Origin: Prostheceraeus crozeri | Lineage: Eukaryota; Platyhelminthes; Polycladida; Euryleptidae | Assembly (NCBI GenBank): GCA_907163375.1 | Contig: CAJQUW010003176.1 | Span: 496,001 to 560,000 of the forward strand | Length of the DNA stretch: 64,000 bases | Direction: 5' to 3' | The notes under the pieces: generated by a model | Seen by the model: the letters and a program-made list of their open reading frames with translations, nothing else | The model's database searches: none | What the model was told of the DNA's origin: nothing | Translations under genes and position numbers: made by a program | Shown here: positions 1-64,000 of the stretch, piece after piece | How positions within the stretch are numbered: the first letter of the stretch is position 1 | How the letters are laid out: every line of letters begins with the position of its first letter

Positions 1-2059
1 GAAAATGATTCAATTTTCCTTGGGCAACCTTCCATTTGTACTCTGGCGAGTGCAATTGATCCCTGATCTAAGAATTTGAAATTCGCTGATGAAGAGGTGG
101 CATCAGAGATTCGTTTATTAAGGACTGAAATGGTGAAAGAAGCACAAATTCTTCAGTTCAAGATTTGAAACTAGCAACAAGTGACTCTCTAAGTAGATTA
201 AAACTTTCATTTGCAAATGATGCGCCTGAAGTTGAAATATCTAATGTTGATGGCGAGAACGACAGGATTCAAAAAGAGTTAGTTTAGTATCAAAAAAGAG
301 TGTTTAGCATCGCTGGGACACTGTTCCGAAGAAATTTTTGCTATTAAGCATCCTAACTAAGCGGAAATTAAGCTGATTATCAAGGAAATCTAATGAAAGG
401 CATTATAATGGAAGTCTTCATGAAAAAGTCGCGATTTTATTCGTGTTTTCTTGGCTGAAATTTCAAGTTTTTAATTCAATTTTCACCGGCATGATTTCAT
501 GATACACTAAATCCATGTTTCATTTCTTGAATCTGAATAATGATGTGGACCCATTTACATCTTTCAAAGTTAATTGAAATCATTGTCCTTGATTATGTGA
601 TTTTGCTCTGCAAGTGGCAGATTGCCTGTGACATGATCACTCTTAAGAAAATACTCTTGAGGTTGAGCATGAAAGTAATAGGATCTCATCAAATTGATAA
701 TTTAACAAACATTAAATCTTCAAGGCTGTCATGACACTGAGAACTGTAAAATAGCATCATTCCTTCTGTATTACAAGCATGATCACTCTATTCCCTGGGA
801 ATTTCTTCAAACCTGCAAAAATTCGCATATCTCACATTTGCAATAATTACCAACTGTATTACCCACGAGTTCATTTAATAAATGCGAAAGTGTATACACA
901 TTGGGGATTTAATAAATGCGGAGTTACCACTCTAAGGTCGCACCAAACCCTGATTATAATGTCAACTGAAATGTTATGGCAGAAATAATCTGCTTTTATT
1001 CTTCTTTGTATCTGCAAATTGAAACGATTAAGTAGCGATGTGATATCTGCAAGAAAGGCCAAATCTGACAGTCATTTCTCATCACTTAATTCTCAGAATT
1101 CAATATCATGTTTCTTCAAAATAAACAATAGTAAATTAACGATTCTGCTTAACACACTGCCGCCGCTGAGCCAACGAATTTCAGTGTGGTGCGACAGCTC
1201 TCTCACGTCAAGTAAATAAGAAACAATGCACACACATGCATGTAAGCGCGACCAACACCATGGCCAGGTAGAGTCGTTGTTTGAGACTTCAACAGCCACT
1301 GTCACAGCCATAATAAAATTTTGGAATTTCGAAACTGAAATTTTACTTTACATCTTTCCTTGAAATATGCTTATTTCTTCATCTGCAAATATTTTAGAAG
1401 AGCTTCCTTATTACCCTCATGAGACACAAAATAGACTACTATTACCCGAAATATAATACAAACATATTATTTATCCTGGTGTGTAGCTGTCACTGTCTTG
1501 ATATCAACTTTCTCCATCAAACAAAAGTACAGAGACTGCATGCAAAGCTTGCAATAGTTGAGGGAATGAACCGTGACAGTGAAAAAAGAATTGTCTTTTC
1601 ACTCGGTGATTTAGTAGAGAAGACAAAAGCCTTCTAGCCTCGATCACGCGCACCAAAGGTCATATCAGAGACAAAATGAAATACTATTTTGTTTGGGAAC
1701 ACTTCCTCTTACCCTCACGTTAATCGTGTGTGATGTCTCCTCCAAAGCGCATATTAAAATCGAAAGTGTACTCATATTTTTTTGAGAAGAATGGGTGATT
1801 TTCCCGCCTGGTAGAGACTGGAAAAACCGTGTGAAGCACACATCAATAAGATGGGAGGAGCCGAGTTGCATGCATCCAACTTAATGCGACATTTGATAAA
1901 CTTTCATCGAAAATGATTGATAATTGATACAGCAATGATCACCAAAGATAGGTTCAGGTAAGCCTATAATGATCTATGATGTAGGTTACCAGTTTTTTCA
2001 AAAAACTAGGCTATATACATTTGCAACCCGAAGCCGGAGTCCTTTCAACCCCCGGAGTC

Positions 2060-2086
2060 GGAGTCCTATCATAATGATAGGACTCC
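2060..2086. repeat. 27-bp near-perfect palindrome
   Basis: The sequence reads ggagtcctatcat, one central base, then atgataggactcc, so both arms of 13 bp are exactly complementary. It sits just after a short ggagtc-rich stretch. It could form a tight hairpin; no role can be assigned. Confidence 0.7.
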
Positions 2087-2633
2087 ACATACCTGCTTTC
2101 ACATTTTGTTGCATACTTCCACATATTCAAAAGAAAGCATGGTTATTATGGTACAGCTATTTAACGTTATTAAGTACGGTTATTGAGTACAGTTATGGTG
2201 GCGGTATCTGACACTATTCCATTTGTTATACATCTGCATTATGCAAGTACTACATTCAGATAGGCTATTATATTGCGGCACAATATATTGTTCAAACAAA
2301 GACATTTCATAAATCATAGAATCAATAAGCTAATCAGGCCATGAAAAATGTTGAACCCCGTGTCCTATTATTCGAGCGTCGCGTATGTACATACAATGAA
2401 CCAATCCGAGATCATTTACCGAGAAAATAGTACGTCTATGTCTAGCCTTGCATTGAAGACCAGAACAACGTTTTGACCGGTAGCAACAATAGGTTGCGAA
2501 CGCATAATGAATATGCCCAACTGTTTGCCTACATTCAAAATGAATGCAGGCCTACACAACGCGCAGCTAGACACTGAGATTCAATACTTTCAATTCAAAG
2601 ATATGCAAAAGAATAAAAAGATTTCAGATTATT

Positions 2634-2699
2634 TCGGATCGGATTTACTATTAAGTCATTCGGATCGGATTTACTATTAAGTCATTCGGATCGGATTCG
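2634..2699 (+). repeat. 26-bp tandem repeat, about 2.5 copies
   Basis: Copies start at 2634, 2660 and 2686, each opening with tcggatcgg; the first two continue with atttactattaagtcat. The period is exactly 26 bp. This is a minor minisatellite with no coding content. Confidence 0.8.
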
Positions 2700-4128
2700 G
2701 GTACTTCCCGTATACAATCGGATCAGATTGACGGCCATTCTGTGATCCGACACACATATTTACTTCCAACGGACATGCGATTGAGATCATGTTAAAAAGT
2801 CATCTGGAGTACACCTTTAAATTGAAAAAGAATCACAGAACCCGTGGTGGGTGGATTCGAGAATGTACGGCAACTAAAATGCGGTTCTAATTCTATTCTT
2901 CCCCACCCCACATTTTTGTTGTTGACACCCGCGAGTGGTGCATCGTCAACGATTTTCTCTTGCTCCTAAGTTTAGTCTCACCCAATCTTTGGTTTCTCAC
3001 CACAACACCGCCGCAAAAGCGTTGAATGTGTAAAACTCTGGTTAGGTGAAAATTCACAGCACTTGCTTTGTCGTTCACTGTTATACACAACCATCCCACG
3101 AAGTTCATGATCACAGCTGCATCTTGTATTTTAGCTGAGTATCCTAGCGTAAGGGAGCAATCCTTCATCCCAGGGTTCAAAAAAGACTTCTCAGTAGTAT
3201 TGTAGTGTCATTCAGTAACAGATCAAGTCTATTCTAAATCCAATGTGATTAAGTTTGACGAAATTTGATGAATTTAGAAAAATTGGAAAATATGGGGCGG
3301 AATAAGCTTAGAAGCACACCGATACCCGGTTCTTGAAAGCTGTTATATGTCAAAATCAAAAGTGAGAAATTTATCCCTCTTTGGTGGTCTTTGACACCCC
3401 GTAATCTGTTTTTGACAGCATATGCAGATCAATTTCGATGCGTTTATTTGATATGCATGCGAGAGTCACCAGAATAACGACACCAGACAGATGGTGCGGA
3501 ACGCCTTCAACCGACGAATGCAGCGGTTTGGAGAGCTTTCAGAACAGCTGCTTTAGACATGGAGCGGAGCGTCCAATCGACGAATGCAGCGGACGCCTTC
3601 TGCCGGCGGTCGTGGAGAGGACCGACTTTGGCTAACAAATACATGAAATAGATGCACATTTTCGTTCCCAACAAACATAATTTTCAGCCTCTTCTCACAA
3701 TGAGTGCTCTTAATAAAGCTGAGAGACTAAAAATGTGAATAAAATGAAATGCTCAACTCCATTTGATTGAACGCTATTTCAAATTACGCTTAGTTGGTTA
3801 ATAATAAAAGCCACAGGGCTATATTTTCTTGATGCGATTCGACTTACTAACCCCTCATTCCGTGTTCATCCTTTCATCCGACATTCTATGACGATTCCGC
3901 AGTAGGCGAAAATGTAAAAAATTAACGTAAAGCTCATAGAACAGAATTTAGCTTTATTTAGCAAAACGACTGCAATTTTTCACTTTTAGGATTCAAAACA
4001 ATCAGCTCGTGAGTTTCTAGAAATTACAGCTTTATGACTTCAATAGTCTTTCTTATTTTTTTCAATTTTCCTTCAAAAGAATCACAGCTCTTTAGGCTGA
4101 AGTGTGTTTCACCGATTAACTTTGAAGA

Positions 4129-7100
4129 ATTCAGCGTAGCAAAGTGCGTCAGTGTAACAAAGTTAAAAAAAACAAGCTAATGACTAGTTACTTTTCAATA
4201 GGTACAAAGTATGATTTAAAAGAAAATTTTTATATCCTAAAATGTCTAAAAATTTTAAAAATACTTACTAGAAGGACAAACAACGCTTCTCCTCTCCTCA
4301 TGTGTAATGAATTGGCGAGTAAGTCGTTCTGTTCAAAATTATGTTTATCACTTATATATTGAAAAGATCCTATTTAACAGTCTGCCCATTCAGATGATAA
4401 GAGGACAGGTCTGTTTCCAATCAAAATACCAGATCTAGCTAATAGCACAGCGGGATTACGCTATCTAAAATCTACCAAATGTGTAAGAGAATTAATATTA
4501 GTTCCTTAAGCTAAAACGTGAAATAGAATTGTACAAAATATGCATACAAATTATTTGACTATTTTTAATGAGGTCATCAACAGGAACTTGGTCAGGACGA
4601 TCGCGTTTCGACCGCTTAATCCTGGACGCTCAAACCCGACCAAGCGCGGTCCTGTACATTTAAGATGCACAGCCTCAAAGATTAAATTTATAATAGAGAA
4701 AGGTTAGCATCTATCAAAAAAAAATAGAGTCACTATTGACTGAAATGTACCTCAGGCATTTGAAAGAAGGACAGAGTCCAGCCAGTAGAGGTCAAGAGGC
4801 GGGGACATAATCCACCTTCAACTCAAGACGTGCTGCAAAAACAATTCAGCGTAGCAAAGTGCGTCAAGGTAACAAAGTTAAAAAAAAACAAGCTAATGAC
4901 TAGTTACTTTTCAATAGGTACAAAGTATGATTTAAAAGAAAATTTTTATATCCTAAAATGTCTAAAAATTTTAAAAATACTTACTAGAAGGACAAACAAC
5001 GCTTCTCCTCTCCTCATGTGTAATGAATTGGCGAGTAAGTCGTTCTGTTCAAAATTATGTTTATCACTTATATATTGAAAAGATCCTATTTAACAGTCTG
5101 CCCATTCAGATGATAAGAGGACAGGTCTGTTTCCAATCAAAATACCAGATCTAGCTAATAGCACAGCGGGATTACGCTATCTAAAATCTACCAAATGTGT
5201 AAGAGAATTAATATTAGTTCCTTAAGCTAAAACGTGAAATAGAATTGTACAAAATATGCATACAAATTATTTGACTATTTTTAATGAGGTCATCAACAGG
5301 AACTTGGTCAGGACGATCGCGTTTCGACCGCTTAATCCTGGACGCTCAAACCCGACCAAGCGCGGTCCTGTACATTTAAGATGCACAGCCTCAAAGATTA
5401 AATTTATAATAGAGAAAGGTTAGCATCTATCAAAAAAAAATAGAGTCACTATTGACTGAAATGTACCTCAGGCATTTGAAAGAAGGACAGAGTCCAGCCA
5501 GTAGAGGTCAAGAGGCGGGGACATAATCCACCTTCAACTCAAGACGTGCTGCAAAAACAATTCAGCGTAGCAAAGTGCGTCAAGGTAACAAAGTTAAAAA
5601 AAACAAGCTAATGACTAGTTACTTTTCAATAGGTACAAAGTATGATTTAAAAGAAAATTTTTATATCCTAAAATGTCTAAAAATTTTAAAAATACTTACT
5701 AGAAGGACAAACAACGCTTCTCCTCTCCTCATGTGTAATGAATTGGCGAGTAAGTCGTTCTGTTCAAAATTATGTTTATCACTTATATATTGAAAAGATC
5801 CTATTTAACAGTCTGCCCATTCAGATGATAAGAGGACAGGTCTGTTTCCAATCAAAATACCAGATCTAGCTAATAGCACAGCGGGATTACGCTATCTAAA
5901 ATCTACCAAATGTGTAAGAGAATTAATATTAGTTCCTTAAGCTAAAACGTGAAATAGAATTGTACAAAATATGCATACAAATTATTTGACTATTTTTAAT
6001 GAGGTCATCAACAGGAACTTGGTCAGGACGATCGCGTTTCGACCGCTTAATCCTGGACGCTCAAACCCGACCAAGCGCGGTCCTGTACATTTAAGATGCA
6101 CAGCCTCAAAGATTAAATTTATAATAGAGAAAGGTTAGCATCTATCAAAAAAAATAGAGTCACTATTGACTGAAATGTACCTCAGGCATTTGAAAGAAGG
6201 ACAGAGTCCAGCCAGTAGAGGTCAAGAGGCGGGGACATAATCCACCTTCAACTCAAGACGTGCTGCAAAAACAATTCAGCGTAGCAAAGTGCGTCAGTGT
6301 AACAAAGTTAAAAAAAACAAGCTAATGACTAGTTACTTTTCAATAGGTACAAAGTATGATTTAAAAGAAAATTTTTATATCCTAAAATGTCTAAAAATTT
6401 TAAAAATACTTACTAGAAGGACAAACAACGCTTCTCCTCTCCTCATGTGTAATGAATTGGCGAGTAAGTCGTTCTGTTCAAAATTATGTTTATCACTTAT
6501 ATATTGAAAAGATCCTATTTAACAGTCTGCCCATTCAGATGATAAGAGGACAGGTCTGTTTCCAATCAAAATACCAGATCTAGCTAATAGCACAGCGGGA
6601 TTACGCTATCTAAAATCTACCAAATGTGTAAGAGAATTAATATTAGTTCCTTAAGCTAAAACGTGAAATAGAATTGTACAAAATATGCATACAAATTATT
6701 TGACTATTTTTAATGAGGTCATCAACAGGAACTTGGTCAGGACGATCGCGTTTCGACCGCTTAATCCTGGACGCTCAAACCCGACCAAGCGCGGTCCTGT
6801 ACATTTAAGATGCACAGCCTCAAAGATTAAATTTATAATAGAGAAAGGTTAGCATCTATCAAAAAAAAATAGAGTCACTATTGACTGAAATGTACCTCAG
6901 GCATTTGAAAGAAGGACAGAGTCCAGCCAGTAGAGGTCAAGAGGCGGGGACATAATCCACCTTCAACTCAAGACGTGCTGCAAAAACAATTCAGCGTAGC
7001 AAAGTGCGTCAGTGTAACAAAGTTAAAAAAACAAGCTAATGACTAGTTACTTTTCAATAGGTACAAAGTATGATTTAAAAGAAAATTTTTATATCCTAAA

Positions 7101-10100
7101 ATGTCTAAAAATTTTAAAAATACTTACTAGAAGGACAAACAACGCTTCTCCTCTCCTCATGTGTAATGAATTGGCGAGTAAGTCGTTCTGTTCAAAATTA
7201 TGTTTATCACTTATATATTGAAAAGATCCTATTTAACAGTCTGCCCATTCAGATGATAAGAGGACAGGTCTGTTTCCAATCAAAATACCAGATCTAGCTA
7301 ATAGCACAGCGGGATTACGCTATCTAAAATCTACCAAATGTGTAAGAGAATTAATATTAGTTCCTTAAGCTAAAACGTGAAATAGAATTGTACAAAATAT
7401 GCATACAAATTATTTGACTATTTTTAATGAGGTCATCAACAGGAACTTGGTCAGGACGATCGCGTTTCGACCGCTTAATCCTGGACGCTCAAACCCGACC
7501 AAGCGCGGTCCTGTACATTTAAGATGCACAGCCTCAAAGATTAAATTTATAATAGAGAAAGGTTAGCATCTATCAAAAAAAAATAGAGTCACTATTGACT
7601 GAAATGTACCTCAGGCATTTGAAAGAAGGACAGAGTCCAGCCAGTAGAGGTCAAGAGGCGGGGACATAATCCACCTTCAACTCAAGACGTGCTGCAAAAA
7701 CAATTCAGCGTAGCAAAGTGCGTCAGTGTAACAAAGTTAAAAAAAACAAGCTAATGACTAGTTACTTTTCAATAGGTACAAAGTATGATTTAAAAGAAAA
7801 TTTTTATATCCTAAAATGTCTAAAAATTTTAAAAATACTTACTAGAAGGACAAACAACGCTTCTCCTCTCCTCATGTGTAATGAATTGGCGAGTAAGTCG
7901 TTCTGTTCAAAATTATGTTTATCACTTATATATTGAAAAGATCCTATTTAACAGTCTGCCCATTCAGATGATAAGAGGACAGGTCTGTTTCCAATCAAAA
8001 TACCAGATCTAGCTAATAGCACAGCGGGATTACGCTATCTAAAATCTACCAAATGTGTAAGAGAATTAATATTAGTTCCTTAAGCTAAAACGTGAAATAG
8101 AATTGTACAAAATATGCATACAAATTATTTGACTATTTTTAATGAGGTCATCAACAGGAACTTGGTCAGGACGATCGCGTTTCGACCGCTTAATCCTGGA
8201 CGCTCAAACCCGACCAAGCGCGGTCCTGTACATTTAAGATGCACAGCCTCAAAGATTAAATTTATAATAGAGAAAGGTTAGCATCTATCAAAAAAAATAG
8301 AGTCACTATTGACTGAAATGTACCTCAGGCATTTGAAAGAAGGACAGAGTCCAGCCAGTAGAGGTCAAGAGGCGGGGACATAATCCACCTTCAACTCAAG
8401 ACGTGCTGCAAAAACAATTCAGCGTAGCAAAGTGCGTCAAGGTAACAAAGTTAAAAAAAACAAGCTAATGACTAGTTACTTTTCAATAGGTACAAAGTAT
8501 GATTTAAAAGAAAATTTTTATATCCTAAAATGTCTAAAAATTTTAAAAATACTTACTAGAAGGACAAACAACGCTTCTCCTCTCCTCATGTGTAATGAAT
8601 TGGCGAGTAAGTCGTTCTGTTCAAAATTATGTTTATCACTTATATATTGAAAAGATCCTATTTAACAGTCTGCCCATTCAGATGATAAGAGGACAGGTCT
8701 GTTTCCAATCAAAATACCAGATCTAGCTAATAGCACAGCGGGATTACGCTATCTAAAATCTACCAAATGTGTAAGAGAATTAATATTAGTTCCTTAAGCT
8801 AAAACGTGAAATAGAATTGTACAAAATATGCATACAAATTATTTGACTATTTTTAATGAGGTCATCAACAGGAACTTGGTCAGGACGATCGCGTTTCGAC
8901 CGCTTAATCCTGGACGCTCAAACCCGACCAAGCGCGGTCCTGTACATTTAAGATGCACAGCCTCAAAGATTAAATTTATAATAGAGAAAGGTTAGCATCT
9001 ATCAAAAAAAAATAGAGTCACTATTGACTGAAATGTACCTCAGGCATTTGAAAGAAGGACAGAGTCCAGCCAGTAGAGGTCAAGAGGCGGGGACATAATC
9101 CACCTTCAACTCAAGACGTGCTGCAAAAACAATTCAGCGTAGCAAAGTGCGTCAGTGTAACAAAGTTAAAAAAAACAAGCTAATGACTAGTTACTTTTCA
9201 ATAGGTACAAAGTATGATTTAAAAGAAAATTTTTATATCCTAAAATGTCTAAAAATTTTAAAAATACTTACTAGAAGGACAAACAACGCTTCTCCTCTCC
9301 TCATGTGTAATGAATTGGCGAGTAAGTCGTTCTGTTCAAAATTATGTTTATCACTTATATATTGAAAAGATCCTATTTAACAGTCTGCCCATTCAGATGA
9401 TAAGAGGACAGGTCTGTTTCCAATCAAAATACCAGATCTAGCTAATAGCACAGCGGGATTACGCTATCTAAAATCTACCAAATGTGTAAGAGAATTAATA
9501 TTAGTTCCTTAAGCTAAAACGTGAAATAGAATTGTACAAAATATGCATACAAATTATTTGACTATTTTTAATGAGGTCATCAACAGGAACTTGGTCAGGA
9601 CGATCGCGTTTCGACCGCTTAATCCTGGACGCTCAAACCCGACCAAGCGCGGTCCTGTACATTTAAGATGCACAGCCTCAAAGATTAAATTTATAATAGA
9701 GAAAGGTTAGCATCTATCAAAAAAAAATAGAGTCACTATTGACTGAAATGTACCTCAGGCATTTGAAAGAAGGACAGAGTCCAGCCAGTAGAGGTCAAGA
9801 GGCGGGGACATAATCCACCTTCAACTCAAGACGTGCTGCAAAAACAATTCAGCGTAGCAAAGTGCGTCAAGGTAACAAAGTTAAAAAAAACAAGCTAATG
9901 ACTAGTTACTTTTCAATAGGTACAAAGTATGATTTAAAAGAAAATTTTTATATCCTAAAATGTCTAAAAATTTTAAAAATACTTACTAGAAGGACAAACA
10001 ACGCTTCTCCTCTCCTCATGTGTAATGAATTGGCGAGTAAGTCGTTCTGTTCAAAATTATGTTTATCACTTATATATTGAAAAGATCCTATTTAACAGTC

Positions 10101-13100
10101 TGCCCATTCAGATGATAAGAGGACAGGTCTGTTTCCAATCAAAATACCAGATCTAGCTAATAGCACAGCGGGATTACGCTATCTAAAATCTACCAAATGT
10201 GTAAGAGAATTAATATTAGTTCCTTAAGCTAAAACGTGAAATAGAATTGTACAAAATATGCATACAAATTATTTGACTATTTTTAATGAGGTCATCAACA
10301 GGAACTTGGTCAGGACGATCGCGTTTCGACCGCTTAATCCTGGACGCTCAAACCCGACCAAGCGCGGTCCTGTACATTTAAGATGCACAGCCTCAAAGAT
10401 TAAATTTATAATAGAGAAAGGTTAGCATCTATCAAAAAAAAATAGAGTCACTATTGACTGAAATGTACCTCAGGCATTTGAAAGAAGGACAGAGTCCAGC
10501 CAGTAGAGGTCAAGAGGCGGGGACATAATCCACCTTCAACTCAAGACGTGCTGCAAAAACAATTCAGCGTAGCAAAGTGCGTCAGTGTAACAAAGTTAAA
10601 AAAAACAAGCTAATGACTAGTTACTTTTCAATAGGTACAAAGTATGATTTAAAAGAAAATTTTTATATCCTAAAATGTCTAAAAATTTTAAAAATACTTA
10701 CTAGAAGGACAAACAACGCTTCTCCTCTCCTCATGTGTAATGAATTGGCGAGTAAGTCGTTCTGTTCAAAATTATGTTTATCACTTATATATTGAAAAGA
10801 TCCTATTTAACAGTCTGCCCATTCAGATGATAAGAGGACAGGTCTGTTTCCAATCAAAATACCAGATCTAGCTAATAGCACAGCGGGATTACGCTATCTA
10901 AAATCTACCAAATGTGTAAGAGAATTAATATTAGTTCCTTAAGCTAAAACGTGAAATAGAATTGTACAAAATATGCATACAAATTATTTGACTATTTTTA
11001 ATGAGGTCATCAACAGGAACTTGGTCAGGACGATCGCGTTTCGACCGCTTAATCCTGGACGCTCAAACCCGACCAAGCGCGGTCCTGTACATTTAAGATG
11101 CACAGCCTCAAAGATTAAATTTATAATAGAGAAAGGTTAGCATCTATCAAAAAAAAATAGAGTCACTATTGACTGAAATGTACCTCAGGCATTTGAAAGA
11201 AGGACAGAGTCCAGCCAGTAGAGGTCAAGAGGCGGGGACATAATCCACCTTCAACTCAAGACGTGCTGCAAAAACAATTCAGCGTAGCAAAGTGCGTCAG
11301 TGTAACAAAGTTAAAAAAAACAAGCTAATGACTAGTTACTTTTCAATAGGTACAAAGTATGATTTAAAAGAAAATTTTTATATCCTAAAATGTCTAAAAA
11401 TTTTAAAAATACTTACTAGAAGGACAAACAACGCTTCTCCTCTCCTCATGTGTAATGAATTGGCGAGTAAGTCGTTCTGTTCAAAATTATGTTTATCACT
11501 TATATATTGAAAAGATCCTATTTAACAGTCTGCCCATTCAGATGATAAGAGGACAGGTCTGTTTCCAATCAAAATACCAGATCTAGCTAATAGCACAGCG
11601 GGATTACGCTATCTAAAATCTACCAAATGTGTAAGAGAATTAATATTAGTTCCTTAAGCTAAAACGTGAAATAGAATTGTACAAAATATGCATACAAATT
11701 ATTTGACTATTTTTAATGAGGTCATCAACAGGAACTTGGTCAGGACGATCGCGTTTCGACCGCTTAATCCTGGACGCTCAAACCCGACCAAGCGCGGTCC
11801 TGTACATTTAAGATGCACAGCCTCAAAGATTAAATTTATAATAGAGAAAGGTTAGCATCTATCAAAAAAAAATAGAGTCACTATTGACTGAAATGTACCT
11901 CAGGCATTTGAAAGAAGGACAGAGTCCAGCCAGTAGAGGTCAAGAGGCGGGGACATAATCCACCTTCAACTCAAGACGTGCTGCAAAAACAATTCAGCGT
12001 AGCAAAGTGCGTCAGTGTAACAAAGTTAAAAAAAACAAGCTAATGACTAGTTACTTTTCAATAGGTACAAAGTATGATTTAAAAGAAAATTTTTATATCC
12101 TAAAATGTCTAAAAATTTTAAAAATACTTACTAGAAGGACAAACAACGCTTCTCCTCTCCTCATGTGTAATGAATTGGCGAGTAAGTCGTTCTGTTCAAA
12201 ATTATGTTTATCACTTATATATTGAAAAGATCCTATTTAACAGTCTGCCCATTCAGATGATAAGAGGACAGGTCTGTTTCCAATCAAAATACCAGATCTA
12301 GCTAATAGCACAGCGGGATTACGCTATCTAAAATCTACCAAATGTGTAAGAGAATTAATATTAGTTCCTTAAGCTAAAACGTGAAATAGAATTGTACAAA
12401 ATATGCATACAAATTATTTGACTATTTTTAATGAGGTCATCAACAGGAACTTGGTCAGGACGATCGCGTTTCGACCGCTTAATCCTGGACGCTCAAACCC
12501 GACCAAGCGCGGTCCTGTACATTTAAGATGCACAGCCTCAAAGATTAAATTTATAATAGAGAAAGGTTAGCATCTATCAAAAAAAAAATAGAGTCACTAT
12601 TGACTGAAATGTACCTCAGGCATTTGAAAGAAGGACAGAGTCCAGCCAGTAGAGGTCAAGAGGCGGGGACATAATCCACCTTCAACTCAAGACGTGCTGC
12701 AAAAACAATTCAGCGTAGCAAAGTGCGTCAGTGTAACAAAGTTAAAAAAAACAAGCTAATGACTAGTTACTTTTCAATAGGTACAAAGTATGATTTAAAA
12801 GAAAATTTTTATATCCTAAAATGTCTAAAAATTTTAAAAATACTTACTAGAAGGACAAACAACGCTTCTCCTCTCCTCATGTGTAATGAATTGGCGAGTA
12901 AGTCGTTCTGTTCAAAATTATGTTTATCACTTATATATTGAAAAGATCCTATTTAACAGTCTGCCCATTCAGATGATAAGAGGACAGGTCTGTTTCCAAT
13001 CAAAATACCAGATCTAGCTAATAGCACAGCGGGATTACGCTATCTAAAATCTACCAAATGTGTAAGAGAATTAATATTAGTTCCTTAAGCTAAAACGTGA

Positions 13101-16100
13101 AATAGAATTGTACAAAATATGCATACAAATTATTTGACTATTTTTAATGAGGTCATCAACAGGAACTTGGTCAGGACGATCGCGTTTCGACCGCTTAATC
13201 CTGGACGCTCAAACCCGACCAAGCGCGGTCCTGTACATTTAAGATGCACAGCCTCAAAGATTAAATTTATAATAGAGAAAGGTTAGCATCTATCAAAAAA
13301 AAATAGAGTCACTATTGACTGAAATGTACCTCAGGCATTTGAAAGAAGGACAGAGTCCAGCCAGTAGAGGTCAAGAGGCGGGGACATAATCCACCTTCAA
13401 CTCAAGACGTGCTGCAAAAACAATTCAGCGTAGCAAAGTGCGTCAGTGTAACAAAGTTAAAAAAAAACAAGCTAATGACTAGTTACTTTTCAATAGGTAC
13501 AAAGTATGATTTAAAAGAAAAGTTTTATATCCTAAAATGTCTAAAAATTTTAAAAATACTTACTAGAAGGACAAACAACGCTTCTCCTCTCCTCATGTGT
13601 AATGAATTGGCGAGTAAGTCGTTCTGTTCAAAATTATGTTTATCACTTATATATTGAAAAGATCCTATTTAACAGTCTGCCCATTCAGATGATAAGAGGA
13701 CAGGTCTGTTTCCAATCAAAATACCAGATCTAGCTAATAGCACAGCGGGATTACGCTATCTAAAATCTACCAAATGTGTAAGAGAATTAATATTAGTTCC
13801 TTAAGCTAAAACGTGAAATAGAATTGTACAAAATATGCATACAAATTATTTGACTATTTTTAATGAGGTCATCAACAGGAACTTGGTCAGGACGATCGCG
13901 TTTCGACCGCTTAATCCTGGACGCTCAAACCCGACCAAGCGCGGTCCTGTACATTTAAGATGCACAGCCTCAAAGATTAAATTTATAATAGAGAAAGGTT
14001 AGCATCTATCAAAAAAAAATAGAGTCACTATTGACTGAAATGTACCTCAGGCATTTGAAAGAAGGACAGAGTCCAGCCAGTAGAGGTCAAGAGGCGGGGA
14101 CATAATCCACCTTCAACTCAAGACGTGCTGCAAAAACAATTCAGCGTAGCAAAGTGCGTCAGTGTAACAAAGTTAAAAAAAAACAAGCTAATGACTAGTT
14201 ACTTTTCAATAGGTACAAAGTATGATTTAAAAGAAAAATTTTTATATCCTAAAATGTCTAAAAATTTTAAAAATACTTACTAGAAGGACAAACAACGCTT
14301 CTCCTCTCCTCATGTGTAATGAATTGGCGAGTAAGTCGTTCTGTTCAAAATTATGTTTATCACTTATATATTGAAAAGATCCTATTTAACAGTCTGCCCA
14401 TTCAGATGATAAGAGGACAGGTCTGTTTCCAATCAAAATACCAGATCTAGCTAATAGCACAGCGGGATTACGCTATCTAAAATCTACCAAATGTGTAAGA
14501 GAATTAATATTAGTTCCTTAAGCTAAAACGTGAAATAGAATTGTACAAAATATGCATACAAATTATTTGACTATTTTTAATGAGGTCATCAACAGGAACT
14601 TGGTCAGGACGATCGCGTTTCGACCGCTTAATCCTGGACGCTCAAACCCGACCAAGCGCGGTCCTGTACATTTAAGATGCACAGCCTCAAAGATTAAATT
14701 TATAATAGAGAAAGATTATCATCTATCAAAAAAAAATAGAGTCACTATTGACTGAAATGTACCTCACGCATTTGAAAGAAGGACAGAGTCCAGCCAGTAG
14801 AGGTCAAGAGGCAGGGACATAATTCACCTTCAACTCAATACGTGCTGCAAAAACAATTCAGCGTAGCAAAGTGCGTCAGTGTAACAAAGTTAAAAAAAAA
14901 CAAGCTAATGACTAGTTACTTTTCAATAGGTACAAAGTATGATTTAAAAGAAAAATTTTTATATCCTAAAATGTCTAAAAATTTTAAAAATACTTACTAG
15001 AAGGACAAACAACGCTTCTCCTCTCCTCATGTGTAATGAATTGGCGAGTAAGTCGTTCTGTTCAAAATTATGTTTATCACTTATATATTGAAAAGATCCT
15101 ATTTAACAGTCTGCCCATTCAGATGATAAGAGGACAGGTCTGTTTCCAATCAAAATACCAGATCTAGTTAATAGCACAGCGGGATTACGCTATCTAAAAT
15201 CTACCAAATGTGTAAGAGAATTAATATTAGTTCCTTAAGCTAAAACGTGAAATAGAATTGTACAAAATATGCATACAAATTATTTGACTATTTTTAATGA
15301 GGTCATCAACAGGAACTTGGTCAGGACGATCGCGTTTCGACCGCTTAATCCTGGACGCTCAAACCCGACCAAGCGCGGTCCTGTACATTTAAGATGCACA
15401 GCCTCAAAGATTAAATTTATAATAGAGAAAGATTAGCATCTATCAAAAAAAATAGAGTCACTATTGACTGAAATGTACCTCAGGCATTTGAAAGAAGGAC
15501 AGAGTCCAGCCAGTAGAGGTCAAGAGGCAGGGACATAATCCACCTTCAACTCAATACGTGCTGCAAAAACAATTCAGCGTAGCAAAGTGCGTCAGTGTAA
15601 CAAAGTTAAAAAAAACAAGCTAATGACTAGTTACTTTTCAATAGGTACAAAGTATGATTTAAAAGAAAAATTTTTATATCCTAAAATGTCTAAAAATTTT
15701 AAAAATACTTACTAGAAGGACAAACAACGCTTCTCCTCTCCTCATGTGTAATGAATTGGCGAGTAAGTCGTTGTGTTCAAAATTATGTTTATCACTTATA
15801 TATTGAAAAGATCCTATTTAACAGTCTGCCCATTCAGATGATAAGAGGAAAGGTCTGTTTCCAATCAAAATACCAGATCTAGTTAATAGCACAGCGGGAT
15901 TACGCTATCTAAAATCTACCAAATGTGTAAGAGAATTAATATTAGTTCCTTAAGCTAAAACGTGAAATAGAATTGTACAAAATATGCATACAAATTATTT
16001 GACTATTTTTAATGAGGTCATCAACAGGAACTTGGTCAGGACGATCGCGTTTCGACCGCTTAATCCTGGACGCTCAAACCCGACCAAGCGCGGTCCTGTA

Positions 16101-16868
16101 CATTTAAGATGCACAGCCTCAAAGATTAAATTTATAATAGAGAAAGATTATCATCTATCAAAAAAAAAATAGAGTCACTATTGACTGAAATGTACCTCAG
16201 GCATTTGAAAGAAGGACAGAGTCCAGCCAGTAGAGGTCAAGAGGCAGGGACATAATCCACCTTCAACTCAAGACGTGCTGCAAAAACAATTCAGCGTAGC
16301 AAAGTGCGTCAGTGTAACAAAGTTAAAAAAAACAAGCTAATGACTAGTTACTTTTCAATAGGTACAAAGTATGATTTAAAAGAAAATTTTTATATCCTAA
16401 AATGTCTAAAAATTTTAAAAATACTTACTAGAAGGACAAACAACGCTTCTCCTCTCCTCATGTGTAATGAATTGGCGAGTAAGTCGTTGTGTTCAAAATT
16501 ATGTTTATCACTTATATATTGAAAAGATCCTATTTAACAGTCTGCCCATTCAGATGATAAGAGGACAGGTCTGTTTCCAATCAAAATACCAGATCTAGTT
16601 AATAGCACAGCGGGATTACGCTATCTAAAATCTACCAAATGTGTAAGAGAATTAATATTAGTTCCTTAAGCTAAAACGTGAAATAGAATTGTACAAAATA
16701 TGCATACAAATTATTTGACTATTTTTAATGAGGTCATCAACAGGAACTTGGTCAGGACGATCGCGTTTCGACCGCTTAATCCTGGACGCTCAAACCCGAC
16801 CAAGCGCGGTCCTGTACATTTAAGATGCACAGCCTCAAAGATTAAATTTATAATAGAGAAAGATTATC
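4129..16868 (+). repeat. satellite array, unit about 715 bp, 17 full copies plus one partial
   Basis: Head-to-tail copies begin near 4129, 4844, 5560, 6274, 6988, 7703, 8417, 9132, 9847, 10562, 11277, 11992, 12708, 13423, 14138, 14853, 15570 and 16289; the last stops after about 580 bp. Unit length varies by 1-2 bp, mostly through A-run length differences. Copies 1-13 are nearly identical; copies from about 14 onward accumulate shared variants (extra A before the ttttta run, gttaatag for gctaatag, agattatc for ggttagc), as expected for an array edge homogenised less often. A caagg/cagtg variant near unit base 20 marks copies 2, 3, 7 and 9 (caagg). Each unit has a short ORF of 60-82 codons, but it shows no coding-type variation and I treat it as non-coding. 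There is a GC-richer core with internal complementarity (first copy about 4590-4650). Confidence 0.97.
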
Positions 16869-17377
16869 AATGGCATTCTTCACTTTAGTATTTTGGTTGG
16901 ATAAAACCACTAATAATATTGTATACAATACAACACCCAAGTGCATGCAGCATTGAAGCAGGTAGCCATGAATAACTTTATGAATCCCATAAATAGTCCC
17001 ACTGTATGCTTGGAACAGGAAAGAGGCCCTCGTTGATAAAAGAGTATTTCAACTAATTAGTTGCTTAATATTTAAAAAAATCATCAACCCTTTCCGGACG
17101 GCTATCTAAAAATATTACCCAATCCTATTGCGGTTAGTTTTCAGAAAATCAACTGTGGCTAAAATATTAGAATTTATCGATGAAATGTGACAAATGTGGC
17201 AAGCACATGCATGTCACAGTCACTCATAGGTTTTAGTTGTGTCACACATTGAAGCCAGGTCATGTGGTGTTCTGTGAAGAGCATGGTTTCTACGGGCAAT
17301 CGGCACATCTGTATCGCAATAATTTCGCAGAAGCTCCATGATATTGATCTTTGTTAATGGTAAAATAGTAATCTGCT
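16869..17377. other. spacer between satellite and P-like element
   Basis: About 500 bp of AT-rich sequence without a recognisable gene. The satellite stops abruptly at about 16868 in the middle of a unit. Confidence 0.5.
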
Positions 17378-17386
17378 GATAATATC
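17378..17386. repeat. target-site duplication of P1, left copy
   Basis: gataatatc directly precedes the left end of P1 and is repeated at 20388-20396 directly after its right end. If the element is taken to start at the preceding C, the duplication shortens to 7 bp. Confidence 0.75.
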
Positions 17387-20300
17387 AGGGACGTCTGTAA
17401 AATCCTACTATCTGCCGGGACGCAGCACTCTCGATTTATGCGCAGAAGCTGTAGGCTGACTGTTTCCCACTAGGCGATCATTGTGCTTGACTTGGGGAGA
17501 ACAGTTATGACGCCCGCGTGGTCTCCGCCAATGACAAACGTTAAAAGCGTAGAGTAACTACGTCATAGTTCGGTCATTATATTGTATTCGAATGTGTATT
17601 CGTGAATCGTTACTCCATTAGCATCGAAATGCATCGAAAGTGTAGTGTCGCTAAGTGTAGAGGAAATTACGACAGCTCTATTGAAAAAATTACTGTCTAC
17701 GGCTTCCCTTTGAGAGACAGAGAAGAACTTGGTCGCTGGTTATCTGCATTACCGAACATTATCGACGAACAGAATGTAACTCGAAATATGGGTGTCTGTT
17801 CACTTCACTGGCCTTCAAATGCTTCCTTCAAATCTTGTTTCGGAAAGTCGGTACCAGTGTATCCGCCATCTATTTTTCCAAATTGTCCAAGCTCATTCAA
17901 TCGCCAGACGTGTCCCACTAATTCTCGATCCACATATCGCTCTTCGATGGAATATCGATCGTTGATTCCGGATGAACTAAAAACATTTGAACAGCAAGAT
18001 AAACTTCCTAGTGATTTTGGTTTATTCTGCAGTGAAGTGTCACATCGAGATTTGACTGGAATTACCATCATTCGCGACTGTTCGTTATATTTGATGACAT
18101 TTGCAAAGAATATCGTCAGCTGGAAACTTCTATTCGAATAAATCCTGATTTTAGTGTCACAGCATGGCGGTATAATACGAAAGTCAGTCTTCGTCATCTG
18201 TTGGGGTTTCAATGGAAATTGCAAAGATGGTCTCAACTTGAAAATATCATCGCGCGAGTTGCATGTTCTTCATTCTCTGCCGAATGCGAATTGAACGAGA
18301 CTCACCGCCGACTTCAACTGCTAAATTCGACTGATCATGACTTCTTGATAGAGCAAGTATCCCTAAAATCAACAGATCCGAATGGTCGCCGTTACAGTGC
18401 AAATACTATGGTTGTTTCCCTGAACCTTTTCCTTCACAGCCGTTTGGACAGGGAATTGAGAAAATATCTGTGTCTGCCTCATCCAGACACACTTCATCGA
18501 AATATTGGTACACTGAGTACTATATGCTCCAAAGAGGAGGTCCAACGATTATCATCCATAATTTTTGATAAGTTTACGGGGTTGAACCGTAAATGCCTTA
18601 TACTATTTGACGAAATTTACGTCAAACCTTTGTTTCCCTATCGCGGAGGACATGTTATTGGATACTCAACCGATCGACCTTCACTTCCTGCCAAGACAAT
18701 TCTAACTTTTATGGTTAAACCCCTTTTCGGTGGTAAACAATTTGTCATTCGCTTCATCCCAATTTTTGCAATTTCTGCAGATCTTATTGAGCAACATATC
18801 GTTCCTCTTATTCGACTCATCGAAAGTGCTGGTGGAAGAATTGAGGGAATTATGTCTGATAATCATTCCTCTAACAGGAAATTGCATGACAATCTACGGT
18901 TAAGGTGTGGCTTTACGAACATTTCGAACAGTTACAAAATTCCGCATCCTGTGGACAGTAACCGATACCTATACCTTCTCTTTGATTCGGTGCATCTACT
19001 AAAATGCATCAGAAACAATTGGGTTTCAGAAAAGATGCAGATGATTGAATTTTGTCCTCCAAATGGACAAGGAAAGGTGACAGCATCATGGAGAGACCTA
19101 ATCGACATTTATAACTCAGAAAAGGACAACGATGTGAAAAGAACCACGCTTACGTATCAAGCTCTCCATCCATCTTCATTTGATAAACAGAAAGTGTCCT
19201 TAGTGCTCAAAATCTTCAATGAGAAAACTGTCGCAGCCCTAACACAAAGCGGTAAATCGGACACGGCGTGTTTTGTTGATGCGATTCTCAGAATGTGGAA
19301 AATACTGAATAACAAAAGCACATCTGCTCATATTCACTTGAATGATCATGACAGGAGGCCAATCTGCAGTTCCGATTTCTTATTTATCATCTCTCTGTGA
19401 TTCATTCCAACAGCAAGCTCCTTGTGGAAAACGTGTCCGAACATTCACAACGGAGACGATCTTGAGTACTACTCAAACACTCAATGGTCTTACTGACATG
19501 GCTCGTTCGTTTCTCAAAGATGGAGCAGTGAAATTTATCCTTCTCGGTCGTTTTCAATCTGACAGTATCGAAGGTGAGTTTGGAATATACCGAGGAATGT
19601 TCGGCGGCCTGTACCGCATATCCGTTGAACAAGTTTTAATGGCAGCTAAAGTAGGCCTACGTCGTTTGCAGTTACTTAACAAATTGGAAATCTCTCATAG
19701 TGCTCTTGGTGAATTTCCTCTTCATCAAGCCGATTGTTGTGCTTCAAGTTTGACTGAAGATGAAGTGGACCAAATAGACGAATCCATGACAAAAGTGAAT
19801 GAAATTAGTGAAGAAGAGTGAAACACTTTGTTTTATATTTGTGGATACATTGCATACAAAGAAAATTTTCCTCAGAATGTTAGCTGTGATTTCTCTGCAC
19901 CTGAGTTAGTGTCCCGTGGTAAATTGCGTATCCCCCCCCCGAAAGATTTGTTTTATTTCAGTTTGTTAACTTACTCCGTTTTTCAGTCTTCTCGTCAATC
20001 TTGCAAAAAACGATTTTCACGTAAAATGTATCTCGTTCATGATCTTTTCTACAGTTTCAATAATCATTCCAATGTTATCAACAGACTTGCAAACACATTT
20101 TTTGCTGGTAATGTCAAAAAACTGAATGATCAAACACCTGAATCCTCTGCTTAAAGTAGCCAACGTAAACGCATTAAATTGTCTAAAAAATAAATCTCTT
20201 GTCAGCTACGTGTGTTTTGCTAATTGTGAACTCGAAAGAATCATAAGAAACTTATATACATAGAGTTATTGGTTTAACTACGCGTGCAAATGTTTGCAAA

Positions 20301-20387
20301 ATGCTCTCAGAAAGTCAGCCTACAGCTCTCGGCCTACACTTTTGGAGAACGCCATCCCGGTATTGTTATTCATTCATAGATATCCCT
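17387..20387 (+). mobile_element. P-element-like (THAP9-type) DNA transposon P1, about 3.0 kb
   Basis: The ends are imperfect inverted repeats of about 34 bp that begin (C)AGGGA and share an internal ccggga at matching distance. Further in, a perfect 15-bp inverted pair (agctgtaggctgact at 17447-17461; its complement at 20313-20327) corresponds to the subterminal repeats known in P elements. The nonamer gataatatc flanks both sides (17378-17386 and 20388-20396), which I read as the target-site duplication; P elements make 8-bp duplications, so the exact boundary is uncertain by one base. The total of about 3001 bp is close to the 2.9 kb of Drosophila P. The interior encodes a broken THAP-domain transposase. 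Confidence 0.9.
17629..20154 (+). pseudogene. THAP9/P-element-type transposase, broken into four ORFs
   Basis: The first ATG that fits a THAP domain is at 17629. The N-terminal segment (to about 18070) has the C2CH zinc signature: two Cys five residues apart near the start, then C-x2-H in 'VCSLHW', and a closing 'PSIFP'. The reading then passes to another frame around 18060-18090, giving the central ORF ending at 19400. That ORF carries the RNase-H-like catalytic acidic residues in 'LFDEIYVK' (D137 counted from 18201) and 'IMSDNHSSN' (D220), and the 'DSVHLLKCIRNNW' segment typical of P/THAP9 transposases. A second frame change lies in 19345-19400. The C-terminal part ('SDSIEGEFG..YR') has an in-frame TGA at 19819 and continues to 20154. 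The enzyme would cut and join transposon DNA with GTP as cofactor. The frame changes could partly be small introns, but the TGA argues for decay. Confidence 0.88.
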
Positions 20388-20396
20388 GATAATATC
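20388..20396. repeat. target-site duplication of P1, right copy
   Basis: gataatatc, identical to 17378-17386, directly after the P1 right end. Confidence 0.75.
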
Positions 20397-23300
20397 ATTG
20401 TAGCGCAACTATATTCGATGTACAAGTGGTCTATTACAACCGCGAACAAACAGAAAATCAGTCCGTTTTGATAAAAATATGTTTATTGGCTGGAAATTCA
20501 CAATACCAACGAGAATATCATAAAAAGTATGATCAACACACCGAATATCGTATCAATAGCAAAACAAAATGTCAGAATTTGCACAGTTCGTATCAAATAG
20601 CTCTTTTTACTTTCACCTGAAAAAATTATGAATGAAATTATATTATTAGATGTAAGAAAATATCTATATATAAAACTAGGAATGTTTTGATTAATGGAAA
20701 CAAACTGCCTATTGTATTCTCCACTTTTTGATCATAAATGACGATTCTTACTTGAAGCAAACTTCAGCTGCATTGATTTCTGAAATCTGTAGTTTTATGT
20801 CAAGAAGATCTCGCTCTCGTTGCAGCATATACATAAAGAGTTATAACGATAACAATAGCGGCTAAAGTAGGAAGAACTACAGTCGTTAGCTTGTTGCGCA
20901 CATCTACACGATCCTTTCGCTTTTCCCTCCTGTCCTTGGTGGTTTCTTTCTTGGGAATAGATTTATATCTTGGCATGTTCCTGCAAATAAAAGAAAGATA
21001 TCAATTCATCATAATTAACTTGTTATCGCTTCATGACATTGATTCAGAAGATCTAATACCTTTTACTACATATATCTCGCCATCAGTGGTCTGCATCCTG
21101 GTTTAATGGTTTAAGCCGTGGTGGGGTTGAATTTAAGACTTCAAAGTAAGTGCAGCATGTTTTCTTTCTCGGCATATAGTGGCGAGGAATGATAGAGGGA
21201 GGGAGTTAGACGGTGTTCCCAATAGGCTAGGCAACTGGCGCGATGTTCACTGAGTCCAGTGGCTGTCTAGCTCAATGGCCATAAAAACATTGATGAGCGT
21301 TGCCGCATGTTTCGAAAGGTGCGAGAAATAATTGACTTTTTAATGTAATAATCTGTACGGAGCTGTCCAAAAGCTAACACGATCAGTTTCTTATGAGATA
21401 ACGAAAATGCACATGCATTCATGATAATTATTATTTTCACTATATAAGCTTAAATAATGAAAATCGTGTAGCCACTTCTACACACATTGCATTCACATGA
21501 AGCCCATACAAGCAAACAGCAAACCAAAGAACAGGGAAAGGCCTTGAAAACACGTATTAAACAATCGAACCAAATTCAGCCCGATATTCAAACCCGATAG
21601 TCAGCGAGATATTCAACTCGGTAATTGAACAAAGTTTTAGAAAACCAAAACCACCATGCCATAGGGAATTTAATGCAGAATAAGAATAAAACCGCATTTC
21701 TCCAACAACAATTAAAACGATATTCATAAGCAAAATATTTTAATGTATCCAATTTCTGCAATGACCTTATCACAAAATGCAAAAAAAACATGTGAAAGCT
21801 ACTCATGACAACGATTTCACCAAGCACGTTCATTTCCACAACATATTCGGATCTGTCACCTACACGCCATTCTTAGTGGCAAGCTTACTAACAATGCTAT
21901 TAAATTTTCTAATATAGTTAGGAAAATCAGATAAGATCTTCTGAAGTCAACTGTATTTCTGAGAGATCCGCAGATGCAGGTACCTCAAAGTAGCTATCTA
22001 AAATAATATGAAATGGAACTGCACTTAAGAACCAGATTGCAGACCTCCCTTTACTTATATGTATTATCATTCATGCTATAGTGCAGGATGTGTATACCTA
22101 CATATATATTGTAAAGCGCTGCACTAGGATAAATGTCAAAAGCTTCTTAGACATGTATTATGAAGCATTTGCAATAAAAAAAGATTCATATTAAAAATAA
22201 CAGATTAAGTAAAGAGCACGTGCGAGCATAACAAAGCATAATGATGCCTGTTTGCCATGAGACTGAGACTCGTACTTCAGTATGACATGCAAATATGAAA
22301 AATATGGAAAAGAACCATCGTCAATGAGTACCATTCGAGATTGGAGAATGCGCTATATATATTTACTTAACTATTCATGTGTTACAAATGAAGCATTACG
22401 GTGGTCCTGGCAAAAATCGACTATCTGATGAAAAAACTGAAATTGATAAAGCGCTTGGAAGCAATCCATGTGCGCTCAAGTGAAAGGTTGTGGCGCATTT
22501 CAGCACATCACAATCATGTTTGCAAAGCGATGTTTTACTGTGCAAGAAGTAAAACTTTTCAAATTTGGTCGAGTGAAAGACAGAACAGAAGGAGGTGGAT
22601 TTTGAGCCTCAGTTGATTTTCTGCCACACTGCTTTACAGATGAACAATCCTGGCAGATGTTTTTAGTGATAAAGCTGCCCTTCATTTAAATGGCCAAGTA
22701 AATCTGCTTAAATTTTTTTATTGTGCACCAACGTATGACTTACACAAACCAGCTTAAATCTTCACCAGTTTGTTTTTGGGAGATGATGGGATAAATGGCT
22801 ATCGAAAAATATTGTGATCTTCAACAAACTGTGATTCCATTTCCTCGGAGAAAACGGACATTGATCGGCCAAAAAGAAGAAGCTCCGGCTTGCATCAGAC
22901 CCGCTGCAAGAACACTACTGAAAGTAAAATCTTCAGAATTGCTGGATCAGAAGACGCGGTCCTCGGAATTAGCCATCTCGAAGTCGATGACGAGGCGATG
23001 AACGATTTTTGGCTATGGGGATACGCAGAAGATTAGATCTATAAATCTCCAAAATCAGAATCCATTCATGAGAGATCGAATTGCAAGTGTTGGATTCCAT
23101 TGACAAAGTGCGACAAGACGCGTGTACCCCAATTACTTCAAGCGTTTTAATCATGTGCATCAGCGTAAGGGTTTCATTTCGAACAATTGTTGTGATTGGT
23201 TGATAGAAAATGTCTTTCAACTTTCAACGTTTTGTTAATAATACATTTTCGTAAGTTTTTGGAATAAAATTTAGTCCATATTTACTTCTATCTTTAAACA

Positions 23301-23905
23301 ACACTTGCTTCATTACCGGCGGGCTGAAATGAAGCATACTGCACAATAGTGTACAAGTGCACACACATACACTTGCAATAATAAGATGTCGACTCATAAT
23401 GTCACTCTTTATCAGGCATGAAAATGATCAACAATTGATTGCCTCTAGATGAAAAACAGACAAATGCCACAAATCCACAAATGGCATGGCTCTGATGATA
23501 TCTCAATTACTGTATATTCTATGCAAAAGGGAAAATTCGTGCCACAAGGGAAAATGATGGTTCTTAATTCCTAGTCAAAATTGTCCGAAGCTTAGTAATA
23601 AAGTAATCCGACATTACTTTAAGAAGTGCTTTAAAAAAGAAAACGAATTATAAAGCCAATTGTCAATTATCTGCATGTCCTGCCAACAACAACATGTGTT
23701 TTAGAAAAATGTTGTTCATAAACTAATATGTCTTCAATGCCAACACTTTTATATTGGTAGTACCATCCGACCACTCTATGTGAGAATCAAAGAACATGTT
23801 ACCCGAGAAACGTCGTCTGTCTTTAAACATCTCAAGAACTGTGACACCAGCAGCTTTAAGACTGAAATATTGAAACATGAAAAGATAGCACAAATCTACG
23901 ACTTA
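20397..23905. other. AT-rich region, nothing recognised
   Basis: About 3.5 kb with only short chance ORFs on both strands. No domain, RNA gene or repeat family could be identified by eye. Confidence 0.4.
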
Positions 23906-24653
23906 TAGTCCGGGAGCTAGCGTGAAGTTGTGCAGGGAACGAGGTAGTACATAAAACTTTCACATAGCATAGTACACCTCTAACCTACTGCAAAACTTCG
24001 CGTCTGCCGGATCAGATCATTTGCTTTTAAGAAATAGAGAGGATAACAAAATCCTATGTATTTCCAATGGTAAAATTGTGACATTTAAGGTGTTGACTCC
24101 ATTTTTTCGAATTTTTGCTCATAAAAGTTACACAAATTGGTATTTTGTTGAACTGGTTTTTATAGAAATCATCTACAGATCATGATCTTTCAAATGAGTT
24201 ATCATTCATTGACAGAGGATGAAGTAAAGTGTACAAACAGACACTTTTCGTTAAAGTATATCAGCAATTTTCCTGAAATTTCTATGTTAAAATTTGCAGT
24301 TACACCAACGAAAAGTGTCTGTTTGTACACTTTACTTCATCCTCTGTCAATGAATGATAACTCATTTGAAAGATCATGATCTGTAGATGATTTCTATAAT
24401 AACCAGTTCAACAAAATACCAATTTGTGTAACTTTTATGAGCAAAAATTCGAAAAAATGGAGTCAACACCTTAAATGTCACAATTTTACCATTGGAAATA
24501 CATAGGATTTTGTTATCCTCTCTATTTCTTAAAAGCAAATGATCTGATCCGGCAGACGCGAAGTTTTACAGTAGGTTAGAGGTGTACTATGCTATGTGAA
24601 AGTTTTATGTACTACCTCGTTCCCTGCACAACTTCACGCTAGCTCCCGGACTA
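23906..24653. mobile_element. foldback / long-palindrome element, 748 bp
   Basis: Two nearly identical arms of about 348 bp (23906-24253 and 24307-24653) are inverted around a loop of about 53 bp. The outer ends read tagtccgggagctagcg and its complement. The flanking bases suggest a TA or TTA target duplication, as in Tc1/mariner-type MITEs, but this is too short to be sure. There is no coding capacity beyond a small ORF made by the palindrome itself. Confidence 0.85.
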
Positions 24654-24774
24654 TTATGGAAGAACAACTAATACAAAAGTGCCAACCGAAAATTAACTCA
24701 AGAGAAGAAAAAGAGTAAAAAGATAACAATTTCTATTCCTTTAATTCTATGACCAGTGTTTTTGAGCGGATCGA

Positions 24775-24880
24775 AATTCCGCTATCGCTCGCTCATCGCT
24801 CATTTGCTCATAATCGCCCTTTCGCTCACCGCTCATTTCGTCAAAATCGCCCTTTCGATCGCTCACCGCTAAAAATAATC
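24775..24880. repeat. short imperfect repeats rich in cgctca
   Basis: The hexamer cgctca and the 13-mer aatcgccctttcg recur (the latter near 24812 and 24848), giving an imperfect tandem with a period of about 36 bp. It is non-coding low-complexity sequence. Confidence 0.55.
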
Positions 24881-27465
24881 GAAATATGCCACCCGTTCGC
24901 TCATTTCTCGATAATACCCTCCCTAATTCTAGAAACTTTTTTATGCTCAGAGCTAATTCCATGCTTTAAATTGAATAAACACCTTTTAAGTGTAAAAGGA
25001 AAATTCATCATTTCATTTTAGATGAAATTTGAAACACGATGAAATAATGTAGACCATCATACCAATGTATTAAAGTAGCTATTGCACAAAATTAGTTGAA
25101 GCAATATATTTTGATGAACATAGCAACAGAATTCTTTTTATATGTATAGAAATGGGCAGTAATTAAACTTAATTTTGGATGCTGATCACATGATGAATCA
25201 GTAGCCTATAGACAATTCTTGGCGCAATCCTTGGACAAAATTCGCAAGGTGCGTTAAGAAACTATGTAATGCGTTGACAATTGAAAATGGACTTATATGA
25301 AATCGTGACAAAATAATAGGAAATTCCTAAAAGTAACTGAAAATAACATACGTGACCTATGAGTGACTGATTACTGAGTAATCAATAAGTGGTAGAGATG
25401 TGCTATAAATAAAATGGCTTGATAAGCGAAATTGTTGGATTATGTGAAACAGCAAATTGATACAGTTGAAATGCATAGTTCGATTAGCAATATCTTACTT
25501 GCAATTAATCAACTCTCAACATTTTTTATTTTATCTAGAAAGGGATTAACTACGCTGTATAATCGAGATTTGACTGCACTAGTACGAAAGCTGTTAAAAA
25601 TGTTAGAATACACTTTGACAACTTGATTGATAGTATTCATGAAACGAGTTGGAAAAATCAATTATTAAATCGTCTAATTATTATTTATTGATCTCCAACA
25701 AATCTTAGACCAACATATTGATCTCAAGTGAAGAAGGAAAAATTACATGTACACTGTACGTACAACATTTGAATAACAGTAGGAAGAGATGTCTTTGAAA
25801 AGACAGTCACCTTGGAAAGGAATAGAATGAAGATTGCAGCAGAGCGGAGTGGGCATAGTCACCCAAAATTTACCACACCAACTAATTACTACTCAGCATT
25901 TTAAATGTTGGACTCCTTTAAACGTTGTAATTCTTTTCACTTGATAATGGCTCTGGTACATTGTCAAAATTAGCTGTTGAAGATCAGTAACTAACAAGAA
26001 GACATTTTAAAACTTTAAAATTTTAATTTAAGAAGGCTATCAGAAAAGGATGTATGCAAAATAAGCTCAACAATATTACAATTACAAGATTTTTAATGAC
26101 TTAATAACTCTATCCATACCATCCATACTATCCATCTTAAAGCTAAGCCGCCCGACCTACGATTTTACGACCTAAAGTTTAGCGCATATTCAAAATTTTC
26201 ATTCTAATGACATGATATGCCTCATCAATTTTTGCCAAATTCATTAAAACTTCAATTTCTTCTTCGCCCTGTCCGATACTGTTAATTACCTCTTTTCGAT
26301 AAACTTTTATAGAGCTTCCAGTATTAGAGGTGCCAATGTTGTGTGCAAAACATGAATCATGCGTTCTCTTCTTTGGAAAATCATCAAGAATACCTCATGT
26401 TTTAATATAACACGCGATCCGCTTGTAGCAGTCAGCTGATTGGATGGTACTTTTTTATTATTTGATGGAGTATATTCGAGAAAATGCTGCTTCGAATTTT
26501 CCTAATGATCCAAAATTCAAAGTGAGACTGGTTTAAGGCCTAGCCAACGTGAGGAAACTAGCCGCAACGCAAGTTGATACTTTCACACACGCTGCATTAT
26601 CGATAGAATTGCAACATGCCCGCGCGGAGTTATTCAAGGAGTGTACATTAGCTGTTATGAGTTGCTCGACATCCAATTCAATAAGTGTCTTTGAACCTTG
26701 TTCAAAGGGCATGACCTCAGTTTGGGCGTGGTTCTAAACTTGGACTATAGTTGCTTCCGTAGTACTGATTAAAAGCTTGTGCTAATTAACGTTTGGTCCG
26801 TCGAATTCTAATTCAACTGACAATTTTTATAGGTTTTCGAAAATATTAGCCATATTTTATGATTTTTATGACACTGGAGACTTGACTTCGTGATTTCAGA
26901 ATTGTGAAAGAATTGCATCTGCAGAAATTGTGTTGTGTTCTTCCACAACTTCATAAACTTTCTCAAATATTTCGGTTCAAAATTCAGAGAGCTTTGAATA
27001 ATTTGTACAATTGACGAAATTTACAAACTTTCACAAAATGCACCAACCTGTAAAAGCATTTTCTGATTTCTACATGGAATCATCACGTCTGGCGGCATTT
27101 ACTCAGAACCGCACGGCACTTCTCTCCACAGAGACAAGATGCATTATACACGCGACACATGACGTCAATTTATGATTTATTCAACACGGTTGTGCATTTT
27201 TAAATGCACCTCATAGCATTAATAGCAGATGATATGCAGATGTTTCATATGAAGCAAATTCATGAACAGACTCATGTGTGGGAAACTGTGCCTAGTAGGC
27301 CTACTTTTGAAAACGTCATTTTCAACATGAATAACACAGCAAATAAGATATTAAATGTGGTAACAGAATCACTAAACAGAACCATTCTCAACAGCACCAT
27401 TCAACAGTTGCAAAAGAATTATTAAAGATATCATCGAGAGAAGAATGGCATCATTCACACGGATG
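24881..27465. other. AT-rich region, nothing recognised
   Basis: About 2.6 kb between the small repeat and the LTR element. No ORF longer than about 75 codons and no family is recognisable. Confidence 0.4.
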
Positions 27466-27470
27466 GATAT

Positions 27471-27727
27471 TGTAATATCCTACATGTTAATTTTATTAAA
27501 AGTAAATTTGTTTAAACTCATCAATTGAATTCCCTTTAAAATTTCTTCATGGTGATTTTGAAACTTATATTTGTATAGGACCGCGGAATTGGAATTAGAA
27601 TTTGAGCTACCTTTTCCCGGTCTTGTCTGGTTATGTACTTTATCTTACACAATACATTAATTATCTTGATGGATCTTGCTCTCATTTAAACATTATTATG
27701 AATGGTATAACACGTTAGAACATTACA
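27471..27727 (+). repeat. 5' LTR of the gypsy-type element
   Basis: It starts TGTAATATCC and ends ATTACA, matching the 3' LTR with only a few differences. I could not match the bases following it (ttcgcgacgagagg...) to a standard TGG-type primer-binding site. Confidence 0.92.
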
Positions 27728-27875
27728 TTCGCGACGAGAGGAAACGAATCTTACATTATTGAATTTACATGAAATGGATTTTCTGAATAATTGATTGGAT
27801 TACACGGAAAAGTTTGCGATGAGTATTACATTCAGTATACATCATCTAAATTGTACGTAATTATCTATTCATTCA

Positions 27876-28625
27876 TTGAAAATGCCAACTAGCTCATCAA
27901 GCACAACTTCGAATGTGCCTACAAGTTCAAGTTCTATCAGAATTGAATCTTACTCCAGACAAGTCGATTTTTCTATATGGCTAAAGAAATTTGAACTTTT
28001 ATTGAAATTAGCTCACGTACCTGATACGGATAAAGTCAATTTTCTGTTGACTAATTTGGAACTGTCAATCTTTGAGTCAGTCGTAACTACTTTTTCTAGT
28101 ATTGATGATTATGATCAAATCGTTTCATTTCTCACTGAACGATATTCAACTCAGGATAAATTTCTGAATAGACTTGACTTCTTGAATGTTACTTTTAGCG
28201 GTTCCTATGATGAGTTCGCATCACGTTTGCAACTCCTTTATGAAAATTTTTCTAGAGAGAATATTCGTGAGGAAATTCCTATTTCAAAATTTCTTAGCAC
28301 TATTCCTAAGTCTATAAGTACTGAATTGAGAATTCGACCTCCTTCTACTTTATCTGAATGCGTTCAGACATGTAATTCTTTGAACTCTGCAAAGCTGAAT
28401 TTGAATCAATCATTTTCTGCAGCTGTTGTTAGTCGTTGTCCAAAGATAACTTCTGCAGGCCTAACTAAGCATAGGAAGAATGACAAAAAGTCAGAATCGA
28501 CTATCAAATGATTTAGATGCGGTTCTTTTGATCATTTAGCTTCTGATAGTAAATGCCCTGCCAAAAATGCTACTTGCAATCATTGTAGGAAAGTTGGCCA
28601 TTTTTCATCGGTTTGTCATGCAAAA
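27876..28625 (+). pseudogene. gag: gag polyprotein of the gypsy-type element, with in-frame stop
   Basis: An open frame of 211 codons starting at 27876 shows the gag capsid-like pattern ('FSIWLKKFELLLKLAHVPD', then a segment with short helices). After an in-frame TGA at 28509 the same frame goes on with two CCHC zinc knuckles (C-x2-C-x4-H-x4-C), one right after the stop and one ending near 28618, which bind RNA during packaging. The protein would form the particle shell. The frame runs on without a break into pol. Confidence 0.85.
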
Positions 28626-30361
28626 TCTACTCATTCCGGCAAGTCGACTAATGAGCGACCTACGAATTTGAATGTTCATATGACGAATTTTTCATTAGAA
28701 AGTGAATATTTTTCGAAAAATAGAGTTTCTAAGCCGTATGTGAATTTGCATGTTGTTTCTGATGCAGGTAATGAATTTTCTCATGCCTTTTTGGTAGATA
28801 CAGGTTCTGATGTGTGCATTTTACCTTCTGATATTTATAGGGGATATTTTGAAAGAGATATCATACCTTTTATGAATGCAACCTTGACCAACTATGATAA
28901 ATCAGAAATTCATGTTTCAGGAATTTTGCGTGACGTAGACTGTGCTTTTAAAGACAGAAGATCTACACATGATTTTCTTGTATGTGACAATGATGCATCA
29001 ATTATAGGTGTAAATGCCATTTCGAAACTTCAGATTGTGGTTTCAGGCCAACTTAATAAGCTAGTCACCAATTCTATTGAACGTACTATTGTCAATTCTC
29101 ATGATCCTGTGACTCTTTCTGATAAAAAGTCAACGACGTTACCTGAAATGAAAGGTTTTCAATTTTTCATACAACTAAAAAGTGATGCACCCTCTACATT
29201 GATTCAGAAAGCTAGGAGAGTACCTTTTGCTCTAGAGTCTGCTATCGAGAATGAGATAGCGAAGCTCCTGAAAAACGATATCATCGAAGAGATCGACTCT
29301 TCCCCCTACCAGTCACCCATTGTGATAGTACCTAAAGGAGATGGTATTCGTCTTTGTGTTGACTATAAAAAGATAAACAAACACATCGTAGTTGACCAGC
29401 ATCCTTTACCGACAGCGGAAGAAATTTTTACCCGACTCTCTGGAGCTAGGATTTCCTCTGAACTGGATTTACGTTCAGCGTATCATCAACTGATCATCCG
29501 GGAAGACTCACGTAATTTAACAGCTTTTACGTCTCATGTTGGCCAGTTTAGGTATAAAAGACTTCCTTTTGGGTTGGCAAATGCGCCTTCAGCATATATG
29601 AAAGTGATCTATTCAATATTGCGTGACTGTCCAAATTCTGTCAGCTACCTTGACGATATCCTCGTGTTTGGCTCAAATTTAGAAGAGCCCGATAGGAGTC
29701 TTGAACAGACATTAGGTAAACTCGAGAAATTCGACATTACTTTGAATACTGATAAGTACCAGTATCGCCAAATTTCAGTTCCGTTTTTAGGACGTATGCT
29801 AGGATCACAAGGTATTTCACCCTTGCCGAAAACTCTAGAAGCTATTTCAAAGGCTGCCACACTTCATGATAAGCAGTAGCTCAGAGCCTTCATGGGTTTA
29901 GTGAATTTTTATAGGAGTTTTATTCCTAATGCGGCAATGCTGTCAACGAACCTCTATGATTTACTGAAAGATAATGTACCCTTTAACTGGTCTGATGTTC
30001 ATAAAAGGGAGTTTGAGAAACTTAAACTGGTCTTACAGAACTATGCTCCATTAGCTTTCTTCGACTGCGACCCGACTACATTGACATATTTGACCACTGA
30101 CGCGTCCGGTTACGGTATTTCAGCTGTTTTGTCACAGAAAGACAACAGTGGAGTTGAGAATCCCGTTTTCTTCTTTAGTAGAAAACTATCTGATAACGAA
30201 AAGGCTTACTCCGCAACAGAAAAAGAATTTTTAGCTGTTCTTTGGGGAGTGGAACGACTCCACCAATATCTGTACGGTCGTCATTTTACCATTAGAACTG
30301 ACCATCAATGTTTGAGACAGTTGCTTTGTAACGGTATTGAAGGTGGATCTGCTCCATGTCG
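28626..30361 (+). pseudogene. pol: pol of the gypsy-type element: protease, reverse transcriptase, RNase H (interrupted)
   Basis: The frame continues from gag. The aspartic protease active site 'DTGS' lies at residues 44-47 counted from 28668. The reverse transcriptase follows, with the 'LDLRSAYHQL' block, 'LPFGLANAPS' and the catalytic 'YLDD' box (residues 327-330). A TAG at 29877 interrupts the connection domain; the same frame resumes and contains the RNase H 'TTDASGYG' motif and 'KEFLAVLWGVERLHQYLYG'. The hAT element cuts RNase H at 30370. Together these would copy the element's RNA into DNA in the particle. Confidence 0.92.
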
Positions 30362-30369
30362 AGTTATAC
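30362..30369. repeat. 8-bp target-site duplication of hAT, left copy
   Basis: agttatac, identical to 33842-33849. Confidence 0.93.
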
Positions 30370-30870
30370 CAGTGGTTCTCAACCTTTCATGCCCCGTGGC
30401 CCCCCTTGCAAACTAATCGGTATACCGTGGCCCACTTGTTCTTGATTTAGTGGATACCGGTAGGTGTACTGCAGTTATTTCTCTAATCGTAGTTCTTATT
30501 AATTTCATAGTTGCGATACTGTCAAATTGTAGGCTAATAATTTTTTTTTTATATTCCTTACGCAAATGTTCGAATATTGCTTTACAATGGTTTACAGGTT
30601 ACTACCCTTTTCACCTGTCAAGTACTGCACTATAGTATGTAAATGTATTAAAGAGACTTGTATTTTGAAACAACTAAAAATCTGACCGAAATAAATGACA
30701 ATTTAAGAATTTTTAGCTTTCCTCTAACTTTCAAGTGGTATGATAACTTCAATACATGTAGGCCTCGCATGTATATCAAAAATCGCTTTTATGAAAAGTG
30801 CATCTAATAACATCTCTCTTTTATGAAAACAGATCTCATAACGTACACATCAAAACAAATACCAGCTGCT

Positions 30871-32655
30871 TCAATGCGATTTCTGCTCTTGTGATTTCTG
30901 CACAAGCCGCTTGATATCCGGTTTGGTGATGGAGGAAGACAAACGGATGTCACTTCGAACGTTGAGGCGGCTTCTTGATTTTGTCTTTATCAGAACCAAA
31001 TTTGAGAATCCCGCTTCGCATAGATAAGTAGTTGCGAACTGCACTAGTATATCTGAGGCTTTTCTGCTAAGTATTGGGTAGGACTCATGAACAGACAGCC
31101 AAAAGTCTGGAAAATTCTCCTTGTTTTTGTAGACGATTTTCGTAGCACTGGAAACCTGAAAGTCAGCCAGTTCTTCAGCTTCCTCGGTTGATGGATCGAT
31201 TTTTGTATTGAAGGGGTCTTTGAGCCACGGAACAGGTAGTGGCGAATTGTCAAAATAAGAGCGAAATTCGGCGGCGAGAGTGTCAAGATGACGGATAATG
31301 ACGTCTCTCACGACGACCGGCAGCTCGACATCATTCATGAGAAGATGCTGTTCCAAAATCGGGATGGAGGAGTCCGATCCAGACTTCATGCGGCTTGTCC
31401 AAATGTCCATTCTGGCCCAGAGTCCCATGAGTTTGTCGTGGACATCAGCAACTGTCACATCACGTCCTTGTAGACTTAAGTTAGCTTCATTGAGACGACT
31501 GAATAGATCCGCAAGGTAAGCCAACTTGATAAGAAAGTCAGTATCACAGAAATGTTCTTGCAGGTTGGTGTCGTTATCTTGCAAGAACACCTTCACCTCA
31601 GCTCTGAGTTCATACAGACGGGAAAGACACTTGCCTCTTGATAGCCAACGAACTTTTGTGTACAGCAGTAGTCCCAGATGTTGTGCTCCCATCTCATCTG
31701 CTAAGATTTGAAACAGACGATGATTTTTGGCCCTTGCACGAATAAAGTTAATGACTTTGACGGCGACGTCCATAGCTTCCATCAGAGGTGCAGGTAGAGT
31801 CTTCGATGCGAGGGAGTAACGATGTAAAGAACAATGTGAAGATGTCACATGGGGCCACTCGGTCTTTACTAGAGTGACGAAGCCGCTGCGGATTCCGATC
31901 ATAGCTGGGGCACCATCAGTGCAGATGTGCTTGAAGTGTATCCAACTGAGTCCATTTGTTTCGAAGAATGAGTCCACTACAGCCTTCACATCGGCTGCCG
32001 TAGTCGTGCCAGTCATGGCTTCGCAGAATAGGAAGTCTTCCTTCATCTTCCCCTCTTTCTCGTAACGGACGAAGGCAATCGGCTGACTTACAAGAGAGAT
32101 GTCGGTGGATTCGTCGAGTTGAAGACTGGCTTGGATTCTGCTTTCTCTTATCTCAGAGCAAACTTGCTGGCATACATCAGAAGCCATTTCGTCAATTCTG
32201 CGGCGGACCGTGTCGTTGGATAGTGATACTTGACGTACCTTCTTTACAGCCTCCGCCCCAATCATTAACTCCACAATCTTTTCTGTGCATGACTTGATTA
32301 GAGTCTCGGCGATATTGTGAGGTTTCTTTTGTATGGCTATTTGATATGCCACCTCGAAGCTTGATTGAAGAGCAGGTTTTTCTTCAGCGCGGAATCCAAA
32401 GTTGGGTAGTGTTGCATCGCGGTCAAATCGTGCTCGCTTGGCAGACACAACAGAAACGGAATCGCCTCGTCTTTCTGGATGCATCGTATCTCGGTGATGT
32501 GCAAGTTTCGATGGCCGTAGAGATGAATTTGCCATGATTGCGGCGCAGTGAATACATTGAGCACAATCAATGTCATTACGAATGCTTTTGGTGAAGCCGA
32601 ATTGCACGTAGCTGTCATTCCATTTGCGAATCTTCGGTTTTGAGTTTGACATCAC
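30871..32655 (-). CDS. hAT transposase, ZBED5/SCAND3-like, 594 codons, intact
   Basis: A single uninterrupted frame starts with a BED-type zinc finger (C34-x2-C37, then H54-x4-H59) that binds the element's ends. It goes on with the RNase-H-like transposase core: 'LQLDESTDIS' contributes a catalytic Asp and 'KHICTDGAPAMIG' and 'HCSLHR' are typical of the ZBED5/FAM200/SCAND3-related hAT group. It closes with the hATC dimerisation region ('ATTYLCEAGFSNLVLIKTKSRSRLN'). It would excise and insert the hAT element in the nucleus. The ATG at 32655 is followed by a second ATG; either fits. The absence of stops or frame breaks over 1.8 kb, together with intact ends, suggests a recent copy, possibly still able to move. 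Related proteins have been domesticated in vertebrates, but the intact ends argue that this one is still a transposon. Confidence 0.93.
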   Translation of the reverse strand: MMSNSKPKIRKWNDSYVQFGFTKSIRNDIDCAQCIHCAAIMANSSLRPSKLAHHRDTMHPERRGDSVSVVSAKRARFDRDATLPNFGFRAEEKPALQSSFEVAYQIAIQKKPHNIAETLIKSCTEKIVELMIGAEAVKKVRQVSLSNDTVRRRIDEMASDVCQQVCSEIRESRIQASLQLDESTDISLVSQPIAFVRYEKEGKMKEDFLFCEAMTGTTTAADVKAVVDSFFETNGLSWIHFKHICTDGAPAMIGIRSGFVTLVKTEWPHVTSSHCSLHRYSLASKTLPAPLMEAMDVAVKVINFIRARAKNHRLFQILADEMGAQHLGLLLYTKVRWLSRGKCLSRLYELRAEVKVFLQDNDTNLQEHFCDTDFLIKLAYLADLFSRLNEANLSLQGRDVTVADVHDKLMGLWARMDIWTSRMKSGSDSSIPILEQHLLMNDVELPVVVRDVIIRHLDTLAAEFRSYFDNSPLPVPWLKDPFNTKIDPSTEEAEELADFQVSSATKIVYKNKENFPDFWLSVHESYPILSRKASDILVQFATTYLCEAGFSNLVLIKTKSRSRLNVRSDIRLSSSITKPDIKRLVQKSQEQKSH

Positions 32656-33022
32656 AAGTTCACAAGCTGTAATTCTTAAGTATCGCAGTCACTCCGCCGA
32701 AAAATTGCTTGATTACTGTGATGTCTGAATCTTTTGCAACTCGCTTGGTGCTATTGGCTTTATAGAGAAGGCGACTCGTGTTAGATAAGAGGCTGATGGG
32801 AGAGAGAGATGGCCGCGCGCACACTGCGAGTGTTGGTCGCTACACCTACAGACGAGTGGGTGGTGGCCACGGGAGGTGATGTAATGTCGGAAGGGGAGGT
32901 AGAGTTTCGCAGAACTTGCTTGGAGAACGACGATGTGCAGGTAATCCAAAAGGATGAATCACTTCATGTAGCTTGGAAGACAGTTGTGCAAGGCTGATGT
33001 CATTGATTGCTTTTTAAGGCAC

Positions 33023-33643
33023 GAGAGTATCCACGGACGCCTGTATCGGCAGGAGGACGCCTTCAGCAGCAGCACGCGACACGATCTCTGTTACCGACAG
33101 CAGGAGGCCATTTGAGAGTGAGTTAATACATTGTTCCTATGGAAAAAATATGTGATCTCTGCACATTTACCCCGCTAACTTCTGAACTACTACTCAGATT
33201 GAGTTCAAATTTGAAACACTGACGATTCAGGGAATGGCGATCATTTCATCTATTCATGTCACATGAAAATTTCCAATATTAAAAAAGTTAGTCAGCGTGA
33301 GAAAATTAGTTAACAGGTTGAAATGACGAAATTCTTCAATTTTCAACCTGTTAACTAATTTTCTCATGCTGACTAACTTTTTTAATATTGAAAATTTTCA
33401 TGTGACATGAATAGATGAAATGATCGCCATTCCCTGAATCGTCAGTGTTTCAAATTTGAACTCAATCTGAGTAGTAGTTCAGAAGTTAGCGGGGTAAATG
33501 TGTAGAGATCACATATTTTTTCCATAGGAACAATGTATTAACTCACTCTCAAATGGCCTCCTGCTGTCGGTAACAGAGATCGTGTCGCGTGCTGCTGCTG
33601 AAGGCGTCCTCCTGCTGATACAGGCGTCCATGGAGAGTATCTC
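33023..33643. repeat. foldback with arms of about 300 bp inside the hAT element
   Basis: 33023-33323 and 33340-33643 are nearly perfect inverted copies around a loop of about 16 bp. The outer ends contain the inverted pair gacgcctgtat(c/..). It lies in the noncoding space of the hAT between the transposase start and the right end, so it is either a nested foldback/MITE or an internal inverted duplication of the hAT itself. No clear target duplication was found. Confidence 0.88.
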
Positions 33644-33841
33644 ATACCGGTATTCTCGCAATTTCCTTGCTTGATTTACAGCGATGGGCTACTCTCTCAA
33701 TCATTGGAAAAAACATTAAATAAGCTTACCGATACTTGACATGTAGGCTTTTGTTATTTATCCCTCGGTCCTCTCGTGGCCCCCAGCAAATGGGTCTGTG
33801 GCCCCCTTAGGGGGCCACGGGCCCCCGGTTGAGAACCACTG

Positions 33842-33849
33842 AGTTATAC
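33842..33849. repeat. 8-bp target-site duplication of hAT, right copy
   Basis: agttatac, identical to 30362-30369. Confidence 0.93.
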
Positions 33850-34202
33850 GATGGGCAACACGACTGATGAACTATAATTATACCGTTGAATATATTCCAG
33901 GGAAAAGCAATACTGTTGTTGATGCGTTGTCGAGAGTCCCTTACATGACGAATGATTCTCACTTAGAACTGCTTGCTGTTGACTTACAGAGTGAAATTAA
34001 TACTCCGGTTTCTTATGATGAAATAAAAGAGAATACCGATAATGACGAGGTCTTGCAAGCCGTATGCAGACTGATGAAAAATGGCTGGCCTAACCGGGCT
34101 TCTAAAGTTCCGGAAATAGCTCGTGATTTTTGGAATATAAGACATGAACTTTCTTGTATTAACGGTGTTCTTTTTCGAAATGAAAAATTCATAGCTCACT
34201 AG
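33850..34202 (+). pseudogene. pol: end of RNase H and linker of gypsy pol, beyond the hAT insertion
   Basis: After the second copy of the hAT target duplication the pol frame resumes. It has the typical Ty3/gypsy 'YIPGKSNTVVDALSR' boundary motif, then a linker. It ends at about 34202, where the next sequence already belongs to the integrase core, so the zinc-binding HHCC domain and the first catalytic Asp of integrase have been deleted. Confidence 0.88.
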
Positions 34203-34924
34203 TGACAACGGTCCACAGTTTGTGTCACATGACTTTCAACAATTTTTACGTGGCCGTGGTATTATTCATCGATGCTCTGCAGTGTATAATCCACAGAGTA
34301 ATGGCATTGTATAACGCTTTAACAAGAATACTGCCAAGTTAATTGATAATACGAACTTTACGAATTGTGATAGTTTACAGCAATCTTTGGATACATTATG
34401 TGCAAAATTACGCAACTAAGCATTCCTCAACTGACTGTTCACCTAGTAATCTTATTTTGAGCTATGGTATGAAGACTAACCTTAATGTTACGACAGAAAG
34501 TGAAGACATAGTGACTGACGCAGGACTTAACTTACGAAATAGTAGTGAAAGGAGCCCAGCATATGCAAATGATCGAAGACGACCTAGGTATAAAGTTCCG
34601 TACTCTGTGGGTGACTATGTGCTCACGAAGCAAGGAAAAACAAGGAATCTGATTTCACAAGTGGGAGCGTATTCCTTCAAAATGGAAGACAAGTTTACCA
34701 TTAATGTTAGAAACATTAAGAAGAAGGTGGAAACACATAATGTGGACTTTCATGATTTTGTTTTTCCAGTAGGAACGAGTTCTCAAACTGTACCGGTAAA
34801 TGATAATACCGAAATTGAAGTCATTCCCAGTTTTAGAAGGGATTCTTTACAACCAAACATTGCACGTAGGTCGTCCAGAGCAAGGAAACGAACATCATAT
34901 TTACAAGACTTTATAACTAAGTAA
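34203..34924 (+). pseudogene. pol: integrase remnant of the gypsy-type element
   Basis: The core resumes with the 'SDNGPQF' block (second catalytic Asp) and 'YNPQSNG', the region of the catalytic Glu, which is replaced next to a TAA stop at about 34311. A shifted frame from 34343 gives 193 codons that carry the C-terminal integrase domain ('VGDYVLTKQGKTRN', 'NVRNIKK') and a basic tail. Loss of the N-terminal domain plus the frame breaks makes it non-functional. No envelope gene is seen before the 3' LTR. Confidence 0.85.
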
Positions 34925-35253
34925 GTGTAAATCCTTTTTTGAAAATTTTAAGTTGATTATTATGCAGAATGAATATTAGGAATATTATTATATATATTAT
35001 ATTATTAGAATGCATATGGCAATATGTTTGTAATAACTAACCAAAAGATTTCATGAATTTCTAGGACTCTTTAAATTCAAACTCAACGTGTATCCAACTA
35101 TAAGTGACGGACTAATGATTTCTAAGTATTGAAAATGACATTTCTTTAACCATATGATGTATGGATATTATTTCCTCTTCTGAGTGATTTGCCTACATTT
35201 TGTAAACTGTGATTTCCTGATTGTCTTTTTGTGATAGAATGATTTCTTTATAC

Positions 35254-35265
35254 AAATGGGGAAAA
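35254..35265 (+). promoter_or_regulatory. polypurine tract (plus-strand primer site)
   Basis: aaatggggaaaa lies directly against the 3' LTR, the position where LTR elements prime plus-strand DNA synthesis. It contains one pyrimidine. Confidence 0.7.
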
Positions 35266-35522
35266 TATAATATCCTACATGTTAATTTTATTAAAAGTAA
35301 ATTTGTTTAAACTCATCAATTGAATTCCCTTTAAAATTTCTTCATGGTGATTTTGAAACTTATATTTGTATAGGACCGCGGAATTAGAATTAGAATTTGA
35401 GCTACCTTTTCCCGGTCTTGTCTGGTTATGCACTTTGTCTTACACAATACATTAATTATCTTGATAGATCTTGCTCTCATTTAAATATTATTATGAATGG
35501 TATAACAAGCTAGAACATTACA
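35266..35522 (+). repeat. 3' LTR of the gypsy-type element
   Basis: It is a 257-bp copy of the 5' LTR; its first dinucleotide is TA where the 5' copy has TG, a likely mutation. The small number of differences between the LTRs indicates a fairly recent insertion, and the hAT inside it is younger still. Confidence 0.92.
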
Positions 35523-35527
35523 GATAT

Positions 35528-36429
35528 AAAATTATTTATCCGTAGACTGCAAATACTCCAAATTCTGCTGTTTTCGTCAGTTTGATACATGGACTACAAT
35601 TAACTTCATAAATAAAACCAAAGAATAAAATCTTCCAGAAATTTCTATCAAAACTCGTTCCGATACGTAGCCCGCAACATCTACTTTTTCTGATAAGTAA
35701 CAAATGTCAGGGCAACAGCAAAACCCGACCTCAAGACTGAAGCCAATACCACAATACAACACGAAAGAGACGTTTCAAGTGAAGATTTTCATCACTCATC
35801 CGGAACAACCACAATGTATTCTTTCTGTCCGCACAACAAAACTACTGGATCACACCGCTATCACTCCAAGTAAATCATTTTAGCTGACTATCGATTTCAA
35901 TGGTAGACCACACCATTGAAATGAGAATTAGTGTCGTCTACCAGGTCTAATGGATTTTCTTGTCAGGAATCACAGGAATGGCAGTTGATCCACATGAGTG
36001 AAAAAATCAGCGCAGACAAGTTAAAATGTCTCATTAGTGTGGTATTGTTTTTCTATTGCCCCAAATATAACATCATAATTCACAAGTGAACGAAATTTGC
36101 CACGCTAAAGTATTCAAACAGCATTTGTTGATATACAGAGTTATTTTAATAAAGCACATGTTCGCACAGTAAAACAATTTCACAATGCAGATTTTCACTA
36201 CGCCATCTACTCGGACGTAAAATAAACAAGAATGGCCATTCTCCAAATTTTTCTTTCCCGTCAAAAAGTAGGAACCGCTTGAGTCAACTTCATGATGCAT
36301 AGGAATTGGAGAATTTAGTTCATTAACTAATTTGTTAAAATATCAAAAGTCCTGCTGCCAACAATTCTTGACTTTTGGTCATCAGTTGCACTCATGGATA
36401 TGTTGTCCCTCTGTTGAGCTCATACGCTT
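35528..36429. other. AT-rich region, nothing recognised
   Basis: About 900 bp between the LTR element and the inverted duplication. Only short chance ORFs are present. Confidence 0.4.
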
Positions 36430-37870
36430 ACCTTCCGTAGATATCTCCGAATTTTTGCATGATGAAAAATAATTCCGTGGAGGAAAAACTCCTCACGTCT
36501 CAAAGTTAACATTGCGCCAATATTTTTGGTTGGTTTCATTGGCTAAATTTTCTTTGTTTGCAACGAAATAATGTTGGCTGAACTCATTTCTGTTATTCTC
36601 ACCTTGGTGATGACAATAAACAACTTTTAATAATTTTCAAGCTAAAGTCCAAAAATTAATATCAATATCAAGTCAATTAGTGCCTATGTTCTGTTGCATT
36701 CTTCTCATTCCAAAGCCACTGATGCATCACATTACTGTAAATTCCATTTTGAAGGAAATGTTTAAGCAAGTGACAGCTAGATCATCGCTACAAATTGAAT
36801 ACTATGTAGAAAATAACAACATGTTGTCACAACACAAATATATGCAACATTTAAGTGTCTAGGAAGATGCATAAGTATTTACACCCGGACAGGCTATTTG
36901 ACATGCAACATTTAAACTTTTGGCTGTGTCAATTCATGAATCGTTGTGAAATACCAAATTCATATGTTGTCATTTCTTTATTGAAATTTTATATTGTAAA
37001 TTGGCAGTGGCTATTACATCGGCTGAGCTGGTACGATTTTGGTCTCACGAATATTACACCGACTGAGCAGGTACAATTTTCTGACATGTCTGCTACCACG
37101 CCTCATATTTGTAAGCCATTGGGGACTCACAATTACTCAACATAAGAATTATTCATCAGAATGTGTCTTGACTCGCTGCGTTTCTTGCTTCACCTTACTT
37201 TGTCTTGATTCATTTTCTAGGCTTTTGTTTAGAAATTCAGTGATTTCTTGATCGAAATAAACTTATTTCCTAGTTATAGGACAATTTCGCTGAATAATAT
37301 CACACATTTAAACTGATGACTGTATAAAGCTTGGTGATTGAGAAATCATCAGCTCGAGTAGAGCAGAAAATTTGGAGCTAGAGACTGCTGCAATTCTAAA
37401 GATTAGTGTACTGTTTAGTGTTGTTTCAGAATGCATATTATCGTGCATAAACGCTTCACATTCTACTATAGAGCGAATTGGTATTTCATGGCCCAACAAC
37501 GACTAAATAAGGTAGTCGCTAACTACCGGTTAAAGGGCCTACGCGTCCACAAAAATGTAAGCATTGAAAAAGAGTATGTTTCGAAGACATCACCATAAGC
37601 CATTTCTATTATGACATGCTTATTGCTAATTACCATTCGTCACAGACAATGACACTTGCCAACTTCACAGAAATCTCGAATACAATAAACAGCGTTGTCA
37701 AATTGGTCTGTATTTCTCTGATTAAATGAGAAGCACGTAGTCTGGAGTCACAAATAGACATGGAATGTCTTCAAGTCATCTTCTATCTAAATGATGTTAC
37801 AATGTTTTTGATCGCTGATGTATACGAGAATGCAAAGTTGCCCGGAAGATTCTCTAGCAATGTCGCCGTA
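36430..37870 (+). repeat. left arm of a large inverted duplication
   Basis: It is matched in inverse orientation by 39492-41010. The inner 1.2 kb is nearly identical; the outermost 150 bp diverge, with small indels. The arms contain only short ORFs, mirrored on both sides, and no recognisable domain. Confidence 0.9.
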
Positions 37871-38959
37871 AAATTCTGTAATATATTTCGTCCAACTATA
37901 TTAACATCGTACACCTTGAAGAGAACCTCCCTCTTTTTCAGAAATCTAGTTTGATCAATCGGCATGAATCTTAGCTTTTGGCTTATTTGCTGACCCACTC
38001 ATGCATTTATTGGATTGATTTTTCGAGTGACAAACTTCAGTTCATGTTTCATTCAGCACTTTTCAAGGCTCAGTTCAATGTATTTATTTTCCATGTCAGA
38101 ATGGTCATCGTGCAAAATGGTCTCCAATGTGGGCTTTCTGAAAACGGTCGAAGGGAAAGTCACAGAATAAAATTTTGATAATATAAACGATTTCAGTAGC
38201 ATCTAAATCTTAGGTTTCTGTTAAAATTTCAACCGGAAAGTCAATGGTCTCCGATAGTTTGTGGACGTAGGCCTAAATATACCTACTTTCAAACTGTCAG
38301 CAGCTATCGAGCTTTCGGCTAGTATTAGGTGCTTCTGAAATCGTTTCTGTTATTACGATTTTGCTTTGTGGCTTTCCGTTGGAAAGTTCTTAGACCATTT
38401 TGGAGACCATTTTGCATAAAGACCATTTTCAACTGTCACCATGCAACTCAGTGGTGCCACGAGATTGTAGAAAACGATGTGACAATCGCCAATTAAAAAG
38501 GTTTCTTTCCCCTTTCGCAAATTCAGCATTCAAATCTCCCATCACCATGACTACCTCAATCATAATTAAAACTGCTCTCGATCCACCTTAACTGTATTTA
38601 TCCACCCTCTGTTGTCTTGACCTCGAATTGCAGTTTTGAATCTTGCTGTATGAAATTGTTTTGATTCATCAACACTCTGAGACAGATTGCGTAATGATGC
38701 TTGATGATTTGTATTTTTAAGTCATAAACAATTCTGTAATTCTAGAACTCAAGTGTTCCAGCTTTTTCCTAGTTACTTCTGATTTCAATATACTTCTTCT
38801 ATTGATACTATTCGCCATTGACCAGGATGAATTTCTTCTAACATTGATAAGAACTTCTTCTATTATATGGATGTGTTTCAATTGCTGAATTACTTATAAA
38901 TGTAGCATGGCGACGACGATGGGATCGTGATCAGGGAAATGTATCCACAGACAGGAATC
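37871..38959. other. loop of the inverted duplication, no gene recognised
   Basis: Unique AT-rich sequence between the arms; only short ORFs and no family recognised. Confidence 0.4.
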
Positions 38960-39335
38960 TGCAGCTCATTTGAAGGATGATCGGGTCGTATGTGTTTTCT
39001 CCTCCACCTCCTGCGCTGGATGCCATCATCAGTGCAAGCATGCCACACGACTGGATTTACGAGTAGCAGGATTCTGCCAGAATTTCATTCCTGCCTCAAT
39101 ATCCATGTCGCGATCTCACAAACATTTGAAAGGCAAGACAAAGTTTCTGTGGTTTGATAGGGATCAGAAAGATTATGAGACTTTGAAATCTGCGCTAGTT
39201 AACTTCTTGCCGCTAGTCCACGTCGTTGCAGATTTAAATACACCTCGTCTATTTCTATCACAACAGACGCTTCTGGAAACGCTATTTCGGCACTTCTGTC
39301 TCACGAATCTGTTGAAAACATCGCAATCTATGCAT
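38960..39335 (+). pseudogene. Ty3/gypsy pol fragment (connection region) in the loop of the inverted duplication
   Basis: The frame shows 'FIPASISMSRSHKHLKGKTKFLW', then 'LKSALVNFLPLVHVVADLN', the pattern seen between the reverse transcriptase and RNase H of gypsy elements. No YLDD box or RNase H core remains and a stop follows. It is an isolated remnant, different in sequence from the element at 27.5-35.5 kb. Confidence 0.6.
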
Positions 39336-39491
39336 TAAAACAGAATATTCCCTTACCCTATTAGACAAATTTGTAGCAATTTTATATGTTGTTTTTGATG
39401 TTTTTAACTGTTTTAATCGCATTTCTTGAACTGCACAAACTTTGCACAAATAGAAATGGCCGAATACGGCGAGCCAGAGTTACGGCTGAGT

Positions 39492-39610
39492 TACGGCGAC
39501 ATTGCTAGAGAATCTTCCGGGCAACTTTTCATTCTCGTATACATCAGCGATCAAAAACATTATAACATCATTTAGATAGAAGATGACTTGAAGACATTCC
39601 ATGTCTATTT

Positions 39611-39643
<33 letters not shown>

Positions 39644-41010
39644 TATGTATATTTTCACGGTACATCAAAGTACATGTGACTCCAGACTACGTGCTTCTCA
39701 TTTAATCAGAGAAATACAGACCAATTTGACAACGCTGTTTATTGTATTCAAGATTTCTGTGAAGTTGGCAAGTGTCATTGTCTGTGACGAATGGTAATTA
39801 GCAATAAGCATGTCATAATAGAAATGGCTTATGGTGATGTCTTCGAAACATACTCTTTTTCAATGCTTACATTTTTGTGGACGCGTAGGCCCTTTAACCG
39901 GTAGTTAGCGACTACCTTATTTAGTCGTTGTTGGGCCATGAAATACCAATTCGCTCTATAGTAGAATGTGAAGCGTTTATGCACGATAATATGCATGCTG
40001 AAACAACACTAAACAGTACACTAATTTTTGGAATTGCAGCAGTCTCTAGCTCCAAATTTTCTGCTCTACTCGAGCTGATGATTTCTCAATCACCAAGCTT
40101 TATACAGTCATCAGTTTAAATGTGTGATATTATTCAGCGAAATTGTCCTATAACTAGGAAATAAGTTTATTTCGATCAAGAAATCACTGAATTTCTAAAC
40201 AAAAGCCTAGAAAATGAATCAAGACAAAGTAAGGTGAAGCAAGAAACGCAGCGAGTCAAGACACATTCTGATGAATAATTCTTATGTTGAGTAATTGTGA
40301 GTCCCCAATGGCTTACAAATATGAGGCGTGGTAGCAGACATGTCAGAAAATTGTACCTGCTCAGTCGGTGTAATATTCGTGAGACCAAAATCGTACCAGC
40401 TCAGCCGATGTAATAGCCACTGCCAATTTACAATATAAAATTTCAATAAAGAAATGACAACATATGAATTTGGTATTTCACAACGATTCATGAATTGACA
40501 CAGCCAAAAGTTTAAATGTTGCATGTCAAATAGCCTGTCCGGGTGTAAATACTTATGCATCTTCCTAGACACTTAAATGTTGCATATATTTGTGTTGTGA
40601 CAACATGTTGTTATTTTCTACATAGTATTCAATTTGTAGCGATGATCTAGCTGTCACTTGCTTAAACATTTCCTTCAAAATGGAATTTACAGTAATGTGA
40701 TGCATCAGTGGCTTTAGAATGAGAAGAATGCAACAGAACATAGGCACTAATTGACTTGATATTAATATTAATTTTTGGACTTCAGCTTGAAAATTATTAA
40801 AAGTTGTTTATTGTCATCACCAAGGTGAGAATAACAGAAATGAGTTCAGTCAATGAAATAAACCAAAAATCGTAACGTAGTACAAACTTTGAGACGATAG
40901 GAGTTTTCCTCCACGGAATTATCTTGGACCCCACGACTCAAAACTTTTAAAATTGCATTATCTTTCATCATGCAAAAATTCGCAGATATTCGGAATGGTA
41001 AACGTAAGCG
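39492..41010 (-). repeat. right arm of a large inverted duplication
   Basis: Inverse copy of 36430-37870. It carries an insertion of about 67 bp (about 39611-39677), absent from the left arm, which includes the GTA microsatellite. Confidence 0.9.
39611..39642 (+). repeat. GTA trinucleotide microsatellite
   Basis: About ten uninterrupted gta units. It is present only in the right arm of the inverted duplication, so it arose or was inserted after the arms formed. Confidence 0.95.
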
Positions 41011-41639
41011 TGAAATGATGTCTTAACAGACCGGACTAATGTATCCCCTGATAAATTTTGTACCAGGCATTGCAACGTCGGATGCGATACTGTAAGATAT
41101 GAGTGTAGCAGGCCATTTTTTTAACTAATAAAGTAGGTAGGCAATTGTCCACTCAGTAATCTTGATTGCCCAAGTATACGGATAAAAATGCCCATGTGGG
41201 CAAATCTCATTATACATATTTGATCATCTTTTAAAGGTAGTAATTTTAGCCATTTTAGACATAAAGTCATTTTTGTCATTTGAAAACAAAATGAGTGCCA
41301 ATAAAATACTACGTAGGCTTGTCAGGTCAGAAATTATTTTTTGCTGAATTACGTTTCCTGCTTTTGATGGAGTCATATGGACTTATGCATATTACAAGGA
41401 TGCAATACATAAGATTTCGCATGCATGCTGTGATAATCAAGAACAGCGCATTCGAACTTGAGTGTGCGAGCGAGATTTCGAGTCGCTCACCAGTGAACGG
41501 GTGAACTGATCGAACGGGGTATTCTAGTAACTGCCGTTGAACTGAACTACGAACTTGGCGTTCATGAATTGAAGAATGAACTTCCCAAATTTCTACAATT
41601 AGTATAGCTGGAAATGTGTTCTCTTAATCTCTGGATTTC
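41011..41639. other. spacer, nothing recognised
   Basis: About 630 bp between the inverted duplication and the truncated non-LTR element. A 69-codon ORF at 41295 has no recognisable features. Confidence 0.4.
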
Positions 41640-43163
41640 ATTCATTTTACTCCGGAACTTGTTGAAAGAGCTCTAGAACGGTTGCCGCCTAAATTATTAC
41701 AAACTCCTGATGATATCCCTCTACTTATTCTTCGACGTCTTGCTAGTGCTCTCGCATTCCCATTAAGTTGCATTTTTGATCTATCCATGTCAACCGGCAA
41801 ATTACCATCTATTTGGAAAAAACTCTAGTCTGTCCAGTCTTTAAGAACAAAGGATCCTCCTCTTCCCCCAATAGCTATCGTCCGATCTCACTTATCTCTG
41901 GCTGTTGTAAGGTCATGGAAAGGGTAATTTCTGAAGAAATATATTCCTATACAATGAACCGTAAGCTTTTATCCATGGAACAGCACGGTTTCCTTCCCCG
42001 ACGTTCAACAGTTACACACATGCTCATTTCGATATTCGAAATGTGTTCTGCATTAAGTCTCCATAATCGCTTCGATTGCGTGTACATTGATTTCTCTAAG
42101 GGCTTCGACACAGTATCAATACCTAAGCTTCTCCATAAACTCTCAAGCTATGGTTTCAATGGTCAATTGCTCCAATGGATTAATAATTATCTATGTAATC
42201 GAACTCAGAGAGTCCTAATCAACACCATCACTTCGGACGAGGTAGCTGTTACAAGTGGCGTGCCCCAAGACTCTGTTCTTGGACCTGTATTGTTCTTTCT
42301 TTATGTCAATGACGTGTTTGACTGCCTTGTTGGATCGACTTCAGTCCGCTTTTATGCTGATGACTTGAAATTTATGTCAACCATACGTTATAGCTCCTCT
42401 TCACAAGTATCTTCAGACCAAAAAACATGCTCTTCTCAAATTTGATAATTGGTGTAAAACATGGCAACTGAAGATTTCTATGCAAAAAAGCTTACTGTTT
42501 ACTGCTGGAGATCGATGTGCTCCTTCCGTTAACTATCATCTTGACATCGTATCCCTGAAAAATTCAGTCACTGTGAAAGACGTAGGCTTTTTGATCTCAT
42601 CAGATCTCAGATTTAGTGATCACTGTACGCGCATCAGCTCAACCGCATATGCCAGAGCATACTGCATCCTAAAATCTTTCGTTTGCCACAACTCCCGTAT
42701 CTTAATGAAAGCCTTTGTTGTCTTTGTTCGCCTTCTCTTGGAATATGGAAGTGTAATCTTTTCACCGTACCTCAAACGCGACATTTTCTGTATTGAGCGT
42801 GTCCAGAGATTCTTCACCCGCATCGTTTGTAAACGATCTGGTACCAAGTGTGACAGCTATTCTCATCGATTACAATTGTTAAAATTAAAATCTCCAGAAT
42901 ATAGGCACATTTTGTTGGACTTGTACTTCTTGTATAAACTGTACTATAATCATTTCGACTTGTCGCTTAACTCTTTTTTTACCACCTACCTTTCATCTCA
43001 AATTACTCGAGGTCAATCACGTAACAGCTGTCAGATTGTGCCAATCTTAAAAGTTAATTCGAACTATCTCAGTGGATTGTTTTTCTTTCACGTCATTAAA
43101 ATATGGAATTCATTGAACGATTCAATATTGAAAGCTCCAACTTTCATGATGTTCAAGAAATGA
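41640..43163 (+). pseudogene. 5'-truncated non-LTR retrotransposon reverse transcriptase (CR1/Jockey-type)
   Basis: The coding sequence can be followed from about 41640, where the element is truncated at its 5' side; the endonuclease is absent. Around 41810-41820 an A-run shifts the frame into the ORF at 41813. That ORF contains 'NSYRPISLISGCCKVMER', 'QHGFLPRRST', 'YIDFSKGFDTV' (first catalytic Asp), 'SGVPQDSVLGP' (usual QGS changed to QDS) and the catalytic box 'FYADD' (YADD at residues 181-184). A second shift near 42440 leads to the thumb and C-terminal region ('LRFSDHC', 'RSRNSCQIVPILKVN'-like end) to the stop at 43163. These elements copy their own RNA at a nicked chromosomal site. Two frame breaks and the truncation make it inactive. 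The clade assignment is tentative. Confidence 0.88.
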
Positions 43164-43465
43164 CTCAAATCAGTTGATCTAAGTGAATTTTGCTCATACT
43201 GTGACTGCTAATATGTGATTTCGTATAAAATTATTTGTCAAGTGCATTTTATACCTGATGGTAAATTTTATTTTAGATACATTCCTACATTCCATATTGA
43301 AGATGATTATCATTATAATGAAGATCAATAAGAGTCTCAATCTCATTGATCCGAGTGAATTTTCATATATTGTGACCATGATCATTGAAGTGTAAATTTT
43401 GTATAGATGATTTTGTTACATTCATTAGTAGTAACCCCATCCCAAATTCAAGCCCGGTGCGGTGC
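43164..43465. other. probable 3' tail of the non-LTR element and spacer
   Basis: AT-rich sequence after the reverse transcriptase stop, with a repeated 'tc..ttgatc(c/t)(a/g)agtgaattt' block (near 43172-43190 and 43347-43365) that suggests a duplicated 3' untranslated segment. The 3' end of the element cannot be fixed. Confidence 0.4.
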
Positions 43466-43470
43466 AGTGA

Positions 43471-43501
43471 TGAGTCATCGATGAGTCATCATGCTGACTC
43501 A
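43471..43501. promoter_or_regulatory. cluster of three AP-1/TRE-type motifs
   Basis: TGAGTCA at 43471-43477 and 43482-43488 and its complement TGACTCA at 43495-43501, three bZIP consensus sites within 31 bp. The same motif is strikingly frequent in the pPolB element further right, so this may mark sequence that once belonged to its left end. Confidence 0.5.
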
Positions 43502-43639
43502 GCCCCCCCCCTCTGGAAGGAAGGTGAGGGAGAGCGCCAAGGATGTGTTGGGAGGAATGGGTCCGTGAGGAGAAAAATGTTCCCCCCCTCTGGAAGGAAG
43601 GAAGGAGTTTTCGGGTAAGTGATGGGAAGGAAGGTGATG

Positions 43640-44960
43640 AGGCAAGGAGTGGAGTGTCAGAGTTGGAAAAAGGCGGGTGTTGATGGTTTTGGGATGAGAA
43701 AAGTCGTTTTTCGACAGGAAGGAGTGCTCGGATGGGAAAACGGAGGCCAGATTTTGAATCTACGTGAAATTTTGGGTTAGGAAGGATGTTTCCAGCGACA
43801 TCGGAGAGGAAAAGTTTTGAAGACGTCCCCCCCTCCTCCTGCCAAACTCCCAACTTTGGTGTTAGAAATCGTAGAAAGTCGTGAAATAGCTCATTTGAAA
43901 GCTAAGAGTGAGAAAAATGCAGTGGAAAGCTCAGTTTCGTCCTATTTTCCTGGGTTTAGGGAGGAAAATGGCAAAAAAACGTCAGAGTTGGAAAAGGCGG
44001 GTGTTGATGGTTTTGGGATGAGAAAGGTCGGAATTCGGCATGAAGGAGGTCTCGGATGCGAAAATGGAGGCCAGATTCGGAATTTTTAGCCAATTTTGGG
44101 TTAGGAAGGATGTTTCCAGCGACATCGGAGAGGAAAAGTTTTGAAGACGTCCCCCACCTCCTGCCAAACTTCCAACTTTGGTGTTAGAAATCGTAGAAAG
44201 TCGTGCAATAGCTCATTTGAAAGCTGAGAATGAGAAAAATGCAGTGGAAAGCTCAGTTTGGTCCACTTTTCCTGGGTTTTGGGAGGAAAATGGTAAGAAA
44301 ACGTCAGAGTTGGAAAAGTCAGGTTTTGGAGGTTTGGGGATGAAAGTCCATTTTTCGACAGGAAGGAAGCCTCGGATGGGAAAAAGGAGTGCAAATTCGG
44401 ACGTTTTGGCCAATGTTGGGTCTAGGAACTTCCTTCCATCGACATCAGAGAGAAAAAGTTTTGAAGACCTCCCCCCCCTCCTCCTGCCAAACTTCCAACT
44501 TTGGTGTGAGAAATCGTAGAAAGTCGTGCAATTGCTCATTTGAAAGCTGAGAATGAGAAAAATGCAGTGGAAAGCTCAGTTTGGTCCACTTTTCCTGGGT
44601 TTTGGGAGGAAAATGGTAGGAAAACGTCAGAGTTGGAAAAGTCAGGTTTTGGAGGTTTTGGGATGAGAAAGTCCATTTTTCGACAGGAAGGAGGCCTCGG
44701 ATGGGAAAATGGAGTGCAAATTCGGACTTTTTGGCCAATGTTGGGTCTGGGAACTTCTTTCCATCGACATCGGAGAGAAAAAGTTTTGAGACGATCTCCT
44801 CGGCAACGATCTTCCAACTTTGGTTCCAGAGATGGTAGAAAGTCGTTCAATAGCTCGTTTGAAAGCTGGGAGTGAGACAAATTCAGTGGAAAACATGGCT
44901 TGTTCCACTCTGCCTTCGTTTAGAGGTGAGACGTTATTGAAAATTTTGGACATTGGCGAA
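43640..44960 (+). repeat. tandem repeat, unit about 322 bp, four copies
   Basis: The marker ccaactttgg recurs at 43850, 44172, 44495 and 44814, giving periods of 322, 323 and 319 bp. Each unit also holds aaaatgcagtggaaagctcag, a gaggaaaatgg block and (a/t)tttcgacaggaaggag. More degenerate traces continue to about 45270. ORFs of about 100 codons on both strands follow the period and appear to be by-products. Confidence 0.9.
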
Positions 44961-45313
44961 AAACGACAGAGTTAGAATGTTTATGAAAATCGCTCTAGCG
45001 GGTGAAGCAAGCCTCGGACGGGAAAACAGAGACCAGATTTGGAATCAGCGTCAAATTCTGCTTCGGCATGGTAAATTTGAAAGCCATCGGAGAGAAAAAA
45101 ATTTTCATCATTTTTTCATCAAATTTCATCATTTTCATCAAAAACGAGTTAGAATTTTTGCGATGGCTGTAGAGTCAAAACGAAGCATCGGATGGGAAAA
45201 TGGAGGGCAGATTCGGATTCAGCATCAAATTCTACATGGAATTGGTGAATTTCCAGCTCAATCGGAGCACTAGAACCGGAGATAGACGGGTTTTAAGTTT
45301 CTGGATGATGGGT
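44961..45313. other. degenerate continuation of the 322-bp repeat
   Basis: The blocks gatgggaaaatggag, agattcggat and catcggagagaaaaa reappear with mutations and an internal ttttcatcat expansion near 45105-45140. No gene. Confidence 0.5.
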
Positions 45314-45350
45314 ATTACGTCATCATCTGATCGCCACAAACTATATAAGT
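45314..45350 (+). promoter_or_regulatory. candidate core promoter: CRE-like site plus TATA box
   Basis: TTACGTCA (45314-45321) resembles an ATF/CREB site, and CTATATAAG (45341-45349) is a good TATA box about 20 bp further on, pointing right, toward the inverted repeat of the pPolB element. A possible splice donor (gtaaact) follows at about 45400. No long ORF starts here, so the transcript, if any, is unknown. Confidence 0.45.
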
Positions 45351-45877
45351 GGAAACTCGGCTTGTGGAAATCAGTTTTCCTCCCGACTGGGTTGGAGTAG
45401 GTAAACTCCGGAGCTCCTATGATAGCATTGGAAATCTGAAAAACCGGGTTTCTGAAAGAAACCGACTTAGAAAATTTCATTGCTGAAGTCAGCTAAGGCG
45501 TCAGACTTAGAGGTTCGCCAGGAGATGGCCTTAGTCTCCAGGCCATAAAAGACTCCAAAACTTTAAAGGCTTGTAACTTTGCTTCTGAAAGTCCGTTTGA
45601 CTTGATTCAAAAAAGGTTCGGTCGCTATTGACCTGCCCTAAGTGATGGACTACTTATAAAATTTCATAAGTAGTGCTAAAAAGTTGAAAAATTTAAATTC
45701 ACCAGTTTTGGAGGTTTTCTGGGGTTTCGACCTTCCTGAAGTCAATGAAAGGATTTTTAATGATGTCTGAGCCAGTCTTCTCATGCACCAAGCAGCTTTT
45801 CACTGAAAGCGAGCAAGACACGGAGAGTTTTGCTGTAATATTCCACTGACAGGGTGTTCCTTCGGGACGGCGGACGA
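45351..45877. other. left flank of the matched inverted repeat
   Basis: No gene recognised. The bases 45856-45873 (gttccttcgggacggcgg) match, as the exact complement, an internal copy at 59205-59222. This suggests that the element's left end extends further left than the part matched at the right end. Confidence 0.5.
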
Positions 45878-47230
45878 TGCCGTAGTGATAAGTGTGGCAA
45901 GGGAGTGTGTCATAGTTTAGACCGAAACCGCTGGGGAAACTCATGTCTCATGTTGGGCATTTGACACAGTTCTCAACGTAGCACTTTGAACGCCAATCGG
46001 TTGAGTCTTAGCTATCTTGTCATGGGTGGCCTCTAAACATCTCCATTGCAAAACGCTGGTGAATCAAGCTCTCTACGGCTTGCTATCAAGCTGATCAAAG
46101 TCTGTCAACCTCATACCAACTCTACCGATTTTCATGTCTGGCGATCAAGTCATGGACGGTGCAAGTCACGGAGATTTTCGGTGTGATACTTCCTGTGTGT
46201 GGGCGTTCTTTCGAGACAGCGGTGAAGTCCGTAGCGATGAGTACTGCAGGGGACGTGGGCAATGGTAATCCTTGTGAAACCTCTCTGCGTCATGTTTGCA
46301 AGTGGTTGCCTTTCGTCTCAACGTTGTACTCTGACCGCCAGGGCGACATTTAGCTATCTGCCACAGGTTACCTCATAAAATCTCCATTGCACTTGTCTCC
46401 CGACAGTTGGCCAACCATGCGAGAATGAACCATCAGTTCTTCTTGTCTCTATCACGGAGACGAATTGATGAAGCGATGAAACGGGAGGACATTCATGCGC
46501 CACACGCAACACATCACAGACTTCTCTCTTCGCTAGTGAACAAGCTCTTGTCAGTGTCGTCAGAAACTTTATCATGTTGTACAAAGGTTTTATTGCAACA
46601 CAGGTTGATGTATAGTTAGAAAGTTTGATCATCAACGTTTTATTCGTAAGTCTAGTCAGAAAGTGTATCATGGTTTGCAAAGTTAGTGTAGTCAAATAAT
46701 TTTACCGCGACACCCGTTTGAGAAAGTAAAGTTTGATCATGACGATTATTCGTGAGTGTCGTCAGGAAGTGCATCATGGTTTGTAAAAGTTTTACTGCAA
46801 CACAGGTTGATGTATAGTTAGAAAAGTTTGATCATAATGTTTTATGAAACACACATGTCATAAAATGTAAGCATTAGTGTAGTCAACAATTTCTTTACCG
46901 CGACGCACGTTTGTGAAAATAAAGTTTGATCATTGAAGTTGTATGACTGACCGAACTCATCACAGCACTAGAAAGTTTTAGGTTTTACTGCACAGTGTAG
47001 ATTGTCTTGTAACTTACTTTCACAGTGTTAGAAAGTTTTATTGGAGACAGTTGGCAAATGTTTCCCTATTAGAAAATTCAAACTCCATGACTGTTAGATT
47101 AGCTCCATCAGGTTTACTAAAAGCAGTTTTCTACTACAGTGAGACTGAGAGTTTAGAATGTCATATGAAAACAGTGTTCACCACAGCGCTAGAAAGTTAA
47201 GCACAACACAAGTGTCATGAAAAACACTTA
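45878..47230 (+). repeat. left long inverted repeat of the pPolB element
   Basis: It matches 59980-61203 in inverse orientation with high identity and one indel of about 200 bp (about 46985-47180 is extra here). It is itself internally repeated: an outer block of about 345 bp (about 45850-46080) recurs diverged at about 46195-46420, and a block of about 100 bp containing tttgatcat recurs near 46625, 46732, 46828 and 46925. Confidence 0.9.
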
Positions 47231-47431
47231 TTGTAGTCTCTATGACGTTTAGGAACTGCATCTATATTATTGTCAACAGCATGAGTCTATGTAAAACATG
47301 TTTTTACTCCTTGTGAATGAATGATGATCATTTTATAAAGTGTATTCTGTACTTGTCTGGTGTTGAATAAACTTACAGCGGAACATGGTTGTTATTTCTG
47401 TTTTATTCATAGTGGAAGTCATTGAAGCAAT

Positions 47432-47878
47432 GTGAAATCTATAGTCACAACGTTTATGATGGCGCATCGTACCTTAAGTAACCACATGTGTCATTTAACT
47501 CTTGATAAACAAGGATTCGATGGATTTTTACAATCTTGGAAACTTACATTTAAAGTAGAGATGAATGATATGAAAGTGGCAGCAACTGAAAGTCTTCCTC
47601 TCTTCAAAAGATTAATAGAAAGTTTGCAACCTCAAGATGTGAAGGGTAGACTCATTGCTTATATTGAGTTGAAAGATTTGCAAAAACCACTTCGTTTTGA
47701 ATTCTATTGCTCAGAATGGACTACTCTTAGTGACCTATCTTATGCACGACATACGGAGAAAATTATGGAGAATATGGAAGGGACGATGGAAGGAAATGCA
47801 TCCGTTCTTAAATATATCATGATTCAAATGAGTGTGTTTACATCCACGACTTTGTTTGATCGTCGACACATTGTGTAG
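47432..47878 (+). CDS. small protein resembling the N-terminal region of the element's pPolB, 148 codons
   Basis: This is the first ORF inside the left inverted repeat; a poly(A) signal aataaa follows the stop (47883). It has no known domain by name. By eye its middle part follows the same pattern as residues about 155-285 of the polymerase and as the ORF at 59525: a helix of the type 'LPLFKRLIESL', a beta-like segment ('LIAYIELKD'), a 'RFEFYCSEWTT' strand, then 'RHTEKIMENMEG' and a final hydrophobic strand. A duplicated polymerase-accessory or terminal-protein-like piece is possible, but that is inference. The first Met may be at 47432 or at 47456, which starts 'MMAHRTLS'. Confidence 0.6.
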   Translation: MKSIVTTFMMAHRTLSNHMCHLTLDKQGFDGFLQSWKLTFKVEMNDMKVAATESLPLFKRLIESLQPQDVKGRLIAYIELKDLQKPLRFEFYCSEWTTLSDLSYARHTEKIMENMEGTMEGNASVLKYIMIQMSVFTSTTLFDRRHIV

Positions 47879-47930
47879 ATGTAATAAAGTTTTCTTTTCA
47901 CTGAGTATTTTGTAATGGTGTATAGAGCAA

Positions 47931-48080
47931 CATGAGTCATTGCGCTTTGTTAGATAAATGAATGCGTCTTTGTTCGAGAAAAGGGGCGTGACACAGCATG
48001 AGTCATTGCGCTTTGTGCATTACTATCAGGCTCTTTGTTAGATAAATGAATGCGTCTTTGTTCGCTAGAAGGGGCGTGTC
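47931..48080 (+). repeat. duplicated block with AP-1/TRE motif upstream of the 48254 gene
   Basis: catgagtcattgcgctttgt occurs at 47931 and 47997, and gataaatgaatgcgtctttgttcg at 47953 and 48040, followed both times by gaa.aggggcgtg. The two halves duplicate a possible upstream control region. Confidence 0.7.
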
Positions 48081-48230
48081 ACTCAAGTCTTTGTGAGGAC
48101 TAGAACGACTTTGTAAGAGGGAAGGTTTCCACCCACGCAGTCAAACGTTCACCTGTGATAACTCTTTGTCACATAACAAAGACAGGGAAAACGAGAAAAG
48201 GGAAACGCATGTGATTTGAGCTAGGTCTGC

Positions 48231-48239
48231 TTATAAAAC
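48231..48239 (+). promoter_or_regulatory. TATA box upstream of the 48254 gene
   Basis: cttataaaac lies 15-23 bp before the first ATG. With the usual TATA-to-start distance of about 30 bp, transcription would begin near 48260, after that ATG, which favours the second Met at 48284 as the translation start. Confidence 0.55.
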
Positions 48240-48253
48240 GGACGTCTGAGCTC

Positions 48254-48850
48254 ATGGCAATCATTTCCGTCCTTGCGCTAACCATGCAGTTGCTCGAAGC
48301 CATCAGCTCCTCTGCTCTCGCACTGGGTACACTGAACTCCCTTACTTTAGCATCGGGTAAAAATGCTTTCAATCAAAAGATAACTCATCATGGAGAAGCC
48401 GTAACGATAAAAACTCCAAGTCATCGGATAGATTATCTGAAGGTTATGTCAACAAAGTATGGACTGGCCGTGTGTGTACCGTTTGACTATTGGACACGGC
48501 TAAAATTCAATACTCTTGAAACATTCCTGAAAGAAAATCTCACCATTCCCAAAGAAATTGTTCGACACAATGGGAAGCGGCCACAAGTTCCCATCATGGA
48601 AAGACGATACATGTATGTTCATATGGATAGACACTGTCTCATCATCCATGAAAAGGAGGGCAGTGAATTCGACTTACTCAATTGCAAACCACTCCCCATT
48701 TTGGGAAAAGGATTCTACTCCTTCGAAATTAAAATTCAAACCATCTACATGGGTCCGCGCAGGGACGGAAGGTTGTTTACGTTGAATCCGTATCTTGTCT
48801 CCATCACCTTTAAAAATGATGTCCATGTTGATGATGATCAACTACAGTAA
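48254..48850 (+). CDS. hypothetical protein of the pPolB element, up to 198 codons
   Basis: No family is recognised. The ORF opens with a short hydrophobic stretch, although the TATA-box position suggests translation may start at codon 11 (48284). The rest is mixed alpha/beta in appearance with a basic middle ('RHNGKRPQVPIMERRYMYVHMDRH') and an acidic end ('DVHVDDDQ'). It lies between the 47432 gene and the TBP-like gene in the same orientation. It could be a structural or DNA-binding protein of the element; the sequence gives no proof. Confidence 0.65.
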   Translation: MAIISVLALTMQLLEAISSSALALGTLNSLTLASGKNAFNQKITHHGEAVTIKTPSHRIDYLKVMSTKYGLAVCVPFDYWTRLKFNTLETFLKENLTIPKEIVRHNGKRPQVPIMERRYMYVHMDRHCLIIHEKEGSEFDLLNCKPLPILGKGFYSFEIKIQTIYMGPRRDGRLFTLNPYLVSITFKNDVHVDDDQLQ

Positions 48851-48939
48851 CACTCTCCACACACTGAGAACGCACCATCGGTCTTTATGAGACCACGGCC
48901 TAACGGCCACCGTATCAAGAAAGAAAATGTACACTCACC

Positions 48940-49638
48940 ATGCCACACTTGAACATGACTCTCTCTCCTTCTTTCTTAGGCATACCCTTCTTCACTCAGG
49001 TTTTAAACATGTGGAAATTATCAGCATGGCTCCATGTATCATGGAAACGTCAGTGTGTTACATTTCATGATACGAAACGTCAACTTCAGATAACTCTAGA
49101 ACGCTTTCAACTACGAAGGTTGCATCGCGCTATCCTATCCCACTCTTGCCGTGTCATTAACGTAGGAGACGGCATTGTATTTATTCGAATTCAAGAGATG
49201 ATTCTACATAATGATCACTGCTACATTGTGATTCCAAAACCCTCATGGGAAAAGTATAAAAGGGAAGTTCACTCAACCCTCATGCCATTTGTGAGTAATG
49301 GTCCCCATCCGCATCATCAACGCCATGCGCGAAATGAATCTCAGAAGAGACATCGATTTAGAACAGTTGCATACCCATCTTCCCGATTCAGTCTATCATC
49401 GCGGTCGTCGACAAATGTTGGTCATTCGCATGAGCAACGTTCGAAATCTTCAAATCTTTCGCTGCGGCAAAATCCAAGTCCTAGGAAACCTTTCTCATTT
49501 CGTGATGCAGTCCATGTGTTACGAAGTCGTCAAGAAAATGCGAACACTCATGCCTCATCTACGCCTCAGTCCCCTGACATTGAAGAATATAGTAGTGTCT
49601 GTTCAATTGAAGATGTTAGCGAATCTAGCCAACATTAA
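48940..49638 (+). CDS. hypothetical ORF overlapping the TBP-like gene
   Basis: The first about 117 codons (to about 49290) look like ordinary protein ('RVINVGDGIVFIRIQEMILHNDHCYIVIPKPSWEKY' pattern of beta strands). From 49298 onward the ORF becomes low-complexity, rich in Arg, Ser and His, and lies in a different frame over the TBP-like gene, so that part may be only its shadow. The two ORFs may be joined in one transcript by a frameshift or splice, or the longer one may end differently in the intact ancestor. Function unknown. Confidence 0.5.
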   Translation: MPHLNMTLSPSFLGIPFFTQVLNMWKLSAWLHVSWKRQCVTFHDTKRQLQITLERFQLRRLHRAILSHSCRVINVGDGIVFIRIQEMILHNDHCYIVIPKPSWEKYKREVHSTLMPFVSNGPHPHHQRHARNESQKRHRFRTVAYPSSRFSLSSRSSTNVGHSHEQRSKSSNLSLRQNPSPRKPFSFRDAVHVLRSRQENANTHASSTPQSPDIEEYSSVCSIEDVSESSQH

Positions 49639-49837
49639 AACCAGTAATCATTGTATATTTTATGAAACTGAACTCTTTCCTGCTGCTCTGATTCGGAAGT
49701 GGCATCCTGTACATATTGCAGTGTTTCACACCGGACATTGTATCATGACTGGTTTACGTGATATCAGTAAAGTAGCTGACATTGTTAAATCTTTAATGCG
49801 TTATCTGTATGAGTCACAGTTAATAGAATCGTGTTAA
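49298..49837 (+). CDS. TATA-binding-protein-like protein, 179 codons
   Basis: The protein consists of two copies of the TBP saddle repeat. Lobe 1 (residues about 4-84) contains 'LQIFRCGKIQVLG'; lobe 2 (about 93-172) contains 'KNIVVSVQL', 'YETELFPAALIR' and 'AVFHTGHCIMTG', matching the conserved N-I-V..., Y-x-P/T-E-x-F-P-A-x-I-x-R and F-x-S/T-G-K/H-x-x-x-T-G patterns of TBP. In TBP this pseudo-dimer bends TATA DNA and recruits TFIIB. The size matches the bare TBP core (about 180 residues). Residues in lobe 1 are more diverged than in lobe 2. Start ATG at 49298. It stands directly upstream of an array of TATA-like modules. It might substitute for, or compete with, host TBP on element promoters; that is inference. 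Confidence 0.75.
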   Translation: MVPIRIINAMREMNLRRDIDLEQLHTHLPDSVYHRGRRQMLVIRMSNVRNLQIFRCGKIQVLGNLSHFVMQSMCYEVVKKMRTLMPHLRLSPLTLKNIVVSVQLKMLANLANIKTSNHCIFYETELFPAALIRKWHPVHIAVFHTGHCIMTGLRDISKVADIVKSLMRYLYESQLIESC

Positions 49838-49889
49838 TCACATGATGTGTTTTGAATGAGTCATCGCAATGAACTATCGCCCACTCTCT

Positions 49890-50373
49890 TGTCAGTGAAA
49901 AGGTCATCAACAAGGTTCGTCGCTTTATGATGAGTCAGCGCTATTTATAGACATGAAATGATGTCTATACACTTGTCGGTGAAAAGATCATCAACAAGGT
50001 TCATCACTTTATGATGAGTCAGCGCTATTTATAGACATGAAATGATGTCTATACACTTGTCGGTGAAAAGATCATCAACAAGGTTCATCACTTTATGATG
50101 AGTCAGCGATATTTATAGACATGAAATGATGTCCACACACTTGTCGGTGAAAAGGTCATCAACAAGGTTCATCACTTTATGATGAGTCAGCCTTATTTAT
50201 AGACATGAAATGATGTCCACACACATGTCGGTGAAAAGGTCAGGATGTCTGACATGAGGCGCCATCGATGTTGAATGACACGCCCACACACGTGTCGGTG
50301 AAAAGGTTGAACAAGATTGATTAGATTCGTATGACTGACGCCTTACCCCTTCATGAGTCAGAGCTATTTATAG
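49890..50373 (+). promoter_or_regulatory. tandem 84-bp modules, each with TGAGTCA and a TATA-like CTATTTATAG
   Basis: The marker gtcggtgaaaag recurs at 49975, 50059, 50143 and 50227 (84-bp period). TGAGTCA occurs at 49931, 50015, 50099, 50183 and 50354, and 3 bp after each comes (c/a/t)tatttatag at 49941, 50025, 50109, 50193 and 50364. Constant spacing of an AP-1/TRE-type site and a TATA-like element in five modules looks like repeated core promoters or factor-binding units. They point right; no intact ORF follows directly in that direction, because P2 is inserted and the pPolB gene is antisense. Confidence 0.65.
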
Positions 50374-50439
50374 ACATCAGTCAGCAAAGTGGTTGATGTT
50401 TCCTATGCCGAAGAAATTGTCATGATGCTACATTCGTTG

Positions 50440-51130
50440 GTGAGGATGTTAGCTTACAAACTCTAACATGGTTATGACTTCATTTATATTTCACCTATCT
50501 TACAAACAGTGATATGGTGATAACTTTATTTCTAACTTTACAATCATCAACTTTATTTCTAACTTTACAATCATCAACTTTATTTCTAACTTTACAAACG
50601 TCAACTTTATTTCTAACTTTACAAACAGTGAAGTGATTCTGACTTCATTTTATATTTCGCCTATCTTACAAACAGTGACATGGTTATAACTTTACAATCA
50701 TCAACTTTATTTCTAATTTAAAAAGCAGTGAAGTGATTCTGACTTCATTTTATATTTCGCCTATCTTACAAACAGCGACATGGTGATAACTATATTTCTA
50801 ATTTTACAATCATCAACTTTATTTCTAACTTTACAAACGTCAACTTTATTTCTAACTTTACAAACAGTGAAGTGATTCTAACTTCATTTATATTTCACCT
50901 ATCTTACAAACAGCGACATGGTGATAACTTTATTTCTAACTTTACAAACAGTGAAGTGATTCTGACTTCATTTTATATTTCGCCTATCTTACAAACAGCG
51001 ACATGGGTATAACTTTATTTCTAACTTTACAAAAAGTGAAGTGATTCTATCTTCATTTATATTTCACCTATCTTACAAACAGCGACATGGGTATAACTTT
51101 ATTTCTAGCTTACAATCAACAACTTTGTTT
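50440..51130 (+). repeat. complex tandem repeats between the TATA modules and P2
   Basis: Blocks such as acaaacagtgaagtgattctgacttcatttta, tatttc(g/a)cctatcttacaaacag and caactttatttctaactttacaa recur many times with variable order. It is AT-rich and has no ORF. It may be an origin, a matrix-like or a silenced region; nothing in it is diagnostic. Confidence 0.8.
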
Positions 51131-51223
51131 CTAACACTACCCATCTTACAAAATGATTAAAACTTTTATTTCTTTCTAATGAGTGAGAATCCCATCTTTA
51201 TGTCAAAAGAAAAACGACACAGT

Positions 51224-51232
51224 ATGTACATG
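51224..51232. repeat. target-site duplication of P2, left copy
   Basis: atgtacatg, repeated at 53743-53751. One base longer than the 8 bp usual for P elements. Confidence 0.8.
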
Positions 51233-51672
51233 CAGGTATATATAGAGGTAGGGGATTGATAACTCCTTTACGCTCTTACCAAGTGTAGGGTTAAAATTCA
51301 ATATTTTCAAAACTATAATGAAAGCTTAAATTTGTGTTTATGTATATCTACATTTTGAAGTGAGAACTGCCAAATACAATCGAAAGCTTGTTTTATTGAA
51401 ATAATCTTAATTTTGACAAAAAATATCAGCTTATTTTAATATGAACCAGTAATTTTTCTGAGCTTTCGCTCATTTTTTTCAGGTTCTTTTTCAGTATTCA
51501 TTCGTTTTAACTCGTTTTTTGCAAAACAGTTGAATGCGCATATTACAATCGGTTCAAAACATAGGTGCCCGGAGGTACATTTCTGTTGAATCAATGAATT
51601 CATTTCTGATGTATCAGACGAAACAATCTGAGATAAAATACACAGAAATAGTTTACGCGGGTATAAAGACGA

Positions 51673-52430
51673 TTAAAACTTCATGCGAATACTTTCATGA
51701 CTAATCAAAAATTCATAGCACATCACTGCGAACGATGTGACAGTGAAACAGAAATCCGTCGGCTTGCATAAGCCACCTCGGTCAGCCATCTTGAATAATT
51801 GCTCAATACTTTCTGGTAAATTGCAGGATTCTTCGTCTTGTAAGACTAACAGTAATTTGCAATTATCACAATGTCTCCGGCGACTAATGCTTCGGCCTAT
51901 ATATCCGGCAACAAAAAAGGAGATGTTTGCATCATTCACCGAAACGTCATCCAAGGATAAAGTTTTCATTTCATCAATAAAATCTGAACAAAGATCATTC
52001 GATAGTGTAGCGTAATCATCAACACTCAAAGATGATCGGTCATCTAGATGAGATGCTTGGAAGATCATGTTTTTCTGAATGCAAGTCAAAACTCGAATTT
52101 TCTTTTCTGCTTGTAGGAGTTGCTTGATGGACATGTAGAAGTTTCCGCCGTTAAGCTGACGGTACCAACCGAACCTACCTTCAATTGGGTCCGAGGAAAA
52201 TTTTCCAGTTAAGACGTAATCAAAATCGTGATGCTCCAATAAATGATATGCCAGTAATTCCATTGCTGTCATCGATTGTATGCAGGCAAGAAATGTCTCT
52301 GAGGTTAAACCAGTCATTTTAGATGATTTCCAGGTTTTGAAGACTTGTATTGCTTGCTTCAGAAACAATACCGAGACATCCTGTCTCGATCGAATTGGTT
52401 TGCAATGATCATCAAGCTTTCGAGCACCTG
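51673..52430 (-). CDS. C-terminal exon of a THAP9/P-type transposase (P2)
   Basis: The frame is open to 52503, but a strong acceptor (ttgcatttcag) ends at 52431, so the exon probably starts at 52430. It has the C-terminal P/THAP9 pattern 'TGKFSSDPIEGRFGWYRQLNGGNFYMSIKQLLQAEKK', with the Asp/Glu-containing 'DPIEGRFG' motif, and a Cys/His-rich tail. The catalytic RNase-H core seen in P1 (18.2-19.4 kb) has no counterpart between this exon and the THAP exon, where only about 510 bp of non-coding DNA lie. Confidence 0.85.
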
Positions 52431-52940
52431 AAATGCAATTGATGTAACTGTAGAAGTACAGGTATATATTTAAACAAAGGACATTTTGCATTTGTGAATA
52501 CACAAAGAGCTGGGAATGAAGTAGTCCATTGAATGATAGGAGTTAAATGTTTCTGTTAGCTAGCATATGCACATGTATAGGCATTTTCCTACATGTTCAC
52601 TGTTTGCCTGTAAACTGTGAAACAAAGGTAATTAAATCGCGAAAAAATTAGCTGTATTCAACGAACAAACTTACATGTAGATAGATGGCATTTCAGTCCA
52701 GATATAGTAGCAATATTTATGTTACGCGTATATTGTGAATCTTATCTAAGTGATTTGGCAAGAGTATGCATATTGATCAAAATTATGAACAGCTTTTTCA
52801 AAAACATAATAACATAAAAAATAACTACCGGTAAGTTTCAAAATAATGTTTACTGGTTTTCTCTTCTCTGATGATCATTTGCGAAGTTAGATGAGAAACA
52901 GATTTTCAAGAGCAGACAAAGTTTATTGGATAATTTAAGC
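52431..52940. other. non-coding interior of P2, site of the core deletion
   Basis: AT-rich intron-like sequence between the two P2 exons. No transposase core sequence is visible on either strand. Confidence 0.6.
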
Positions 52941-53393
52941 TTAAAGTTGAAATGGGGTCCGACTTAATCCGACCCACCCTATGTTATTATAAACACATTC
53001 TTCAATGCGTGAATTGTCAAGTAGAAGTCGTACTGATGACGTCGATGAATGGGTTGGTCTGGTGGTTTTGAGTGGTTTTGATAGATACAGAGGTAAAGCA
53101 GGGAAAATTCGAGGAACTGCACCGGGTCGTACTCTAGGTGTTCGCAAATCTTTTGTATCTCTCCGTTTATCTAGCGACGTAAATGTTATATCCTCGGCGT
53201 AAAAATGCTTTGAGCACACTCTTGTTGAGTTGGTCACTATTAGATTTTGTCTTGGTATTTGTTTAAGCCAAAGATCACGCTGTTGTTCATCAGTTGGGAA
53301 TCTGAAGAAGGACACCGGAGACTGTGGAGAATCTTCATTCTTTAGCGGTTTGTAGCCGCTACGGCACTTCGGGACACAATACGTGTACACCAT
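52941..53393 (-). CDS. THAP-domain exon of P2
   Basis: The ORF starts at the ATG at 53393 and reads 'YCVPKC' (first Cys pair), a conserved Trp in 'RDLWLKQIPR', 'VCSKHF' (C-x2-H) and 'AVPRIFP', which together are a complete THAP DNA-binding zinc domain in about 95 residues. The rest is a Ser/Pro/Arg-rich linker. The exon is open to 52941; a donor (ggtgggt) near 52970 is possible. In P elements the THAP domain binds the transposon ends. With the core deleted, a THAP-only product would resemble the KP repressor of Drosophila. Confidence 0.88.
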   Translation of the reverse strand: MVYTYCVPKCRSGYKPLKNEDSPQSPVSFFRFPTDEQQRDLWLKQIPRQNLIVTNSTRVCSKHFYAEDITFTSLDKRRDTKDLRTPRVRPGAVPRIFPALPLYLSKPLKTTRPTHSSTSSVRLLLDNSRIEECVYNNIGWVGLSRTPFQL

Positions 53394-53742
53394 CGAAGAA
53401 CGACGAATGCTAGTGATATTCCACTGAAGTTGTGAGCGGAAATGATATTGACTGCAGCTGTGTGTGACTGAAGCAATGTCTCACCGAAGTAATACAATCA
53501 GCATTCGATCGATCGATGGTTGATGTGCGCACGCGGTTATTGAGGCTGTGTGTCCCCGCTGATCTAAGACAGACATCGCCACACACGCACACACGAAGTA
53601 CACATTGTAAAGACAACGGTACATAGTGACGAAATCTATTTGATTCCCAAATTACAGCACACCAGAATTTTAACCCTACACTTGGTAAGGTCAGTGCTAA
53701 CAGCAGATGTAGTTATCAATCCCCTACCTCTATATATCCCTG

Positions 53743-53751
53743 ATGTACATG
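53743..53751. repeat. target-site duplication of P2, right copy
   Basis: atgtacatg, identical to 51224-51232. Confidence 0.8.
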
Positions 53752-54035
53752 ATATGTTATTCATCATCACAACCGATTTCCATAGCACCGCACATAGTTA
53801 ATACTGATGGTAGCAGAAAACATAGTTTTTATGGCTCACATCACCGGAGAAAACAAAGTCACTCATGTACAGGGAGAAAACAACGTCAGGAAAACCAGTT
53901 GATATGCAAGTCATGATATGAAGTGATCAGGAGTTGGACGCGTGTTACAAGGCACTCACTCACAACATCCCCATAGAAAACGCCATGGAGCGAAAAAGCA
54001 AAACATCAACCACAACAGAGAGGAAGCATTCATCA
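53752..54035. other. short spacer between P2 and the polymerase 3' end
   Basis: About 280 bp with no recognised feature; the polymerase mRNA would end here in the minus direction, but P2 has landed about 290 bp beyond the stop. Confidence 0.4.
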
Positions 54036-57000
54036 TCAGACATCGCCGGACGGAGGAAGAGAAAGTTTCCGTCTCTTGGGTGGAGGTAGATGAGTGTCTG
54101 GATGGCCGTACGGTAATGAGTGGTTAGGACTCATCCAGCATCGCTTGTCTTCCCAAGCTGAGAGACCTCGTTTCCTAAACGTCGTTGTTCTGACTTGATG
54201 CGACTGTGATTTTGAAATGGTCATTTCTACTTTTTTAATTTTAAGAGAATCTAAGGCATCTTGATAGTCCCTATGTGTCATTTTTCTAACGATTGACTTC
54301 GAGATGCCTTTCGCCCGTTTAATAGGAAGCTCTGAGGATTTTAGCTTCATGGAGTACATCTTGGGGCGAAGCAAGATCATCTCCTCTATCAGTTTGCCGG
54401 CACACTCATCCTTGAAGCAGCCAAGCTTCTCTTTATTTGTGGTAGAGTAAAGCGGATGGTCAGTGGGATAGTTGGAACTATCAAACTTGGGTGCTAAATA
54501 TTTTAAAATGTCTTCCTGCTTGACTTGGCTCGTGGTTGTCAAAGCTAGGAAGAAGCTGTCTGTATCGCCTCCTACTAATTCCACACGTTGGAGCAATGGA
54601 CACGTTTTAAAAGTGTGGTAAAATAACTTATACATTTCTAACTTGGAGTGATCCAAGACAGCTTGACCGACATAAATGGGCTTACAAAGTTCTACTTTAG
54701 ATTTTAACATTTTAAAACCAGTAATGTCTTCGGAAATGACATCATGGTGGCAAAACAACGGCGAGCGACATAACTTGATACTCGTTTCCGGATCAGTTAC
54801 GATGCGATAGTCCATGCGCTTTCTTACATCCTCCATGCTTTTACCAAAGAGGGCATTATTCTTAAATTTAAAGAAGTCCTTTTCGAAGGGATTCTTGGAT
54901 TCATCCCGTTTCTTGCTATTAAATTCTATATACGGTTTTAGAAAGGGCTTCTGCCTAAACTGGATGGCGCGATGGACTTTGTCAAGTTGCATCCCCATAG
55001 ATAGAATTTGAGGATGGAATAGTGCACGATGTAATGCTGCTTGTTCAATTGGGTGAGCAACAACTTCCTAGTGGCTTTCTACTTTTAGTCATTTTCTGCC
55101 TCATACTGCTCATTGTGTTCTTCCATAAAGGGAGAGAACATATCTGTACTGACTATGCCAGATTCGGGTGCGAGAGGAAAATCAACGGTCCTATTCTTAA
55201 TGCAGTCTGGATAGATGAGGTCGACTTCAAATAAATAACCTATGTCGGCCTCATCTCCCAGTGCCATGATGTGTGCTGGATTGGAGTAGTATTCAATGAC
55301 ATGGGGCTCTACCCATTGGAAGTCAGACTGTGGCAAAGGCTTGGAGAGTGCACCCCCATACAAATTATTTTGGTCTATGTACATTAAATACGTGGTCGAT
55401 CCTATGTCTTGGGTGCTGTTGACAACATGTTTGTTGACAAATGTCAAGCCACTCCTTATACCACGTTCAAATAGCGTGTACATTTCTGCATCTTGCAGTA
55501 AATGAATGCTCTCTTTCGTCATCTTGAAGGCTGACTGATAGGACAGACCCGGCAGACTAACAAAATGGACGGGGTCTAAGGCGTCCTGTTCTAATGTGAC
55601 TTTCCTAAAAGTCTCAAACACGTCAGCCAACAGATAGACGTCTAATTTTAAGTAGGCAAGCATGTAGTCACCAAAAGTGCGACACCTAAATTCTAACCAT
55701 GCTTGCTCTGCATGCCTATAATCATCCAGCGAACAGTCCTCACCCGTCAAATCATTTTTAAATTTATCGATGGATGGAAGGGATGTTTCTTTCAATGTGT
55801 CTATTGAACTGAAATAACTATAAGGAAGCACCCCTTTCCGACGTATCAGACTGTCACTTATGTTGGGATAGTCTTTCTTTAAATGTTGAGTGAGGGGAAG
55901 TGTTTCTAAATTATTAGCCAACGCGGCTAAGGAAGAAGACATAAACTGGAAACTGTCTAGAATCTTTATGTCATAGAAGACAGGCTTCCCCTCCTTCGTC
56001 TTATCGACTTGGACTTTAGCAGTGATGCACATAAATTTTTCCTTACTTTGTGCAATCACTTTGGATGACCAGGATTTCATTTTACCGAATCCATGGCGAA
56101 TGATGATGTGAGCATCATAACATTTAAAGGTATGAAAGATGACGGGGAGCGTTCGCCGTTTGAGCCTAAGTTTCATATTGCATTTACTGCATAAGGCAGA
56201 CCTAAATTTACCACTGAGATGGCAATGGTCCCTCACTTTCTTATGTTGCTGATCATCCAAGGATGAACAGCAGCGGGGACATTCCGTGGTCCTATCAAAC
56301 TTGATTTTATCGGCTTCTGTGAAGCACATGGGTTTCCTAGTCAGCTCCGCTTCATAGCGTTGATGAAAACGGGCTTTCCTATCTAAAAAGTTGAGGAAGT
56401 TTTCAACGCACTCCTCGCCTTGCCACACATGCATTTTATTTTGGTTCCTATAATATGGATGCCAGACTTCATAACAGGCAATGGCTGCTGGCTCATGACT
56501 TAGGTCTTCTTGTTCAATATAACATTCAATGTCCGCATAGATGGTACATATGGGACTGAGCTCATTGCCGTTTTCTTCATAGATATAAAATTTATCTTTG
56601 GGCATGACTTCCATTTGAAGCTTACCCTGAGAGCACCACTCGTAATGCTGTTCAAAAAATGGTTTAGATGTGAAACTTCGTGTGCAACGATCACAGTAAT
56701 AATGTTTGTCATCATAACTTTGTTGGTGGCGATACAATCTAGAAATTTTGGGAATGCCACAATAATGCCATTCTGGGTGGTTGTCGCTATAGACTAGGAG
56801 GAGATTGACAACCCGGTCGAAGTTACTTTGGCGATTATTATACCTAACGCCTTTCAGACCCTTTTCCCAGAGATGGATGACAATCTTAATGTTATTCAAT
56901 TTTTCAAATTGGGCGATGCCTTTAAAATCTAATGTGTTGACATCTAACCCGTCAAACTTAAGCTCATCCTCCCATTCGCAATACTTGGTGACTCTTTGAC

Positions 57001-57958
57001 GATGCTTACCTACATCATTATAGTGAAGAATGGAGAGGACGGCATACTTGAAACACTGGGACTGACATTCTACATTGAAGACAGCCTTTTTGTCAGCTAG
57101 TGCTTTGGGGAGGGTGAAACAACCGCTCCCTTGTAAATTTTCTAAAAGATTTATTTTAATGTCTACCTTCTCTATCCCATCAAAGACCAGACCGCTGTCT
57201 CTTTCATTAAATTTATTTAAGTTGCTGACGAGATAGGTCGCATGTCTCTCTATCCACTCGTTTACATCACCTATCAGATCAGCAGCACAGGAGGCTATCC
57301 TAATGGTAACAGTGGACTCTACTTCTCCCGTGCTACTGTCTACCTTATTGAAACGAGCAGTGAGATAGAACATGCCCTTAAGTAAAAATCTATCTAAACT
57401 CGCCAACATTTGATGAATTAAGCCTATATTATTCATCAAGAAAGAATGAATGTCTTGCACAGCTTCAGAGCTTTCTAACTCATAACCGCGAACGAGCCTC
57501 TCAAGGGAAAACTTGCTCAGCCTTAGAGTGACGTTGTTGTCAGTGTAAAGCTCAGTGGGATGAGTGTGACAGAGTGTGTGCGAAGAAAGAACAAACTCTG
57601 TAGGAAAGGTCTTCTGACACGAAGAACAGGAAAAGCCGACGTGCGATGAAGGATGCTTCCTACCTGATGACGTTGGTGGTTGCCTCACACTACCACAGGA
57701 ACCGCCTTCGATGTGGACTCGCAAGTTGGTGCTGTTGTAGAACGTGCGTCCACAACCTTCACACTTGGGCCGTTGAGGGATCGGTCGGCGTGTCTTCTCC
57801 ATATCTTCTTTCGCTTTTGGGCAGCGAGAATGCCGGTGTCGCCGAAGGCAGAATGGCCTCGCGAAAACCTGCCCGCAGTCCGTACAGTTGAGCTGTCGAG
57901 CCGTAGATCCTTCTCTCTCCCTCACACCTTCCTCCTCGATTGCAATCTCCTCTCCCAC
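54036..57958 (-). pseudogene. protein-primed family B DNA polymerase (Polinton/Maverick type), broken
   Basis: The 957-codon ORF (57958-55085) begins, at a GTG in the open frame, with three C2H2 zinc fingers (residues about 25-46, 66-88, 111-131). Next comes the region found before pPolB in animal Polintons, with 'ENLQGSGCF' and 'CFKYAVL' (about residue 300), another zinc finger (about 420) and the 3'-5' exonuclease: ExoI 'DIE' about 475, a Cys/His 'RDHCHLSGKFR' insertion of endonuclease-VII type about 585, ExoIII 'LKLDVYLLAD' about 776. Motif A is 'DQNNLYG' (about 865). Two stops follow at about 55080, then about 25 open codons and a frame change near 54998, after which the second ORF gives motif B 'KFKNNALFGK' and motif C 'GGDTDS' (residues 143-148; the usual Tyr before DTD is replaced by Gly) and a complete C-terminus. 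It would replicate the element by protein priming. The N-terminus is unresolved. Confidence 0.92.
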
Positions 57959-57963
57959 TATCT

Positions 57964-58893
57964 CTAACCCTCCTGCTCCAACAATCTCTCCACCGACTTG
58001 ATGGAGAGGAGAGGGAGCTCGGACACTGCAGGTGGTGGTGGTTGTGATGCAGGGATGATGATGGGACGGGAGGGAACGTCGCCGTCCAGGAGGTAGACCG
58101 CCAGATCTGTTGAGAAAAAGAGAAAAGAGATTAGTAGCATGATCAACATTTCAAGTTTGAAGTCTTATCCCCCTAATTCCCAATCACGGTTACTTACCAT
58201 CTAATGAATTGATCTCTGGCAGCAAGGATGTACGCGGAGGAGGTAGGAGTGGGACACGAGCCGAGGGTGGAAGGGTCCTCGGCTTCGGTGTCGGAGGGAC
58301 GTGATGACGAGGAGCAGGGACGGGTGCAGGGAGCGGAGCTGGCGGTGGAGGTGGGGCGATGACAATGCCCGAGAGAGGAGTCGCAGTTTGGGCGGAGGTA
58401 GATGAGCGGGAAGGTAGGGCCGGAAATTCATCGTGGTATTTCCGCCTCGCGGCTTCCTCCCACTTCTTCATCTTCGCCATATCTGTAGAGAGGAAAGAGA
58501 GATTAGATTAGAGGTTGCGGAGATAATAATGATAGAGAGTAAGCTATGCGGATACAGAAGTGCTAAAACATGACATTCCAACTCTCATAGGTGAGGATAC
58601 TTACACTTGCCAAGCCGCTCGTAAGCTTGCCCGATTGCTCCTTGGGGGACGGGTTCCCCATTACGAATGCATTCATGCACTGAAAAAGAATGACAGCAAA
58701 GATGAGCAGAGGTAAATTTGAATTCGGTTTAGACATGAACAAAATAAGGGAGGGGCTCTTGATTTTAATGAGGATGTCTACCCTAATGATGTTAGTAATA
58801 GAGTCAACCTTGATACAAATACTTACATTGCTCGATGGTAGCCTTCTCCATCTCAGCAGCAATTCGATAGTTCTCAATTTTCGTAAACTCCAT
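57964..58893 (-). CDS. four-exon proline-rich protein of the pPolB element, 189 residues when spliced
   Basis: Coding exons 58893-58827, 58679-58605, 58482-58198 and 58106-57964 are joined by three introns, all with GTAAGT donors and pyrimidine-rich CAG acceptors, all in phase 1, and the sum (570 bp) is an open frame ending in TAG. The first two exons and the start of the third give a charged helical N-terminus ('MEFTKIENYRIAAEMEKA', then 'QGAIGQAYERLGK' and 'KMKKWEEAARRKYHDEFPALP'). The remainder of exon 3 is very Pro-rich; exon 4 ends 'LLSIKSVERLLEQE'. No family recognised. The gene ends 6 bp before the polymerase ORF starts, in another frame, so the two probably share a transcript or alternative splicing. 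A terminal-protein or virion-like role is possible but unproven. Confidence 0.75.
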
Positions 58894-59127
58894 GTCGGAT
58901 AGTTAATAATAGATACTGAATAGTAAGACTTCAATCTCTGAAAAAGAAAGATGAGAATCATTTCATTTGCCTAGTCAACGTTTATCATGGGAACATTCAT
59001 TGAAGTGACATCTAATGAATTACATTTCACTCTACTCCATATCATAAAGACTAACCTTTGTCGAATGGCTAAAGTACTCTGACCTGGCGAGAGAAAGCAT
59101 CACGTTGAGTATGAAGTCGAACGCCCA

Positions 59128-59235
59128 ACATGAGCAACGGCTCAGAGGTTTCGGTCTAACAAACGAAGAACAACCCGTGCAACGCAATCCCTCTACGGCA
59201 GTACCCGCCGTCCCGAAGGAACGCTCGAGCAAAGG
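59128..59235 (-). repeat. internal diverged copy of the outer inverted-repeat block
   Basis: It shares cccaacatgag, gaggtttcggtctaa and ctctacggcagta in order with the outer end of the right inverted repeat (about 61120-61203), then ccgccgtcccgaaggaac with the left flank (45856-45873). It overlaps the first intron of the minus-strand transcript. Confidence 0.7.
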
Positions 59236-59336
59236 AGGTATTACAGCGATGATATGTTGTATGAGTAGAAGCGAATCTCTTGATAGCAAGAGACAACATG
59301 AAAACAACCTGATAGCAGGAGCTCACCGACACTCAC

Positions 59337-59390
59337 CTTGTGAAAGATAAATGTGAAGAGCAGAGCTGATACACTGCCTTTTATAAGATT
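59337..59390 (-). promoter_or_regulatory. TATA box, 5' exon and splice donor for the minus-strand transcript
   Basis: On the minus strand cttataaaagg (59379-59389) is a strong TATA box. About 45 bp further on, the 5' exon would end at 59337 in ctttcacaag followed by GTGAGT. The matching acceptor (ctttttcag) ends at 58938, leading into the ATG-containing exon (from 58937; ATG 58893). This gives a complete promoter and untranslated first exon for the proline-rich gene and perhaps the polymerase. Confidence 0.7.
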
Positions 59391-59524
59391 TTCCTAAGCG
59401 GTGAATGGATCAGACCTCTCGTCCAATCACAGACGAGCTAGAGTTCCCGATGTGCGCACGCACGTTTGTAACGCGTTCTTGAAATCGTGTTAGGCAAAAA
59501 TGTTGTTTAGAATAGACTCAACCA

Positions 59525-59976
59525 TGGCACCTGAAGTCAATACATTGAAACATGATGATTGCACGATTCGTTTTCATCAAGAGTACTTCAGAGCCTTAAT
59601 ACAAGACTACATCCTTGAGTTTCAAAGGGAGGAGACAGAATTGGAAGCATGTTCAGACTAGACACGAAAAATATTTACGGAGTTGATATCTTATTTCAAA
59701 GACATTCTCATCAAGGCTCATTTAATTGCACATGTCAATTACATTCATTTTCCACAAGGTGAAGTATCGGAAAGTGTTGATTTTCAATTTCGTTCCTATG
59801 GACAAGAATATGTTGCTGATGCTTCTGAGTTTTATACACGACATCTGCGGAAGATTATTTCTCGGATGGACAACTTTCATGGTTACGGCGATCATTTGCT
59901 TCTGAATAAAATAAACCATATTGTCATTGCTATTAGTAAAGTGGGTTTCAATGATGTTAAATCAAAGACCAAATAA
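59525..59976 (+). pseudogene. small pPolB-N-terminal-like protein with an amber stop, about 150 codons
   Basis: ATG at 59524-59526 in an 'accatgg' context opens a frame interrupted by TAG at about 59659 and then continuing to TAA at 59974-59976. The stop overlaps an aataaa poly(A) signal. The pattern 'ISYFKDILIKAHLIAHVNYI', 'DFQFRSYGQEY', 'EFYTRHLRKIISRMDNFHG', 'INHIVIAIS' follows residues about 185-275 of the element's polymerase ('NEWIERHATYLVSNLNKF', 'IEKVDIKINL') and the ORF at 47432. It lies just inside the right inverted repeat and reads outward. Function unknown. Confidence 0.55.
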
Positions 59977-59979
59977 AGC

Positions 59980-61203
59980 ATTTTTCATGACACTTGTGTT
60001 GTGCTAAACTTTCTAGTGTTGTGGTGAGTTCGGTCAGTCATACAACTTCAATGATCAAACTTTACTTTCACAAACATGCGTCGTAGTAAAATTATTTGAC
60101 TGCAATAACGCTTACATTTCATGACACTTGTGTTTCGTAAACGCCGATGATCAAACTTTACTTTTACAAACGTGTGTCGTAGTAAAATTATTTGACTACA
60201 CTAGCTCTTACATTTTATGACATGTGTGTTTCATAAAACATCATGATCAAACTTTTCTAACTATACATCAACCTGTGTTGCAGTAAAACTTTTACAAACC
60301 ATGATGCACTTTCTGACGAAACTCACGAATAATCGTCATGATCAAACTTTACTTTCTCAAACGGGTGTCGCGGTAAAATTATTTGACTACACTAACTTTG
60401 CAAACCATGATACACTTTCTGACTAGACTTACGAATAAAACGTTGATGATCAAACTTTCTAACTATACATCAACCTGTGTTGCAATAAAACCTTTGTACA
60501 ACATGATAAAGTTTCTGACGACACTAACAAGAGCTTGTTCACTAGCGAAGAGAGAAGTCTGTGATGTGTTGCGTGTGGCGCATGAATGTCCTCCCGTTTC
60601 ATCGCTTCATCATTTCGTCTCCGTGATAGAGACAAGAAGAACTGATGGTTCATTCTCGCATGGTTGGCCAACTGTCGGGAGACAAGTGCAATGGAGATTT
60701 TATGAGGTAACCTGTGGCAGATAGCTAAATGTCGCCCTGGCGGTCAGAGTACAACGTTGAGGCGAAAGGCAACCACTTGCAAACATGACGCAGAGAGGTT
60801 TCACAAGGATTACCATTGCCCACGTCCCCTGCAGTACTCATCGCTACGGACTTCACCGCTGTCTCGAAAGAACGCCCACACACAGGAAGTATCACACCGA
60901 AAATCTCTGTGACTTGCACCGTCCATGACTTGATCGCCAGACATGAAAACCGGTAGAGTTGGTATGAGGTTGACAGACTTTGATCAGCTTGATAGCAAGC
61001 CGTAGAGAGCTTGATTCACCAGCGTTTTGCAATGGAGATGTTTAGAGGCCACCCATGACAAGATAGCTAAGACTCAACCGATTGGCGTTCAAAGTGCTAC
61101 GTTGAGAACTGTGTCAAATGCCCAACATGAGACATGAGTTTCCCCAGCGGTTTCGGTCTAAACTATGACACACTCCCTTGCCACACTTATCACTACGGCA
61201 GTA
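59980..61203 (-). repeat. right long inverted repeat of the pPolB element
   Basis: Inverse copy of the left repeat. It ends at ctacggcagta (61193-61203); the internal copy at 59191 continues past the same bases into accgccgtcccgaagg-type sequence whereas here unrelated DNA follows, so this arm appears cut short at that point. Confidence 0.9.
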
Positions 61204-61676
61204 ATGGGCAAAAGACCGTTCCAGGACACCATAAAATTCAAAAAAATAGTATCTTTAAAAACGTCATAAATTCATGAATTTATACCCTTTTTCAGGTTTT
61301 TAAGACCTAAATTCATGAACTTAGTCGTTTTTAAAGATACCGACTCATTTTCAAAAAATGGTACATTTTAAATGGCCTAAATTCATGAATTTTGGTCATT
61401 TTTCAGGTTATGAAGAAAAAAACCGTTTTTTAAAATACCGAATTTTCAAATTTTTCAAAATCTCAAATTTGAGAATTACAATTTTCTCGCTTAAATCATG
61501 ACCGTTCCAGGACACCGAAAATCATAAAAGTTATGAAACTCAAATTTGTGATTATGACATTTCACCCTTAAAATCATGTCCGAATCATGTCCGTTCCAGG
61601 ACACCGAAAATCAGAAAAGTTGAGAATTTCAAATTCATGAATTTTATCCATCTTTCAGGTTTTTAAAATATATCAT
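61204..61676. other. spacer with repeated 'ccgttccaggacacc' and 'aaattcatgaatt' blocks
   Basis: (g)accgttccaggacacc occurs near 61213, 61500 and 61587, each followed by an AT-rich tract; the palindromic aaattcatgaattt recurs several times. This is a small diverged tandem with a period of about 90-290 bp and no gene. It is unrelated to the left flank of the pPolB element. Confidence 0.6.
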
Positions 61677-62061
61677 GTGACTAAAAATATTTCTTTAAAA
61701 ATGGAAGAAACAAAAGTGGAAGAAACCGCAAGAATATATCCTTCGTTAACATATGAACGTAGTTCTACTTTAATGGACATTGAAAAAATGAATAAAGAAA
61801 AACACAAAGATAGAGTACGTTATATGAAAGATAAGGAATCTCAATTATTATTAAGATTAGAGCATTATAAAAAATTAAGAAAGAGATGGAGTAAAGTTAA
61901 GAATGTAACACAAGGAATTGGCATATTCTTGACAATAAGTTTAGGTGCTTTAACAATTGTTATGTCTTCAGGTGTTTTAGTAATTCCAGTAGTTGCTACA
62001 GCTTTAACAGGTACGGGTGTTTTTGCAACTTCACTTGTTACAATGTTAGATAAATCTTTAA
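61677..62061 (+). pseudogene. coiled-coil plus membrane-segment protein, C-terminus cut off by piggyBac
   Basis: The frame starts near ATG 61698 ('MEETKVEETARIYPSL'; an upstream start codon at 61677 is weaker). It has a Lys/Glu-rich helical part (about residues 30-75), then two long hydrophobic segments ('GIFLTISLGALTIVMSSGVLVIPVV', 'TALTGTGVFATSLVTML') that look like a membrane hairpin rich in Gly, Ala and Ser. The coding style is AT-rich and lysine-rich. The frame meets the piggyBac target TTAA at 62058-62061 and is cut there; the few codons after it belong to the transposon. Proteins of this general look occur in viruses and in Polinton-like elements, but I cannot name a family. Confidence 0.6.
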
Positions 62062-62079
62062 CCCATTAGCTGCTAAAGG

Positions 62080-62099
62080 TCGGGCAGCGCCCGACCCAA
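62080..62099. repeat. 20-bp subterminal palindrome of the piggyBac element
   Basis: ggtcgggc and gcccgacc separated by three or four bases, about 18 bp inside the end. Subterminal inverted pairs near the tips are usual in piggyBac elements and serve as transposase binding sites. Confidence 0.6.
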
Positions 62100-62677
62100 A
62101 AAGTTAACAGTGCACGCGTCAACAGAAATTGTTTCAACTCGTTTCCACGCGGAACTATGAACCATCACCACACTTGCTCACGCGACTAGCGATATTTGTA
62201 TAACTCCTCCACGCGCGGAAGTAGAAGTCAAATCATTGAAATTATAAAGTTAGTTTTTAATACAAGTATAATGTTGGTATAATAGTAATTTTTTAGCCAG
62301 CAACATAATTTCACAGCCTGTTAAAGGAAATACGCTTATCAAACTTCCGACAATCCTATGACTTAATTCATTATTTGTTAATCCTTCAAAAGTGAAAAGG
62401 CCGTCATATCATGGGAAAATTTAGTAATATTTGCTGTCAGTATATAGCTGCCTTTCGTTATATATCATAATTTCAAAATAGTTACATGTATGCTGCTTCG
62501 GGAAGATTCGAATTAATTACGCTTATTCCAACCATATAAGCTAACGACTGCTGATGAATTGAGAAGTAATTTTAAGTTACATTAATTTAGTATAATTAGA
62601 AAATATCAAAGCATAACAGAATAAAAACATAGCTACAATTTATGTAAAAGACAACCCATGTAACGCCCAAATTATCA
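62100..62677. other. 3' non-coding part of the piggyBac element
   Basis: AT-rich sequence between the transposon tip and the transposase stop; no further ORF. It presumably contains the 3' untranslated region and subterminal binding sites. Confidence 0.5.
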
Positions 62678-64000
62678 TTACAATTGATGCCACAATGGAA
62701 AGCAATCAATGCACAACGCCGGACTTTCTGGACATCCTTGACACTCATATCTCATTTCCTTCCTTCGCCCTTCCCTGTATCCACATTCCCGGCATCTTTT
62801 TGAGGGGCGAGGTCGATTTTGCCGTGCCGGAATCTTTGTTGGCACATGGGCGATTACGGGTTTTCTAATTTTTTGAGAATGGCAGCGCCCTCTTCCTGAC
62901 TCCTCAATCAACACTTTCACAGCAAACTTTTGAAAATCGGTGAACTTTTTTACGTTTTGTTGATGCATATATCGATGGAGAAAAAAAGCGTTAAGCAAAA
63001 GTTTTTGGATCAAATGAATTCCAAGCTTAGTGCACCAGTGACCGGACTTTCTCGCCGCACTACATGATTCGATGATGGCATCTGCATTATCTATTGCTCC
63101 CATCAGTCGATTGTAATCCATAACACTACCTGGCTTTGACACCTGCTCTACAACTCCTCCACGTCGCACACGTTGCACAGAATGTAGTTCCGCTTTTGAG
63201 TTGGAATCCAAAAGATAAACATTCTTGATTCCTGAGGCTTTGTTCACACAATAACGCACTACCATCAAATTATTTTGACGCATGAATAAACTGTTATTGG
63301 GTCGAAGAGTCTGCTGTCTCAGATCAGAGGGGGCACCGCGGTTAATTCGAAGAGTTCCTAGCATCAACGTGTCTCTTGTCAAAAGATGTGCCAGACGAAC
63401 ACTCGTAAAAAAATTATCGGCAACAACTCTGTATCCTTGATCTAAAAGAGGTTCGATAAGGTGGACGACGATTCTCTCGGACACAGTCAAACCACGATCA
63501 ACTAACGCTGGGGCGAATGTATCATGCTCATTTTTGTTAACATGCACTTCGAACGACCACAGATACCCGACCTTCGCATCACAAACTTCGTATAACTTAA
63601 TTCCATAGCGATGCCTTTTTGAAGGAATATATTGTCTGAAAAATAAGCGACCACGATAGAGTACAACAGATTCGTCGACGGCTAAATCGTTGTAGGGAAG
63701 GTAGGTATTACGGCAAATGTCTCGCACTTTGTTTAAAAACGGACGAATTTTTCTGAGAGGGTCTTGTTCATTTATATTGATTTCATCATAGTTGGCGAAT
63801 CGAAGGAATCTGAGCAGAATTTGAAAACGGTCCCTTGAAAGAGATTCCATTCGCATCAGGTAAGGCGTGTGCAACATCGGATCAACAGTCCAATAATACT
63901 CGATGGAAGGTTTTTGCACTAATCCCATATATAGCAGAATACCAATGAGTTTTTGCATTTCAGTACCGCTGGTTTCCTTCCATGCATTTAGCCGTTTAGG
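62678..64000 (-). CDS. piggyBac transposase, partial at its N-terminus (window edge)
   Basis: The frame is open across the right edge, so 63958 is not the true start. Counted from the Met at 63958, the three catalytic Asp of the DDD transposase are at D95 ('LAVDESVV'), D181 ('VVADNFFTS') and D290 ('RLMGAIDNADA'). The C-terminal Cys-rich domain (about residues 389-424: C-x2-C, C-x2-C, C-x2-C and a final His) binds the transposon ends. 'EMQKLIGILLYMGLVQKPSIEYYW' is the typical start of the core. No stop or frame break in 1.3 kb, so the protein is potentially intact. It excises without leaving a footprint and inserts at TTAA. Confidence 0.95.
   Translation of the reverse strand, partial: PKRLNAWKETSGTEMQKLIGILLYMGLVQKPSIEYYWTVDPMLHTPYLMRMESLSRDRFQILLRFLRFANYDEININEQDPLRKIRPFLNKVRDICRNTYLPYNDLAVDESVVLYRGRLFFRQYIPSKRHRYGIKLYEVCDAKVGYLWSFEVHVNKNEHDTFAPALVDRGLTVSERIVVHLIEPLLDQGYRVVADNFFTSVRLAHLLTRDTLMLGTLRINRGAPSDLRQQTLRPNNSLFMRQNNLMVVRYCVNKASGIKNVYLLDSNSKAELHSVQRVRRGGVVEQVSKPGSVMDYNRLMGAIDNADAIIESCSAARKSGHWCTKLGIHLIQKLLLNAFFLHRYMHQQNVKKFTDFQKFAVKVLIEESGRGRCHSQKIRKPVIAHVPTKIPARQNRPRPSKRCRECGYREGRRKEMRYECQGCPESPALCIDCFPLWHQL

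Follow-up and report, generated by a model that had tools for sequence, protein, structure and literature searches.

The window analyzed here is a stretch of 64,000 nucleotides from the flatworm Prostheceraeus crozeri. It contains an element enclosed by terminal inverted repeats that match at 97.7% over 1063 nt. Within the repeats, ORF148, ORF198, ORF232, a TBP-like gene, an 84-bp array, a second repeat block and a THAP transposon follow one another and are succeeded by a pPolB gene on the opposite strand. The features are as follows, in order of position.

45878..46978, plus strand: left terminal inverted repeat (best arm 45878-46940, paired with 61200-60140)
47432..47878, plus strand: ORF148, with a DNA match of 80 to 94% in at least 8 of the 10 window-like genome slices described below
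48254..48850, plus strand: ORF198, with TATAAAAC 22 nt upstream of its ATG
48940..49638, plus strand: ORF232, which overlaps the start of the TBP gene out of frame
49298..49837, plus strand: TBP-like gene, 179 aa, from profile, fold, family and genome searches
49881..50377, plus strand: 84-bp tandem array, 4.3 copies to 50242 and an extra copy of the motif at 50353
50483..51172, plus strand: second tandem-repeat block
51217..53757, minus strand: nested DNA transposon, which does not belong to the element proper, with inverted repeats and a THAP-domain ORF (61.2 bits)
54036..55067, minus strand: C-terminal piece of pPolB, with the polymerase motif GGDTDSFF
55085..58150, minus strand: N-terminal piece of pPolB, with C2H2 fingers, an endonuclease VII-like domain and the exonuclease part
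58190..59385, minus strand: upstream part of the pPolB transcription unit, multi-exon-like, read by eye
59102..59247, minus strand: internal copy of the terminal-repeat sequence, 70% identical to 45832-45979
59494..59976, plus strand: ORF with one stop inside, neither piece of which matches Pfam above the cut-off
60140..61200, minus strand: right terminal inverted repeat, paired with the left arm

Repeat-like sequence continues outside the left arm, from 45813 (45813-46050 resembles 46161-46391), and other repeats are present at the end of the right arm, for which reason the ends of the element and its target-site duplication could not be fixed. The copy of the terminal-repeat sequence at 59102-59247 lies beside the pPolB unit and thereby links the pPolB side to the element ends. 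In the upstream part of this unit, GTAAGT/GTGAGT sites resembling splice donors were observed, and TATAAAAG is found at 59385. The polymerase has 1187 relatives; among the best 120 listed, most carry EndoVII and some carry DNA_pol_B_2. In the window the endonuclease VII-like domain scores 22.8 bits, just under the cut-off of 23.6. A frame break separates the two pieces of pPolB, and a stop interrupts the ORF at the right end, which indicates that the window copy has decayed. Elsewhere in the genome, pPolB copies with long uninterrupted frames were found.

For ORF198 a single relative was found (P0050, 96%), and its AlphaFold model is unusable, with a pLDDT of 36.9. The family of ORF232 gave neither a Pfam match above the cut-off nor a PDB match; a PC4-like domain had been suspected in it and was dropped, nothing being found in Pfam or PDB. 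ORF148 shows no likeness to the second piece of the ORF with a stop near the right end. An Rfam search of the window returned no match, no rve integrase hit was obtained in it, and the best tblastn match in the window to the TFIIB of contig L004 (see below) reached only E 3.3.

Other repeats and transposons are also present in the window. Satellite-like units that recur in tandem about every 715 bp, with up to 100% identity between neighbors, occupy 4000-16500, and a tandem repeat of 323 bp (3.8 copies) lies at 43656-44892. Identical 96-aa ORFs in inverted orientation at 36855-37145 and 40282-40572 form another inverted repeat. Directly outside the right repeat of the element, at 62678-63958, lies a piggyBac-type transposase (DDE_Tnp_1_7, 200 bits).

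Family, fold and conserved residues of the TBP-like protein

TBP is a core factor of RNA polymerase II initiation and marks where genes are switched on. The ORF at 49298-49837 matches the TBP profile PF00352 in two stretches with 77 bits, against a cut-off of 22.9, and is predicted to adopt the saddle fold, its two lobes spanning the full TBP core. A search of 5.8 billion proteins returned 49 relatives that are 40 to 97% identical, and PF00352 was found in every one of them. The original prediction, that this ORF encodes a two-lobed TBP, is confirmed, the profile match being well above the cut-off; the reading of the gene as a chance ORF was rejected.

The residues of the family were explored in an alignment of 41 rows (A1), which comprises the window protein and 40 of the 49 relatives; P0029, P0030, P0033, P0037, P0040, P0041 and P0047-P0049 were left out. 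Mean identity is 52.6% inside the family and 22 to 26% against four cellular TBPs. In a tree the 41 family rows stand apart from these four, but the branches are long, the bootstrap did not settle and the split is supported at no more than 92/92. Among the residues that never vary in the family are G36, R37, F54, Q60, N97, E123, F127, P128, F143, T151 and G152.

Four columns of the alignment, two in each lobe, align with the DNA-intercalating phenylalanines of cellular TBPs. The first, in the N-lobe, is Pro in 38 of 41 family rows and Phe in all four cellular TBPs aligned; the other three (F54, F127 and F143) are Phe in every family row. The central asparagine is kept in both lobes (N97 in 41 of 41 rows, N8 in all 39 rows with a letter at this position), and the threonine column of the N-lobe is Leu in 39 of 41. 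The C-lobe stirrup E-x-E-L-F-P, which in cellular TBP meets TFIIB, has E123, F127 and P128 in all rows and E125 and L126 in 40 of 41. In the window copy itself, at least two near-invariant positions deviate from the family. Throughout the family, these residues give a canonical C-lobe next to an altered N-lobe. Since the N-lobe lacks the first intercalating Phe and the Thr, TATA binding may be altered or lost, and the Pro in the first column means that the protein is a TBP by family and fold, and not a canonical TATA-binding TBP.

Viral fold matches (E up to 0.001) are mostly to giant-virus proteins where these are named, at no more than 19% identity. The element shares a virus-encoded TBP fold with giant viruses, the best named match being Heterosigma akashiwo virus 01 (E of 2.5e-10, 19% identity). 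The fold matches to herpesvirus proteins (U58, BcRF1 and the UL87 domain) are weak, with E values of 1.6e-3 to 5e-3, and the matched proteins are far longer, with 577 to 1005 aa against the 179 aa of the window TBP. In IMG/VR no locus was confirmed for relatives of the TBP ORF, of pPolB or of the TFIIB of L004. No TBP was confirmed among 80 pattern matches in prokaryote genome contigs, and the search for TBP relatives in phages found none.

Copies in the host genome and two types of element

Genome searches were carried out on the 2.05-Gb host assembly that contains the window. The element TBP protein was found in at least 150 places, including the window, at 95 to 100% protein identity (the best 150 of 11,294 candidates), and 148 of these 150 have no stop. 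The C-terminal piece of pPolB was found in at least 125 places, again including the window, at 94 to 100% (the best 125 of 20,020). These lists hold only the best-scored candidates, and the copy counts are therefore lower bounds. A listed pPolB lies within 8 kb of 57 of the 150 TBP places, the window included, where 0.15 would be expected under uniform placement. From the side of the polymerase, a TBP from either the PF00352 list or the protein list stands alongside 62 of the 125 places, 1.1 to 5.2 kb away from match start to match start, and the two genes are convergent in 62 of 62 listed pairs. Four rows of the PF00352 list (on C9306 and C3829) were left out of this pairing analysis. The TBP gene had been predicted to reside inside a pPolB element, a proposal to which absence of the ORF from other copies of the element would have been fatal. 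Both genes lie within one inverted-repeat pair, the linkage recurs elsewhere in the genome, and the ORF is present in at least 149 other places, and beside pPolB.

A search of the genome with the PF00352 profile gave 150 scored places, the best among 10,983 candidates from a first look. At the head of the list (L005, 143 bits) stands a separate gene, the putative host TBP, for which BLASTP against the element TBP yields nothing meaningful (E of 13). Another TBP-family place, at G000:C3829:151570-151938 (L006), contains a stop, is separate from the putative host TBP and is weak against the element family; it is perhaps a TBP paralogue or pseudogene.

Polintons/Mavericks characteristically carry pPolB, an rve integrase with a chromodomain, an adenain/Ulp1-type protease, an A32-like ATPase and a jelly-roll capsid. 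From the 150 PF00352 places, 20 slices of 10 kb were taken, namely, the ten TBP-like rows that directly follow the host-like ones in the list and, from there on, approximately every fifteenth. Ten of them are window-like (type 1) and ten are Polintons (type 2). The family TBP is present in all 20, the type-2 copies carrying a diverged version of the same family, and pPolB was found at E<1e-50 in 17, with no clear pPolB in L021, L025 and L030.

In the type-2 slices, tblastn showed integrase, protease, pX-like and capsid-like ORFs in ten of ten and the ATPase in nine, and pPolB was found within the slice in eight. We gave the names "capsid" and "pX" from size, place and look. The integrase scores 51.3 bits in L014 and 41.2 in L019 (rve, cut-off of 32.6), with a chromodomain above the cut-off in both. 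The protease matches C48 with 22.9 bits in L014 (cut-off of 20.7) and has no Pfam match in L019, and the ATPase of L014 falls below the Pfam cut-offs, yet is 36% identical to that of contig L003 (E of 3e-44). The capsid-like ORF, of about 430 aa and found in all ten slices, has no Pfam or PDB sequence match; a relative in L004 is 24% identical over 414 aa (E of 3.8e-29). The TBP gene of this type is located between the protease and a capsid-like gene, on the opposite strand. A diverged TBP relative inside integrase-bearing Polintons was thus verified in ten of the ten type-2 slices.

In the window-like slices, ORF148, ORF198, ORF232 and the array were matched, among the matches listed. The type-2 capsid-like, protease and ATPase proteins gave no tblastn match in the window or in the ten window-like slices, a search that can miss distant versions, and for the integrase these ten slices gave none but one 88-aa match of 35% near the edge of L017. 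The start of TBP is overlapped in both types, by ORF232 in the window and by a relative in type 2; ORF232 is 24 to 35% identical to four ORFs (in L014, L019 and L029).

Type-2 copies therefore resemble known Polintons in pPolB, in the rve integrase with chromodomain, in the C48-type protease, in the L003-like ATPase and in the capsid-sized and capsid-placed ORFs, and window-type copies resemble them in pPolB and the long inverted repeats. Unlike Polintons as described in the literature searched, the elements carry a TBP gene, and the window type also differs from them in that capsid-like, integrase, protease and ATPase genes were not found. The window holds a decayed copy of a reduced Polinton relative, in which pPolB, TBP and the ORF overlapping it remain. 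In the host genome, where this Polinton lineage is highly amplified, the elements sampled carry TBP as a regular gene. This regularity, as read from sequence, concerns the sampled elements of this genome and is not claimed for Polintons generally. The original prediction had also held that TBP is not known as a standard Polinton component, and this stands in that no report of TBP in Polintons appears among the matches listed from the literature searched.

Across the 26 rows of type-1 TBP, mean dN is 0.0080 and mean dS 0.0312, a ratio of 0.257 in which dN is biased downward by the frame filter and by the drawing of 20 rows from a list ranked by protein likeness. For the window TBP against the other rows, dN is 0.0147 and dS 0.0269. 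The window is counted twice in these rows (also as L033), and only copies with a complete frame, free of stops and more than 80% alike, were used. Given the sampling biases, these values fit purifying selection on TBP during amplification, together with a decaying window copy.

Promoter motifs, the 84-bp array and a parallel element

The motif TATAAAA is found 22 nt upstream of ORF198 and 43 nt upstream of TBP, and a further copy heads the pPolB unit. The element has 9 occurrences, where shuffles give 3.33 and 1 shuffle in 300 attains that number, an enrichment not seen for TATAAAAR (2 occurrences, 1.63 in shuffles, attained in 150 of 300). Only 9 of the 797 ATGs of the element have TATAAAA 13 to 60 nt upstream. 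The TATAAAAGG before TBP is weak evidence, because it also encodes conserved residues of the overlapping ORF232. Inside L014, L019 or L029, no 8-mer was common to three or more upstream regions.

The 84-bp array is situated where the gene blocks converge, on the downstream side of each, and holds TGAGTCA and CTATTTATAG-like sites, together with five TATTTATA sites. TGAGTCA is AP-1-like and CTATTTATAG fits a MEF2 site, so that host factors may read the array. It was matched in eight of the ten window-like slices, L024 and L026 being the exceptions, and has the look of an enhancer or origin.

L004, an adintovirus/Polinton-like contig that was binned as Rickettsiaceae, carries pPolB, an adenovirus-type protease (22.6 bits, cut-off of 21.3) and a capsid-like ORF, and at 8684-9936 a TFIIB-like gene (41.3 bits) adjoins a divergent TBP-like gene (23.7 bits, cut-off of 22.9). 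This contig is like the window element in being a pPolB element with a TBP-like gene, and unlike it in that its TBP is very distant (14.7% identical to that of the window) and is accompanied by a TFIIB-like protein. It represents an independent parallel to the TBP elements of the host genome. L004 has three copies of TATTTAAGAA (0.21 expected). One precedes the capsid-like ORF by 62 nt, another precedes a pX-like ORF by 55 nt, and the third, at 11129, has no close start. L003 has one, 49 nt upstream of its capsid-like start. This pattern was spotted post hoc, and of 20,000 random pairs, 193 (about 1%) had a 10-mer in common as two 60-nt L004 windows do. The sole TATTTAAGAA of the window element (0.11 expected) sits within ORF148 and not ahead of a gene. 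Contigs L001 to L004 all carry pPolB, and three or more of them are Polinton/adintovirus-like. They sit in Ectothiorhodospiraceae, Saprospiraceae and Rickettsiaceae MAGs, where they are probably eukaryotic contamination.

A proposed role for the element TBP

Viral versions of TBP are reported from large DNA viruses, and poxviruses bring their own RNA polymerase. The element differs from the poxvirus arrangement, with its VITF-3 TBP/TFIIB-like pair, in that no RNA polymerase gene is present among the element ORFs examined. TBP is reported in 59% of mirusvirus genomes (PMC10132985) and, sporadically, in putative mirusvirus-derived elements of an alga (PMC10675990). A mirusvirus genome of 431.5 kb is described (PMC10132985), in contrast with the Polinton-size pPolB element found here. 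The vTBP of beta- and gammaherpesviruses (UL87/ORF24/BcRF1) is described as working with host RNA polymerase II on late genes (PMC7498053), and this would make it the closest functional analogue of the element TBP.

The reading that we favor, with a probability of roughly 0.6, is that the element-encoded factor recruits host TFIIB and RNA polymerase II to the promoters of the element. It is backed by the TBP family and predicted fold, the conserved contact columns, the copy number, the linkage with pPolB, the presence of TBP in all ten type-2 slices, the low dN/dS and the parallel in L004. Counting against it are the altered N-lobe, the lack of TATAAAAR enrichment, the missing common 8-mer upstream of type-2 genes and the three slices with no clear pPolB. 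The element TBP would settle on AT-rich core promoters of the element, where its intact C-lobe would bend the promoter DNA, and would dock host TFIIB and RNA polymerase II, TFIID not being needed. Element genes, perhaps late ones, would then be expressed apart from host promoter control. We infer, for the element TBP, DNA binding, TFIIB docking, promoter choice, timing and transcriptional independence alike. The changes in the N-lobe point to a different half-site or to less tight bending. Divergent TBPs can shift their DNA preference, an example being Giardia TBP, which is reported to lack key Phe and to prefer single strands (PMC12209930). That TBP persists in elements in which no capsid genes are detectable points to a role in the cell rather than in the particle.

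A replication or packaging factor, in which TBP would bend the terminal repeats or the AT-motif array and aid protein-primed replication, is an unlikely alternative. The retention of TBP alongside pPolB in reduced elements and the position of the five TATTTATA sites, between convergent gene blocks, are consistent with it, but it leaves the conserved TFIIB-facing residues without a role. The array, moreover, was not matched in L024 and L026, and CTATTTATAG also fits a MEF2 site, so that host factors may read it. The combination of a conserved C-lobe stirrup with a changed N-lobe DNA face would also suit a decoy, or host shut-off factor, that binds host TFIIB or polymerase through the stirrup with no productive DNA loading and so damps host transcription or antiviral responses. 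This we consider distinctly unlikely. A pure decoy would have no use for the three intercalating-Phe columns (of four) and the two central Asn that the family retains, and the reduced type-1 elements still keep the gene.

TBP is a host-type gene and elements capture genes, and the element copy could accordingly be a hitch-hiking host TBP with no function in the element. This is highly improbable, and an origin as a host copy is rejected, since the putative host TBP (L005) has no meaningful BLASTP alignment to the element TBP and the family is diverse (49 relatives), common to two element types and, in type 1, has a dN/dS of 0.257. Finally, nested insertions do occur in the window, but with 62 of 62 listed pairs convergent and both genes within one inverted-repeat pair, the proposal that the TBP gene is part of another element inserted next to pPolB is rejected with near certainty.

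The recruitment of host TFIIB and polymerase by the element TBP can be extended to a broader proposal, which is tentative and to which we give somewhat less than even odds. Host Polintons would carry their own promoter-recognition switch, a TBP that has a remodeled N-lobe, reads a core promoter distinct from those of the host and is kept even by satellite-like elements without capsid and integrase, functions presumably borrowed from full Polintons. Taken with L004, where a TBP-like and a TFIIB-like protein accompany a TATT-type motif before the capsid-like gene, Polinton-type elements might repeatedly gain herpesvirus-like late-transcription factors.

A regular Polinton TBP, with at least 150 near-identical copies plus reduced relatives, would mean that promoter takeover also occurs in small integrating elements, and an element with its own TBP may choose which of its genes the host cell reads. 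The transcription of an integrated element apart from host TFIID control would thereby become testable, and a single-chain TBP variant with one lobe altered would provide material for studying the evolution of TBP specificity.
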